Shown: one piece after another, positions 1 through 64,000 of the stretch | Position numbering within the stretch: the first letter of the stretch is position 1 | Layout of the letters: the number at the start of each line of letters is the position of its first letter | Assembly: GCA_009746045.1 (NCBI GenBank) | Contig: RPFO01000175.1 | Span: forward strand, 3,603,231 to 3,667,230 | DNA: 64,000 nt | Source: Mesostigma viride | Taxonomy: Eukaryota > Streptophyta > Mesostigmatophyceae > Mesostigmatales > Mesostigmataceae | Direction: 5' to 3' | Notes under the pieces: model-generated | The model's database searches: none | The model's input: only the letters and a program-made list of their open reading frames with translations | What the model was told of the DNA's origin: nothing | Position numbers and translations under genes: made by a program

Positions 1-726
1 AGGTCCGCCCAAGCGTGCGTGGCATAGATTCTGTCTAGACGGCGTGTGATGCGGTGACCGTCGCGTGTTGCAAGCCAAGTGTGGTCGTTGTCCCTGGAGC
101 GCAGTAGGTCGTGTAGGTTAAGCTCTAGTAGCTGTTCGTGAAAGGGGTTTGTACGTGATTGAGGGTGCGCCGCCATGTCTAGATTGAAATCACCCATCAA
201 TATGACCTCCAGGCCGTGGGAAATAATGGCGTGGATCATCTGAAACATGTCTTTGAAAAAATTATGTTGTTCAGCTGGGTCGGTTGGGGCGTAAATTGAG
301 AGAAGGTACATACCCCTGCTTGCTACCCCAGGTGATGTGCTGTCGTACCCAGCGGCCTTGCCATTGAGCCGCCGCCGTATCTACCGGTTGGGACCAAGTG
401 TGGCAGGTGAGGTGTGAGGAAGCCGTTTTACGGTATTGAATCAAAGCTGTGCCCCCCTGGGTTCCTCGCGCCCAGGCCCAGCGACTCTCACTATTAGGAG
501 CTAGTGCTCTCACTGCTTTGTTGGCCGTGACCCCCGGGCCTTGAATTTTATGCTCTTGCAGGCCCAGCCAGATCTCATGGGCTGGGCCGCCGTAGCCCTG
601 CAGTAATAATGCGAGGTGAAGGGATAATTGCTTGATACGAGTAGTATTGGGTATGCCAGTAGCAGTACGTACTCCATAGCTATTGAGACCGCGTACATTC
701 CATGATACTATGGTGAGTTGGCTCAT
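1..726 (-). pseudogene. LINE ORF2, N-terminal endonuclease domain (frameshifted, truncated by window edge)
   Basis: Endonuclease/exonuclease/phosphatase domain that nicks the target site during LINE integration. The first frame (726 to about 320) opens with the hallmark SWNVRGL and contains LGLQEHK, the metal-binding glutamate motif. A one-base shift near 310-325 moves the frame; the second frame, read down to position 1, has LLSIYAP, the catalytic GDFNLDM and RRLDRIY motifs in the usual order. The start codon 726 lies 28 bases after the ORF1 stop, typical LINE spacing. The RT part is outside the window. The frameshift makes this copy non-functional. Confidence 0.85.
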
Positions 727-753
727 GTTAGTGGCGTATCAGGCAGGTCTTAC

Positions 754-2295
754 CTAGTCACGGTTGGCGCGCCCGCCACGTCCGTTGCGTCCGGCGCCGC
801 CACGTAATAATGTCCATGCCGGTGTTGTGGGTGATCCCGTTGTCGCCGCGGTTGGCTGCCTGCCGGGCGCGCTTAGTCCCTTGCCCCGTCGCCTCCGTTT
901 CCATGTGTTCCCCGATCTCGTCCCCCTCCTCAAGATCCTCCGCGGTAGGCTGAGCTCTGCCCCGTTGGCGGCGTTGGTAATGTGCTGCGACGATCCCGGT
1001 GGCTCGGTGTCCGCGGCGGGCTGGTCCTTGCGGCTGACAGGCCTGTACTGTGGCCAGGGGGTGCTGCTGCCCTCGAAAAGTTGCTTCTTGGACGTTAGTA
1101 GCCATCGCCCGGCCGCCTCCGGTAGCTTGCCCGTGTCATCTGGCTGGTATGTGCCTGGGAGGAGGATCTTCACTAGGTCAATCCCCCGCCTGGGACCCCC
1201 ATTCTCAACGTAGGCCATGTGCAGGGTGGGGGTTTCCGGGCTGAGTGTGACCAGTGGGTTCAGTGCCAGGCGGTCAATGTGCATCTGCGCGTCGTTCCAG
1301 AAGTCGAGTGGGCGTTGTGTTTTGTACCCACGAGGTTCCCAGCCGTACAGGTAGGGTTCGTTGGCCTCGTTGAGCGGGCAGAAAATGGAGTCCTCGTCGC
1401 CGGTTGGGGTGATGAGAAGGTGGAGCTTGAGGGCAATCCTTGCCCCCGCCGGCATACCCAGGTCGTGACAGACCCTCCAGTCAGCCAGTCCGTTCCAGAG
1501 GAAGCGGTTGATATCCTCTCCCATGGTTGTATTCCGGCTGCCGTTGGGATCCTTGGCATTATCGGGGTGCGGTGTGGGGCCTAGGTTGGCGTGAGCCATG
1601 CGGTCCTTCTTAGCCCTGCTAGCCGTGGACCTGTGCGGGCAGTCCTTGGGCTCATGACCCGGCTCCTCATGCAGCTGGTGCACACCGGGCGCTCCATGTT
1701 GATCTGCGTGGTGATCTTGGGGTTGCTGGCGATCTTGCCGGAATTGTCGTGAGTTTGCACCGTGATTATGTCCGGAATGCAGCGGGGCCTATCCTCCGAG
1801 TAGCCGCCCGGCATGCCGTAGATCAGGTTTAGACCGTCTCCTGTAAGCCCACGTGCCGGGTCGAAGTTTGGTGTGAACCCCATGGCTGCGGAGTTCACCT
1901 TGATTTCTGCTTTTGCGGCTCGTGATTTTTTGCCTTGGACGGATTCCTCGTAGAGCGCCGGGTTTGACGGCGTGCCCCAGGGTCTGATAAGCATGGGTAT
2001 CACCGCAATGTCGCGTGTTTCTGCCGGTAAGTGCGACAGAGTGAGGGTGAATTCGGCACCACTGAACTCGGGCTGGTACTTGTGAAGCCGGAAGACCTTG
2101 GGGCCCACCAGGATGGACGGGCTGCCCTAAGTTGCCGTGGGCGTAAGCTTTAAGAACTGACTCAGCATCTGCCGCGGATGGGAATCGCACATGGAAATTG
2201 GGTTGGTTTTTAACCCCGCCCACAATGATACCGCCCCGATCGGCCATCAGTTTCCTCAGCTCATTCCTGTCAGACACCGAAGCATCCATGCCATG
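754..2295 (-). pseudogene. LINE ORF1 (gag-like, zinc knuckle), main part, frameshifted
   Basis: ORF1 of the LINE, expected to bind the element RNA. It is read in three frames: 2289 to about 2130, about 2125 to 1675, and 1670 to 754. The first piece has a short basic/RRM-like stretch (VRFPSAADAESVLKAY). The frames change again exactly inside a CCHC zinc knuckle: CTSC is in one frame and GHEPKDC in the next, so removing two bases near 1670 gives C-x2-C-x4-H-x4-C. The last piece is Arg/Gly-rich at its C-terminus. No intact reading frame remains. The N-terminal portion lies across E1 at 11041-11187. Confidence 0.7.
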
Positions 2296-2963
2296 TGTTA
2301 CGTCCCAGCCCAGACACTCCTAGCCTGAGCTACGTAGCGAAAGATCTACCATGCCGGAATTAGGAAGATTCAAGGTGGCCTAATGCAGATTGCGCTTCAC
2401 GACTGGGGTCGTGAGATATCTGGCACCGCGACTTGATGCCAAGCTACTTAATACACACTTATAATGGCTAGCAAGACCAATTACAAATGGATAGTTGCCC
2501 CAGGTTTAATGTGTAGGCGTATTCGCACTTATCATTCATCAAACCAAGAGGACGAGACTCTCGTCCTCGGACCAATTTCACCTAGGTCTGCCACTACGCT
2601 GGCAAGGGGCGCCGACATGGCGCCGACCTTCCAAAGCATGCAGTCCACACAGGATCCTCGGGTCGACATCGACCCTCGCCTACAGAATCCACGCATGAGT
2701 ACAATATCTCAACTAGCTATAAAGTACGCAGCGCGACGCGACTGCACCGGCCCCTAGAAGATACATGCATACAACAACCTAGGCCCAAAATAACTGGTCC
2801 GAATCACACAAACTGTCATAGTTCCATACAAAAGTCCTGACCAAGGGACAATTCCCAAATTAAGTCCCGAAATGAGTCCCAAAGTCCTACGGACTATGAC
2901 AACAAGTCAAACTACATAATTTATTCCATTGTTACGTCCGTCCAAAAGGGCCGGGACGTAACA
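2296..2963 (-). repeat. E1 3' LTR
   Basis: 668-bp long terminal repeat, nearly identical to 10356-11035. It has a 10-bp inverted terminal repeat, TGTTACGTCC and GGACGTAACA. It contains a short open frame of 97 codons that is also present in the other LTR and has no sign of being a protein gene. Confidence 0.9.
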
Positions 2964-3796
2964 CTCCTCCCCCCCCACGGGGGTCGGTAGTCCCTACCGT
3001 ACAAGAGATAGAAAGGAAACAAGTAAGCTACGCTACTATATGAGTACTATGTCCCAACCCCGGTTCACCCGCGGGTTAGTAATACCAATTCCTCTAGAGG
3101 TCGATACACAGGACCAACCCTGACGTAGTAGCATGAAACAGGATGACAGGATCATTCCGCCATCCGTCATAAAACTCTCACAACCATCTCAGCGGGCGCC
3201 GTTGTTGACGCGCCGATCCACTGGAGCCATCTTAGGGGGCGCCACCGCGTGCCCTATCCCATCCACATAATAATGCACAGTCCATGTAATCCCGCGCAAC
3301 CAGTCTTGAGGTCCTGAGCAGCCTCAAACTTGATGAAATGTTGACCATAGGGGTACTATGTCCCAGCCCTTGTGCACCAACGGGCCAGTGAAACCAGGTC
3401 CCCCCAGACTTGCCACGCAAGGGCAACTCTTTATATAGCCAATCGGGCCTGTCAGCAAGATCGAGGGAATATTTTTCCTGCATACAACTTGATGATCCGG
3501 CCGACGAGGTGGCCAGTCATGTATCCCGTCCAGCCGAAACCCAGCCTTACAGCGCGACTGATGCGCGTAATCACATGACGATTAAGAAGTACTACTAGCG
3601 TCGACGACGGTGAGGCACAGGATGCAGTGCAGGCCCCATGCTCAGAAGCGAGGGCGTGCACCAGAAGAATCTGATCCATCGCCTCACTACCGACAGTTGT
3701 ACGCGTCCTCTCAAATACAGGCGCGCCGTGAGCCAACGGACCATGCAACGTGGCCGTCCCTGGCCGCCGCTGGAGTGGCTGTATAGAGGGGGGAAG

Positions 3797-4005
3797 CCCT
3801 AGCGTGGCCGCTAGAGTGCGCCTCCCCTGCATATGCGAACGCATGCAGGTGCCCGCAAGGCCCTAGTGTGTCCACTAGAGTGCGCCCCGCCGTCTCTATC
3901 CAGCACAGGAAACAGTCAAAGTCGATCAACACCGGAAACTTGGATAATATGGCACGTTAAGTGCCCAAAACTAGCAGGGCCCCAGCGTGTCCACTGGAGT
4001 GCGCC
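3797..4005. repeat. Three dispersed copies of a 26-bp unit with an internal palindrome
   Basis: Units at 3797-3822, 3861-3886 and 3980-4005 share the pattern CCCTAGYGTGKCCRCTAGAG followed by TGCGCC. The core CTAGTG...CACTAG is an inverted repeat. Function unknown. Confidence 0.7.
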
Positions 4006-5990
4006 CTGCCAACTCCTCCACGAAGCTGCAGTAAGTTAGGCACAACACCACTCCGGCCGACGTGCATAGACCGGAGCAGTCGCCGGTCCCCGCATTCCTT
4101 ACTGCCAATGTGCCTGAACTCCACCGCAAGCGCACGGTTGATGTTTGCGCAGGCCCATATGCATGTGATGCTCAAGGCCGCCGACGTGGACTGCATAGCG
4201 CCCGCAATGCCCGCACTTTATAATGCAATGGGCAGGTCGGGGAGTGACACGCCTTGCAGGAACTGCCGTATCAGTAACGTTGCCCCTGCGAGACACCGTG
4301 CTGCTCATGGAGTAGGGCCGAAGCAACCCCGCAGTCCCAAACAAGAGCTCCTCGGGCTCGATCGCGCCCAGCGCACAGGTGCTCAAGCACATACAGCGAT
4401 CGTGGGCCGGGGTCAATCCCGCGCACGACCGATCACCGCCTGTCCACCCCGCTTGGCTGTCTTGCCCAGGAGCCCGATTCCCGCAACAGAAACACGCCCC
4501 AAGGTATGCAGTCCCCACCGCGCATTGCCACATCCCCCACTCGAAGCTTGAAGGCCTCTCACTGCACCCCTGTACCAGTGCATGGCCATGGGGTATAGTA
4601 CATTTTGAAGCCCACACAGCCCGCCCGCCATGCACATGGAACGCCCTGCTCTGAGTCCCTCATCCATGCAACCTCGTAGGCGCGCGGACACGAGCCACTT
4701 GCAAATCACGCTCGATCGGCCTCCACCAGTGGTGCAAGGAACAACTCCCTACCGGGCTCAGCCCACAGGAGGGACGCGAACACTGCGCGATGGTAGCCAT
4801 GCACAGGGTCGCGGGCAGTGACCAGGTGCTCAGACTCCAGCAGCTCGGTCCTGCCTGCCTCTCAGTCTCGGGTCGCCGTTACTACAGTCCCCGTGACTCG
4901 CCCTCGACGGCCAGATCCCGCACGTCCCGTACCTCAGTGCTCTGCCATGGCTCAGCGCGCGTCAGCGCCGGGTCCGCTCAGAGCGGATGTACCGGCCCTA
5001 TGCAGTGATACCGGTTGTTACTCGGACACCGGCAGTCTGCGGGGCGACAGCGCCACATCATGTGGCATCGGCACCATGCACGCGCACTGTTGAGGCGGTG
5101 AGACAATGACCGGACACCGCCACCTGCTTCTGATGCAACCACGACCGGCACCAGCGCAACCAGTGCAACCACGACCGGCTGGGTCATCCACCACTACTGC
5201 CGGCAGTACGTGCTGTCGCCATGCAACTGCACCGTGCCCGCATATGCTTGCAGCCCCGGGGGCCCTTACTCCCGACGGTCGCGGCGGACGCGGGCGCGCC
5301 CCGCATGCACGGTTACTCGAGCCCAGGAGTGCCCTGACCCATCTAGGCGTAGACCCAATGCCGGGGTAGCCAATTGGTTGGCTACCGACAATTCAACAAG
5401 AGTGCTGTACATCTGTTTGCCGGCCGACCACGATTCAGTACAGGCTCCGCCCTGCCTGATCGCTCAGTCGCATCGGGGTTGCAACAGCCTCCATGCACCG
5501 TGCCGTCTCCATGCACCGTGCCGCACTAGTGAAATTAATCACGTGCAGCTGCACGAGAAGCCAAGCACGTCCCTCACGCGCTAGGAAGTCAGGGAGCCGT
5601 GACTCATAGCCGCCAGCCGGAAGGCTCCCTATAATAATACTTGGCCGCGTGCCATGGGACTCCGCGTCCGTTGGTCACGCGGGACGCGACGTGCAGTCAG
5701 GCCGTAGTCTGGGGTCGCTGGCACTCGCTGCCGAATCCGGCATCCCACGCGGAGATGCCTCGGTACGGACGCCTTAGTAGTAGAATCATCAAGCATCCGG
5801 TGAGCCCATGTCCAAAAAGGCCAGGACCATGTGCACATGCGGTGCTGAGTGCCTGACGTGGTCCTCTTCGGGACGACCCGTTCAAGCCCACCGCCAACTG
5901 CAGATTATCCCATAGAGAATATAGCATGGAGAAAATATATTATATAGAAAATAGAGAATATCGAAAATATATAATATCCGCACGCTGGCG

Positions 5991-6098
5991 CATCGATCCC
6001 TGGCATGGCAGTAGAAGGGTCGTCGGATCCACGCGCGGCTGCGCATCGATCCCTGGCATGGCAGTAGAAGGGTCGTCGGATCCACGCGCGGCTGCGGT
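5991..6098. repeat. 54-bp tandem duplication
   Basis: The sequence from GCGCATCGATCCCTGG to CACGCGCGGCT occurs twice head to tail, almost without change, in the non-coding part of E1. Confidence 0.8.
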
Positions 6099-6389
6099 GG
6101 ATTCCTACATAGATGGCCGGCTCGATCCAAAGCCGAACCGTGCCGATCATACAGGAGCTAGATATAATTAAGAAGAGTATGGTATCATAAAGAAGTGTAG
6201 TGGACCAGTACAAGTACTTAGTATATAAAAGGTAGGTATAGTAAAGAAGTATATGGTATTATTAGTAGCCATCTGGTTTCATACGCTCTGCGACCCCTCC
6301 CCTTCCCCCGGGGACGACGCATCCACGCGATCGTCCAATTACTGCCAAGGAGTCAAGGATGCTGGACCGCCGGGCGCTCGTGTGTAATG

Positions 6390-6740
6390 CGATATGCCCT
6401 ATACTCGCCGTCAGGGCACCAAAAGGAACCATCGGGAAACCAAACTACTCGCCGGCGCACGCGAATGTCCACATCCAGCGCGTCCAAAGTCGAGCCCAAT
6501 GATGATGTCCGCTGCGCCCAGCGGTGCGATGGTCGCAGCCAGGTCGAACGGGGTGCCTTGCAGCACACCTTTGATATCTGCCAGACCGGGCGATTGGTGT
6601 TGGCGACCATCCGAGTGGGTCAGATGCACGGCCGTCCGGTGTGGGGGCTGTGCGTCAGTCCCAGCCGGCGCACCAGTGCCGCGTTGATGAAGGACATGGA
6701 AGCGCCTGTGTCGACCAAAAACTTGACATCCATGACGGTT
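6390..6740 (-). pseudogene. E1 retroviral-type aspartic protease fragment
   Basis: Minus-strand protease that would cut the Gag-Pol precursor. The catalytic motif VDTGASMSFI lies at about 6715-6685 and the second conserved strand, ADIIIGLDF, at about 6500. In between is the usual spacing of a gypsy-type protease. After about 6480 the frame changes. The domain is in the same frame as the zinc knuckle ORF (7696-7286) but is separated from it by 540 bp of AT-rich non-coding DNA, so no continuous Gag-Pol can be made. Confidence 0.75.
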
Positions 6741-7285
6741 GGTTGGCCGTGTCTGAATATATTATTACATTCTCATATATAAAATATCCCATTACCGCCA
6801 ACGGTACCCTATATAAAACCACTAGTGCTAGACGCCTAATAGTAATTTCCCATTACCGCCAACGGCGTCTATGCATGGGGTCAGTGTATGATTCCAAACA
6901 CCCCCCTTACTGCTGATAGCATGATAACAGGGTGACCTGCTACGGGCAGGACCAATGCACCCTTCGTACTACTGACATCATGATAACAGGGTGACCTGCT
7001 ACTGTGCAGGACCAATGCACCCTTGGTATTTGGTACAGATGTGGGGCAAAACAGACACCCCCCCCTTGCCCTACACAGGTGGGCATTCTCAGAATGGCTA
7101 AGGTGGCCAGCCACTAGGACTGGAAAAGCGCACCGGACTGAACATATTATAAAAATATAATTATTAGTTAAATATACTTATATAATATATTTATAGTATA
7201 CTTCCCAGCGGCAAACTCGTAACCGGCCACTGCTGGTGACTCAAAGGTCGCACGCTGTCCGGAGGCTAGTCGATGAGCCTCGATC
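6741..7285. other. AT-rich interruption between E1 zinc knuckle and protease, with a tandem repeat
   Basis: No coding capacity. It contains two copies of a unit of about 60 bp (around 6911-6965 and 6970-7027) sharing CATGATAACAGGGTGACCTG and AGGACCAATGCACCCTT, and two copies of CCCATTACCGCCAACG (6788 and 6850). Its position between two parts of one pol frame suggests a small mobile element inserted here, but I could not define its ends. Confidence 0.45.
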
Positions 7286-7696
7286 TCATTGACCGCGCGC
7301 AGCACGCCCTTGGTAGAACTCATCGCTGGCGGCCGCGGCTGCTGGTGCTGAGTCGTGAACTGCCGGGCCTGCTGGCGCCCGCTCGTCCGCGTTGCGGGGC
7401 TTGTCCCTTGGGCCGGAGGAGTCCGGGCGACTGCCGAACGCCGGGCCTGAAAACCTGGGCTCGGTCTCCCCCGTGCCACGTCTAGCGTGCCTGCTACGGA
7501 GTTTGGGGCAGTCGCGCCTGAGGTGACCCACCTCAAAGCACATGAAGCAACGGGCTTTACTCGCGTCGATGGCGTTGAGGCCATGGTCAGCGTTCCCGTC
7601 CTCCAGGTCATCGGGGGAGTCTTCGTTCCCCTCGCCGTCGTGCGGGGGACCTGATCGGAAGAAACGACGCACCGATGGTGCGCGCCCGCGAGCCAC
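7286..7696 (-). CDS. E1 nucleocapsid (CCHC zinc knuckle), shifted frame
   Basis: 136 codons containing one retroviral zinc knuckle, C-F-M-C-x4-H-x4-C (CFMCFEVGHLRRDC), preceded by an acidic stretch and followed by a basic, Pro/Ala-rich tail. It overlaps the 3' end of gag (7608) in the +1 frame relative to it. Either E1 uses a frameshift here or a one-base lesion separates capsid from nucleocapsid; with only one copy I cannot tell. It would bind the element RNA inside particles. Confidence 0.65.
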   Translation of the reverse strand: MARGRAPSVRRFFRSGPPHDGEGNEDSPDDLEDGNADHGLNAIDASKARCFMCFEVGHLRRDCPKLRSRHARRGTGETEPRFSGPAFGSRPDSSGPRDKPRNADERAPAGPAVHDSAPAAAAASDEFYQGRAARGQ

Positions 7697-8935
7697 GACG
7701 TCGGCCAGTGACCTGCAGAAGATACCTCTGGATATTCAAGATGTCCCACTCCTCCCAAGGGACCTCAGCGTAGTGCTTGAATACCTCGTCCTGCAGCTCG
7801 GGACAAAGTGCCTCGATGAACCTGATCTTGTACTCATACCAAGTCATGTCGGTCAGATAGGCGGCGCTGGACTCGAACTTAGACAGAAACTCGCGATATG
7901 GGGTGGTCCCCTGGCGCAGCTTGCTGAAGGCCATCCGCTCGTGGAGTGTAGCATCTGGGGGCACCAGCTTGCGACGCACTCGGTCCATCAGTTCCGCCAA
8001 GGTTTGCGGGTATGACTGGGACGCGATGCTCTCACAGTTCAAGATGCTTATCACCGAGGGGTCCATACAGGAGTTAATCACTAGCCCAATCAGATCGCTG
8101 GTGGCCAGCTGCCAGTTGTGATGATTGCGCCAGATGGTATACTGCCGTCGCCACATGCGTCCCCATTCCTCTACCTCGCGCGGTTTCATGTCCGCGTGCA
8201 GCTTGGGTACATTCTTGAAATTGGGCATCGGTGGGGCCTTTACCGCGGCAGTGACGGGCCCACCGACGTCTACGTGGGGGATATCGCCGAAGTCGGGGGG
8301 CTGCGACCGGGGGAGAGAGCCGGATCTGGGCGGCGTACCATGAGTCCGCCGCACCTGTACGGATGAGGGGTGTTCGTACCCCGGATCATCCAAGGCCACC
8401 CTGCTGAAATTAAGGTTGCCGACAGGCGCAGACGATGGGACCACGCTGCTGTCAAACACCCGTGGACGCTGCGGTTGAGGTACCGGACGCTGGACGGGCG
8501 AATGAGTCTCCTCGCCTCGGTCAGTGACACTGCTTCTGTCATCCCCTGGCCTGGCCCGGGGTCTATGAGTACCAACAGGTGGGCCCTGCGTAACTGGTTC
8601 CTCGTCAACCTCGCCAGTCCCCTCCAGATCGTCGAACTCGCCATCTGCCCCTGGAATCTCCCCATCCTCATCCGAATTCCATAGCGCCGTGGGTAACAGG
8701 GAAGTACTGCCGAAGGACACTCTGCGTCTGCCCCGGTGTGTTGTGGCCGGCGGAGGTCCCATGGAGCGGCCGCGCCCAGCCCAGGGCTGCGATGGTCGCT
8801 CCGTGGCTGGCTGAGCATGATAACGGTAGTACTGCGTGTTTTCATTCTCGTGCCCTGTCTGCTCAGGATACCGCGGCGGCCACTGTGGTCGTTGCTGCTG
8901 CTGCTGCGGTTGCTGCTGCTGGTGCTGCTGCTGCG

Positions 8936-9007
<72 letters not shown>

Positions 9008-9263
9008 AACCCCCCTGGAGCATCTCCTGGCTGCGCCCGTCCCCCCCTTGTTCCAACCTGGAGTCTGGACTGTCATCATCTGATGAATCTCTGCAGCCCT
9101 GGTCTCTGGATCGTGGGGAGCCTTCCGCAGGTCTCTCCATAACCTCACCTGTACCTGTCCCTACTTGGACGTGCGGTGGTACCTCTACCACCTCTATACC
9201 TTGCTCGTGGTTGTCTACCTGTTCTATCTCGCTGTTGACAGGTTCTCTCCGTTTTCGTGGCAT
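7608..9263 (-). CDS. E1 Gag (capsid) with long polyglutamine tract
   Basis: 551 codons. Residues about 85-130 are a near-pure Gln tract encoded by CTG/CAG repeats (8893-9003), flanked by acidic and Pro/Arg-rich regions. Residues about 345-520 look like a retrotransposon Gag capsid domain: a Trp-rich start (WGRMWRRQYTIWRNHHNW), a helical region ending LMDRVRRKL, and REFLSKFESSAAYLT, which matches the conserved helix of Gag families. The zinc knuckle is in the next frame. The antisense frames here give polyalanine, polyleucine and polycysteine and are artefacts. Confidence 0.7.
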
Positions 9264-10355
9264 GGTGCTCGTACCGATACCTTACACAGCAGGCAACACC
9301 TCCCCAGAAAGAAAGAGAGAGAGGGAGAGAGGGCAACCACGTGCTATAGATCTTATATATGTAGGACCTAGTACTATTCCCTAGTAATAATCCCCTCTAT
9401 TGTCTGCTAGGGCCAATGGTCAACTGAGAGAAGGTAACTGTAACTGCTGACCCCTCCCCCTGACTGCTGATCGTGGGTGGCTTGGAGCATTCACGAGTGG
9501 TGTGCATCCCCTCAGGCAATGGCATGTGTTCCCTAACAAACCTATCTGCATCTGTAATGTTATCAAACCCCTTCCACCTGGCAATAGAGCCCTTATCCTT
9601 AATGTATTCCTCACATGCCCTGTAGGGACGTAATGCATTATAGGCTAGCCGAAGCTTGCAAGAAGGAAAAGGGGAATCCCAGGAATACCTCTAAGTGCAG
9701 TGCAGTTACCACATAACGCAACGAGGAAGAAGACGGAATCTAACACAGCACACGCCCCAGCCTTCCGCGGCAAAGGGCTATACAATAAGCACACGGAGGT
9801 AGACACCGTCAACACAGTCGGCAACAGCCAGACGGTATCCACCCCCAAGACAGGTCAAACAACGAATGGTCGTCATCCGCGACTTCCATTGGCACCAACG
9901 ACATTCACAACGAACCTGTAGAAGCACAACGTATAACAAGAAACCCCTACGCGTGCGGACCCGGAGAGAAGGCAAGCGTCTAGAAGGATAAATCTAAACT
10001 AGGGGACGTACCATCTTCGATGACGTTGATCCCTCCTGAGCTGGCCGCCACCCGGTGTCGTTGAAGGCAAGCCATGGCCGCCACTTGGTGTCGTTGAAAA
10101 CAGGAGAGCTGAACGCTTTCGTTGACAGCACCTCACCACAGGACTATTGCTAGCCCCGCCGAGTATCCCGGACTGGCCGCTTGCTGCCTAGGTCGTCGTT
10201 GAATCCCTTTACGGGCTGGCCGCCGACCTGTCAGCAATCGTTGAATTCCGGAACCTCTATCTACGCCAAGCACCGCCCTGGTTTCCTAATTGGCTTCCCT
10301 AACCCTCTCCGCGAGAGTTAGCTGACCTCTCCAGCACATTTCCTCCGATAACCAG
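9264..10355 (-). other. E1 5' leader with degenerate short repeats
   Basis: 1.1-kb untranslated stretch between the 5' LTR and gag on the minus strand. Between about 10040 and 10250 the plus strand carries several loose repeats of CTGGCCGCC...CGTTGAA (or TGTCGTTGAA). A purine-rich run (about 9308-9335) lies just upstream of the gag start. No gene seen. Confidence 0.5.
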
Positions 10356-11035
10356 TGTTACGTCCCAGCCCAGACACTCCTAGCCTGAGCTACGTAGCGA
10401 AAGATCTACCATGCCGGAATTAGGAAGATTCAAGGTGGCCTAATGCAGATTGCGCTTCACGACTGGGGTCGTGAGATATCTGGCACCGCGACTTGATGCC
10501 AAGCTACTTAATACACACTTATAATGGCTAGCAAGACCAATTACAAATGGATAGTTGCCCCAGGTTTAATGTGTAGGCGTATTCGCACTTATCATTCATC
10601 AAACCAAGAGGACGAGACTCTCGTCCTCGGACCAATTTCACCTAGGTCTGCCACTACGCTGGCAAGGGGCGCCGACATGGCGCCGACCTTCCAAAGCATG
10701 CAGTCCACACAGGATCCTCGGGTCGACATCGACCCTCGCCTACAGAATCCACGCATGAGTACAATATCTCAACTAGCTATAAAGTACGCAGCGCGACGCG
10801 ACTGCACCGGCCCCTAGAAGATACATGCATACAACAACCTAGGCCCAAAATAACTGGTCCGAATCACACAAACTGTCATAGTTCCATACAAAAGTCCTGA
10901 CCAAGGGACAATTCCCAAATTAAGTCCCGAAATGAGTCCCAAAGTCCTACGGACTATGACAACAAGTCAAACTACATAATTTATTCCATTGTTACTTCCA
11001 TTGTTACGTCCGTCCAAAAGGGCCGGGACGTAACA
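10356..11035 (-). repeat. E1 5' LTR
   Basis: 680-bp copy of the E1 LTR. The only length difference I see is a local duplication of TTCCATTGTTAC near 10985-11008. High similarity of the two LTRs suggests a fairly recent insertion even though the coding part is degraded. Confidence 0.9.
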
Positions 11036-11040
11036 CCATG

Positions 11041-11187
11041 GAGGATGATGACCAATATCTTCTCTGTAGACGCTTGAAGCGCAGCTTTCAGTTCAGGCGA
11101 CGGGGGAACCTTGCCCTGGACCAGGTCGTTGTGGCTCATAGTGTACGGGGCCTGCGGGTCACCCATGGCAAAGCGCAGAGAAACCAC
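11041..11187 (-). pseudogene. LINE ORF1, N-terminal fragment beyond E1
   Basis: About 49 codons starting with MVSLRFAMGDPQAPY and ending ILVIILHG, where E1 is inserted. It belongs to the LINE ORF1 because it directly abuts the right copy of the E1 target duplication, and the other copy abuts the rest of ORF1 at 2289. The frame upstream and downstream of the insertion differs by one base, in line with the many frameshifts elsewhere in this ORF. Confidence 0.55.
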
Positions 11188-11716
11188 AAGCGAGGAAGAG
11201 TGTCAGTGTCGAGTGTTGGTGGGGTGCCGGAACTGAGCTGATGGGTGATGACCATGGGGTAAAGCCTCATTGCCTTGCCGTGTCTAGCAATGACGGCGGA
11301 TCTCAGGGGGGGTTTCTAGGCGAAGTCCAATCGCCAGGGAAGGGGCTAGTGGTTCCTACACTAAACCGCCAGTGCATGGTAATTCCGTAACCAGGGGTTA
11401 AAGTGTGTCGTCCGCACCTGCGGTAGGGGGGTATTTGCATAATCAGGAAACCCAGCACCTGCCGGGTATGCACTGACCATAGCTTGTACCGTCCCACGAA
11501 CAGCACTTATGTTGTGTTCAGTATGTTATGTTCAGTTCAGTTTATTCCCACGCCGGTTCCCTAGCCTTGCCCGTACCGGCTTCGGAATAAACGGATGCCG
11601 GAACCGTATCCTTGTTCCAATTTTTAACAGGCAGGTACTACTTCTATACAGCCCGAACTAAGAGCTCTTTTGTAGAATGTTCTCACTGCCTATTTGCTTT
11701 AGCGACTTTGCGTTAA
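11188..11716. other. Spacer between LINE ORF1 and element L
   Basis: Probably includes the LINE 5' untranslated region. No gene, repeat or RNA recognised. Confidence 0.35.
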
Positions 11717-12761
11717 TGTCACGTCCGTGATCATTTACGTCCGTGCACTCAAGAAGTTACGCGATTGCCGTAATCGGAATCGTTACGTCCGACGTTTGGT
11801 TGGTTCCGATTCAGTATAGGCCGCAGGCTTTGTTCCTTGGGCCGGTGTGGAGTGAGCGCCGCGCCGGAAAGACCTGAATTTCTAGAGTGACAGTCTTAGG
11901 TGACCTGACTTAGGTTCGGGCGCAAGACTTTGGGGCGCAAAGCCTTGGTGGCTTGCGCAATATTCCGGTGCGTGACATTTGGCAGTTATGAATCTTTTGT
12001 ATTGTCCAGACGGAATGATGTTCAGTCCATCTGACAAAGCTAGATACGCAGATCGTAGTGTGCGGTGTGCTGGCTCGCACGTGGCTGTCGAACAGACTTG
12101 CTCTGCATTTTGCTGGCAGTCTAACTGCACGTCAGGCGGCTTGCTGGCAAATGCGACAGCGCATGGATGCCGGGATTTTTGGAGGTATTTAGGAGCACAG
12201 CAGCGGCCATGGTGGTCGTTGTTCGCTCGTTACTCTCCCTCACAACTTGGTGTTGTCGTCAAGGGGTTTAATAGTGGAACAATCCGGAGCAGCCCCCGAG
12301 AGTGGTTGCAATGAGTAATTGTCATGAGATTGGTTGACGGAAGTGATAACTGTTTGGTTTCGTCAAGATGATGTGTGTATTGTGGGCGAGACTCGGGAAG
12401 GAACCCAGTCGTCGTTGGCCAGTGAGCCATAGCTGGGGTAAGCGGGATAGGTAGACAGGATAGGGGGCGCTAAAGGACACTGCCAGCCGTAAGCCAAGCG
12501 GAGCAGTGTGGCGTCACCCGAGGCCTGCTAGGTTATCAAGAACCGCTTAGCCTTATTTGGACAGTGACGCACAAGTACGACATTATACGACTAGACAACA
12601 CTTGTATTCTTGTCGATGTCTTTTGAAATTAAATGTGAATGGTTTGGTTGCTTTCCAAATATACAAAGCATCATGGTTTTATTCTACACCTGGCTGGCTA
12701 CGGAATTGCCTGTCATGAGGTCGGCGGCCAAGTATGTCCGTGACCTGCATCACACTGGATT
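11717..12761 (+). repeat. L left LTR
   Basis: 1045 bp, nearly identical to 13209-14253. The first 75 bp hold three copies of ACGTCCG. The open frames inside (for example on both strands around 11980-12310) are present identically in the other LTR and lack protein features. Confidence 0.85.
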
Positions 12762-13111
12762 GTAACGAGCGAACAACCCATGATGGGTTCAGTCCGGCCA
12801 GCCTGGGGTTCCTCCTGCTTCACCCAGGGAAGCACAAGGAAGAGGTTATTGCTTAGCCTTCAAAAGCATCTGAAGAGGTTAGGCTTCTCCCTGTAAAAAG
12901 CCATTGAAGAAGGGGTTATTGCTAAGCCTTTAAAAGCATGCATGTTAAGGTTGTTGCTGATCCTGGAAAAGCATCTTTGAGCAGCTGGATTTTTTTTTTC
13001 CTTTTTGCTGCTGCCTGGAATGACGCCCTCTTTGGGCTTCCTTCGGTTGTGTGAGCTGCCTTTCTTTCACTTTTTGCTCTCAAGTTGTTGTGAGCTAAAG
13101 AGTGGGGGGGG

Positions 13112-13206
13112 AGGTGGCATATCACACACATGATTACTGCTGATAGTGGATGCATTCAAGTAGCGGTAATGATCAGTCCAGGATATAATGGCACGCAAAC
13201 GCGACA
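13112..13206 (+). repeat. 95-bp module A (inverted copy at 15735-15829)
   Basis: The sequence from AGGTGGCATATCACAC to ACGCGACA occurs here inside L, between its polypurine tract and right LTR, and in inverted orientation at 15735-15829 just outside element G. It contains a TATAAT-like box. It may be a conserved 3' end of the interior of related elements. Confidence 0.75.
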
Positions 13207-13208
13207 GC

Positions 13209-14253
13209 TGTCACGTCCGTGATCATTTACGTCCGTGCACTCAAGAAGTTACGCGATTGCCGTAATCGGAATCGTTACGTCCGACGTTTGGTTGGTTCCG
13301 ATTCAGTATAGGCCGCAGGCTTTGTTCCTTGGGCCGGTGTGGAGTGAGCGCCGCGCCGGAAAGACCTGAATTTCTAGAGTGACAGTCTTAGGTGACCTGA
13401 CTTAGGTTCGGGCGCAAGACTTTGGGGCGCAAAGCCTTGGTGGCTTGCGCAATATTCCGGTGCGTGACATTTGGCAGTTATGAATCTTTTGTATTGTCCA
13501 GACGGAATGATGTTCAGTCCATCTGACAAAGCTAGATACGCAGATCGTAGTGTGCGGTGTGCTGGCTCGCACGTGGCTGTCGAACAGACTTGCTCTGCAT
13601 TTTGCTGGCAGTCTAACTGCACGTCAGGCGGCTTGCTGGCAAATGCGACAGCGCATGGATGCCGGGATTTTTGGAGGTATTTAGGAGCACAGCAGCGGCC
13701 ATGGTGGTCGTTGTTCGCTCGTTACTCTCCCTCACAACTTGGTGTTGTCGTCAAGGGGTTTAATAGTGGAACAATCCGGAGCAGCCCCCGAGAGTGGTTG
13801 CAATGAGTAATTGTCATGAGATTGGTTGACGGAAGTGATAACTGTTTGGTTTCGTCAAGATGATGTGTGTATTGTGGGCGAGACTCGGGAAGGAACCCGG
13901 TCGTCGTTGGCCAGTGAGCCATAGCTGGGGTAAGCGGGATAGGTAGACAGGATAGGGGGCGCTAAAGGACACTGCCAGCCGTAAGCCAAGCGGAGCAGTG
14001 TGGCGTCACCCGAGGCCTGCTAGGTTATCAAGAACCGCTTAGCCTTATTTGGACAGTGACGCACAAGTACGACATTATACGACTAGACAACACTTGTATT
14101 CTTGTCGATGTCTTTTGAAATTAAATGTGAATGGTTTGGTTGCTTTCCAAATATACAAAGCATCATGGTTTTATTCTACACCTGGCTGGCTACGGAATTG
14201 CATGTCATGAGGTCGGCGGCCAAGTATGTCCGTGACCTGCATCACACTGGATT
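13209..14253 (+). repeat. L right LTR
   Basis: Second 1045-bp LTR of L. Its left boundary abuts GCGACAGC, so the junction is the palindrome-like GCGACAGCTGTCACG (13201-13215), whose exact reverse complement recurs at 16976-16990. Confidence 0.85.
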
Positions 14254-14256
14254 TTA

Positions 14257-14398
14257 AATCATGGGACAGGTCCTCGCCCACCCCACCGGGCATGCAGTTA
14301 AGGCAGGCACGTCAGCTCAGCTCATTTGGGTTTTACCAAAGCTGAGCATGGCCAGCCGCCATGGTGGCGCCGGAGATTGTGGTACGCAGACGCGACAG
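14257..14398 (+). repeat. 142-bp module B (inverted copy at 16984-17125)
   Basis: The sequence from AATCATGGGACAGG to ACGCGACAG occurs directly right of L and, inverted, at 16984-17125 at the 3' end of the interior of element G, just after its polypurine tract. Confidence 0.8.
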
Positions 14399-15734
14399 GC
14401 TAACCTTCATGTCACTATAAGAAACTAAGCTTGGAGAACCACGAAGAAAACGATGGTAATAACGATCAGAAGGTAATTAATAGAAGTCTCAGCAGATGGG
14501 ATATTACATTGCAAAAAGCCAGGTTCTGGTTGTCGACAGCAAAGACTGGCACCATGCATGGGGAAAATGCCACGCACATCTTGCTAAATGTAAGAGGAGC
14601 ATTGCAAAAAAGTCATGTAAAGGGAGTAAGAAAGACGGAGCATGCATTCTAGCAAGGCCGCAGACAGATCAACGCGGACGACAATAGTATCGACTCTAGG
14701 AATGGGATGGTAGCAGCTGCTTACCACAGGCCGGTCTCGAGCAAGAGCCAGTCTCTGCCATTCGCGCATGGGCATCATGCCAGTTGGACGGCGTCCGGTC
14801 GGTCACCCGCAATACACGCGCAAAATTGAAGGGGAAACGGCAACATAGAAGCATACATGCATAAGATGCCGAGCGCAAAAAGGCCATGGTAATGAAAACA
14901 TTCAGAGAAAACACATGAATACCTCTGAGAAAGATGGCCAGCTTTACCCGCAACGAAATGGCCTACGCATGAGCACTGACGGCCGGCATGCTAACTGTAA
15001 AGACGTCAAACCATACGACGAAACTGCGCTGACCTTAGTGGTTGAAGTCCTTGGCAGGCTCCAGAGGTCCTGATCGTGCAAGCGTAAACAACTGCATGAT
15101 ATATACCACAGGCGGCTATCTTCAAGGCCATACCTAGTGTACTGTGCACCTACCGACATCCATACTGATACGCCGCGTTTGCTACAGAAATCACCGCATT
15201 TAGCGGACCTGCAGCGCTTGTTATTCGGTGGTTGCATTCATTGGTTACGTATGGAAATCGGTTGCCCCATCGCTCGAGCTAGCGTGTATGTGCCCTCACT
15301 GCCCGCTAGCCCCAGCACTGACTGTTAAGCATGGACTTGACTGCGAACAACGGCTACGTCAAACGCGTTTTTTTGAATTTTGCGCAAAAAAAAAGATTGC
15401 GACTAGGTCACATCCGTAGCCAGCGGCAGGCGGAATGTCTCGAGTGATTCCAGCCAAGCGATCTTCCGTATTGTCATGACATCTTACCTTTCCACTGGTT
15501 ACTACTCGTCTCAAAGCCTTTTAGAACGGTCGGAGCCGCAAACTGCCGATAAATTTACAGGTACAGTAACTAGTATTCACCAATGAAAGCCACAGGCATT
15601 TCAAAAATTGCCGTCCTGCCAGACCCTAGAAAACGCTTGGTCCTGCCTTTGCCGGACAACCATTGGAGCAGGTTATAAAGTGCGACAACGATTTCTGATT
15701 GTTGGCTGACAGACTGACAGCCGACAATTATTAA
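14399..15734. other. Unassigned spacer between L and G
   Basis: 1.3 kb of mixed composition without a recognisable gene, RNA or repeat. Short open frames show no protein signature. Confidence 0.4.
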
Positions 15735-15829
15735 TGTCGCGTTTGCGTGCCATTATATCCTGGACTGATCATTACCGCTACTTGAATGCATCCACTATCA
15801 GCAGTAATCATGTGTGTGATATGCCACCT
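15735..15829 (-). repeat. 95-bp module A, inverted copy flanking G
   Basis: Reverse complement of 13112-13206. It ends at the outer edge of the 3' LTR of G, with GCCACC (15823-15828) as the possible target duplication. Confidence 0.75.
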
Positions 15830-16982
15830 AACGAGAGGAGGGCTCTCAGCCGAGGACAAGGATCTGTCCCTCGTGCCTGATGACCACCTTATTGCCTCCC
15901 CTGCTACAGAATAATGCTTTCACAACACACACTTTGCACAGTCTGATGATGAAGCCGCACATGCGGAATTTATTGAGAAAGTTAATACAATTACAACACG
16001 TTGATAGTCTCAATATCGATGCACTCCATGCTCACGAGCCCGCAGTTAGGCAGCGCTCCATGACATGCTACCGGCCTTGCTCCCAAGGAAAGGGAGAAAC
16101 ACGAAGGCCACTAACGAGAGACTCGAAGAGACTACACGCTACGTGAGAGTCCTCTTCGACTATGAACCAAACCATTCGTCATGCCACACGCATGACACAC
16201 GCCACACTTGTCAGTCCAGCCAGGAATGCCAAAACTATCTTGCTGCCTGAACCATGCAAACAGAAACCGCATTCCAGTTGCCGTCCTGGCTTACTACCAC
16301 ACATGCCAACAAAAACAGGAAGGCATCCCGACAAATCTAAATTGCTACCCTGTTGCCGATCTCATCTCCTAGAGGCTCCGGCATTTCTGTCCCTGGGAAT
16401 GTCCGGCATTTAGTCACGACCACCAAGGTCGAAGCATAATATCCTTCAAACAATCTGCACGCTCACACCTTGCGTGTGAGTGGCCCAGCAAACATTGCTT
16501 CTAATCTTTCCTTTCTAGAAAAATCCCTTTGTAGGGCTGCCAGCGATTTCGCATTCATTCCAGCGATCTGGCTCCGCACCGCAAATTGTCCTTTTCCATT
16601 TTCTGTCCAGTCCTCATAACGTTGACCCGCTATTCTACACCACAAAGACACCTGGCCTGTCAATAGCCTCGGCGCTGTTGAAGTCCAGCAGTCCAGCTCC
16701 AGCTCCAGCTCCAGCTCCAGCTGTCCACTAACTCGCGTATGATCCTCTCGACGCTGTGCACTTGTGCTGCCGTCCGCTCAAGTACGTCTGTGCTGCGCGC
16801 CCAGCCGTGCCTGGCCCGGCGCGCGCGCACGTGCACTTTCGTCCGCTCTTATGCTGTAAGTGCTAGTGTCCCCCCCCCGGTCACTAGCCTTTGTCGAAAA
16901 TGCGCAGAAAACAAATTCCTTGCGCACGTCACCGGTCTTGTGCATAGTGGGCGCCCGGATGACACAGCTCGCGCCCGTGACA
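15829..16982 (-). repeat. G 3' LTR
   Basis: About 1154 bp, highly similar to 28407-29569. It includes a short CAGCTC microsatellite (about 16688-16727) that differs slightly in length from the other LTR. Confidence 0.85.
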
Positions 16983-16983
16983 G

Positions 16984-17125
16984 CTGTCGCGTCTGCGTAC
17001 CACAATCTCCGGCGCCACCATGGCGGCTGGCCATGCTCAGCTTTGGTAAAACCCAAATGAGCTGAGCTGACGTGCCTGCCTTAACTGCATGCCCGGTGGG
17101 GTGGGCGAGGACCTGTCCCATGATT
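16984..17125 (-). repeat. 142-bp module B, inverted copy at the 3' end of G interior
   Basis: Reverse complement of 14257-14398. Here it lies between the polypurine tract of G and its 3' LTR. Confidence 0.8.
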
Positions 17126-17152
17126 CCCCCCCTCGCTGGCTCTCATGGCTCC

Positions 17153-20100
17153 TCACATGGCCAGCGACCGTGCCAACACCACAGCAGCTAAGGAAATGGT
17201 GACGCTACTGGTTGCGAAACGGGCAGCGACACAAACTGGGCAAAACCACTGGCCCGCTGGCACGGTGGTGAGCGCTGGCTGCAAGCAGTGCATGTGCCAC
17301 CCACAATTACAGTGATCACACAGCAACATGGTATCCCCCTGGTCTACGCGATGGCAAACCTGACACTGTGCGTCCTTGACCCGCCGGGCCGTGTGCGGGG
17401 CGAGGTCAGGCAATAAGTTGGGCAACGAACACGGACTGAGGTTGCTTACGTTATCGGTGGTGCGACTGCCGTCGACGCCCTCCAAAATGGCGACCCCAGA
17501 TGGCTTGATGGCGACGATCCGCAAGATGGTCGGCCCCGCAGTCACGTCAAGAGTGTCGGTCAGCTGCGTGCGGAGAAATACGAACTGCCCCGGACGAAAA
17601 TGCAGCTGACGGGCCATGTAAGCGCCCCCCCGGCGCTGAGCGTAGCGCAGGGTATCTCGGTGCTGGGCGATGAACAAGTTGTTCATGGCAATGGGCATAA
17701 CCTTGCGGAAAGTAGCCGCCCGTGCGGTCACCTCAGCCAGAAACTGACTGGCGTTGTCAAACGCCATAGGGGTGGGGTGTGCACTCTGCGCCTCCGTGGG
17801 GAGCAAGGGTGCGCGCCCAAACAACAGGAAATACGGGGAGAAACAGGCGAGCGACTCCTGGGGTGACATTCGGTAACCCATGGCTATCCACGCCAGTTCA
17901 CGATCCCACGTAGTGAATGATGCTGACTGCAGGCTCCACTTGCGCAAAGCCTGCTTGACAGTCTGCACCAATCTCTCAGCCAAACCATTGGCCTGAGGAT
18001 GCTCCCGAGAAGTGCGACGGTGATCAATGAGACATGCATCCAACAATTCCTGAAATTCCCCCCGAAACTCCCCGCCCTGGTCGGTGACCACCTCCGCGGG
18101 GGCGCCAAACCTGGCGATGATGTCGGCGAAGCGCTTGGCGGTGGTGGCGGCCTGCTTGTCAGCAATGGGGATGAGCTCGACCCACTTGCTAAAACTTTCG
18201 ACACACACCATGACATACTTGTGGCCATCTGCACTTTCATCAAAGGGCCCACACAGGTCTACGTGCCAGCGGTAGAAGAGCCCTCTGATGGGTAGGCTCA
18301 TCAATTCTTTCGCATCGTGGTCCACATTGAACCGGGCCTTCACCCGGGCACACTGCGTGCAGCGAGCGACGACCTGCGCGACTGTGGCACGCATGCCGTT
18401 CCACCAATAAGAGGCGCGCACTAGCGCCAAAGTGCGGTTACCACCCAGGTGGCCATACCGCTCATGGGCTTGCTGGACGATGGCGACCCGCTTGTGAGGC
18501 GGCGGCACCACCACTTTGCGCTTGCCGATCATTTTGTGGAGGACCCCGGCATCCCACGAGTATGTGACCGCCCTATGTTGCACCCTATTCAACTCAGCGT
18601 CACGCTGGGCTGAGGACCAATCAACCGGGGTGGGGGTGAGAGCTATCCCTTGGACCTGCTCCAACACACGCCCATCGAGCCACACATCACCCATGTTGCA
18701 TTCCACTGTGAGATGGCCAACCAACACCACCTGGAGTGCTAGGTATCGTGCCAAGGTATTGTCAATGTCAAAGGACGGAGAATTACCTTCCTCCAACGCG
18801 AGGAGGCCAGCGGCAGGGGTGAAGGGAGAAGGGTGAACTGCATTGCAGCTTGCCGCAAAGTCTGCGACTGTATACTCGACTGCGCGCCAGTCTGCCTCGG
18901 CGTCGGCGTCAGCGAAGCCTGCAGCATTAACAAAAACCACAGACCCAGGCGAGCTCTGCAATGAGGCCCGTCCCACCAGCGCTGTTGGGATGCACGGTCG
19001 ATGCTTATCACGCACAGCCCCCCCAGCTGCCGTGACCTCCCCCATCCGGACCTCCACCACCGCGTCGTGCGAGCCAGCCTCGACCCGGTTGACCGTCGAG
19101 ACACGCACTGCCCCAGTGTCCGAGCTGTAGCTGCTCACCGGGATGCTTGCTTGGCGCATGGCGTCACCGTCTCTGTCAACGATGTACACCGCGCGGCCTT
19201 CCCACATGCGTACCTCGAGCCGCATGGGAAACATGACCTCCATGCCGACCAGCACGTCATACGATGACTGCTCGGTCACAAGGGCATTCACAGGGATGCA
19301 GGCCATGTCGGATGGCCTGAGCGGGTTGAGGATGACCATTACCTGGACCGCAGTCATGGCAAAGGGTTTAGCGGCAGGGCCCTGCCAGCCCGCCACGGAC
19401 ACATGACTGTCCCGCAGCCCGCCATTCTCCCTGGTTAGGTTGAGCAACTGGGCCAGCCGAGCACTGATAACGAGTGGCTGGGCCCCGCTGTCCAGTTTCA
19501 CGACCAATTCATGGTCAGTACTGTAGACCACGTTGCTCAGGGGCTCCCCGTGCCCCTGCGCCTGAAACGCCATTGCTGGCTCGCCATCCGGATATGAGGT
19601 GACAGTGGGTGCCCTAGGCACTACGCACGCCCGCTGCGCGGTGTCCAAGACACCATGAGCGACATGACCCACGATTACCGAAGCCGATGCAGGGCGATGC
19701 CCGACAAATGTGGCTGTCTCAGCGTTGTGCAACCTACGGGCGTCCATTGTGTCAGCGTACCGCTGTACCTCTGACGCATGCGACCCGAGCACCTCCACGG
19801 CCCGCTGACCGAACCACTCGACCACTTGCCGGGGAGTGTATGCCGGCGTGTCCACGACCGACGGCATAGGGTATAATGGTAACAACCTGCGCCGCTGCTC
19901 TGCCCCAGCAGGATTGTCGTGTTCCAGGGTGGAGCCGGTCCGAGCGGGAGCCATGCGAAAGGACTGAGGCAACTGCCCCACAGTCTCACTTGGCTGCCCC
20001 ACCTGAAACGACGGTGGTGCACGTGCTTGCTTCCCTCGCGCGCCAACTGCGTGGATGTCCAACGCCATCACGTCGGCTGGCCGCCAGAAGTCCTCGTCCC

Positions 20101-20359
20101 TGTATTGAACCTGCGATCCCCCATCCTCCCTTTCACTTCCCCCCGCCTCGCCCGTCGGCTGAATGATGACCACCCCCGCGTCCACCTTCTTGTCCTCCAC
20201 GTCCGCAAAGTGCACCCCCGGCGCTGGGCACTGCCCCGCCAGATGGGTTCGGACCGTTGCTGGGTGTGACTTCTTACACACCTTGGGACAATCACGTTTG
20301 ATGTGTCCATCCTGACCGCACAGGAAGCAGCCCGATTTGCGCGCATCCGTCCTACCCGT
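17153..20359 (-). CDS. G Pol-like polyprotein: zinc knuckle, protease, integrase, PHD finger
   Basis: The frame is open from the gag stop (TAG 20362-20360) to 17153; the first ATG-less part encodes a CCHC knuckle (CFLCGQDGHIKRDC, about 20336-20295). Counting from the Met-like codon at 20281: protease with DSGA (Asp264) and YDVLVGME (about 341-348); integrase zinc finger H-x4-H...CTQC (606-645); catalytic Asp675, Asp734, Glu769 with exact D-x34-E gypsy spacing; a GPY/F-like segment (AGPTILRIV, about 915-923); PHD finger C973, C976, C988, C991, H996, C999, C1014, C1017 in perfect C4HC3 order. Between the protease and the integrase there are only about 240 residues and no RT or RNase H motif. 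A PHD finger could steer integration to modified histones, as chromodomains do in chromoviruses. Confidence 0.85.
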   Translation of the reverse strand, partial: TGRTDARKSGCFLCGQDGHIKRDCPKVCKKSHPATVRTHLAGQCPAPGVHFADVEDKKVDAGVVIIQPTGEAGGSEREDGGSQVQYRDEDFWRPADVMALDIHAVGARGKQARAPPSFQVGQPSETVGQLPQSFRMAPARTGSTLEHDNPAGAEQRRRLLPLYPMPSVVDTPAYTPRQVVEWFGQRAVEVLGSHASEVQRYADTMDARRLHNAETATFVGHRPASASVIVGHVAHGVLDTAQRACVVPRAPTVTSYPDGEPAMAFQAQGHGEPLSNVVYSTDHELVVKLDSGAQPLVISARLAQLLNLTRENGGLRDSHVSVAGWQGPAAKPFAMTAVQVMVILNPLRPSDMACIPVNALVTEQSSYDVLVGMEVMFPMRLEVRMWEGRAVYIVDRDGDAMRQASIPVSSYSSDTGAVRVSTVNRVEAGSHDAVVEVRMGEVTAAGGAVRDKHRPCIPTALVGRASLQSSPGSVVFVNAAGFADADAEADWRAVEYTVADFAASCNAVHPSPFTPAAGLLALEEGNSPSFDIDNTLARYLALQVVLVGHLTVECNMGDVWLDGRVLEQVQGIALTPTPVDWSSAQRDAELNRVQHRAVTYSWDAGVLHKMIGKRKVVVPPPHKRVAIVQQAHERYGHLGGNRTLALVRASYWWNGMRATVAQVVARCTQCARVKARFNVDHDAKELMSLPIRGLFYRWHVDLCGPFDESADGHKYVMVCVESFSKWVELIPIADKQAATTAKRFADIIARFGAPAEVVTDQGGEFRGEFQELLDACLIDHRRTSREHPQANGLAERLVQTVKQALRKWSLQSASFTTWDRELAWIAMGYRMSPQESLACFSPYFLLFGRAPLLPTEAQSAHPTPMAFDNASQFLAEVTARAATFRKVMPIAMNNLFIAQHRDTLRYAQRRGGAYMARQLHFRPGQFVFLRTQLTDTLDVTAGPTILRIVAIKPSGVAILEGVDGSRTTDNVSNLSPCSLPNLLPDLAPHTARRVKDAQCQVCHRVDQGDTMLLCDHCNCGWHMHCLQPALTTVPAGQWFCPVCVAARFATSSVTISLAAVVLARSLAM

Positions 20360-20362
20360 CTA
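20360..20362 (-). promoter_or_regulatory. In-frame TAG between Gag capsid and zinc knuckle/Pol of G
   Basis: The stop codon TAG is followed by ACG GGT AGG and by an open frame that begins at once with 8 residues and a CCHC knuckle, then pol. Gag and Pol are in the same frame, so translational readthrough could make Gag-Pol, as in gammaretroviruses. A simple nonsense mutation (for example from CAG) is the alternative, because the nucleocapsid knuckle lies after the stop. Confidence 0.55.
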
Positions 20363-21849
20363 TGAGGACGTGCCCCCCCCAGCTCGCGTCGGGGCGGCAG
20401 CGTCCTTGTTGCCGCCAGCGGCGTTACCCTGGGTTGCATCATGCGATGAGGCGTTGCGAGACCCCCCTTGGTTCCTGCTAGCACCGTGGCCGCCTTGCGG
20501 GTGCGCTTGTCTTGTGGCAGACGACTCACCCGACTTGGCCTTGGTCAGCGCGTCGACCTTGGCCTGCAGCTCGGCCACCACCGTGCTTACCGAGATCCGG
20601 CCTTGCGCGTGTCGTCGCATCATGGCCCTGACCTCAATGCACAGTGACCGCAATCGCCACGGCTGGCCGTTTGGCGGCGTGGGCAGCTCCATCTCCTTGG
20701 AGCCTAGCGCTTGCAGCCATTTCTGACACGCCAGCTTTTCGGACCAGTCCTCCACTTCGCCGGCGAACTCCATGAGGCGCTCGTAAGATTGCTCCGGGGT
20801 TTCACCCTCGGCTATCTTGAAACTGCGCCACTCACGCTCTGCCTTGATGGTCTCCACCGGGTATTCCTGGCGAAGGAGGTCCCACAGTTCCTCGGCAGGG
20901 TCGACACCATACATGATGTTGTCATAGTCGGGCTGGCCACGCCCGTCGAAGCCGAACCACACGTCCGTGTGACGCGTGTACAGCGAGACCTCTCTCCACT
21001 GCTCCACCAGCCTAGCCACTCGCCTCAGCGTAAGGCCGTGAAAGAAGAAATGCATGTTGTTCATCACAAACTCATGCATTACAGCGCCTTGCGTAGTCAT
21101 GTATTGCAGATCAATCCATGACTTGTACGCGTTGTAGGCCTGCGCCAGCGTGGCCAGATTGCCGGTTGTGGAGAACTTCTCGCGCATGTCCACCCGTGGT
21201 AGGGTGGGCATCTTCGCGCCTTCAGGTATGAGGCGCACCCTTTGCGGGTACTGCACCCCATCGGCATCCTCCGGCGGTCGCTGAGCTGCGCGTCCCTGCG
21301 CCAGCGTGCTTGGGCATGCTGCCTCCCGTACTCGGAAAGCCAGCGGCGTGGTTATGTCCTCCATGGGCGGAATGCGCCCGATTGGCACACTTGACCACCG
21401 TGCAGTCGACCCGCCGGTCAGCGCCCCACCGCCTCGCCCAAACGGAATTGAGACCCCGCCTGGCAGCATGCGTCCTGGTGCACCCCTGCGTGGGTCCATC
21501 GCGCGCGTCAGCCCTGCCCCGTTCTCCTCGTGCAATCCGTCTCGCGCTTGATCGAAAGGCAGGCGCCTGGGCGCCAGCGTATACTCGCCCCGTGGCTGTC
21601 CATACGCCTCACCAAGCAAGTCGTGCTGGGTTAGCGACCCAGCCAAAACCCCCGGTTCCATCGGAGCCCTTCCCGCCGCATTACCTGAGGTTGGCGGCTG
21701 GTCCCGCTCCCTCGGCTCCGCGGCAACACCACTTGGGCCCGGCATCGTTGCCTGCCCGTCCCATGGTGTGGACTGCAGATGATGACCCTCTACGGCCACC
21801 AATCTGTCGGTCACTTCCCGCATCTGCAGCGCCAGTTGCTGCTGCAACT
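20360..21849 (-). CDS. G Gag, main part (3' of A1 insertion)
   Basis: 495 codons ending GGGTSS at TAG 20362-20360. A Gln-rich coiled-coil-like start (MQQQLALQMREVTDRLVAV), a Pro/Arg-rich middle, then a capsid-like domain from about residue 210, with FKIAEGETPEQSYERLMEFAGEVEDW resembling the conserved Gag helix. The zinc knuckle follows downstream of the stop, in the same frame. The 5' part of gag is at 27999-28194; after removing A1 and one copy of its GTTGC duplication the two parts are in the same frame. Confidence 0.75.
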
Positions 21850-21854
21850 GTTGC

Positions 21855-22199
21855 AGTTAAAGCCCGACCGGCTCAGCTATGGCGGTCGGTCACGTTGAGC
21901 TTGGGATAAGGTGAACACAGAGAACTACCGTCGGAGCTGGCCCACCACTGGTTTATGTCTTAGCCAGCAAACCCTATCCGGTTAGCCGTAACCGTGGGAC
22001 AAGCTAGCCGTCCGTACTGACCCGGATAAGGCCCCGGACTGGGGCCTAGGTGGCGCCGGCCCTAGGCGCCGCCCTTAGACCGGTCGCCCGCGTCGGACCG
22101 CCGGATTATAGCCGGCGGCTTAGCGGACGCTAGCGGGAGGCGTGCGGACGGACATGGGGAACTTAGAGCCAGATCCTAGGGCTCTAGAGTTACTCAACT
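21855..22199 (-). repeat. A1 3' LTR
   Basis: 345 bp; contains GC-rich inverted segments such as GGCCTAGGTGGCGCC...GGCGCCGCC (about 22041-22075). Nearly identical to the A1 5' LTR and to both A2 LTRs. Confidence 0.9.
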
Positions 22200-22577
22200 C
22201 CGACATACTCTTTTGTTCTTTGATTAATTATCAAAATAATTACATCAAATGCAGACCATACAAAACCCTCTAAGGTAGGGAACTCAAGGGGGCCTCAAGG
22301 CCGTCAAAATCACCACGGTATCGACCCGCGCCCTTGTGATCACACATGAATAGTGATGTAATAAGTATCGAGAAAAAAACAACTATGCCACCAGACAAAA
22401 GGTGACCCATTTATTAGGACCAGTGACCCGCCGACGGGCCCAAGGCACCGTCCAACGTGGCTAGGGTATGGTCAGGACAAGCAAAAAAAACTACCACCAT
22501 GATATTCGTGAATGCTAGCAACACAGGGTGAGTTATGGCTGTATTCATAAAGCGCCCGAGCCGTAACCCTGTGTGGC
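22200..22577 (-). other. A1 3' untranslated region
   Basis: AT-richer segment after the RNase H stop. A purine-rich stretch AAAGAACAAAAGAG (about 22222-22208) close to the 3' LTR is the likely polypurine tract. The same region is kept in A2 (39789-40165). Confidence 0.6.
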
Positions 22578-24919
22578 TCACGGGTGTTGCATCGTCATGC
22601 GCTTGCGCAACACTGCGTACTGCGGGGCAGCCTCCCGCGCCTCCTTGGTGAGTGCATCCGCGGGATTGAGTTCATCCGCGATGTGCTGGAGACGCGTGAC
22701 GCAGGAGGCCGCCTCAGCGAGTACGAGGTAATCAACGTCCTGTGACCGCGCATAGGGATTGTCAAGGAAGGCCAAACAACTTTGTGAGTCAGTGTGCACC
22801 GTGCTAGTCCAGTGAAGAGTGAACCCACACGAGCCAAATACCCAACCCAGCAAGTACCGCAGCCACATGCCATGTGAGATAGCTGAAACAATGCCCCGGC
22901 ATTCAGCCGTGTTGGGGCTAGTGGCAATGCGGCTGTGCAAGCGCGAGTACCAATCTAACAACATGCCAGGCTGTCCCTCATTGCTAATAAAGAACAGTGC
23001 CCCCATGCGGGCCCGCACTTGGCTGACTGTGCGCGTCTCTAGATTAGCATCCGTCACTATCTCGAGGTGCACCGGCTGTGAGCAATCGAGCCCACGAAGC
23101 ACAATGCCGGGCGTCATGGCCAGCTGCCGCCGAACATGAATGGACCCTAGTCCTTCCAGCACATCATCGGGCAGGCGAGCGAGCACCGCCAAATCAGGTG
23201 CCACCGTGTCCGCCAACCACCCGAGCTTGCCCTTAACCGAGGGCCCATGGGTTGCCAACAGCGGGGACGGGAGGTCGGCCAGCAGGTCAACCACATAGTT
23301 GCGGCTATCCTGCATGTGCATGACCCATTCGCCAGAACGCGAATCCCGCTGCAACGTAGACTGCACGCCGCAAAACACCACGGGTTTACCCTCCTCTCCA
23401 TGCCCAGGGGAAACTTAGCCGCCACTGCAGCAAGAAACTGGGTAGCAAAGGTGCGAGGTGCCACCAGCTTGAAGTCATCGCCATGCCACACGAAGAGGGC
23501 TGGCTCGCCAGGGACGCCGGTGGGGACCACAAAGAAGTTAGGATCCGCGCGATGGTACGTGGCCCCTAAGCTCTGCAAGACCTCCTCCGCGGAAATGCGG
23601 AAGATGATGGGAGAGCTCTGCAGCCCCTCCACCCCTGTCAACAGCTCGATATACTCGCTGCCAATGGTGCCATCCTGCCAGACCACCGGGACCTTCACCA
23701 CGTAGCGGGTGCCTTGCCATGTTTGCTGCGCGACCCCAGCGTCGCTGTGGAGGAATGCCCGCTGAAAGTCACCGCACCACATCCCGTAGTCCTTGCCCGC
23801 GTTCCGCTTGCCCAAGTAGATGACCGTCAGTAGCCGATGCGAAACATGGTTGAGCCCAGGGGTATAAAGATCCTTGGCGTCCAGCGGGGAGGACCCCTTC
23901 GTCTCCGTGACCACGGGCCTTACCCGGAACACCACCGAAGAGTTGGTCTCGTCCGGCTTGTAGGTGAGCACGAACTTCAACCGCAACCGCGTGGCCCCGG
24001 CTGGCACACTCTCCAATCCTCGGTAGACCTCGCGCTCTCGCCACTGCTCCTTGGCTCGAATGAACGCGTCGCGCCACAAAGCAAACTTGAGAGGATCTTG
24101 ACAGTCCAGGACAAGTTGCTCCCACGTCACAGGGCTATCCGCCGCCAGTGAGTGTGAGTGGAGGCCGAAGCTGCGCGGGTGCCAATCCTGAGGCTGAATG
24201 ATGGACTGGACGAGCGGCGGTGTGGAAAACGCCGCCATCGGTAAGCGCCGCACGACGCCGGGCTGCCCGACCACCACCCCCAATGGAGCGTGGTACTCGC
24301 GAAGCGGGATGCTGCCCACCCCCGCGACTGACAGCAAGTCAGCGGACACTGAGAACCCCGGGTATGATACGAAAGGTTCGCCCAGCAAGGCCACATCCTC
24401 GTAGCCATCCACGACGTGAAACGGCGTGTCAATGCCCAACACCGGCAGCACCACCATCCCGGTAACTTGATATGCCGAAGTGCCTGCAAAGTCGGTCACC
24501 GATTTGTACGGCGACTCTAGCACTGGATACAGGGTGGCTGCCCGACGAGAGATAATAGACACGGATGCTTGCGTGTCCACAGCCACCAGCTGCCACGGTC
24601 TACACGTAGGAAACAAGGCTGACTTAACCGGCCTGACCCCCTGTGAGAGAGTTTTGACCTGAGCCACCCCTGATGCAGCTTTCGCTTTAAGCGCCTGAGC
24701 ACGCCACAAGGCCGTGACCGTTGAAGCCAGGTCCCTAGGTGGGCGAGGCGCATGGGCAGGACCCTGACCCTCCGGCGAGGCCACGCTAGGCGGGCCTCCC
24801 ACATTATCCGTGGCTAGCACAGGAGGTGAGTCACTACGTGCACTAGGTCCCGTCAAACCCACCCCATCCTCATCCCACCCATCCACGGGGTCATATTGGG
24901 GCCCAGGGGAGGGGGGGGT
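22578..24919 (-). pseudogene. A1 ORF2: protease, reverse transcriptase, RNase H (one frameshift)
   Basis: Read from the overlap with ORF1 (about 24919; conventional first codon 24886) to 22578. Protease-like domain: VAVDTQASVSII (Asp104) and VALLGEPFV (about 165-173), with Gln where Gly is normal. RT: CGDFQRAFLHSD (Asp373) and the active site WHGDD (Asp470-471). A one-base lesion near 23398 moves the frame; the rest (23381-22578) has RNase H motifs: TDANLETRTV, AECRGIV, HTDSQS and NPADALTK. No ATG opens this ORF, which fits frameshift expression from ORF1. RT copies element RNA and RNase H removes the template. Confidence 0.85.
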
Positions 24920-27634
24920 GTAGCTGTGTCTGCCCCTGGGAGCGACCCGTGGGGTACCACCTCAGATGCTACGACAGGCGCATTATCCTTCACTACCCAC
25001 CCCAGTGCCCTGTTGGCTGCCAGCTCACTCTCCATGCTATCCCCTTGCTTATAGCCTGCCACCGATGCCCATGGTACCCTATACACCCGATCATTCCACT
25101 CTATGTCTATGACCCGCAGCGGCCAGTCTAACTTTGTGATGGCCCCAGGCCCCTGCATGGTGCCCCGTTTGCCGCTGGGCGAGCTCTCCTTGTGGAACAT
25201 GACCAACTGCCCGACCTCAAAAGCGCTAGACAAATCAGGCAGCGTGGCATCCTTGAGCCGCAGCTTGGCGGCGGTATCCTGTAGATGCTGTTGGTATGCC
25301 TCTACTACCTCGGGTGAGTAGGTGCCCGCTGACAGCCCCCGAGGCGTGACTAGCCCAAAGCCCTTGACATCAAGCACGTGCCTATGGTTGCACACATGCA
25401 TGAGCTCCTTGCACCACGCCGTCTTGACCGCGTAGGATTTGCCATGTGGGTTATCCTGTCGCTTGGCTGCCACAGTCTTGACATAGCTTACAGTGCGATC
25501 TATCATGCCCATATTGCCGTGATCCTCACGCCCCACGATGACCACGGCCTCCATCCCCGGCAAACCTTGCACACAGCGGAACTGCTGGTCTAGCATGAGC
25601 TCCACTACGGGATGAAAGAAAGCCAGGCTGATCTTGATAGCCCTGTGCAGGTCAGCCTCAAACATGTGAGGCAGCGGCTCAATGTAGGTGGCCTTGCTGA
25701 ACCTATCCTTGACTATGAAATAGGTGTCCCCCCCTTCCATGTGCATGACATCCCCCACAAGGTACCCTCGCTCCAAGGGTGGAGTCTTGGCATGCCGCCT
25801 ACGCGACTTCTTCCTGATCTTGATGCAGGCAGGACACTGAGCACGCACATTCTTCAGCTCGTTGTATAAAGGTGCCCCCAACATGTGTGCCCCCTCTACC
25901 TCGGCTTGGGCCTCATGCCCGTATGCACGGTGCATCTGGTATGCTAACAGTTTCAGGGTGACAGCCTGAGGTGCAGTGGCATTGTCAGGATTCTCAACAG
26001 GTGGGGTGACTACTGGGGTAGTGACATTGGCTAACTGGGCAGCTTCAGAGGCTGCACGAAAGGCCGCCCGTGTGAGCACCTTGCCAATGTGAAGATCCAC
26101 ACTAGGGTGGTGTGTACCGAGAACATCTGCCCGCCCAGCATTCTCTTGCACTGTCACAACATTCCTCATAGGCCCAACCGCCCCAGTATCTAGCTGGGGT
26201 GCTGCAGTAGTGCTTGGTCGCTCGGCGTTGTACACACCCGACCTAGAAGACACCACATTGCTTAGGTCACGCATTGTAGACCCGTGCTCAGGAAGCACGT
26301 GATCCTGGCGCGACAGAGCCAGAGCAGCATCAACGGATTGCGTGAGCACATCACGGAATGAGACAGAGGATGCAGTCACGTTGCTTTTAGGAACGACGTC
26401 AGGCTCTACGACGGCCCGGTTCAGCGTGACGCATTGAGCAAAAGAAGGGGTATCGAGCGTGCTCTCACCTGACTTTCGTGCTGCCCGTCGCTCTGCCCAC
26501 TCCTCGCGTGTGCCGTGGACGACGATGCGCTTGGCCTTGCACGCCTCCACGCTGTGACCACGCAGAACGTCGTGGCACTTGCGGCAAAGGTTGTCCTCGA
26601 GCTCCAGGTCCGGGCGAACTCGGCAGTCATCCCGGACATGGCGACGTCCGAAGCAGCGCTCACAGCGTTGCTTGCGGTCAGTAGACGCCCCCTGCTGCCG
26701 CTTGGCCGGGGGATGATCACCCTGCTTGGCGTCGCCACCATGCCCGCGCTTGCGCCCTCGCTGGCCCCCGTTGTTGCCGTGGCCGACGACCTTTTTCAGG
26801 ATGGCCGTAAGCTCCGACCGCGTAATTGGAGCCTCTGCGCCTGAAGAAGAAGACGCGCCGGCATCCACCTTGCGCAGGGATGGCAGAGCAGCCGAGGCAG
26901 CCGGCTTGGACTGCGCACTCTTGAAGCATGAATCAAATACAGCATGCCCTCGTCGAAACTGACGGCACTCTTCTTTTTGAGTTCCGTCGCTATGGTCAGA
27001 TGCACATCCGACGACAGGTCGCATTTCTTGAGAAATCGATTGCACAGGAAAATGGGCTTGAGAGTATCTAGCAGCTTGTGCTTGTGCACGAAGACCTGGA
27101 AATCACGTGCAGCCCCGGGCAAATTTGCCTTATTAACTGCATAGCCCTCGAAGTCGTTGAAGGCTTGCTCGTCGGCCTCTTCCTTAGACCGCGACAAGTG
27201 GGCATCTAGACCGTTGTAAAAAACTTCCCAGGTTTGTTTGTTGTCGTCCGCAATGCGAACTAGATTGGCAATGTTTGGGTGCTTTGTTGTACTGCAGAAT
27301 ACTGCACGGAACTTGCCAATCAGCTCCGAATCTTTGTCTGCGCGTCCATCGCGCAGACGCTTGAGAGCAGCTAGAAAATCTGCTGCGTCGTCCGCCGTAT
27401 AGTCGGCCGGTAGATCTGCGGGCACCTCCGTTTGCTTGAGAGGGCCGCGATTTAGTGCATCGTCAGCAGCCAGCATGAGATGCTTGAACTGCTTGGCCAG
27501 TTCGGTTGCGCCACGAGGGTTTGCATCAACCTCGTGGCCTCGTCCGCACTAAAGCGTGGCAGGACGGACCCTGCGGCCTCGCCACTTGGCGTATCTGTGT
27601 GTTCGCCCGTGCGGCTCCGTGTACCGGAAGCCAT
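24853..27634 (-). pseudogene. A1 ORF1: Gag, two zinc knuckles, integrase (two frameshifts)
   Basis: Compared with the intact copy in A2 (40684-43467), single-base deletions near 27503 and near 26930 break this copy. Otherwise the sequences are almost the same. It contains the Gag domain, two CCHC-type knuckles, and integrase with zinc finger (HRAYGH...CPAC) and a catalytic core in which the usual D, D, E appear as E, D, D. See the A2 entry for residue positions. Confidence 0.85.
24900..24925 (-). promoter_or_regulatory. Candidate -1 frameshift site joining ORF1 and ORF2 of A1
   Basis: ORF2 lies in the -1 frame relative to ORF1 and overlaps it without an ATG. In the overlap there is a run of eight C (minus strand, 24918-24911), read by ORF1 as ACA CCC CCC CCT CCC. 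C-CCC-CCT allows both tRNAs to re-pair after a one-base slip, and the -1 frame is open from there. The C8 run is unchanged in A2 (40749-40742). Confidence 0.5.
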
Positions 27635-27653
27635 CGGGATTTTTATGAATACA

Positions 27654-27998
27654 AGTTAAAGCCCGACCGGCTCAGCTATGGCGGTCGGTCACGTTGAGCT
27701 TGGGATAAGGTGAACACAGAGAACTACCGTCGGAGCTGGCCCACCACTGGTTTATGTCTTAGCCAGCAAACCCTATCCGGTTAGCCGTAACCGTGGGACA
27801 AGCTAGCCGTCCGTACTGACCCGGATAAGGCCCCGGACTGGGGCCTAGGTGGCGCCGGCCCTAGGCGCCGCCCTTAGACCGGTCGCCCGCGTCGGACCGC
27901 CGGATTATAGCCGGCGGCTTAGCGGACGCTAGCGGGAGGCGTGCGGACGGACATGGGGAACTTAGAGCCAGATCCTAGGGCTCTAGAGTTACTCAACT
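27654..27998 (-). repeat. A1 5' LTR
   Basis: 345 bp, identical or nearly so to 21855-22199. The element ends are fixed by the flanking GTTGC duplication. Confidence 0.9.
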
Positions 27999-28194
27999 GT
28001 TGCGACTGTTGCTGCATCTGCGCTTGCATCTGCGCGAACAGCGCCACCATACTCAGCGGCGCTTCTTGGTCGCGACTCTCACCCACTGCGGGTACGGCGG
28101 GAGGAATCCCGCCATTCGACCCCGGAGCGGACGTGTCGGCATCTGCTCTATGTGCATCCGCCATGGCTCGAGTCTGCGCTCGCGTCAGTGGCAT
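27999..28194 (-). CDS. G Gag, N-terminal part (5' of A1 insertion)
   Basis: Starts at ATG 28194 (MPLTRAQTRAMADAH) and runs to the A1 insertion with MQAQMQQQSQ, a Gln-rich helix that continues in frame at 21849. The 210 bp between this start and the 5' LTR are the leader. No primer site for a known tRNA was recognised. Confidence 0.7.
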
Positions 28195-28406
28195 GCACCA
28201 GCTGACCGATGGGCAAAACAAGAACCAACAAGCCTAGGTTTCGCTGAGAAGAAGCAACAACCAAAGGCTTTGAAATCTGTCTCAAGACACTTCCTTTACA
28301 AACTGTCAGCCAGGCCGTTCCCTGTACTGCTGATGGTTGATAAACACTAAAGCCAACGTCTTGGCTTCGAACAGAAGGAAGCAGACTACCGGGTAGTCTC
28401 TTCGAG

Positions 28407-29569
28407 TAACGAAAGGAGGGCTCTCAGCCGAGGACAAGGAACTGTCCCTCGTGCCTGATGACCACCTTATTGCCTCCCCTGCTACAGAATAATGCTTTCA
28501 CAACACACACTTTGCACAGTCTGATGATGAAGCCGCACATGCGGAATTTATTGAGAAAGTTAATACAATTACAACACGTTGATAGTCTCAATATCGATGC
28601 ACTCCATGCTCACGAGCCCGCAGTTAGGCAGCGCTCCATGACATGCTACCGGCCTTGCTCCCAAGGAAAGGGAGAAACACGAAGGCCACTAACGAGAGAC
28701 TCGAAGAGACTACACGCTACGTGAGAGTCCTCTTCGACTATGAACCAAACCATTCGTCATGCCACACGCATGACACACGCCACACTTGTCAGTCCAGCCA
28801 GGAATGCCAAAACTATCTTGCTGCCTGAACCATGCAAACAGAAACCGCATTCCAGTTGCCGTCCTGGCTTACTACCACACATGCCAACAAAAACAGGAAG
28901 GCATCCCGACAAATCTAAATTGCTACCCTGTTGCCGATCTCATCTCCTAGAGGCTCCGGCATTTCTGTCCCTGGGAATGTCCGGCATTTAGTCACGACCA
29001 CCAAGGTCGAAGCATAATATCCTTCAAACAATCTGCACGCTCACACCTTGCGTGTGAGTGGCCCAGCAAACATTGCTTCTAATCTTTCCTTTCTAGAAGA
29101 AATCCCTTTTTAGGGCTGCCAGCGATTTCGCATTCATTCCAGCGATCTGGCTCCGCACCGCAAATCGTCCTTTTCCATTTTCTGTCCAGTCCTCATAACG
29201 TTGACCCGCTATTCTACACCACAAAGACACCTGGCCAGTCAATAGCCTCGGCGCTGTTGAAGTCCAGCAGTCCAGCAGTCCAGCTCCAGCTCCAGCTCCA
29301 GCTCCAGCTGTCCACTAACTCGCGTATGATCCTCTCGACGCTGCGCACTTGTGCTGCCGTCCGCTCAAGTACGTCTGTGCTGCGCGCCCAGCCGTGCCTG
29401 GCCCGGCGCGCGCGCACGTGCACTTTCGTCCGCTCTTATGCTGTAAGTGCTAGTGTCCCCCCCCCGGTCACTAGCCTTTGTCGAAAATGCGCAGAAAACA
29501 AATTCCTTGCGCACGTCACCGGTCTTGTGCATAGTGGGCGCCCGGATGACACAGCTCGCGTCCGTGACA
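28407..29569 (-). repeat. G 5' LTR
   Basis: About 1163 bp. The differences from the 3' LTR are few: a longer CAGCTC/CAGTC run near 29265-29310 and scattered substitutions. Confidence 0.85.
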
Positions 29570-29595
29570 AGCCACCATACCTGGGTTCTAGGTTC

Positions 29596-30291
29596 AGTTA
29601 ACGCCAAGCGCATTGGCATGATCCTGATTCGGCATATCTCTGCGATTCCAGCGGCACCGGAACGAGTTCATTCCGACAAGTATCAAGAAAGTTATGGCGT
29701 TCCGACTTCCCGGTCGCGCGCGAGCGCGAGCCGGCTGTTCTTCTAAGTCGGACGTGAATATTTGCCGACGGCATATGGGGTCGACAGTAATTCCTGGGCT
29801 GACAGGAATTAGGTGCTGTACCTACGACGGTATTGGATTAATACGTCGTACGCAGGAAATAGGAACCTTAACCTGTGGTCTGTTGGTACCGCAGGCTTAG
29901 TCCTGGACTTCTAGGTGCAGATGCAATAGTCACTGTGGACTGTGCTCTGTGGTCACTGTGCCTGTATGGCAGACCTACTGTATAGGATCTGGGCGCTGTA
30001 CAGGTAGTGAATACTGTACCGGGGGTGTTATTACTGAGCAGGCCTCCTAGGCTGCTCAGGACTAGCAAGCACAGTGCACAAGTATATAAAGAATAGGCCA
30101 GTGCCAATTGGGCATCTCTTGCGAGCCCGCCTCATGTGTGTTGCCTTGACTTGGCAAACTCGTGTACAAGCCTCAAGTGTGTGAGCGCTGTAACATTATC
30201 CAATTTTAACAAAGCTCCGTTTCCAACCATATTCACACATTGCTGCATTGCAACCATATCCTTCACATTGCGTTTGCTAAGAACGTTAACT
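29596..30291 (+). repeat. B1 5' LTR
   Basis: 696 bp, closely similar to both B2 LTRs and to the split 3' LTR. It holds the likely promoter (TATA box at 30083-30090). Confidence 0.9.
30083..30090 (+). promoter_or_regulatory. TATA box in the B LTR
   Basis: TATATAAA within AAGTATATAAAG, conserved in the split 3' LTR (54365-54372) and as TATATAAA in B2. It sits about 200 bp before the end of the LTR, as expected for a U3 promoter that drives transcription of the element. Confidence 0.55.
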
Positions 30292-30384
30292 CAAATTACA
30301 AACAGTCTCAACGGAACGGCCAGGAGGGTCGTTGCTGGTTGCGGCGTGCAGCGTTGACGACGCGAGAAGCTCGTCCGGTGGTGA

Positions 30385-31305
30385 ATGGTGCAGGAAGAAC
30401 AACGGCAGCAGAATTTCCGGGTTCGGCAGTCTGCTGGGGGTTCAATTTCGCCTGAATTGCGTCGTGTCGTTCGAGATTTATCTTTATTGCTTGCAGATCG
30501 TCCGCCTGTTAATCGCAGCTTCGTGCAATTCGTCGACGACCAGGTCGAAGATTGGGAGCGAATTCTGCGGCACGTCCAAACCATCGTCATTCCGGAGCAC
30601 CGGAGCATCGACGACCTCGAGCAAGAGCTTCACAGTTTGGTCGGCATCCAGACGGTGATTACAGCAGTAGCTGAGCGGGTGCGTGCGGAGTTGGCGGCTA
30701 GGCGAGGAGAGGCTGCGGAGGCAGCTGGTGCAGTGCGACACGAGTTCGTGCCGGCAGCAGCGGGTGCGGGTGTACCACGTACTTTCGCAGGCGTAATCGG
30801 CGATGAGAGTGTTGCAGCGGGACCAGTTCGACGTGAACGACGCGGAGCGGAGCACTACAGGCGGCTTGCAGAGGTCGGGGCGACAGCGGAAGCCATCACC
30901 GGAGGACAGCGTGCGGCACGAGTCGGCAGGTTTCCGGAGCGAGCAAGGGTTCCTTTTCAGGAACTGCCCCAACCCCTTCGCGTTCGTGTGACGCGTTGGG
31001 AAGAGTTTGTTCCTCTTGGTTACGATAGTGACCTTGAGGTGGGAGCAGTGGGCGTCGCTGGGCTAGGCGACGAGGCACTTGGCGACCACGAGGTGCCAAG
31101 ATACAATCCGCGGGGTGCCAACGACGGGTTGTCACCTGTCTATTATACTAACGGTGACGATTCTGTCATCGCGGGCCGACAGCGGGTCAACGACGGCGCA
31201 GCAGGTAGCAGGGTACCAGAGCTGATTGTGGTGAGCGACAGCGACAGCGACAGCGACAAGGAGAACCAGGACGCGCCTGCGGGCGACCGTGGTGGTCTTG
31301 CCTGA
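30385..31305 (+). CDS. B1 accessory ORF ahead of gag, 306 aa, unrecognised
   Basis: Lies between the 5' LTR and gag, in a frame different from gag. The N-terminal third (about residues 20-105) is predicted helical with regular Leu/Val spacing (RRVVRDLSLLLADRPPVN, DDQVEDWERILRHVQTIV), the middle is Ala/Arg-rich, and the C-terminus is acidic (VVSDSDSDSDKENQD). No cysteine clusters, signal peptide or membrane helix. The same ORF is in B2 (51986-51068) but broken there, so it is a family feature. Copia elements normally have gag as the first gene. Function unknown; a virion or regulatory protein is possible. Confidence 0.65.
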   Translation: MVQEEQRQQNFRVRQSAGGSISPELRRVVRDLSLLLADRPPVNRSFVQFVDDQVEDWERILRHVQTIVIPEHRSIDDLEQELHSLVGIQTVITAVAERVRAELAARRGEAAEAAGAVRHEFVPAAAGAGVPRTFAGVIGDESVAAGPVRRERRGAEHYRRLAEVGATAEAITGGQRAARVGRFPERARVPFQELPQPLRVRVTRWEEFVPLGYDSDLEVGAVGVAGLGDEALGDHEVPRYNPRGANDGLSPVYYTNGDDSVIAGRQRVNDGAAGSRVPELIVVSDSDSDSDKENQDAPAGDRGGLA

Positions 31306-31408
31306 GTGGTAACACTTGGCATTTTTCCTTTCTTGTTCAGTAGCTTATATTGCTTTAATTGCTGCTTGGCCACTTGGCTGGCTGTAGCAGATCTGAACAG
31401 AGGCCATC

Positions 31409-32575
31409 ATGAGTGAGGGTGCTATTGACCAACGGGGGCGCGGTATGGGCTACGAGCGGCGCGGCGCTGGGATGGATGGACGAGATGGACGTGATGGACG
31501 CGATGGACGCGATGGGCGCGGTGACGGCCAGGCGCTGGGAGACCAGGCTGCGATGGCAGATGATCAGAGCCAAGGATCGCAGGGCGGTCAGAACGCGCCA
31601 GCTGCAGATCAAGCGGCACCGAGGCGGCCGACCGTGGCTGAGGGGTACGCGGTGCTAGGCCAGTTTCAGTCCATCAAGGACAATTGGCAGCCCCGGGACG
31701 CTGAGAGGATGTTAGAGGACATGAACTTGTACACGGACATCTACACCGGTGACAAGCTTCGCATCCTGGCGTCTAGTGCCTACATAAGGCAGTCGGCGAG
31801 GCGGCTGTTCAAGTTTGTTCGGGAGCGACACACGGCGGGAGACACCTGGGCGGCGTTTATGACGCGACTCAGGGTGTTCCTGAGTGACAAGAGGACCATA
31901 GATGGGTCCCACCTGAAGCAAGAATACCTGGACTACAAGCCCATCAAGGGGCAGCTAGTGGTCCACGCCTTTGAAGACTTCGTCAAGCTGAGGGAGGACG
32001 CCATGGCCAAGGGATTCTTCGTGGCAGATCGGATGGCCATGGGCGACTTTCTCAAGTCGCTGCAGCTGGATCCGGTCACCATGGATAATGTGACCATCCA
32101 CATGCGACAGGTCCATGGCTGGGCAGCCATGACGGACCAGTTGTATGAGTGTTTCAGCGGCAAGTACGTAGGTGGTAAGCGCCCTCGTCAAGGAGACGAG
32201 GAGGCCACTGAACCTGCGGTTAAGTCCATGAGGGGATCGGGCCACGGGGGCCCAGCGCCCTCGAGAGGGCCTGAGACCTCTTCAAGGGGTCGAGGAAGGT
32301 CCAGGAGGGGGCGTCGGTGACAGAAGGGCTGGACGGGGGACACCGCCGAAGTCGGGGCATCCACAGTCCCAGTTTGACTTCAAGAGGGTGGGTGGTCCTC
32401 CCAAGGCTGGGCCCAGCAGTGGGACCTCACGGGACATCAGTCAGGTGGAATGTTATTTCTGCCAAGGGAAGGGTCACTTCAGGAATGAGTGTCCCTCGTA
32501 CCTGAGGCAGGAAGGTCAGAGCAAGCCAGCTCAGGGTGGCAGCAAGGACAAGGCTGGTCCATCCCAGGATAAGGG
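31409..32575 (+). pseudogene. B1 Gag with zinc knuckle (4-bp insertion; split from its 3' end by C)
   Basis: Starts MSEGAIDQRG, then a GRD tandem repeat (DGRDGRDGRDGRDGRG, residues about 24-39), then a copia-type Gag domain (about 90-270) with LRILASSAYIRQSARRLFKFV and AAMTDQLYECFSGKYV. A 4-bp insertion (CGGT, about 32315-32318) absent from B2 stops this frame at 32320. In the next frame the zinc knuckle CYFCQGKGHFRNEC follows (about 32451-32492). Element C is inserted at 32575 in the following Lys/Gly-rich tail. The last codons and the TGA stop are at 35319-35348. Neither copy is intact, but each has different lesions. Confidence 0.8.
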
Positions 32576-33101
32576 TGTTTAAAATACATGAATGAGTTGA
32601 ATGTCGTTTATTGATGAATTTATTACGAGAGACATGGCATGAGAGACGATACTTTAGGTATGGCCCACATCGTATTTTTATAGGCAGAAAAGAGGTACTG
32701 CCAGATGGCAGTCAACCAAAGAACCATCGCCAGATTCTAGAATATTGTTTGTATGATTGCCAGATGTCATCTGTAAAATCAACCCTGATATAATGCATGG
32801 AATCTCATCCAGTAAAGTGACACCTGTCCATGGAATAAAGAATCAAGAATCACTGTCCATGTAACGTAGTGACATAGTTGCTGTCATACTAGTTGAGAAC
32901 CGTACACTATAACAAAAAACACACACAACATAGATTAATATCTTGCTAAGTACTGATTCAAAAAAGTCAGTAAAAATATCAGCACGTAGCTAATAAAACA
33001 CACTCCAAGAAATCACAAACAACACACAAAAGACCCACCTGCCCAGAATAGAAATAATTCAGGCATGTGGCCACTGGGAATAATTAATTAATTCCCAAAC
33101 A
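32576..33101 (-). repeat. C 3' LTR
   Basis: 526 bp, AT-rich, differing from 34793-35318 at only a few bases (for example CATCCAG versus CAAACAG). The near identity points to a recent insertion. Confidence 0.9.
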
Positions 33102-33369
33102 CCCCCCTTGGCAACTGCCTAAAGAGGGGAACACTCTAGTAGTGCTAGTACTATGTCCCAGTTTATATTCACCTATCAAACTAGTAACCATTTCCTAGCG
33201 GTCATTGCACTCAGGGCTAAGGACCTTTACAACTAGGACTAGGGCAGGTGATTGCTACGGGCCACCCCCCCTCAAACACATGCCCCGTAGTGAGCGGGCA
33301 ATAGGCTTTAAGGCAGAAGCATACCGGTACAAAGTGGTTTTTGGCTGACCACGAACCAAAAAAGACTAG

Positions 33370-34407
33370 TCACGACGGGACTAGTGCACTACGTAGACTA
33401 CCTACGCCGAGGTGGCCACGACGGGGCCACAATATGCAGCGGGTCACGACGGGACAACGCTGAAAAGTGTGCTTTTTGACATAGGGCTTAGCAACAAAAC
33501 CCGAAGAGATGCTTTTTGACGGTTCAGCAATAACCGACGAAAAAATGGAGAACCGGCTGGAAAATTTAAAATGCAAATGTGGGCGGCATTTCCGGTGCCT
33601 CCATTGTCGAGGTGCCCATGAGAGGGTTGGACTCCGTAAAATGCACGGCGCCGCCGTGGGGCTGGTTGCGACGCTCCGGATACTTGGTCCAGCAGCGCTC
33701 GACACGGTGGCCAGGGCGCTTGCAATGGCTGCACACCGGGCGAGTTGCAAATGCTTGGCCCGGTGGGAGCTGGCCTTCGTCGCGAGAAGGCGCAGCCGAG
33801 CCGGTGGGCGCAGTCGAACCGGCTGGGCGGTCCTTGAGCTGGTCAGCGGCTTGGAGGAGGAGGACGCGTGCGTCAGTGAGAGACATGTCATCACGCACAA
33901 AAACTGCAGCGACAAGTGGACGATATTTGGCCGGGAGGCCATCCAGCAGATTCTGGACGAATTCAGTCTCAGGGAGCGTCCCCCCAGCTTTAAGTACTCG
34001 CGGTAGCGTAGTTCATGTTCCGTCAAGGACAGGCCCATGTCGCCGTCATCAGCCAGCTCGCAGCGGTGTAGCTGACGACGGAGCTCCTGCTTGTGAGACC
34101 GGGTATGCCGTGGCTGGTCGTACACGGCATCCACGAGCTTGAACGCCACGCTGCCATGACGAGGCTCAGCTTGATCAGCAACGGTAAGCGCCTGACCGTC
34201 CAGGCGCGAACAAAGTGCAGCAAAAAGAATGCGGTCTTGTCGGTCGTTGACGTCGTCACCGTGCAGCACACTGAGCATGGTGAATGCTCCCGCGACAGAT
34301 TTGAAGCGAATTTTAAAAGCAGGGTAGTCGGCCAGTCTGGTACCGTTGAAAATAGGAATTCCGCTGACGGCACTAATGAGGGCCGTCTCCTTGAGTGCGT
34401 TCGCCAT
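33370..34407 (-). pseudogene. C Gag with zinc knuckle (frameshifted)
   Basis: Starts MANALKETALISAV. Residues about 18-140 match the copia Gag (UBN2-like) pattern: IPIFNGTRLADYPAFKIRF, RILFAALCSRLDGQAL, HELRYREYLK. A one-base shift near 33990 moves the true frame: VRDDMSLTDARVLLLQAADQL and the CCHC knuckle CSHCKRPGHRVERC are read in 33898-33566. The 345-codon frame beyond the shift is chance. It would make the particle shell if a helper supplied enzymes. Confidence 0.75.
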
Positions 34408-34756
34408 TTACGACGGATAAAATTTTAGACGCCAGGTAGGCTTTCAAGAGACTCTCGATTTCCGATAAGCTTGACGATTCGAATTGAAATACAGCTCCTT
34501 GCCACCGGATAATGATTTTGGCAGGAGGAACGTAAACAGACCTCAGAGAACTCTCAGGATAAAGTCCTGGTTTCTCGAATTGCTCATAGCCAACGGGATA
34601 CGCAATCACAGGTTCTTCGGCGACAATGACGCCTTGTTCCGGCTGTCCGAAAAAGTCTTCGAGATCGTCAAGTACGTCAAAGTCCCAAGGACGATTGACA
34701 AAATCGTCATCAGGCAAAAAATCATCGTCGTTTGCAAAAGTAGGAGAATCTGCCAT
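34373..34756 (-). CDS. C acidic ORF ahead of gag, 127 aa, unrecognised
   Basis: First ORF of C, ending 34 bases inside gag (overlapping, different frame). Asp-rich N-terminus (NDDDFLPDDDF, DVLDDLEDFFGQ) and a hydrophobic central stretch; no Cys motifs. Together with the B accessory ORF it suggests that a small gene ahead of gag is a recurring design in these elements, but the two proteins show no similarity I can see. Confidence 0.5.
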   Translation of the reverse strand: MADSPTFANDDDFLPDDDFVNRPWDFDVLDDLEDFFGQPEQGVIVAEEPVIAYPVGYEQFEKPGLYPESSLRSVYVPPAKIIIRWQGAVFQFESSSLSEIESLLKAYLASKILSVVNGERTQGDGPH

Positions 34757-34792
34757 GAGGAGAAACGGTGATCGAACATCCTCCCGATACCA

Positions 34793-35318
34793 TGTTTAAA
34801 ATACATGAATGAGTTGAATGTCGTTTATTGATGAATTTATTACGAGAGACATGGCATGAGAGACGATACTTTAGGTATGGCCCACATCGTATTTTTATAG
34901 GCAGAAAAGAGGTACTGCCAGATGGCAGTCAACCAAAGAACCATCGCCAGATTCTAGAATATTGTTTGTATGATTGCCAGATGTCATCTGTAAAATCAAC
35001 CCTGATATAATGCATGGAATCTCAAACAGTAAAGTGACACCTGTCCATGGAATAAAGAATCAAGAATCACTGTCCATGTAACGTAGTGACATAGTTGCTG
35101 TCATACTAGTTGAGGACCGTACACTATAACAAAAAACACACACAACATAGATTAATATCTTGCTAAGTACTGATTCAAAAAAGTCAGTAAAAATATCAGC
35201 ACGTAGCTAATAAAACACACTCCAAGAAATCACAAACAACACACAAAAGACCCACCTGCCCAGAATAGAAATAATTCAGGCATGTGGCCACTGGGAATAA
35301 TTAATTAATTCCCAAACA
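34793..35318 (-). repeat. C 5' LTR
   Basis: 526 bp; see 3' LTR. It is followed on the minus strand by the probable tRNA primer site. Confidence 0.9.
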
Positions 35319-35381
35319 AAGGGCAAGGGCAAGGCTGCTGATCATTGACTTGAGCCTGCACACATCCCTGAACCCTGGAGG
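35319..35381 (+). promoter_or_regulatory. In-frame TGA CTT between gag and pol of B1 (probable readthrough stop)
   Basis: Gag ends with GCT GCT GAT CAT TGA (TGA 35346-35348). The next codons, CTT GAG CCT GCA, continue open and in the same frame into pol, twelve codons before the GTG at 35382; pol has no ATG near its start. TGA followed by C is a leaky context (TGA CTA is a classic readthrough signal). B2 has the same arrangement (TGA 49793-49791). Confidence 0.6.
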
Positions 35382-38300
35382 GTGCCCCCAGGGGTGTGTA
35401 ATGTAGCTGCTAGTGACGGCAGTGAGGGGCAGCCCCATGCTCTAGTGACAGAGCCTATTGGACGCGATGGGGCAAGCTTGGTTACCACAGAGAGTATGCC
35501 AGCTGTAGCTGCAGTGGTTACTCGCCAACGTGCCCGCCATGGCGGTGCTGAGCCTGAGGTAGGACCTGGTGATGTGGACCCAGGTGGATCTCAGAAGCAT
35601 TCTGACCGTGCAGGACTGGCACAGGATGGTCAGGATGAGGATAGGGCTGGAGACAGTCTGACAGGCACGACCCTGGTGCCTCCTGTACATAAGGGATCTG
35701 TACATACCTTGAGTGCTAATAATGACAGTAAAAGATTTTCTCTCTTGTATGACATTGCCTCAAGGTTGCATACCATGTTTGGCCATGCAGCTCAGTCTTT
35801 GCAAGTTGCTAGACGGCTGGGAGGAAGTGAGTTGTACTCCATCTGCCAACAGGTTGCTCAAGCTTGCAAGTGCAGGCTAGTTGCTAGAAAGCCCAGGCAG
35901 TCTCATGCCAGGACTCCTATTTTGCAGCCAGGCCATGTGCAGGTAGATATTCAGAGAATCAGGGGTTTGAAGCTGCTGGTGGCAGTGGACAGATATACCA
36001 AGTACAAGACCCTAGAGATCCTGCCTGACATGGAGAAGCCTACATTAATTGCTGCTCTGAAGTTGACAAGGAGCAGGTACCCTGGGTTAGAGTTGTTGCA
36101 GTGTGACATTCAGTTTGAGTGCTGTGAGAACCTGCCAGAGTTTCCAGAGTTGCTGATTACACCCAGGGAGAGCCACGGCCAGCAAGGGGTGGTGGAGAGA
36201 GCCATCCAAGAGATCAAGACTGTGCTGCTGGTGGAGAGGATTCCAAGGACGTCATCTGCCATTGTGACATCTGCATGGCTACGTTCTGTGGAGGATAGGC
36301 TGAACCTCAGGACTCCCATGTTCTTTGGTGACATTGCCATCAATCCTCTTATGCTGCATACCAGGATGCTGCCAGCTGATGCTGAGCAGGCATGGAAGGA
36401 GAAGCTAGAGGCCAAGTTCCTCAAGCTGAGGCAGAAAGACAAGGGCTGGAGTGTCCTAGAACCTAACGTTGGACAACAGGTTGTTGTGTGGAAGGAACCA
36501 AGCTTTCCAGGGAAACGTGGCAGCTGGCATGATGGGGTGGTGACCCGAGTAGAAGCCGCTGGCCATAAGTGCTGGGTGGCCATTGATGGCTCCCAAGCAG
36601 TGCACCGTCTGTCCTGGTCAAAGATCCGTCCCCGGGGAGGTAATCAAGGAGACCTCTTCCAGGTGCCCGTTGGTGTACAAGGCGGGGGTGACGTGGAGCT
36701 TCCTGATCAGGGTGCTACAGCTGTATCGAGCCCTCAGGGTGACCCTGGCCCGGCCCCTGGGGTACCTTCACATACGGTGGTTGGGCAAGCAGGCGGACAG
36801 GCTGCACCTCCGGAACGGCCCGACACCAGGCCTAGGGGTGTGCGTCTATCAGATATTGTACAGGCTTTGCAAAGAGCCAAGAAGGAGCCTAAGGTGTCCA
36901 AGCTTGTCCAGTTGGATGAACCTGAGGTAGCTGCCATGGAGATAGATACCAATGCACAGGTTTCTGTCATGGGACCTCAGCATACAGGAGAACTGCTGGT
37001 CGGAGAACCAAGTTGCCCCTGGGTGTCTGATTTCAGTGGTAGGACGCATCTAAGGGTGTTGGGAGAGGTTACTGCCCCTGTCATGGGTGTGGATGTGACC
37101 TTCCTTGTCCTAGAGGACTATGATGGCCCTGTGATTTTGGGTCAGAATTTTCTGGGCAATCCTGGGATTTCTATCAGAGCTACAGCTCTGAAAAGAGATG
37201 GCTGGGGGATGATTCCCCTAGAAAATTTCAGGACAACATTTTCAATCAGGTGCAGGGCCAAGCCGGTCAAGGGTGTAAAATGGGATGAAGGGGAGGTGCC
37301 CCCAGCAGCCAGTTTGGTGATTCCAGCTGTGTTGCACCCCAGCAGTATTGGCATAACTCACAGGAGCCTTGCTGCACACTCTCCTTTGACATATGACCAG
37401 CTAGTCCAAGAGATGAGCTCGCCTACTTTGTTTGAGGCTTGGAAGCTCGCCTTCTCCAAGGCATTGGAGGAGTGGTTGCAGTTTGAGTGTGCTGCACCAA
37501 CAGACAGACGTCCCCCAGCATCAAGGAAGCTTGCTTTGAGATTTGTGCTGAAGAGGAAGGTTGTGGATGAGGTATCAGTGCCCCATGTCAGGCCTGTCCT
37601 GAATGAGTATCACGGCACGGGGAGTCTGCCAGGAGAGGAGCTGTACACGCCAGGGATGCTACACGACACATGGAGAATTTTGCTATGTCTCTACGTGGGG
37701 TTGCTGAACAGGGGAGCAGCTATGTCATCAGTGCTGCTGGACTTCAAGAGGGCATTTTTAAAATCTGATCCAGAAGTGGCCAGGAGGGTGTGGAAGCAGG
37801 ATGAGCCTTACTGTGTTGAGGTGCCTGCCATCTGGAAGCTGGAGCTGCATCAACAATTCCTGGTTATTCTGAAGGGCCTGGAAGGACTCAGGTCGAGCCC
37901 AATCATCTGGAGACTCACGCTGCAGGAAGCTCTGATCAGTGAGTGTGGCTTGAGAGTGTCTTCAGTTGATCCCTGTTTGCTGCTGGCCCAATGGGAGGGT
38001 CTGCCAGTGTATGCTAGTTTGCATGGAGATGATCTGCATTTGCTAGCCCCCACGACCTGGCTGAAGAAGTTTATTCCTGTCATCAGTGGCAAGTTTTCAC
38101 TGGGCAAGGAGCTGTGGCAGGAGCCCAACAAGCCTGTAGTGTTCTGTGGAATGCAGGCTACCCTGTTCAGGAGGGATGGGGAGTGGAGTATCAGGCTTCA
38201 GGCTGGAGGAGATTATAAACAGACCATTGTGAAGGCCTTGCCAGAGAAGATCACCCAGGCTGCAGGACCTGAGTTGAGAGGCATGTGGGCCTGGTTTGCC

Positions 38301-38939
38301 AGCATCTGTGGTCCGTCTTTGATGGTCCATAGCAGAATGCCTGATGAGGTGCTTGAGGATGAGAAGCCTCGAGTCATAGCCCGGTTGGTGGAGAGTACCC
38401 CTGATCTGATTTTGTCTGGGATTGACTTTGCCCAGCCTATCACCTTGGAGATCTTTGTTGACAGTTCCATGGATGCTCGCCAGGTTACCAAGGTCAGGGG
38501 GAGATCTGCTGCTCTGTTTGCTTTTTATCAGAGCAGGGCAAGTTTGTTCAGCTGGTACAGCAGACTGCAGAAGAGGGTCTGTATCAGTTCAGATGTGGCA
38601 GAATGCAGGGCCATATGCGAGGGGATCCAGTCCAGCCTGTACATAAAGGAGTTAATGCTGGAGCTGGCTTCAGTTACCCCTTGGACCTTGCAGATGGAGA
38701 CGTTGTTGCTAACAGACAGCATGGGTATGGTCCAGTTTGTTCACAAGCAGCTGGCCAGAAGCCGGGACCTGGATTATTTGTTGCTGAAGGAGTTGGCCAG
38801 TTTGGTTGACTTGAAGCATATCCCTGGCGAGGAGAACCCTGCTGATGCATTGACAAAGCTGCCACACAAGGCCCCAGCCCAGTACAATGTACTGAGGAAG
38901 CTCATGAATGCTGACTGTCAAGTCGGTCTATCTGTCTAA
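35382..38939 (+). CDS. B1 Pol, 1185 aa: integrase, protease, reverse transcriptase, RNase H
   Basis: Intact. Integrase zinc finger H130-H135 with C162/C164; catalytic core Asp189, Asp242, Glu272 (spacing D-x29-E, shorter than the usual x35); SH3-like C-terminal part (VGQQVVVWKEPSFPGKRG, about 363-380). Then, after a Pro/Gly-rich linker, a retroviral-type protease: MEIDTNAQVSVM (Asp522) and GPVILGQNFL (about 582-591). RT: LLDFKRAFLKSD (Asp787) and LHGDD (Asp883-884). RNase H: VDSSMD (Asp1027), AECRAICEG (Glu1074), TDSMG (Asp1112), NPADALTK. The protease thus follows the integrase, unlike in Ty1/copia. The protein is about 99% identical to that of B2 (about 11 differences). Confidence 0.9.
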   Translation: MPPGVCNVAASDGSEGQPHALVTEPIGRDGASLVTTESMPAVAAVVTRQRARHGGAEPEVGPGDVDPGGSQKHSDRAGLAQDGQDEDRAGDSLTGTTLVPPVHKGSVHTLSANNDSKRFSLLYDIASRLHTMFGHAAQSLQVARRLGGSELYSICQQVAQACKCRLVARKPRQSHARTPILQPGHVQVDIQRIRGLKLLVAVDRYTKYKTLEILPDMEKPTLIAALKLTRSRYPGLELLQCDIQFECCENLPEFPELLITPRESHGQQGVVERAIQEIKTVLLVERIPRTSSAIVTSAWLRSVEDRLNLRTPMFFGDIAINPLMLHTRMLPADAEQAWKEKLEAKFLKLRQKDKGWSVLEPNVGQQVVVWKEPSFPGKRGSWHDGVVTRVEAAGHKCWVAIDGSQAVHRLSWSKIRPRGGNQGDLFQVPVGVQGGGDVELPDQGATAVSSPQGDPGPAPGVPSHTVVGQAGGQAAPPERPDTRPRGVRLSDIVQALQRAKKEPKVSKLVQLDEPEVAAMEIDTNAQVSVMGPQHTGELLVGEPSCPWVSDFSGRTHLRVLGEVTAPVMGVDVTFLVLEDYDGPVILGQNFLGNPGISIRATALKRDGWGMIPLENFRTTFSIRCRAKPVKGVKWDEGEVPPAASLVIPAVLHPSSIGITHRSLAAHSPLTYDQLVQEMSSPTLFEAWKLAFSKALEEWLQFECAAPTDRRPPASRKLALRFVLKRKVVDEVSVPHVRPVLNEYHGTGSLPGEELYTPGMLHDTWRILLCLYVGLLNRGAAMSSVLLDFKRAFLKSDPEVARRVWKQDEPYCVEVPAIWKLELHQQFLVILKGLEGLRSSPIIWRLTLQEALISECGLRVSSVDPCLLLAQWEGLPVYASLHGDDLHLLAPTTWLKKFIPVISGKFSLGKELWQEPNKPVVFCGMQATLFRRDGEWSIRLQAGGDYKQTIVKALPEKITQAAGPELRGMWAWFASICGPSLMVHSRMPDEVLEDEKPRVIARLVESTPDLILSGIDFAQPITLEIFVDSSMDARQVTKVRGRSAALFAFYQSRASLFSWYSRLQKRVCISSDVAECRAICEGIQSSLYIKELMLELASVTPWTLQMETLLLTDSMGMVQFVHKQLARSRDLDYLLLKELASLVDLKHIPGEENPADALTKLPHKAPAQYNVLRKLMNADCQVGLSV

Positions 38940-39438
38940 AAGCTGAGAGCTGGGTGCTTAAGTCTCTGGATATCAGGCTGGGAGCTTGATTGTACATAAT
39001 CCTGAGCACACCTTGAGGGGTGAGACATGTCTCTGGTGTGGGAATGTCTGACATTGTCTCTGATGGAGAGATGTCTATCTGGGGTTTTCATCTCAGTCTG
39101 AGGTTTCCCCAGATCTGTGGTTTGTGGGCGGGGTTCGATTCCCTGGTGCCGTCTTAAGGCGGAGTTTCACGGACTGGCTGACCCATCCACCATGCTGGTG
39201 AGGTGGCGACAGGTCCCCTGATTTTCCACGGTTGGAACGAGTATAGGAGCTTGTGTTTTGCATGTGCTTCGCGTAGATGTTGTGTCTGGTTCGATAAGGG
39301 GCAGCAGACCGGCGCCGACTCCCGTCTGGGGGTCAGCAATGTTTTCTGATGAGCTGTTGTGGGTGATCTGTGGGGTTTCGCCTAAGGTCCTGAAGGTTGT
39401 ACATACTTCTCAAGTTCTTAGCTGAACACCTATGGGCT
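38940..39438 (+). other. B1 3' untranslated region, first part
   Basis: Between the pol stop and the A2 insertion; it continues at 43837-44079. No ORF of interest. The same sequence, inverted, is at 45452-46199 in B2 without an insertion. Confidence 0.6.
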
Positions 39439-39443
39439 GCCAC

Positions 39444-39788
39444 AGTTAAAGCCCGACCGGCTCAGCTATGGCGGTCGGTCACGTTGAGCTTGGGATAAGG
39501 TGAACACAGAGAACTGCCGTCGGAGCTGGCCCACCACTGGTTTATGTCTTAGCCAGCGAACCCTATCCGGTTAGCCGTAACCGTGGGACAAGCTAGCCGT
39601 CCGTACTGACCCGGATAAGGCCCCGGACTGGGGCCTAGGTGGCGCCGGCCCTAGGCGCCGCCCTTAGACCGGTCGCCCGCATCGGACCGCCGGATTATAG
39701 CCGGCGGCTGAGCGGACGCTAGCGGAAGGCGTGCGGACGGACATGGGGAACTCAGAGCCAGATCCTAGGGCTCTAGAGTTACTCAACT
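39444..39788 (-). repeat. A2 3' LTR
   Basis: 345 bp. It shares private differences with the A2 5' LTR (for example AACTGCCGTCGG, CCCGCATCGG) against A1, as expected for LTRs of one insertion. Confidence 0.9.
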
Positions 39789-40165
39789 CCGACATACTCT
39801 TTTGTTCTTTGATTAATTATCAAAATAATTACATCAAATGCAGACCATACAAAACCCTCTAAGGTAGGGAACTCAAGGGGGCCTCAAGGCCGTCAAAATC
39901 ACCACGGTATCGACCCGCGCCCTTGTGATCACACATGAATAGTGATGTAATAAGTAGCGAGCAAAAACCAACTATGCCACCAGACAAAAGGTGACCCATT
40001 TATTAGGACCAGTGACCCGCCGACGGGCCCAAGGCACCGTCCAACGTGGCTAGGGTATGGTCATGACAAGCAAAAAAACTACCACCAAGATACTCGTGAA
40101 TGCTAGCAACACAGGGTGAGTTATGGCTGTATTCATAAAGCGCCCGAGCCGTAACCCTGTGTGGC
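39789..40165 (-). other. A2 3' untranslated region
   Basis: Matches the A1 region 22200-22577 with a few substitutions. No gene. Confidence 0.6.
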
Positions 40166-40717
40166 TCACGGGTGTTGCATCGTCATGCGCTTGCGCAACA
40201 CTGCGTACTGCGGGGCAGCCTCCCGCGCCTCCTTGGTGAGTGCATCCGCGGGATTGAGTTCATCCGCGATGTGCTGGAGACGCGTGACGCAGGAGGCCGC
40301 CTCAGCGAGTACGAGGTAATCAACGTCCTGTGACCGCGCATAGGGATTGTCAAGGAAAGCCAAACAACTTTGTGAGTCAGTGTGCACCGTGCTAGTCCAG
40401 TGAAGAGTGAACCCACGACGAGATAAATACCGGATGCTTGCGTGTCCACAGCCACCAGCTGCCATGAGAGATAGGAAACAATGCCCCGGCATTCAGCCGT
40501 GTGAGGGCTAGTGAGCAATGCGGCTGTGCAAGCGCTGAGCACCAACTAAGGCCATGCCAGGCTGGCCCTCATTGCTGATAAAGAACAGCGCCCCCATGCG
40601 GGCCCGCACTTGGCTGACTGGCGGGCCTCCCACATTATCCGTGGCTAGCACAGGAGGTGAGTCACTACGTGCACTAGGTCCCGTCAAACCCACCCCATCC
40701 TCATCCCACCCATCCAC
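40166..40717 (-). pseudogene. A2 ORF2 remnant: deleted and scrambled
   Basis: Reading on the minus strand: the first 33 codons of ORF2 (up to NVGGPP), then a jump of about 1.8 kb into RNase H (VSQVRARMGALFF), then a 33-bp piece from the protease active-site region (GGATGCTTGCGTGTCCACAG, 40432-40465, matching A1 24563-24596) in place of part of RNase H, and finally the RNase H end with NPADALTK. Protease and RT are lost. The patchwork suggests template switching or repair with short homologies. Confidence 0.8.
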
Positions 40718-43467
40718 GGGGTCATATTGGGGCCCAGGGGAGGGGGGGGTGTAGCTGTGTCTGCCCCTGGGAGCGACCCGTGGGGTACCACCTCAGATGC
40801 TACGACAGGCGCATTATCCTTCACTACCCACCCCAGTTCCCTGTTGGCTGCCAGCTCACTCTCCATGCTATCCCCTTGCTTATAGCCTGCCACCGATGCC
40901 CATGGTACCCTATACACCCGATCATTCCACTCTATGTCTATGACCCGCAGCGGCCAGTCTAACTTTGTGATGGCCCCAGGCCCCTGCATGGTGCCCCGTT
41001 TGCCGCTGGGCGAGCTCTCCTTGTGGAACATGACCAACTGCCCGACCTCAAAAGCGCTAGACAAATCAGGCAGCGTGGCATCCTTGAGCCGCAGCTTGGC
41101 GGCGGTATCCTGTAGATGCTGCTGGTATGCCTCTACTACCTCGGGTGAGTAGGTGCCCGCTGACAGCCCCCGAGGCGTGACTAACCCAAAGCCCTTGACA
41201 TCAAGCACGTGCCTATGGTTGCACACATGCATGAGCTCCTTGCACCACGCCGTCTTGACCGCGTAGGATTTGCCATGTGGGTTATCCTGTCGCTTGGCTG
41301 CCACAGTCTTGACATAGCTTACAGTGCGATCTATCATGCCCATATTGCCGTGATCCTCCCGCCCCACGATGACCACGGCCTCCATCCCCGGCAAACCTTG
41401 CACACAGCGGAACTGCTGGTCTAGCATGAGCTCCACTACGGGATGAAAGAAAGCCAGGCTGATCTTGATAGCCCTGTGCAGGTCAGCCTCATACATGTGG
41501 GGCAGCGGCTCAATGTAGGTGACCTTGCTGAACCTATCCTTGACTATGAAATAGGTGTCCCCCCCTTCCATGTGCATGACATCCCCCACAAGGTACCCTC
41601 GCTCCAAGGGTGGAGTCTTGGCATGCCGCCTACGCGACTTCTTCCTGATCTTGATGCAGGCAGGACACTGAGCACGCACATTCTTCAGCTCGTTGTATAA
41701 AGGTGCCCCCAACATGTGTGCCCCCTCTACCTCGGCTTGGGCCTCATGCCCGAATGCACGGTGCATCTGGTATGCTAGCAGTTTCAGGGTGACAGCCTGA
41801 GGTGCAGTGGCATTGTCAGGGTTCTCAACAGGTGGGGTGACTACTGGGGTAGTGACATTGGCTAACTGGGCAGCTTCAGAGGCTGCACGAAAGGCCGCCC
41901 GTGTGAGCACCTTGCCAATGTGAAGATCCACACTAGGGTGGTGTGTACCGAGAACATCTGCCCGCCCAGCATTCTCTTGCACTGTCACAACATTCCTCAT
42001 AGGCCCAACCGCCCCAGTATCTAGCTGGGGTGCTGCAGTAGTGCTTGGTCGCTCGGCGTTGTACACACCCGACCTAGAAGACACCACATTGCTTAGGTCA
42101 CGCATTGTAGACCCGTGCTCAGGAAGCACGTGATCCTGGCGCGACAGAGCCAGAGCAGCATCAACGGATTGCGTGAGCACATCACGGAAGGAGACAGAGG
42201 ATGCAGTCACGTTGCTTTTAGGAACGACGTCAGGCTCTACGACGGCCCGGTTCAGCGTGACGCATTGAGCAAAAGAAGGGGTATTGAGCGTGCTCTCACC
42301 TGACTTTCGTGCTGCCCGTCGCTCTGCCCACTCCTCGCGTGTGCCGTGGACGACGATGCGCTTGGCCTTGCACGCCTCCACGCTGTGACCACGCAGAACG
42401 TCATGGCACTTGCGGCAAAGGTTGTCCTCGAGCTCCAGGTCCGGGCGAACTCGGCAGTCATCCCGGACATGGCGACGTCCGAAGCAGCGCTCACAGCGTT
42501 GCTTGCGGTCAGTAGACGCCCCCTGCTGCCGCTTGGCCGGGGGATTATCACCCTGCTTGGCGTCGCCACCATGCCCGCGCTTGCGCCCTCCCTGGCCCCC
42601 GTTGTTGCCGTGGCCGACGACCTTTTTCAGGATGGCCGTAAGCTCCGACCGCGTAATGGGAGCCTCTGCGCCTGAAGAAGAAGACGCGCCGGCATCCACC
42701 TTGCGCAGGGATGGCAGAGCAGCCGAGGCAGCCGGCTTGGACTGCGCACTCTTGAAGCATGAGATCAAATACAGCATGCCCTCGTCGAAACTGACGGCAC
42801 TCTTCTTTTTGAGTTCCGTCGCTATGGTCAGATGCACATCCGACGACAGGTCGCATTTCTTGAGAAATCGATTGCACAGGAAAATGGGCTTGAGTGTATC
42901 TAGCAGCTTGTGCTTGTGCACGAAGACCTGGAAATCACGTGCAGCCCCGGGCAAATTTGCCTTATTAACTGCATAGCCCTCGAAGTCGTTGAAGGCTTGC
43001 TCGTCGGCCTCTTCCTTAGACCGCGACAAGTGGGCATCTAGACCGTTGTAAAAAACTTCCCAGGTTTGTTTGTTGTCGTCCGCAATGCGAACTAGATTGG
43101 CAATGTTTGGGTGCTTTGTTGTACTGCAGAATACTGCACGGAACTTGCCAATCAGCTCCGAATCTTTGTCTGCGCGTCCATCGCGCAGACGCTTGAGAGC
43201 AGCTAGAAAATCTGCTGCGTCGTCCGCCGTATAGTCGGCCGGTAGATCAGCGGGCACCTCCGTTTGCTTGAGAGGGCCGCGATTTAGTGCATCGTCAGCA
43301 GCAAGCATCAGATGCTTGAACTGCTTGGCCAGTTCAGGTTGCGCCACGAGGGTTTGCATCAACCTCGTGGCCTCGTCCGCACTAAAGCGTGGCAGGACGG
43401 ACCCTGCGGCCTCGCCACTTGGCGTATCTGTGTGTTCGCCCGTGCGGCTCCGTGTACCGGAAGCCAT
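40684..43467 (-). CDS. A2 ORF1, intact: Gag, two zinc knuckles, integrase (927 aa)
   Basis: Gag domain about residues 25-240; knuckles C325-x2-C-x4-H-x4-C338 and C351-x2-C-x6-H-x4-C366; integrase zinc finger H569-H574, C601-C604; core with Glu634 (no Asp at the first catalytic position), Asp683 and Asp713 (in place of Glu), spacing D-x29-D; SH3-like C-terminal part (VGQLVMFHKESSPSGKRG). No protease fold lies between knuckles and integrase; a lone LDTGAVG at 482-488 lacks the second protease strand at the right distance. The ORF ends at 40684, overlapping ORF2 in the -1 frame with the C8 run at 40749-40742. Confidence 0.85.
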   Translation of the reverse strand: MASGTRSRTGEHTDTPSGEAAGSVLPRFSADEATRLMQTLVAQPELAKQFKHLMLAADDALNRGPLKQTEVPADLPADYTADDAADFLAALKRLRDGRADKDSELIGKFRAVFCSTTKHPNIANLVRIADDNKQTWEVFYNGLDAHLSRSKEEADEQAFNDFEGYAVNKANLPGAARDFQVFVHKHKLLDTLKPIFLCNRFLKKCDLSSDVHLTIATELKKKSAVSFDEGMLYLISCFKSAQSKPAASAALPSLRKVDAGASSSSGAEAPITRSELTAILKKVVGHGNNGGQGGRKRGHGGDAKQGDNPPAKRQQGASTDRKQRCERCFGRRHVRDDCRVRPDLELEDNLCRKCHDVLRGHSVEACKAKRIVVHGTREEWAERRAARKSGESTLNTPSFAQCVTLNRAVVEPDVVPKSNVTASSVSFRDVLTQSVDAALALSRQDHVLPEHGSTMRDLSNVVSSRSGVYNAERPSTTAAPQLDTGAVGPMRNVVTVQENAGRADVLGTHHPSVDLHIGKVLTRAAFRAASEAAQLANVTTPVVTPPVENPDNATAPQAVTLKLLAYQMHRAFGHEAQAEVEGAHMLGAPLYNELKNVRAQCPACIKIRKKSRRRHAKTPPLERGYLVGDVMHMEGGDTYFIVKDRFSKVTYIEPLPHMYEADLHRAIKISLAFFHPVVELMLDQQFRCVQGLPGMEAVVIVGREDHGNMGMIDRTVSYVKTVAAKRQDNPHGKSYAVKTAWCKELMHVCNHRHVLDVKGFGLVTPRGLSAGTYSPEVVEAYQQHLQDTAAKLRLKDATLPDLSSAFEVGQLVMFHKESSPSGKRGTMQGPGAITKLDWPLRVIDIEWNDRVYRVPWASVAGYKQGDSMESELAANRELGWVVKDNAPVVASEVVPHGSLPGADTATPPPPLGPNMTPWMGGMRMGWV

Positions 43468-43486
43468 CGGGATTTTTATGAATACA

Positions 43487-43831
43487 AGTTAAAGCCCGAC
43501 CGGCTCAGCTATGGCGGTCGGTCACGTTGAGCTTGGGATAAGGTGAACACAGAGAACTGCCGTCGGAGCTGGCCCACCACTGGTTTATGTCTTAGCCAGC
43601 GAACCCTATCCGGTTAGCCGTAACCGTGGGACAAGCTAGCCGTCCGTACTGACCCGGATAAGGCCCCGGACTGGGGCCTAGGTGGCGCCGGCCCTAGGCG
43701 CCGCCCTTAGACCGGTCGCCCGCATCGGACCGCCGGATTATAGCCGGCGGCTGAGCGGACGCTAGCGGAAGGCGTGCGGACGGACATGGGGAACTCAGAG
43801 CCAGATCATAGGGCTCTAGAGTTACTCAACT
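43487..43831 (-). repeat. A2 5' LTR
   Basis: 345 bp; nearly identical to 39444-39788. The gag ATG follows 20 bases downstream on the minus strand. Confidence 0.9.
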
Positions 43832-43836
43832 GCCAC

Positions 43837-44079
43837 AGTTGGCCAACCTCTTGTACATGGGTAACACAACGAGCCTCCCGTGAAGGGATAGGGACTCATT
43901 GTAATTTGTTTGTGCTCCTGAACCAGTATGGGTGCTATGTACATATAATAAGGAATCCAAGCTGACTGTCATGCCCAGCGGGTTATGGCTTGTAGTCGGG
44001 GAGGATGTCCAGTACCCATTGTGTGTGTTTGTATGTAGACTTTTGTGAGCTGCTACAGCTCAAGAAAAGAAAGGATTGG
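43837..44079 (+). other. B1 3' untranslated region, second part, with polypurine tract
   Basis: Continues 38940-39443 beyond A2. It ends with CAAGAAAAGAAAGGATTGG, the polypurine tract directly before the 3' LTR. The inverted equivalent is at 45452-45700. Confidence 0.7.
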
Positions 44080-44534
44080 AGTTAACGCCAAGCGCATTGG
44101 CGTGATCCTGATTTGGCATATCTCTGCGATTCCAGCGGCACCGGAACGAGTTCATTCCGACAAGTATCAAGAAAGTTATGGCGTTCCGACTTCCCGGTCG
44201 CGCGCGAGCGCGAGCCGGCTGTTCTTCTAAGTCGGACGTGAATATTTGCCGACGGCATATGGGGTCGACAGTAATTCCTGGGCTGACAGGAATTAGGTGC
44301 TGTACCTACGACGGTATTGGATTAATACGTCGTACGCAGGAAATAGGAACCTTAACCTGTGGTCTGTTGGTACCGCAGGCTTAGTCCTGGACTTCTAGGT
44401 GCAGATGCAATAGTCACTGTGGACTGTGCTCTGTGGTCACTGTGCCTGTATGGCAGACCTACTGTATAGGATCTGGGCGCTGTACAGGTAGTGAATACTG
44501 TACCGGGGGTGTTATTACTGAGCAGGCCTCCTAG
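44080..44534 (+). repeat. B1 3' LTR, first part
   Basis: 455 bp of the 696-bp B LTR, cut at CTAG by unit T. The rest is at 54329-54573. Confidence 0.9.
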
Positions 44535-44549
44535 TGTTAAGCCTCCCAC

Positions 44550-44586
44550 GGTCCTTAATTTAGGACAAAGTCCTAAATTAAGGACC
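44550..44586. repeat. Perfect hairpin at the left end of T
   Basis: 17-bp stem GGTCCTTAATTTAGGAC, loop AAA, and the exact complementary arm. The following stretch is rich in GTACC/GGTACC repeats (44600-44720). Confidence 0.85.
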
Positions 44587-44753
44587 AATTTACTATAACC
44601 TAGGTACCGGGGGGGGGGTCACTATATGGACCGTACCCCATGTGGACCGTACCCGGCATGATGTACCCGACCCGTGGTACCGGCACATGGTACCCGGATT
44701 CCGTACCCGGGTACCGGGTATAATGGCGGGAAAGTAGGTACCTCGACCAAAAA

Positions 44754-45451
44754 AGTTAAGCTTTCTTAGCACACGCAATGTGAAGGATATGGTTGCAATG
44801 CAGCAATGTGTGAATATGGTTGGAAACGGAGCTTTGTTAAATCGGATAATGTTTACAGCGCTCAACACTTGAGGCTTGCACACGAGCTTGCCAAGTCAAG
44901 GCACAACACGTGAGGCGGGCTCGCAAGAGATGCCCATTTGGCACTGGCCTATTGTTTATATACTTGTGCACTGTGCTTGCTAGTCCTGAGCAGCCTAGGA
45001 GGCCTGCTCAGTAATAACACCCCCGGTACAGTATTCACTACCTGTACAGCGCCCAGTTCCTATACAGTAGGTCTGCCATACAGGCACAGTGACCACAGAG
45101 TACAGCCACCACAGTGATTATTGCATCTGCACCTAGAAGTCCAGGACTAAGCCTGCGGTACCAACAGACCACAGGTTAAGGTTCCTATTTCCTGCGTACG
45201 ACGTATTAATCCAATACCGTCGTAGGTACAGCACCTAATTCCTGTCAGCCCAGGAATTACTGTCGACCCCATATGTCGTCGGCAAATATTCACGTCCGAC
45301 TTAGAAGAACAGCCGGCTCGCGCTCGCGCGCGACCGGGAAGTCGGAACGCCATAACTTTCTTGATACTTGTCGGAATGAACTCGTTCCGGTGCCGCTGGA
45401 ATCGCAGAGATATGCCGAATCAGGATCACGCCAATGCGCTTGGCGTTAACT
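44754..45451 (-). repeat. B2 3' LTR
   Basis: About 698 bp, close to 52080-52773; the plus-strand ends read AGTTAAG and GGCGTTAACT. Confidence 0.9.
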
Positions 45452-46199
45452 CCAATCCTTTCTTTTCTTGAGCTGTAGCAGCTCACACAAGTCTACATAC
45501 AAACACACACAATGGGTACTGGATATCCTCCCCAGACTACAAGTCACAACCCGCTGGGCATGACAGTCAGCTTGGATTCCTTATTATATGTACATAGCAC
45601 CCATACTGGCTCAGGAGCACAAACAAATTACAATGAGTCCCTATCCCTTCACGGGAGGCTCGTTGTGTTACCCATGTACAAGAGGTTGGCCAACTGTGGC
45701 AGCCCATAGGTGTTCAGTTAAGAACTTGAGAAGTATGTACAACCTTCAGGACCTTAGGCGAAACCCCACAGATCACCCACAACAGCTCATCAGAAAACAT
45801 TGCTGACCCCCAGACGGGAGTCGGCGCCGGTCTGCTGCCCCTTATCGAACCAGACACAACATCTACGCGAAGCACATGCAAAACACAAGCTCCCATACTC
45901 GTTCCAACCGTGGAAAATCAGGGGACCTGTCGCCACCTCACCAGCATGGTGGATGGGTCAGCCAGTCCGTGAAACTCCGCCTTAAGACGGCACCAGGGAA
46001 TCGAACCCCGCCCACAAACCACAGATCTGGGGAAACCTCAGACTGAGATGAAAACCCCAGATAGACATCTCTCCATCAGAGACAATGTCAGACATTCCCA
46101 CACCAGAGACATGTCTCACCCCTCAAGGTGTGCTCAGGATTATGTACAATCAAGCTCCCAGCCTGATATCCAGAGACTTAAGCACCCAGCTCTCAGCTT
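45452..46199 (-). other. B2 3' untranslated region
   Basis: Inverted equivalent of the B1 3' region without insertion. The polypurine tract is at its left end (rc of CCAATCCTTTCTTTTCTTG). No gene. Confidence 0.6.
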
Positions 46200-49100
46200 T
46201 TAGACAGATAGACCGACTTGACAGTCAGCATTCATGAGCTTCCTCAGTACATTGTACTGGGCTGGGGCCTTGTGTGGCAGCTTTGTCAATGCATCAGCAG
46301 GGTTCTCCTCGCCAGGGATATGCTTCAAGTCAACCAAACTGGCCAACTCCTTCAGCAACAAATAATCCAGGTCCCGGCTCCTGGCCAGCTGCTTGTGAAC
46401 AAACTGGACCATACCCATGCTGTCTGTTAGCAACAACGTCTCCATCTGCAAGGTCCAAGGGGTAACTGAAGCCAGCTCCAGCATTAACTCCTTTATGTAC
46501 AGGCTGGACTGGATCCCCTCGCATATGGCCCTGCATTCTGCCACATCTGAACTGATACAGACCCTCTTCTGCAGTCTGCTGTACCAGCTGAACAAACTTG
46601 CCCTGCTCTGATAAAAAGCAAACAGAGCAGCAGATCTCCCCCTGACCTTGGTAACCTGGCGAGCATCCATGGAACTGTCAACAAAGATCTCCAAGGTGAT
46701 AGGCTGGGTAAAGTCAATCCCAGACAAAATCAGATCAGGGGTACTCTCCACCAACCGGGCTATGACTCGAGGCTTCTCATCCTCAAGCACCTCATCAGGC
46801 ATTCTGCTATGGACCATCAAAGACGGACCACAGATGCTGGCAAACCAGGCCCACATGCCTCTCAACTCAGGTCCTGCAGCCTGGGTGATCTTCTCTGGCA
46901 AGGCCTTCACAATGGTCTGTTTATAATCTCCTCCAGCCTGAAGCCTGATACTCCACTCCCCGTCCCTCCTGAACAGGGTAGCCTGCATTCCACAGAACAC
47001 TACAGGCTTGTTGGGCTCCTGCCACAGCTCCTTGCCCAGTGAAAACTTGCCACTGATGACAGGAATAAACTTCTTCAGCCAGGTCGTGGGGGCTAGCAAA
47101 TGCAGATCATCTCCATGCAAACTAGCATACACTGGCAGACCCTCCCATTGGGCCAGCAGCAAACAGGGATCAACTGAAGACACTCTCAAGCCACACTCAC
47201 TGATCAGAGCTTCCTGCAGCGTGAGTCTCCAGATGATTGGGCTCGACCTGAGTCCTTCCAGGCCCTTCAGAATAACCAGGAATTGTTGATGCAGCTCCAG
47301 CTTCCAGATGGCAGGCACCTCAACACAGTAAGGCTCATCCTGCTTCCACACCCTCCTGGCCACTTCTGGATCAGATTTTAAAAATGCCCTCTTGAAGTCC
47401 AGCAGCACTGATGACATAGCTGCTCCCCTGTTCAGCAACCCCACGTAGAGACATAGCAAAATTCTCCATGTGTCGTGTAGCATCCCTGGCGTGTATAGCT
47501 CCTCTCCTGGCAGACTCCCCGTGCCGTGATACTCATTCAGGACAGGCCTGACATGGGGCACTGATACCTCATCCACAACCTTCCTCTTCAGCACAAATCT
47601 CAAAGCAAGCTTCCTTGATGCTGGGGGACGTCTGTCTGTTGGTGCAGCACACTCAAACTGCAACCACTCCTCCAATGCCTTGGAGAAGGCGAGCTTCCAA
47701 GCCTCAAACAAAGTAGGCGAGCTCATCTCTTGGACCAGCTGGTCATATGTCAAAGGAGAGTGTGCAGCAAGGCTCCTGTGAGTTATGCCAATACTGCTGG
47801 GGTGCAACACAGCTGGAATCACCAAACTGGCCGCTGGGGGCACCTCCCCTTCATCCCATTTTACACCCTTGACCGGCTTGGCCCTGCACCTGACTGGAAA
47901 TGTTGTCCTGAAATTTTCTAGGGGAATCATCCCCCAGCCATCTCTTCTCAGAGCTGTAGCTCTGATAGAAATCCCAGGATTGCCCAGAAAATTCTGACCC
48001 AAAATCACAGGGCCATCATAGTCCTCTAGGACAAGGAAGGTCACATCCACACCCATGACAGGGGCAGTAACCTCTCCCAACACCCTTAGATGCGTCCTAC
48101 CACTGAAATCAGACACCCAGGGGCAACTTGGTTCTCCGACCAGCAGTTCTCCTGTATGCTGAGGTCCCATGACAGAAACCTGTGCATTGGTATCTATCTC
48201 CATGGCAGCTACCTCAGGTTCATCCAACTGGACAAGCTTGGACACCTTAGGCTCCTTCTTGGCTCTTTGCAAAGCCTGTACAATATCTGATAGACGCACA
48301 CCCCTAGGCCTGGTGTCGGGCCGTTCCGGAGGTGCAGCCTGTCCGCCTGCTTGCCCAACCACCGTATGTGAAGGTACCCCAGGGGCCGGGCCAGGGTCAC
48401 CCTGAGGGCTCGATACAGCTGTAGCACCCTGATCAGGAAGCTCCACGTCACCCCCGCCTTGTACACCAGCGGGCACCTGGAAGAGGTCTCCTTGATTACC
48501 TCCCCGGGGACGGATCTTTGACCAGGACAGACGGTGCACTGCTTGGGAGCCATCAATGGCCACCCAGCACTTATGGCCAGCGGCTTCTACTCGGGTCACC
48601 ACCCCATCATGCCAGCTGCCACGTTTCCCTGGAAAGCTTGGTTCCTTCCACACAACAACCTGTTGTCCAACGTTAGGTTCTAGGACACTCCAGCCCTTGT
48701 CTTTCTGCCTCAGCTTGAGGAACTTGGCCTCTAGCTTCTCCTTCCATGCCTGCTCAGCATCAGCTGGCAGCATCCTGGTATGCAGCATAAGAGGATTGAT
48801 GGCAATGTCACCAAAGAACATGGGAGTCCTCAGGTTCAGCCTGTCCTCCACAGAACGTAGCCATGCAGATGTCACAATGGCAGATGACGTCCTTGGAATC
48901 CTCTCCACCAGCAGCACAGTCTTGATCTCTTGGATGGCTCTCTCCACCACCCCTTGCTGGCCGTGGCTCTCCCTGGGTGTAATCAGCAACTCTGGAAACT
49001 CTGGCAGGTTCTCACAGCACTCAAACTGAATGTCACACTGCAACAACTCCAACCCAGGGTACCTGCTCCTTGTCAACTTCAGAGCAGCAATCAATGTAGG

Positions 49101-49757
49101 CTTCTCCATGTCAGGCAGGATCTCTAGGGTCTTGTACTTGGTATATCTGTCCACTGCCACCAGCAGCTTCAAACCCCTGATTCTCTGAATATCTACCTGC
49201 ACATGGCCTGGCTGCAAAATAGGAGTCCTGGCATGAGACTGCTTGGGCTTTCTAGCAACTAGCCTGCACTTGCAAGCTTGAGCAACCTGTTGGCAGATGG
49301 AGTACAACTCACTTCCTCCCAGCCGTCTAGCAACTTGCAAAGACTGAGCTGCATGGCCAAACATGGTATGCAACCTTGAGGCAATGTCATACAAGAGAGA
49401 AAACCTTTTATTGTCATTATTAGCACTCAAGGTATGTACAGATCCCTTATGTACAGGAGGCACCAGGGTCGTGCCTGTCAGACTGTCTCCAGCCCTATCC
49501 TCATCCTGACCATCCTGTGCCAGTCCTGCACGGTCAGAATGCTTCTGAGATCCACCTGGGTCCACATCACCAGGTCCTACCTCAGGCTCAGCACCGCCAT
49601 GGCGGGCACGTTGGCGAGTAACCACTGCAGCTACAGCTGGCATACTCTCTGTGGTAACCAAGCTTGCCCCATCGTGTCCAATAGGCTCTTTCACTAGAGC
49701 ATGGGGCTGCCCCTCACTGCTGTCACTAGCAGCTTCATTACACACCCCTGGGGGCAC
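46200..49757 (-). CDS. B2 Pol, 1185 aa: integrase, protease, reverse transcriptase, RNase H
   Basis: Intact second copy of the B polyprotein with the same domain order and the same key residues as B1 (integrase Asp189, Asp242, Glu272; protease Asp522; RT Asp787 and Asp883-884; RNase H Asp1027, Glu1074, Asp1112). The roughly 11 differences are at residues such as 8, 13, 23, 28, 116, 172, 430, 604, 621, 622 and 1017, none catalytic. The first codon shown is GTG; expression is probably by readthrough of TGA 49793-49791. Both copies being open suggests recent or ongoing activity. Confidence 0.9.
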   Translation of the reverse strand: MPPGVCNEAASDSSEGQPHALVKEPIGHDGASLVTTESMPAVAAVVTRQRARHGGAEPEVGPGDVDPGGSQKHSDRAGLAQDGQDEDRAGDSLTGTTLVPPVHKGSVHTLSANNDNKRFSLLYDIASRLHTMFGHAAQSLQVARRLGGSELYSICQQVAQACKCRLVARKPKQSHARTPILQPGHVQVDIQRIRGLKLLVAVDRYTKYKTLEILPDMEKPTLIAALKLTRSRYPGLELLQCDIQFECCENLPEFPELLITPRESHGQQGVVERAIQEIKTVLLVERIPRTSSAIVTSAWLRSVEDRLNLRTPMFFGDIAINPLMLHTRMLPADAEQAWKEKLEAKFLKLRQKDKGWSVLEPNVGQQVVVWKEPSFPGKRGSWHDGVVTRVEAAGHKCWVAIDGSQAVHRLSWSKIRPRGGNQGDLFQVPAGVQGGGDVELPDQGATAVSSPQGDPGPAPGVPSHTVVGQAGGQAAPPERPDTRPRGVRLSDIVQALQRAKKEPKVSKLVQLDEPEVAAMEIDTNAQVSVMGPQHTGELLVGEPSCPWVSDFSGRTHLRVLGEVTAPVMGVDVTFLVLEDYDGPVILGQNFLGNPGISIRATALRRDGWGMIPLENFRTTFPVRCRAKPVKGVKWDEGEVPPAASLVIPAVLHPSSIGITHRSLAAHSPLTYDQLVQEMSSPTLFEAWKLAFSKALEEWLQFECAAPTDRRPPASRKLALRFVLKRKVVDEVSVPHVRPVLNEYHGTGSLPGEELYTPGMLHDTWRILLCLYVGLLNRGAAMSSVLLDFKRAFLKSDPEVARRVWKQDEPYCVEVPAIWKLELHQQFLVILKGLEGLRSSPIIWRLTLQEALISECGLRVSSVDPCLLLAQWEGLPVYASLHGDDLHLLAPTTWLKKFIPVISGKFSLGKELWQEPNKPVVFCGMQATLFRRDGEWSIRLQAGGDYKQTIVKALPEKITQAAGPELRGMWAWFASICGPSLMVHSRMPDEVLEDEKPRVIARLVESTPDLILSGIDFTQPITLEIFVDSSMDARQVTKVRGRSAALFAFYQSRASLFSWYSRLQKRVCISSDVAECRAICEGIQSSLYIKELMLELASVTPWTLQMETLLLTDSMGMVQFVHKQLARSRDLDYLLLKELASLVDLKHIPGEENPADALTKLPHKAPAQYNVLRKLMNADCQVGLSV

Positions 49758-49790
49758 CCTCCAGGGTTCAGGGATGTGTGCAGGCTCAAG

Positions 49791-51041
49791 TCAATGATCA
49801 GCAGCCTTGCCCTTGCCCTTGTCCTGGGATGGACCAGCCTTGTCCTTGCTGCCACCCTGAGCTGGCTTGCTCTGACCTTCCTGCCTCAGGTACGAGGGAC
49901 ACTCATTCCTGAAGTGACCCTTCCCCTGGCAGAAATAACATTCCACCTGACTGATGTCCCGTGAGGTCCCACTGCTGGGCCCAGCCTTGGGAGGACCACC
50001 CACCCTCTTGAAGTCAAACTGGGACTGTGGATGTCCCGACTTCGGCGGGGTCCCCCGTCCAGCCCTTCTGTCACGCCCCCTCCTGGACCTTCCTCGACCC
50101 CTTGAAGAGGTCTCAGGCCCTCTCGAGGCGCTGGGCCCCCGTGGCCCGATCCCCTCATGGACTTAACCGTGGGTTCAGTGGCCTCCTCATCACCCTGACG
50201 AGGGCGCTTACCACCCACGTACTTGCCGCTGAAACACTCATACAACTGGTCCGTCATGGCTGCCCAGCCATGGACCTGTCGCATGTGGATGGTCACATTA
50301 TCCATGGTGACCGGATCCAGCTGCAGCGACTTGAGAAAGTCGCCCATGGCCATCCGATCTGCGACGAAGAAGCCCTTGGCCATGGCGTCCTCCCTCAGCT
50401 TGACGAAGTCTTCAAAGGCGTGGACCACTAGTTGCCCCTTGATGGGCTTGTAGTCCAGGTATTCTTGCTTCAGGTGGGACCCATCTATGGTCCTCTTGTC
50501 ACTCAGGAACACCTGAGTCGCGTCATAAACGCCGCCCAGGTGTCCCCCGCCGCGTGTCGCTCCCGAACAAACTTGAACAGCCGCCTCGCCGACTGCCGTA
50601 TGTAGGCACTAGACGCCAGGATGCGAAGCTTGTCACCGTTGTATATCTCCGTGTACAAGTTCATGTCCTCTAACATCCTCTCAGCATCCCGGGGCTGCCA
50701 ATTGTCCTTGATGGACTGAAACTGGCCTAGCACCGCGTACCCCTCAGCAACGTTGGTCGCTTAGGCGCCGCTTGATCTGCGGCTGGCGCGTGCTGCCCGC
50801 CCTGCGATCCTTGGCTCTGATTATCTGGCACCTCAGCCTGGTCTCCCAGCGCCTGGCCGTCCCCGCGTCCATCGCGTCCACCGCGTCCATCTCGTCCATC
50901 CATCCCAGCGCCGCGCCGTCCAAGCCCATAAAGCCCGCTTGTTGGTTGATAGCTCCATCCTCCATGATGGCCTCTGTTCAGATCTGCTACAGCCAGCCAA
51001 GTGGCCAAGCAGCAATTAAAGCAATATAAGCTACTGAACAA
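49791..51041 (-). pseudogene. B2 Gag with zinc knuckle (frameshifted)
   Basis: Same protein as B1 Gag. Single-base deletions relative to B1 near 50768, 50511 and 50127 break the frame into 51041-50727, 50733-50503, 50512-49886 and the knuckle-containing end. At the site of the B1 4-bp insertion this copy is uninterrupted. The end (50003-49791) has the CCHC knuckle CYFCQGKGHFRNEC and a Lys/Gly tail KGKGKAADH, then TGA in frame with pol. Confidence 0.8.
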
Positions 51042-51067
51042 GAAAGGAAAGTGCCAAGTGTTACCAC

Positions 51068-51986
51068 TCAGGCAAGACCACCACGGCTGGCCCCAGGCGC
51101 GTCCTGGTTCTCCTTGTCGCTGTCGTCGTCGCTGTCGCTCACCACAATCAGCTCTGGTACCCTGCTACCTGCTGCGCCGTCGTCGACCCGCTGTCGGCCC
51201 GCGATGACTGAATCGTCACCGTTGGTAAAGTAGACAGGTGACAACCCGTCGTTGGCACCTCGCGGATTGTACGTTGGCACCTCGTGGTCGCCAAGTGCCT
51301 CGTCGCCTAGCCCAGCGACACCCCCTGCTCCTACCTCAAGGTCACTCTCGTACCCAAGAGGTGCAAACTCCTCCCAACGCGTCACACGAACGCGAAGGGG
51401 CGGGGGCAGCTCCTGAAAAGGAACTCTTACTCGCTCTGGAAACCTGCCGACTCTTGTCGCGCGCTGTCCTCCGGCGATGGCTTCCGCTGTCGCCCCGACC
51501 TCTGCAAGCCGCCTGTGATGCTCCGCTCCGCGTCGTTCACGCCTAACTGGCCCGCTGCAACACCCTCGTCGCCGATGCCGCCTGCGAAAGCACGTGGTAC
51601 TCCCGCGCCCGCTACTGTCGGCACAAACTCGTGTCGCCCTGCGCCAGCTGCTCCGCAACCTCGCCTCGCCTTGCTGCCAACTCCGTCCGCACTCGCTCTG
51701 CTACTGCAGTAATCACCGTCTGGATGCCGACCAACCCGTGAAGCTCCTGCTCAAGGTCGTCGATGCTCCGGTGCTCCGGAATGACGATGGTTTGTACGTG
51801 TCGCAGAATTCGCTCCCAATCTTCGACCTGGTCGTCGACGAATTGCACGAAGCTGCGATTTACAGGCGGACGATCTGCAAGCAATAAAGATAGATCCCGA
51901 ACGACACGGCGTAATTCAGGAGAAATCGAACCCCCAGCAGACTGCCGAAACCGGAAATCCTGCTGCCGTTGTTCCTCCTGCACCAT
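51068..51986 (-). pseudogene. B2 accessory ORF ahead of gag (frameshifted)
   Basis: Counterpart of the B1 306-residue ORF. The N-terminal half (51986-51612) and C-terminal half (51658-51068) are in different frames, joined near 51640. The C-terminus is again acidic (VVSDSDDDSDKENQDAP). It shows that the ORF is an inherited part of the family. Confidence 0.6.
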
Positions 51987-52079
51987 TCACCACCGGACGA
52001 GCTCCTCTCGTCGTCAACGCTGCACACCGCAACCGGCAACGACCCTCCTGGCCGTTCCGCTGAGACTGGTTGTAATTTG

Positions 52080-52773
52080 AGTTAAGTTCTTAGCACACGC
52101 AATGTGAAGGATATGGTTGCAATGCAGCAATGTGTGAATATGGTTGGAAACGGAGCTTTGTTAAATCGGATAATGTTTACAGCGCTCAACACTTGAGGCT
52201 TGTACACGAGCTTGCCAAGTCAAGGCACAACACGTGAGGCGGGCTCGCAAGAGATGCCCATTTGGCACTGGCCTATTGTTTATATACTTGTGCACTGTGC
52301 TTGCTAGTCCTGAGCAGCCTAGGAGGCCTGCTCAGTAATAACACCCCGGTACAGTATTCACTACCTGTACAGCGCCCAGTCCTATACAGTAGGTCTGCCA
52401 TACAGGCACAGTGACCACAGAGTACAGTCACCACAGTGATTATTGCATCTGCACCTAGAAGTCCAGGACTAAGCCTGCGGTACCAACAGACCACAGGTTA
52501 AGGTTCCTATTTCCTGCGTACGACGTATTAATCCAATACCGTCGTAGGTACAGCACCTAATTCCTGTCAGCCCAGGAATTACTGTCGACCCCATATGTCG
52601 TCGGCAAATATTCACGTCCGACTTAGAAGAACAGCCGGCTCGCGCTCGCGCGCGACCGGGAAGTCGGAACGCCATAACTTTCTTGATACTTGTCGGAATG
52701 AACTCGTTCCGGTGCCGCTGGAATCGCAGAGATATGCCGAATCAGGATCACGCCAATGCGCTTGGCGTTAACT
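52080..52773 (-). repeat. B2 5' LTR
   Basis: About 694 bp. It shares with the B2 3' LTR several bases that differ from B1 (for example CTTAGCACACGC, TTTATATAC). Confidence 0.9.
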
Positions 52774-52778
52774 AAAAA

Positions 52779-54328
52779 TATAACCGATTTTGGAGCGAAA
52801 AAGTGGGTGCGGGAATGATCTGAGGTGGATATGGCGACCTGACAATCGTGGCCGGCGTTTTCACGTGCGTTTATCATTTCGGGCGCCCAGTAGCAAAACC
52901 GAAAGGTCGTTAGTTATGCTTAAAGGCTGTGAAATTTTCTGCGCAAGTTTTTATGTGTAGCGCTGTAGCACAGCGGCACAACACAAATGGGTCGCAGATC
53001 GCCTGCTCGCGGAGGGTCGATTTTGGCACAAACATGTTAGTGTATTAGCAATGGTGGTGCGAATCGAGCCAGGAAATTTTTGTGGACGATTTTGATTATA
53101 GTCTGGAGTTTATAAACGGAGTATTTGACATGGGAGCGCCTGGGCCGTGATATTCTTGCCCGATTTCCATTGTCGACCATGTTTTAGGGACGTTCAGGCT
53201 GGGCAGCGAGCGCACCTTGTAGGTCTTCACTTTCGGTATTTCTTGGACCTAGAACGCAGCACAAGCGTGGTTTATATCATTTTTGAACCGGTTGGCCAGC
53301 TTTGGTGCGCTCAGCTCTCGGAAAGCTGACCTCGCTGCGGATTTCAGCGACTTTTTTGCAACCATCTGAATGAGGCGACGTAAGTAGCAGGTACGTGCCG
53401 GGGTGCCCTAGATCATGAGTGTAACTGGCAACGCTGTCGTGGTGTTTTGAGTCAGTAAGCTATGCCTAAAAAGAGGGGACGCTCTCTGTGCACATAACTG
53501 TCACACATAGTTGGTTTACGTCATACAATTTTTTACGTCTCTATCTTCGTCGTCCGCTGCAGCTAAAACACACATGCGTAAGAGCAGTTTTACTCATGTG
53601 TTAGTTATAAACCATGGTCCTATGGCCTGCAGTCGTTCAGGGTGTTCTCAGACAGTATATACAATATGGTTTACGTGTTACATGCACCCTGAATTCGCTC
53701 ACAAAGCGTTGCATGTTAGCACAACGTTGCTCTGTAACTTGATTTGGCTGCATTCATGTGTTAGTTGCAATGCAAATGCAATGTTTTTTCATCGCTGGGT
53801 GGTGGCCAGCATGTCCGTGATGTCAAAGAAGGTTTGGCATATGCTTAGAGAAAGTTTACCGCAAGGGGTGGGCCATGTTCAAGCCGGGCAACCTCAGCAA
53901 CCATGCAACCGTATATTGCATTACCTGCACCATCTGTGACACCGTTAAGCACGCGTATATATAGAGGCAGCCACAGCAGGGTATGGCCTTGTTATACGCT
54001 GCCCCGTCATCCCAAGGCCTCGTAGGGTCCCCTAGCGCTTGTAAGATGCTCAAGGGACCGTGTGGATAGCATGGTCATGCGTTGACACTAATTGGTCCTA
54101 TTGGTCCTAAATTCTCATTTTGACCAAATTCGCGGTTTGAGGCCTGCCATGGGCCAGGGTCCATTCAGGCACTAAATGTAATTATTTGAACCCAGGTTTT
54201 TGTCCAAAATTCAAAAAGTGTGTTATCTGTCAGTGGTAAAAATGCCAGGGTCAAAATTTGATCTTTGCACATATATTTTTTAATTCAAACTGGTCCTAAA
54301 ATAAGGACTTTTCTTGGGAACATGGACA
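52779..54328. other. Body of T right of B2, no recognisable gene
   Basis: 1.55 kb, AT/TG-rich. The longest open frame (53511-53939, plus) has no protein features. Several GGTCCTA motifs lie near the right end (54096, 54105, 54292). Confidence 0.45.
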
Positions 54329-54573
54329 CTAGGCTGCTCAGGACTAGCAAGCACAGTGCACAAGTATATAAAGAATAGGCCAGTGCCAATTGGGCATCTC
54401 TTGCGAGCCCGCCTCATGTGTGTTGCCTTGACTTGGCAAACTCGTGTACAAGCCTCAAGTGTGTGAGCGCTGTAACATTATCCAATTTTAACAAAGCTCC
54501 GTTTCCAACCATATTCACACATTGCTGCATTGCAACCATATCCTTCACATTGCGTTTGCTAAGAACGTTAACT
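54329..54573 (+). repeat. B1 3' LTR, second part
   Basis: Resumes with the CTAG duplication and ends AACGTTAACT at 54573, followed by GGTTC, the B1 target duplication. It contains the TATA box copy at 54365-54372. Confidence 0.9.
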
Positions 54574-54578
54574 GGTTC

Positions 54579-55185
54579 GGTGTGACTTGCTTTAATGCCG
54601 TTCCTGCCAGAATCAGCCCTTTAAAAGAAATTTAGTCTAGTTACCCTGGAGCTTCACAGTTAATAAACGTGTTTTCCCTTTTTCAATGCATCGGTCATAT
54701 GCAATGTCGTGGTTTCTTGGTCTTGCACATCTCAATAATGGCGGTGCTAGGCTTTCACTTGGGTCACCCTTTCAATGTTTTGTACCAGTCAGAAGTATCT
54801 TTTTTTATGCCGAGCATGATGTTGTTTGCTATGCCTTTGGTCTGGTTAGGTGTACATGTGCACATGCTGCAGCCCAGCGTTTCTAATCATGGTCCTGTTT
54901 AATGCTGTATTTCCCCCTTCCTGGTTTATGCGTGCAGGTAAATGTGCAACGAAGCACAGTTTGGCAGAGTAAATGAAGAACCAAATGATCTACAAGATCT
55001 GCCAAACGATGAAGAAACAATCCTCTTTTTGTTGTGATTTATTTTTTGCCTATGAATAAAAGATTTTTTAAAGAATATTTATCAATGTAATAAATGCACT
55101 GATTGTGAGTCATGCCCCTGTTGTACATAATCATCTTGCATTGTTGTATTTCTGACGGTCCCTGATAACACCATTTTTTTGTCCC
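54579..55185. other. Unassigned DNA right of B1
   Basis: Continuation of the host or older repeat DNA into which B1 inserted (the left flank is at 29577-29590). No gene seen. Confidence 0.4.
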
Positions 55186-55560
55186 AGAATGGCTGGAGAA
55201 TTCGCCTGTGCATGTTTTTGATTTTCTTGAGATTCTACTCGTTTTTTTGTCCTGAGATTGTCCTGAGATTTTGTCCTGAGATTGTCCTGAGATTTTCACT
55301 ACAAAGTCAAAATCTCAAGACCTGAGTTTTTCGGTTGAAAATCTTGAGATTTTTTTCACCAGAAATCTCAGGACCCGAGGTGTGCACTTACCAGATTTTG
55401 TCAAGACGAAATATCAAGATCAATCTCAGGACAATCTCAGGAAAACTCAAGATCAATCTCAAGACATTCTCAAGACATTCTCAAGACATCTCAGGATTTC
55501 TCAAGATTAATAAAAAAAAACTCAGGACAATCTCAAGAAATCTCAGAGCGAATTTCCGCC
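55186..55560. repeat. Foldback tract of CTGAGATT / AATCTCAG repeats
   Basis: The left arm (about 55226-55300) has repeated TCCTGAGATT and the right arm (55305-55555) about a dozen AATCTCAGGA or AATCTCAAGA units, giving an imperfect inverted repeat with a centre near 55300. The tract abuts the 3' end of the minus-strand ORF at 55533. Confidence 0.7.
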
Positions 55561-56796
55561 GACTTCCTAGTGGAGGCCGTCGGCTGCTCTCCAGGCTCTG
55601 CTTCCGCCTCACGCTCTTGCGCAGTCAGCGCCACCGGTGTTCCCACTCGGGGAACTGCTCGGACCTCCTCTGCGTTATAAGGACCAAGCACTCGGCTCAC
55701 CGGCCTACCGTCTGCCGACAGCTCCACCGGCACTCTGGGCGCGCTGCCCCGGCGATACCACTCAAGGTTTCTGACCCACCGGCTACCACCACCCCGTCGG
55801 TCGTTGCGTGACCCCCGACCTATCTCAGCAAAATCGTGCTCCGGCTCAAAGGGAATGTGCAACTCTGCCCTGCGTCGAGCGGAGTACCCCTCTTGCGTAC
55901 CGTCGCCTTCGTCGATTCGCTGCGACGACCTGGCGATGATGCCTGCTGGTCGGTCCACAAACTGGTCGTGGAACTCCTCGGCGGTCACCTCGCGACCTGT
56001 GATGACGGTCACGGTTGGCCCCGTTGCCCCCGGCGCCCTATATGCACTCTGGGCGTGTCCATGCAACGTGGACCAGATAGATGCCCGGCGGTCGGGTGGT
56101 GATAACCCAATGGTCGGCGTGCCCCCGCGCCTCCTGGATCAATATATTGACCAAGTGCTCGCAGGTTTGAGCAACGACCTCCGCGGATCCCCACGGGTTG
56201 TCTTCCTCGCGCGTCTGCGCGTCCCGTATAATGTGCGACGCGTCCGTGCCTTCCCCCAAAGAGCTCGTAGCCACCCAGTGATTATACAATCTGGCACCAC
56301 CTAAACAGATGGCCGTCAGCTGACTCAGCGTTTCCCTCGCCAAGTCCAGCGCTTGAATTGTTACGTGACCGCCCTGGTACGCGACTTCCAAACTGTAAAT
56401 CAAAGAAGCAATCTCGTCCCGTATACCTACGAGACGCTCCGTGGCCACTCTGCCTGTTTCGCCTGGCGACGTCGTCGCCCTTATCCTCATTACCACCGGG
56501 TCGTTTGCAGACGGCCCAGCTGCGTTGCCGAACACAGCCACCCACCCGCCCTCAGCAAGGCCCCGCGCAACGTACGCCGCTTGCACGAAGGTAGATGCGT
56601 TGGACTGATGGGTATAAGGATAAAAAAAGCTCTCGCGCGCCGGCGGCACCGTCGTATCTTGGCGGCTGGGAGAAGATGACTCAGGCGTGTTTGCCCGAGC
56701 TTCGGCCGACATGAAAACTTGCACAGGAAATGCAATAATACGAGTTAACCCTTGGATGGTGTCTAACTCGTTCCTAAAAGTAGTTACCAGTTGCAC
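55533..56796 (-). pseudogene. Unrecognised ORF pair (252 + about 177 codons), one frameshift
   Basis: First frame 56796-56038 starts MQLVTTFRNELDTIQ. It is helical, with no Cys clusters. The second frame (from 56066, +1) continues with a Pro/Arg-rich sequence and no start ATG, so a one-base shift near 56050 probably split one gene of about 430 codons. Coding quality is clearly above the background around it. I do not recognise a family. Layout resembles the accessory/gag-like ORFs of the LTR elements here, but no similarity is evident. Confidence 0.45.
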
Positions 56797-58384
56797 TTTG
56801 CACTATAAAGTCCACAAACCAACCTAATAACAATTTTACTATCCATATTGGGACCAAAGCACACACATATATTGAGTTACATGGGGGTCATGTTGGTGGT
56901 CATGTTGCAATGTCCTATGGGTACATTTTAAGGACCCCCCCCAGGGGGATCCGCTGGGTGCGAGACATGATACACATAAAATGCATTTTATGTGGTTTAA
57001 ACAACTTTATTGGACCTGGCCTTGGAAAGGCAGTTAAATTGGTAGCCATGCATGGCTTCTGAACACTCACATCACTGGTTGTCCCAGGGACCCAGCTGTA
57101 CTATCTAAAAATAGCTGGAAGATGACAAGCTAAAAATGAGTGGCAGCTGTGCACCAGGGTACCCCCCTGTACTGTAACCGTTAATTAGTCCCTGCAAACT
57201 TGGTCTGAACATAGTGATGTCCGGTATCAGGGTGTACTACACATCTAGCTCTAGCAGCAGACCTAAAAATATCACGGAAATATCTACTGGCATTCGCGCC
57301 AGCTCGGTTCTAAAACTGGTCACTATTTGTAGTTACGAGTAAAACTGGTAACTAGAAATAGGTACCAGTACCATCCAAGGGTTAAGAACAAAGCCCAGAG
57401 CGTGAGCTCCTGGTCTTTCACGCACAACGGGATGAGCCAAAGTTGCAGGCAGCAACCTTTTAACCCGTGCACCAAGTCACGACCACGGTGGTCACTTCCA
57501 CGTCCAATGTGGGCGCCCACGGTTCGTGCTTGCCAAGATAGCTGGTCATCCCCCATGACCAAGCTATATCCTTTGCGTTGTTCCTCGTTCCCATCGGCGT
57601 GACGAGGCACGTGCAGGCATACAGACAAATCCCTAACGTCCACTGGCATCAGTGCAGAGCCAGGACGAGCTGGATTTGCCTAGGCACCTGCAACCTAGGA
57701 AGTACAGGACCTGTCACAAGCCTGCAAGGCCTAGTATCCTTGCAGTCCTGTGCCAGCTCCAGTACCCCACCAGTCACAGGCTGCTGCTCCTCCTGCATGG
57801 TCTACGTGGACCACAGTCACGTGATAGTCAGGCTAAGCCTGTGCAGGCACGGCCTGCCACGTGTCCTGTCCACTATACCAGAGGACTGCACCCTAGTCGG
57901 CCACGGACGGCTAGGACTTCGGGACCTCATATCTCGTCCCTTGTCTGTTTCAGGCGCGGTCAGCACAGTTAGTAAATGGGAATGACCGACTATGTACAAT
58001 GCTTGAGAACACGGTGTGCTGAGAGCAATGAATTGCTTGGTTCATTAGAAAATAGGTTTACCCTTTATCAACGTTCCTCTCACTGGCTGCGCCGCCAGTG
58101 ACCGTTGGGTGCAGACCGTTGGCCCGAGGCCGCACGATGACAGGTCGCAGTCTAGTCACTGCATCGTGTGATCACAGATCAATGCACGCTGCAGTACGGT
58201 CCCTATCTAGGATACTCTAGTACCGTCCAATGACAGGACACTACGTATACTGGGTACTGACATCTGTCACGTACCCCAGTACCCAAAGTACCTATCTAGG
58301 GAAACGTATGCGACTCGACTAGCATTCCTATCTGCATAGCCCACGTGGTATTTATATTCACATACCCACGTAGGTTTACAAGGC
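56797..58384. other. Unassigned DNA
   Basis: 1.6 kb without a recognisable gene or RNA. Short chance frames only (for example 57578-57985). Confidence 0.4.
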
Positions 58385-58499
58385 TTATTCATACGTTGTA
58401 TTCACAATGCCTTTGAGACTTAGTCTACAGCAAAGCATGGAGACTAACTCCAGTATTGTTTTATTATTTATTTCCCATGGTCGGCCGATGCCATCCAAA

Positions 58500-58580
58500 T
58501 GGATGGTACCCGACGTAACGTAACTGTAACGCGTAAATCCGTGACCTCCGACGTAAGTGACGTAACGTAAATGTTGCCGA
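58500..58580. promoter_or_regulatory. Cluster of ACGTAA / GACGTAAC motifs
   Basis: Within about 70 bp: GACGTAACGTAACTGTAACG, then CGACGTAAGTGACGTAACGTAAATG. TGACGTAA resembles the half-site bound by bZIP (CREB/ATF-type) factors. Whether this is a promoter is unproven. Confidence 0.3.
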
Positions 58581-58859
58581 TGGACGGGGGCAGACCCGAC
58601 ACGAATGAAAATGCCAAGGTTGGCCAGGTAATTGCACCATAGCCCAGTAAATACCTCGTGCATTTTATTGGTGGTCACGTGACATTTGCTAACATTTCTT
58701 ACCGTTGAGCGCGCGCATAGCGAGATATGGCTGTCAACGCGCCATTTTGGTGGAAATTTCGGGTTCCGCTGCTTGAAATGGGTGAGATGATGAACCCTGA
58801 ACGACGATGCATTATTTTGGTACGTCAAGAATGATCAGATTCAAGGAATTGGGAAAATA

Positions 58860-59040
58860 CGCAGTGGTTATTACCTGTGTCTTGGTCGTCACCATCAGAC
58901 GAGACGTCCCCTTTGGTATCGCCGGTTTCTTTTTGGTTTCTTGGTAGCTTCCGTCTGCCTGGGCCTTCCAATGTTTTGCGAAAGTCCGCGGCACCATTTG
59001 CTGGGAATGTGGACGCGGTAGACGTCATCTTTGCATAGAT
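58860..59040 (-). other. Possible first exon of a host gene
   Basis: On the minus strand, two overlapping frames open from ATGs (59031 MTSTASTFPANGAADF and 58997 MVPRTFAKHWKAQADGSY) run into a GT donor-like site, ACACAGGTAATAACC, near 58880. The second reads more like a real protein (basic, KKKPAIPKGTS). Without a matching acceptor or homologue this is tentative. Confidence 0.25.
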
Positions 59041-60262
59041 GAACAACATGGTAACGATGACGGAAGGATGGATAGAGCAGCTGTGGCCGCCTCTGCCACT
59101 AGCATTAGTATCCGTGACGTATGAGCATGTCGGCCAGCGGAACCCGGCCAGGTCATAATCAAGGCAATGCGTTTTCGTGTTGTTTGTATGGAAACTCGTA
59201 CGTTCATGCATGTCTTATGGTGGATGCATTAGTGGTAATTGCAACAGCCTTCCATGCCTGCTCAAGTAGGGGTGTTAGCCATTATGTTGTACCATTTGTG
59301 GCATTTCTTTGGGGGATACCGTTCAGTGAGTGCAAGGTGGCGTCATATTTGTATTCCAGCATGTTTGGCAGTCTATTGTGGTCAATTATATTGCTTCATT
59401 GTATGGCATGGCATAGTTGGCTGTTTGCGCGCGCGTAAGCCACACGTGTACACGCGTGCATTATACATGTCAAATGGGGTATCCGGGTGGTTTGACCAAA
59501 GGAAAGGACCATTGGACTATCCAACTAAATTGTCCAATGTTGGTATTGAGGTTTCTGACCCCCCCCTGAGAAAAATGGGGGGGTATACTTTTTCTTGCAC
59601 GGAAACGATCGTCTTTTGGCCAACTTTGGCTGAAGCTATCATCCAAATGCCTTGATAAACCAGTGATATTATTGCATATTCTGAAAGCCCTTGAAGTGTA
59701 GATGTTCCTAGCACCTGGGTTGAGGGTATTTGGAGTTGTGGTCTAGGAGTTATGATTTTTTTCATTTTGGGGGGTCAAAAAAGCAAAAAAAGTTGTGGCC
59801 GACTATGGGTTAATGCAGGTCTGCACCCCCAACATTATTGTTATTGTTTTTAAGTTGATTAGGGGTAAGGTAATCCACCCGGCTAAGGGCCACCTTAATT
59901 GCAAAACTCCTGGCATTCGCAGGACTGGGCAGTTTGTCATTCTGAGCACGGATTTGGAAGCAGCGACATCGACTTCGCATGGTAAAATTCTTGTTGGGAC
60001 CGTTTTGGCACCTTTTGGGGGGGTGGGGGGGGGGGGCGGGGAGGCAAAGTCGGTTTAAGGGCCACCCCTGTTTTTTAGCAGGAAAAAGCAGGGGAAAGCG
60101 GGGAAAGGCCTTGGTTACATGGCTAGCGGTTTATTAAATTATTCTGCTCAGCATGCAGCGCCTAACACATGGTGGGCTTCCAGTTTGCTAGCTGCTTCCA
60201 TTGACGGCTGAGAACCCTGAACTGAAGACGCAGAATAGCTGAGTGACAGACTTCGCGAGGGG
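59041..60262. other. Unassigned DNA with G-rich run
   Basis: No gene seen. It contains a G-rich tract (about 60017-60048), one arm of a 29-bp inverted repeat (59865-59893), and short chance frames. Confidence 0.4.
59865..59893. repeat. 29-bp inverted repeat, left arm
   Basis: GTAAGGTAATCCACCCGGCT followed by AAGGGCCAC; the exact reverse complement is at 62897-62925. Both arms are next to G-rich runs (60017 and about 62858). No target duplication was found. Confidence 0.7.
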
Positions 60263-60549
60263 ATGGCAGAAGACACGTCCGGGCATCCAGCATTCTCCCA
60301 GAGGATGCTGGATGCTGGCTTAGTTGACTATAGGCACTTTAAAGCCCTCGTCATCGTCACAATGAAAGACGCCGAGGGCAACGCTCCCAAGGCAACCGAC
60401 TGTAGAATTGTATCACCGGCGGGTTCCTTCTCGAGGTTGTTCCAGAGGAGAAATTGCGGGAATGCAGCTGGAACGACTATCAAAAACTGTTTAAGAAAGA
60501 GCACGCTACCATCGATGCTTGGAAGCAGCTGCGACAGCTGGCCACCTGA
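60263..60549 (+). pseudogene. Small host-like gene fragment with frame change
   Basis: From ATG 60263 the frame reads MAEDTSGHPAFSQRML...KDAEGNAPKATD. From 60406 the -1 frame reads NCITGGFLLEVVPEEK and ends LRQLAT at TGA 60547-60549. Both parts look like real protein, so either a one-base error, a small intron or a frameshift lies near 60400. AATAAA signals follow at 60567-60572 and 60684-60689. I do not recognise the family. Confidence 0.35.
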
Positions 60550-60792
60550 ATTGTGTTCAAGTTTTCAATAAAGTCTTTGCATGGTTGTGTGATTGATGAG
60601 CCGTGATTTGCCATGAAGTAGTCTAACTTATTATGGCACATCAAGCGACCACATAGGGCCACCTGAATCGTGTTCAAGTTTTCAATAAAGTCTTGGCATG
60701 GTTGTGTGATTGATGAGCCGTGATTTGCCGTGAACTAGTCTAACTTAGTATGGCACATCAAGCGACCACATAGGGCCACCCTGAATTGTGCC
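60541..60792. repeat. 117-bp tandem duplication including stop codon and AATAAA
   Basis: Units 60541-60657 and 60658-60774 plus a partial third. Each starts GCCACCTGAAT and contains TTCAATAAAG, so the 3' end of the small gene above, with its polyadenylation signal, is duplicated. Confidence 0.8.
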
Positions 60793-60975
60793 AAGGTGTG
60801 TGGGTGTGTCAAAAGTGTTCGATTGTTGTGTTACTTGCCATATCAAGCAACAACATGGAATCATAGATCCATTAAGACATATGAAGTGAGATCGACAACT
60901 ATTCTATTGTAGTTGTGAAACAACTAATTTAGTTAGACATTAGTTACTTCCATGGTCGTGGTCGTGTGCGTGGTC

Positions 60976-61184
60976 GTGTGCGTGTGCGTGTGCGTGTGCG
61001 TGTGCGTGTGCGTGTGCGTGTGCGTGTGCGTGTGCGTGTGCGTGTGCGTGTGCGTGTGCGTGTGCGTGTGCGTGTGCGTGTGCGTGTGCGTGTGCGTGTG
61101 CGTGTGCTTGTGCGTGTGCGTGTGCGTGTGCGTGTGCGTGTGCGTGTGCGTGTGCGTGTGCGTGTGCGTGTGCGTGTGCGTGTG
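60976..61184. repeat. (TGTGCG)n microsatellite
   Basis: About 35 copies of the hexamer, with one TGTGCT variant near 61105. The open frames through it (poly-CV, poly-RV, poly-TH, poly-AH) are products of the repeat, not genes. Confidence 0.95.
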
Positions 61185-61199
61185 AGCAGGATTGAGTGT

Positions 61200-61920
61200 G
61201 GGCAAGGGCAAGTGCAAGGGAAAAGTATCTAGAACCTTGATGTCTAATCACTGCAAGAAAATGTCCTCAAATGAGGACATTTTAAAGATGGATACCATTT
61301 GTAATAACTCACACACGTCAACACATCCATGGGTACGGTATGGCACCATTAACTTTTATGATATGCTCAAGAGTTGAAATGCTTTACATCCATGAAATAT
61401 GCTCATTGTATAATTGTTTACGATTTATGAATGTAGGGGGGTCGTTATGCACAAGTGACCAAAAAGCACTCTGACAAGTCATGTTCAATGTGCCAAGAAA
61501 GAAGGCATGGCCAGGTCATGGCTGGTCCTGAAAATGCACTGAGGGTGCCCACAACATGTCTACGTTACACCCTCGCTTTCCTAGACCCTGCAGCCTGCCA
61601 GGGGGGGGGGGCACAAAATGTAACTGGCAGCCAGGGACGATGGTGCAGGCCAAATAGCAGGTGTAAAGCTAGCTCAGTCCAAAGAGTGAAACAAGAAGCA
61701 AATATTTGCGTAGGCCACTTGAGGTTAGGTCCAAGATTGTCATTAGAGGCTTGGCTGCCACCACGGTGCTAAACCATGATGCTGAAGCCTCGCATGACAT
61801 ATGAAACATATTCTGAAAAGAGGCACGTATTGTAACACAATAACAATGTAAACATGACGAGCTCAAGTTTCCAAGCCAGTCTTCATCACTTGGACAAGAG
61901 TTAAAGCGTTAGAAACATAT
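61200..61920. other. Unassigned DNA
   Basis: No gene seen. A G-run (about 61600-61609) and a short chance frame at 61455-61772. Confidence 0.4.
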
Positions 61921-61923
61921 GGG

Positions 61924-62655
61924 CATCTAGTCGCTCTACACGTAAGCCAGCCATAATTTCAATGCACAAGGATACACATTTCCATCACCATTCATCTTCA
62001 TCATCCTGAACGACTCGAACACGCGGACAAGATAACGGCAGGCTCGAGCTGCCATGGTCTGGATTCTCCCGATTTCTGGCCTGCGCTGGTTGTCTCCTTG
62101 ATATGGGCAACATCCCAGCAAGCCTTGAAAAGCTTCAGGCAGTATATGTGTTAAATCTACCACATTGCAATTAAACACAGCGACTGCTACTTGCTGCTGT
62201 TTTGACATCGCAAGACCGTTTACCTTTTCAGTGACGCAACGGGAAAAGAAAGCACTGTCCAGCAAACTTCCGTAATTCCGCTTTGTCGCCGTTTACCGAA
62301 ACAGCGATAACATTTTTGTCGCGAGGGTTTTCTAACTCCAACTCGGACCAGCCAGCAGCAACCTCTATTGGCACCCGTGATCATTACTATCATAATACGC
62401 CGTCTAGGTCATCTAGTCGCTCTACATGCAAGCCACGAACACGCGGACAAGATAACGGCAGGCTCGAGCTACCATGGTCCGGATTCTCCCGATTTCTGAC
62501 CTGCGCTGGTTGTCTCCTTGATAATACGCCAACCCCTTCAGGGTGACATCCGTTGTCACGACTCGACGGCTTATGGTCGTCATAGGGAATGAACGCCGGT
62601 TCATATGGAACAGTGAACAAGCTGCTTGTCGTCTGTCGAGCTCTATGCGGAGCAC
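61924..62655 (-). repeat. Duplicated segment encoding a repeated peptide
   Basis: Two related pieces (61924-62105 and 62409-62523) share CATCTAGTCGCTCTACA at one edge and about 85 nearly identical bases from CACGCGGACAAGATAACG to GTTGTCTCCTTGATA. On the minus strand both encode YQGDNQRRxEIGRIxTMxA followed by RACRYLVRVF, inside open frames of 109 (62265-61936) and 77 (62655-62422) codons. They may be duplicated exons of an unknown gene or fragments of an unrecognised element. Confidence 0.5.
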
Positions 62656-62849
62656 GTAACCTTGTGCAACGATCGTTGCTCAATCCATACGATGCAAGTA
62701 CCGACTGGATACATACGAAGCAACGACCGACAACAGGCAGCTGGAATTACGGCATGGCCTGGAGGCAACCGCTGGCCCTTCCCTTGCAGCTACGCCGCCA
62801 TGCACCTGTTGTTAAATATTCTGGTCATTTCAAACCAAATTGCGCAAAA

Positions 62850-62876
62850 TGCTGGGGGGGGGGGGGGGGGGGGTCC
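62850..62876. repeat. Long G run
   Basis: About 18 consecutive G after CAAAATGCT. Possible G-quadruplex or assembly-prone homopolymer. Confidence 0.8.
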
Positions 62877-62896
62877 AGGGGTGGCCCTTAGCGGGT

Positions 62897-62925
62897 GTGG
62901 CCCTTAGCCGGGTGGATTACCTTAC
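62897..62925. repeat. 29-bp inverted repeat, right arm
   Basis: Reverse complement of 59865-59893, about 3 kb away. Preceded by a second partial copy, GTGGCCCTTAGCGGG (62881-62895). Confidence 0.7.
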
Positions 62926-62949
62926 AAAAGAGACATGGCTGGTTGAGCC

Positions 62950-63075
62950 AGGTTGGTTACAGCTGGCTGTTCTGGCCAGGTGTTAAATTGCACATTAAAT
63001 AAGGTGTACACAGCTCAGTGGCTGGTTTGGCCAGTTATTGGAGCACACATTAAGTAAGTGTATACAAGGCCTGTG
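62950..63075. repeat. Two diverged copies of a unit of about 52 bp
   Basis: TGGCTG...TGGCCAG...GCACATTAA-TAAG-TGTATACA occurs at about 62961-63012 and 63021-63071. It lies just past the 3' end of element D, possibly in its 3' region or LTR. Confidence 0.5.
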
Positions 63076-63219
63076 TCCTCAAGCTGCAAATGGATACAAA
63101 TCTGACCTAGCCAGCACTCACACCCCACAGCAAATGTGTTGAATTTTATGGCGCCCAGCAGCTATCGCTGTGGTAAGGGGGTGTGGTGGTTGTGTACTGA
63201 GCTATGGCCAGTCATTTAT

Positions 63220-64000
63220 TCAAACACTGACTCTGATATTATAAGGATTCATGTTCTGAAAGAGGAGCTGGTACTGTTGGCCAGCAGCATCCCGCAGCTT
63301 CGTTAGAGCGTCTGCTGGGTTGTCCTCATCATCCACATGAGTCCAGCTGGAAAAATAGGTGGCCTCCTTTTTGAGGATCACCCAATCCAAGTCAGTGTGG
63401 ACAGCAGCAGAAACAGATTTCTTGGTTAGAAAACTGATCACAGAGAAGCTGTCAGTGTAAAGATGTGAGATGACATTGCATGTGCTGCCTGCCTGGGTTT
63501 GTAACCAGGTGAGCATGTGCTGCAGGGAACGTGCATGCAATGCAGCAGACACCACAGCACGACATTCAGCTGAGTTGCTGCTGCCAGGTTTTCTGCGGTG
63601 TAGCCTGCTGTACCAGGAAGTGAGGGACATGTAATCTGACCTGTTGGTGAGAAAAAACAGCCCTGATTCCCGTGCCCCCATCTGATTGATTGTTCTGCTC
63701 TCCATGGAGCTGTCCATGACACATTGGATGTGGATGTCTTCCATCAGATTCAGGCCATGGAGGATGAGGGGGGGCAGTCATTGACCAACTTCCTGATGTG
63801 ACTGCATTTTATCTTGACTAGAACATCATGGGTGACCCTGCTGATGACAGCTAAGGGAGCCCCACAGATGGCTGACCACCACCCCAGTTTGCCCTGAACA
63901 GTGGCACACATGTGTAAGGGGAGGTAGTTGTCTTGCAGCAGATCTAGACAATCTTGGATATATTCTGCAGGAGGAGAGAGAGAGCAGACCCACTGATCTG
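63220..64000 (-). pseudogene. Copia-related element D: end of RT region and RNase H (truncated by window edge)
   Basis: From 64000 to about 63775 the frame encodes the RT-RNase H connection (LGWW-like AVQGKLGWWSAICGAPLAVISR), collinear with A (KGKLGWLADTVAPDLAVLARL) and B (RGMWAWFASICGPSLMVHSRM). A one-base problem in a run of seven C (63774-63768) changes frame. RNase H follows from 63744: CVMDSSMESRT, AECRAVV, YTDSFS, NPADALTK. It is clearly a third family of the A/B lineage. The integrase and protease would be to the right of the window. Confidence 0.8.

Follow-up and report, generated by a model that had tools for sequence, protein, structure and literature searches.

The 64,000-nucleotide window from Mesostigma viride contains four insertions of LTR retrotransposons that belong to two families, B (copies B1 and B2) and A (copies A1 and A2). 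All four are flanked by 5-bp target site duplications (TSDs), and the LTR ends AGTT..AACT are common to both families. Family B comprises the following features, in which INT stands for integrase, PR for protease, RT for reverse transcriptase and RH for RNase H:

29596..54573, + strand: B1 element, outer limits (self-BLAST, ends and TSD)
29591-29595 and 54574-54578: B1 TSD, GGTTC
29596-30291, + strand: B1 5′ LTR
44080-44534 plus 54329-54573, + strand: B1 3′ LTR
32576-35318, 39444-43831 and 44535-54328: nested insertions interrupting B1
35346..35348, + strand: B1 gag stop codon TGA, followed by CTT G, with pol in the same frame
35382..38939, + strand: B1 pol ORF as listed, INT-[PR-like]-RT-RH, in a frame open from 35349
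35742..36656, + strand: B1 integrase, with an HHCC-like region, D189/D242/E272 and an SH3/Agenet-like C-terminal region
36924..37241, + strand: B1 protease-like domain, residues 515-620, with DTN (D522) and an ILG motif
37407..38156, + strand: B1 reverse transcriptase, copia type, HGDD (profile E 1.2e-13)
38439..38870, + strand: B1 RNase H, copia type (profile E 5.5e-13)
44754..52773, - strand: B2 element, LTRs 52080-52773 and 44754-45451, TSD TTTTT
46200..49757, - strand: B2 pol ORF, INT-[PR-like]-RT-RH
49794..50114, - strand: C-terminal part of B2 gag with a CCHC zinc knuckle, ending at TGA (zf-CCHC E 2.5e-05)

The Pol protein of family B is encoded by a single ORF of 1185 aa in two independently inserted copies that are 99% identical at the protein level. 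B2 carries the same TGA at the end of gag (49793-49791), and the GTG start listed for B1 pol reflects only the convention of the ORF lister, since the open frame begins directly after the TGA at 35346-35348. No Pfam gag family was matched by B1 gag. The two pol genes differ at 21 codons, of which 10 are synonymous and 11 are not; with limits set after viewing the list of differences, residues 173-429 hold four synonymous and no other changes, and residues 623-1185 five synonymous and one other change, a pattern in favour of selection on these parts. Family A and a fragment of a third family are laid out as follows:

21855..27998, - strand: A1 element, LTRs 27654-27998 and 21855-22199, TSD GCAAC
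24856..24961, - strand: overlap of ORF1 and ORF2, with ORF2 in the -1 frame
24308..24613, - strand: protease-like domain of A1 ORF2, DTQ, LLG (PF13975 E 0.24 and 0.15)
23390..24271, - strand: RT of A1 ORF2, copia type, HGDD (profile E 2.3e-10, piece 24271-23150)
22581..23381, - strand: RNase H of A1 ORF2, copia type, in a separate frame (profile E 1.2e-10)
39444..43831, - strand: A2 element, TSD GTGGC
40684..43467, - strand: A2 ORF1, intact gag-INT, 927 codons (stop not counted)
63247..63995, - strand: fragment of a third related family, which runs off the window and in which the domain order is unreadable

In family A, gag and INT are encoded on ORF1, and the protease-like domain, RT and RH on ORF2. 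ORF1 is broken by frameshifts in A1 and intact in A2, where no Pfam gag family was matched. A2 has lost its protease-like domain and RT through an internal deletion, and these modules remain only in A1, the ORF2 of which is frameshifted near the end of RT. The module order INT, protease-like domain, RT and RNase H is thus found in both families. It had been described in an earlier note, together with the two 1185-aa copies of B, their landmarks (D189, D242, E272, D522, ILG near 585 and HGDD, found here at 881-884) and the split over two ORFs in A; both B ORFs were located and the order read, all landmarks lie at their places and the split is as described. The distant relation of the two families also holds, as their RTs are 37% identical, like those of typical copia lineages (the median between 18 reference copia elements is 38%).

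The order is real. Nested and broken elements do fill the window, and the ORFs of A1 are frameshifted even though its LTRs are identical (345/345), which might raise the suspicion that the order stems from misassembly or from copies that are defective and rearranged. Such an artefact is extremely improbable and already contradicted by the present data: the two B copies were inserted independently and in opposite orientation, each with its own TSD and an intact 1185-aa Pol, and the same order recurs in family A at another locus.

The type of each module was addressed with copia profiles built in this analysis from canonical copia Pol proteins; in a Pfam scan of four copia references, all seven domains were found in three. 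The RT profile matches B (residues 680-907) and A, as does the RH profile (residues 1054-1163 in B), with the E-values listed above, and alignment of A and B together against copia with hhalign gave 2e-18 for RT and 8.3e-14 for RH. Pfam RVT_2 was matched in neither family, nor were the Pfam gypsy RT and RH models, the RT reference set used here consisting of copia elements. By sequence, RT and RNase H of both families are of the copia type, as had been claimed. INT lies upstream of RT in B and A, not after RNase H as in Ty3/gypsy. Its matches are weaker and comprise, on the B piece, Pfam rve (E 0.089; not listed for the A piece), Agenet in the C-terminal region (E 0.0098) and the IS481 transposase of NCBIfam (E 0.012), the last being consistent with a DDE core. 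Comparison of A and B with copia INT by hhalign covers the HHCC and DDE regions at E 0.0011, with a probability of only 21%. In B, 29 residues separate the second Asp from the Glu, against 35 in three copia references, and in A the third acidic residue is Asp instead of Glu. A PDB sequence search returned nothing relevant. Pattern searches of genomes from IMG/VR and GTDB hit some stretches, but no relative was confirmed among them.

The domain between INT and RT is the most weakly matched of all. Pfam gag-asp_proteas (PF13975) is found at E 0.16-0.17 in B pieces and at 0.15-0.24 in A pieces. These matches do not reach the curated cut-off and are accompanied by chance matches with comparable E-values, DUF6898 ranking higher in B and SPT16 lower in A; in scans of the complete ORFs, PF13975 is not listed at E up to 1. 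If no gap precedes, the catalytic Asp of B and A falls on the same profile position as that of the gypsy element E3. The score of the A domain against the E3 protease is reached by 14 of 1000 shuffles and that of the B domain by 608 of 1000, which is no better than chance. NCBIfam gave no match for the A and B pieces, nor for the E3 protease piece. Two AlphaFold models of the domain are poor (pLDDT 42 and 54), and in fold searches from them the rows shown contain SH3/CarD-type barrels and others, but no retropepsin. The active-site triplet reads DTN in B1 and B2 and DTQ in A1, not DTG/DSG, and the motif on the C-terminal side is ILG in B and LLG in A. Although the domains are only 31-36% identical, both families retain Asp, Thr and Ala as well as LG within ILG/LLG. 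All 14 copia reference proteases carry an LLS-type motif (LLS, LIS or ILS), and a passage of a 2009 survey assigns the ILG motif to non-copia proteases (PMC2774666). By sequence, this domain thus appears to differ in type from the protease of related elements.

The idea of a rearranged pol, put forward in the earlier note, therefore survives in part. INT does lie upstream, and a protease-like domain follows it before RT. A move of the copia protease itself is not supported, because an LLS-type motif is lacking, the match to the copia protease profile is no better than for unrelated pieces and the triplet is DTN/DTQ. Relocation of this protease from before INT to behind it could be suspected from the usual copia order and the failure to detect an upstream copy, and is nonetheless unlikely: among 12 pieces, the copia protease profile gives only E 1.1 for A and 2.3 for B, while RT and RH match strongly, and when A and B are each compared singly with the 14 copia proteases, the best score of either is still reached by 8 of 200 shuffles. 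Given ILG/LLG against an LLS-type motif in 14 of 14 references, a foreign clan-AA domain combined with loss of the copia protease is a better explanation than mere relocation.

Within their limited sensitivity, searches with the copia profile, hhalign and Pfam revealed no protease between the zinc knuckle and INT. For the corresponding piece of A (237 aa), no Pfam family was listed at an E-value of 1 or less, the B2 gag tail matched zinc-finger Pfam models only, and neither this tail nor B Pol residues 1-118 contain DTG or DSG. The copia protease profile also misses the E3 protease (E 0.23), so that the lack of a match upstream of INT rules out no more than a copia protease of fairly ordinary sequence. 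A diverged protease might still be sought at the string LDTGA, found in ORF1 of both A1 and A2 about 85 residues before HHCC. This candidate was rejected, as Pfam, the copia protease profile (E 1.6) and hhalign (only 12 columns, E 0.27) all speak against it, and a protease retained at this place in the two families is very improbable.

Taken together, B and A are probably LTR retrotransposons with copia-type RT and RNase H, in which an upstream copia protease is undetectable and a clan-AA domain of the ILG type separates INT from RT. Their polyprotein is arranged as gag, INT, protease-like domain, RT and RH, and the domain behind INT is probably retropepsin-like with a changed triplet (DTN or DTQ). 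Judged by its sequence, this domain may act as a protease, forming a dimer and cleaving the polyprotein, and INT would be freed from Gag through cuts on both its sides. On the one hand, B Pol may arise through readthrough of the UGA after gag. On the other hand, Gag-INT would be the main product of A, to which PR-RT-RH would be added via a -1 frameshift where the two ORFs overlap. This overlap holds a run of eight C followed by T (24918-24910), with the same sequence in A2, and the ORF2 frame has no ATG before the catalytic Asp. As the frameshift would follow INT, A would package integrase at the level of Gag. A more far-reaching version, in which a deep copia-related lineage has lost its own protease, a foreign clan-AA retropepsin, taken up between INT and RT, works with DTN/DTQ and A integrase is made at Gag level, is put forward tentatively.

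The domain could instead be the relic of a retropepsin or have a structural, non-catalytic role, with processing by a host enzyme, by another element in trans or not at all. We regard this as doubtful, even though both families have DTN/DTQ instead of DTG/DSG, ORF2 of A1 is broken and the fold searches from poor models list SH3-like barrels. The Asp, Thr, Ala and LG have been kept across the families despite their divergence, and between B1 and B2 residues 515-600 are free of both synonymous and amino-acid changes, with one amino-acid change at 604. Moreover, Ala replaces the active-site Gly in 2 of the 14 copia reference proteases (found by regular expression), and the position may thus tolerate change.

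LTR-retrotransposon superfamilies are defined using the order of pol modules, and the usual order of Ty1/copia pol is PR-INT-RT-RH. The order in B and A differs from the published orders consulted here. It was absent from the titles and abstract openings covered by a literature search, most subscription papers lying outside its reach, and a term search of PMC5718144 gave no statement on domain order. According to a passage of the 2009 survey, every known Ty1/copia element has int downstream of pr (PMC2774666), and an excerpt of a survey covering 13,863 elements, mostly from plants, reports that those with unexpected domain order were removed as likely mispredictions (PMC6317226).

With Ty1/copia (Pseudoviridae), B and A share the type of RT and RNase H, INT before RT, an HHCC-like and DDE/D integrase and 5-bp TSDs. 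They depart from it in having the protease-like domain after INT rather than before it, in ILG/LLG and DTN/DTQ, in the 29-residue spacing of the last two catalytic acids of INT and in their LTR ends, those of Sire and Retrofit being given as TGTT.. in part of PMC3601003. Ty3/gypsy elements and errantiviruses (Zam group) likewise have an ILG-type protease directly before RT, and the Zam LTR ends AGTTAYRK..TAAYT, in the same part of that source, also lack TG..CA; unlike in these elements, RT-RH of B and A is copia-type and INT lies upstream rather than after RH. Elements of the Gmr1 type also depart from the pol order of their own superfamily, but are gypsy elements with INT after PR, as in copia, whereas B and A have a copia-type RT and INT before PR; the caulimovirid PVCV is the one listed state that has INT ahead of gag and hence early in the genome, whereas in B and A INT lies between gag and the protease-like domain (both in passages of PMC2774666).

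If the INT-PR-RT-RH order is real and inherited, pol modules would be swappable and classifiers based on order would miss such elements; if a foreign retropepsin was taken up, protease and RT would have become adjacent as in gypsy elements and retroviruses. The order also raises two testable questions, namely how a protease behind integrase frees integrase, and whether the glycine of the active site is dispensable for a working retropepsin. Rfam and tRNA searches gave no match. Self-priming found no support either, since neither the B1 nor the A1 5′ LTR contains an exact reverse complement of the first 8-12 internal bases of its element. The RH of the third-family fragment is 39% identical to that of A and 36% identical to that of B.

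Self-BLAST resolves the window into a nest of LTR elements, which includes two copies each of the retrotransposon families A and B:

29596-54573, + strand: B1, family B, flanked on both sides by the target site duplication (TSD) GGTTC and containing three nested insertions
44754-52773, - strand: B2, family B, LTR element
21855-27998, - strand: A1, family A, LTR element
39444-43831, - strand: A2, family A, LTR element

Each of the four insertions is flanked by 5-bp TSDs and has AGTT..AACT termini; the ends of E4, a short LTR element of the same window, are TG..CA instead. Ends of the AGTT type are precedented, though outside copia, since the Zam group of gypsy elements is described as having AGTTAYRK..TAAYT (Benachenhou 2013, PMC3601003). 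The A1 LTRs are identical at 345/345 positions, and the integration of family A is therefore recent, whether by its own integrase (INT) or otherwise.

An earlier note had claimed that both families share one domain order, with INT ahead of a protease-like domain, reverse transcriptase (RT) and RNase H (RH), and the alignments bear this out. B Pol is collinear with A ORF1 (residues 125-427; 28% identity, E 3e-31) and then with A ORF2 (519-910, 35%, E 1e-63; 919-1176, 39%, E 2e-57), so that the module order is common to both; in family A, a stop and a frame change separate INT from the protease-like domain. Llorens 2009 (PMC2774666) gives five states of int position, and placement between gag and protease is not among them; a survey (PMC6317226) discarded elements of unexpected domain order as likely mispredicted. 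Our literature search found no element with this order, which does not prove its absence from print.

Pfam RVT_2 matched neither family, and copia profiles were cut from a reference set of 27 open-frame stretches recovered from bacterial records with a copia RT motif pattern, of which 19 were aligned, eight short or partial frames being excluded by the analyst's choice. Three of four references scanned read gag, zinc knuckle, Pol_BBD (taken as the copia protease region), gag_pre-integrase, rve, SH3 and RVT_2, and the fourth keeps this order, lacking only the zinc knuckle; by regular expression, the protease motif precedes HHCC in all eight of the 27 that had both D[ST]GA and HHCC. The RT profile recovered B (E 1.2e-13) and A (2.3e-10), as did the RH profile (5.5e-13 and 1.2e-10), the remaining pieces among the 12 queried scoring 0.5 or worse on both. 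RT identity is 37% between A and B and 17-27% to the references, against a median of 38% between references (18 references), and in a tree with 18 references A and B form a long-stemmed group (support 1.0). Judged by sequence, A and B are copia-related, placed with copia by RT and RH, and not members of Ty1/copia as defined, because two of its defining features, a protease before INT and an LLS-type protease, were tested and not found in them.

Among 24,736 Pfam models, PF13975 matched the protease-like pieces of B (E 0.16-0.17) and A (E 0.15-0.24), and only these among the pieces scanned as cut fragments; it was absent at E up to 1 from whole-ORF scans of A and B, and chance matches of similar E accompanied it. 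Both A pieces and the longer B piece are matched from the catalytic Asp through to ILG/LLG; in the shorter B piece the best-matching stretch is confined to the ILG end. Provided that no gap precedes it, this Asp occupies position 15 of the profile in A, in B and in the gypsy-like element E3. Retropepsin-like models number about twenty of the 24,736, and because that group is so small, two matches to it at the right place are less likely than the raw E-values imply; the two are not independent, however, since the families are homologous, and the PF13975 matches taken alone are weak evidence of a protease. The active-site triplet is DTN in B and DTQ in A, versus DSG or DTG in 12 of 14 reference proteases (Ala replaces Gly in the other two), and all 14 carry an LLS-type motif. 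In Llorens 2009 (PMC2774666), LLS is the motif of copia proteases, very few exceptions aside, and ILG that of most other proteases. Two AlphaFold models of the domain were both too poor in quality to show a fold. Between B1 and B2, Pol residues 515-600 carry no amino-acid change, three following directly at 604, 621 and 622; five of 11 changes lie in the spacer, residues 1-118.

As to a protease between zinc knuckle and INT, profile searches detected none in A or B. In Pfam, the B2 gag tail matched zinc-finger models only, its CCHC knuckle scoring E 2.5e-05, and no protease; the copia protease profile gave E 1.7 for B Pol 1-118 and 1.6 for A ORF1 330-566. This profile also misses the E3 protease (E 0.23), and a very divergent upstream protease could therefore escape detection.

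The copia INT profile matched A at E 0.0029 and B at 0.095, versus 4.7e-28 for E3, so that the A and B integrases are divergent from both copia and gypsy types. With hhalign, the combined A and B profile aligned to copia INT at E 0.0011 and 21% probability, over a stretch that takes in the HHCC region and all three acids, and to E3 INT at E 0.0013 and 19%. The last two acids are spaced by 29, versus 35 in references (motif found in three of six tested), and the third acid is Asp in A1 and A2. The INT C-terminal region of B (Pol 377-418; 36510-36635) resembles Agenet/Tudor domains (E 0.0098), and the A and B profile weakly matched a UHRF2 chain (E 0.54); this region is a possible candidate for a chromatin-reading part.

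In B1 and B2, a TGA with CTT G directly after it closes gag, and pol continues in the same frame; UGA-C is a leaky stop context. Each B gag also bears one frameshift, at different positions. In family A, ORF2 lies in frame -1 to ORF1 with a 106-base overlap, identical in A1 and A2, and has no ATG ahead of the catalytic Asp of the protease-like domain. The overlap holds a run of eight C followed by T, which would permit a C-CCC-CCT slip; polymerase slippage on the same run is an alternative to the -1 slip predicted there from the sequence.

Several neighboring features were recorded. The E3 ORF (17153-20281, - strand) encodes a protease, an H2C2-rve integrase and a PHD finger; only about 240 aa separate protease from integrase, so RT-RNase H cannot fit. 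Its LTRs, at 15829-16982 and 28407-29569, share 98.6% identity. E4 (32576-35318), inserted in B1 gag, has 526-bp LTRs, 99.4% identical, and a single 345-aa ORF with no Pfam match. An extra 306-aa ORF of B1 (30385-31305, + strand), between 5′ LTR and gag, matches no Pfam model up to E 1, and its B2 counterpart is frameshifted. Two 1049-bp direct repeats at 11717-14257 (99.7% identical, 443 bp between) constitute the two LTRs of a very small element and begin TGTCACG, like E3 in its own orientation. A 12-bp unit is tandemly arrayed at 60909-61238, and the window closes on the right with the RNase H portion of a third related family (63247-63995, - strand).
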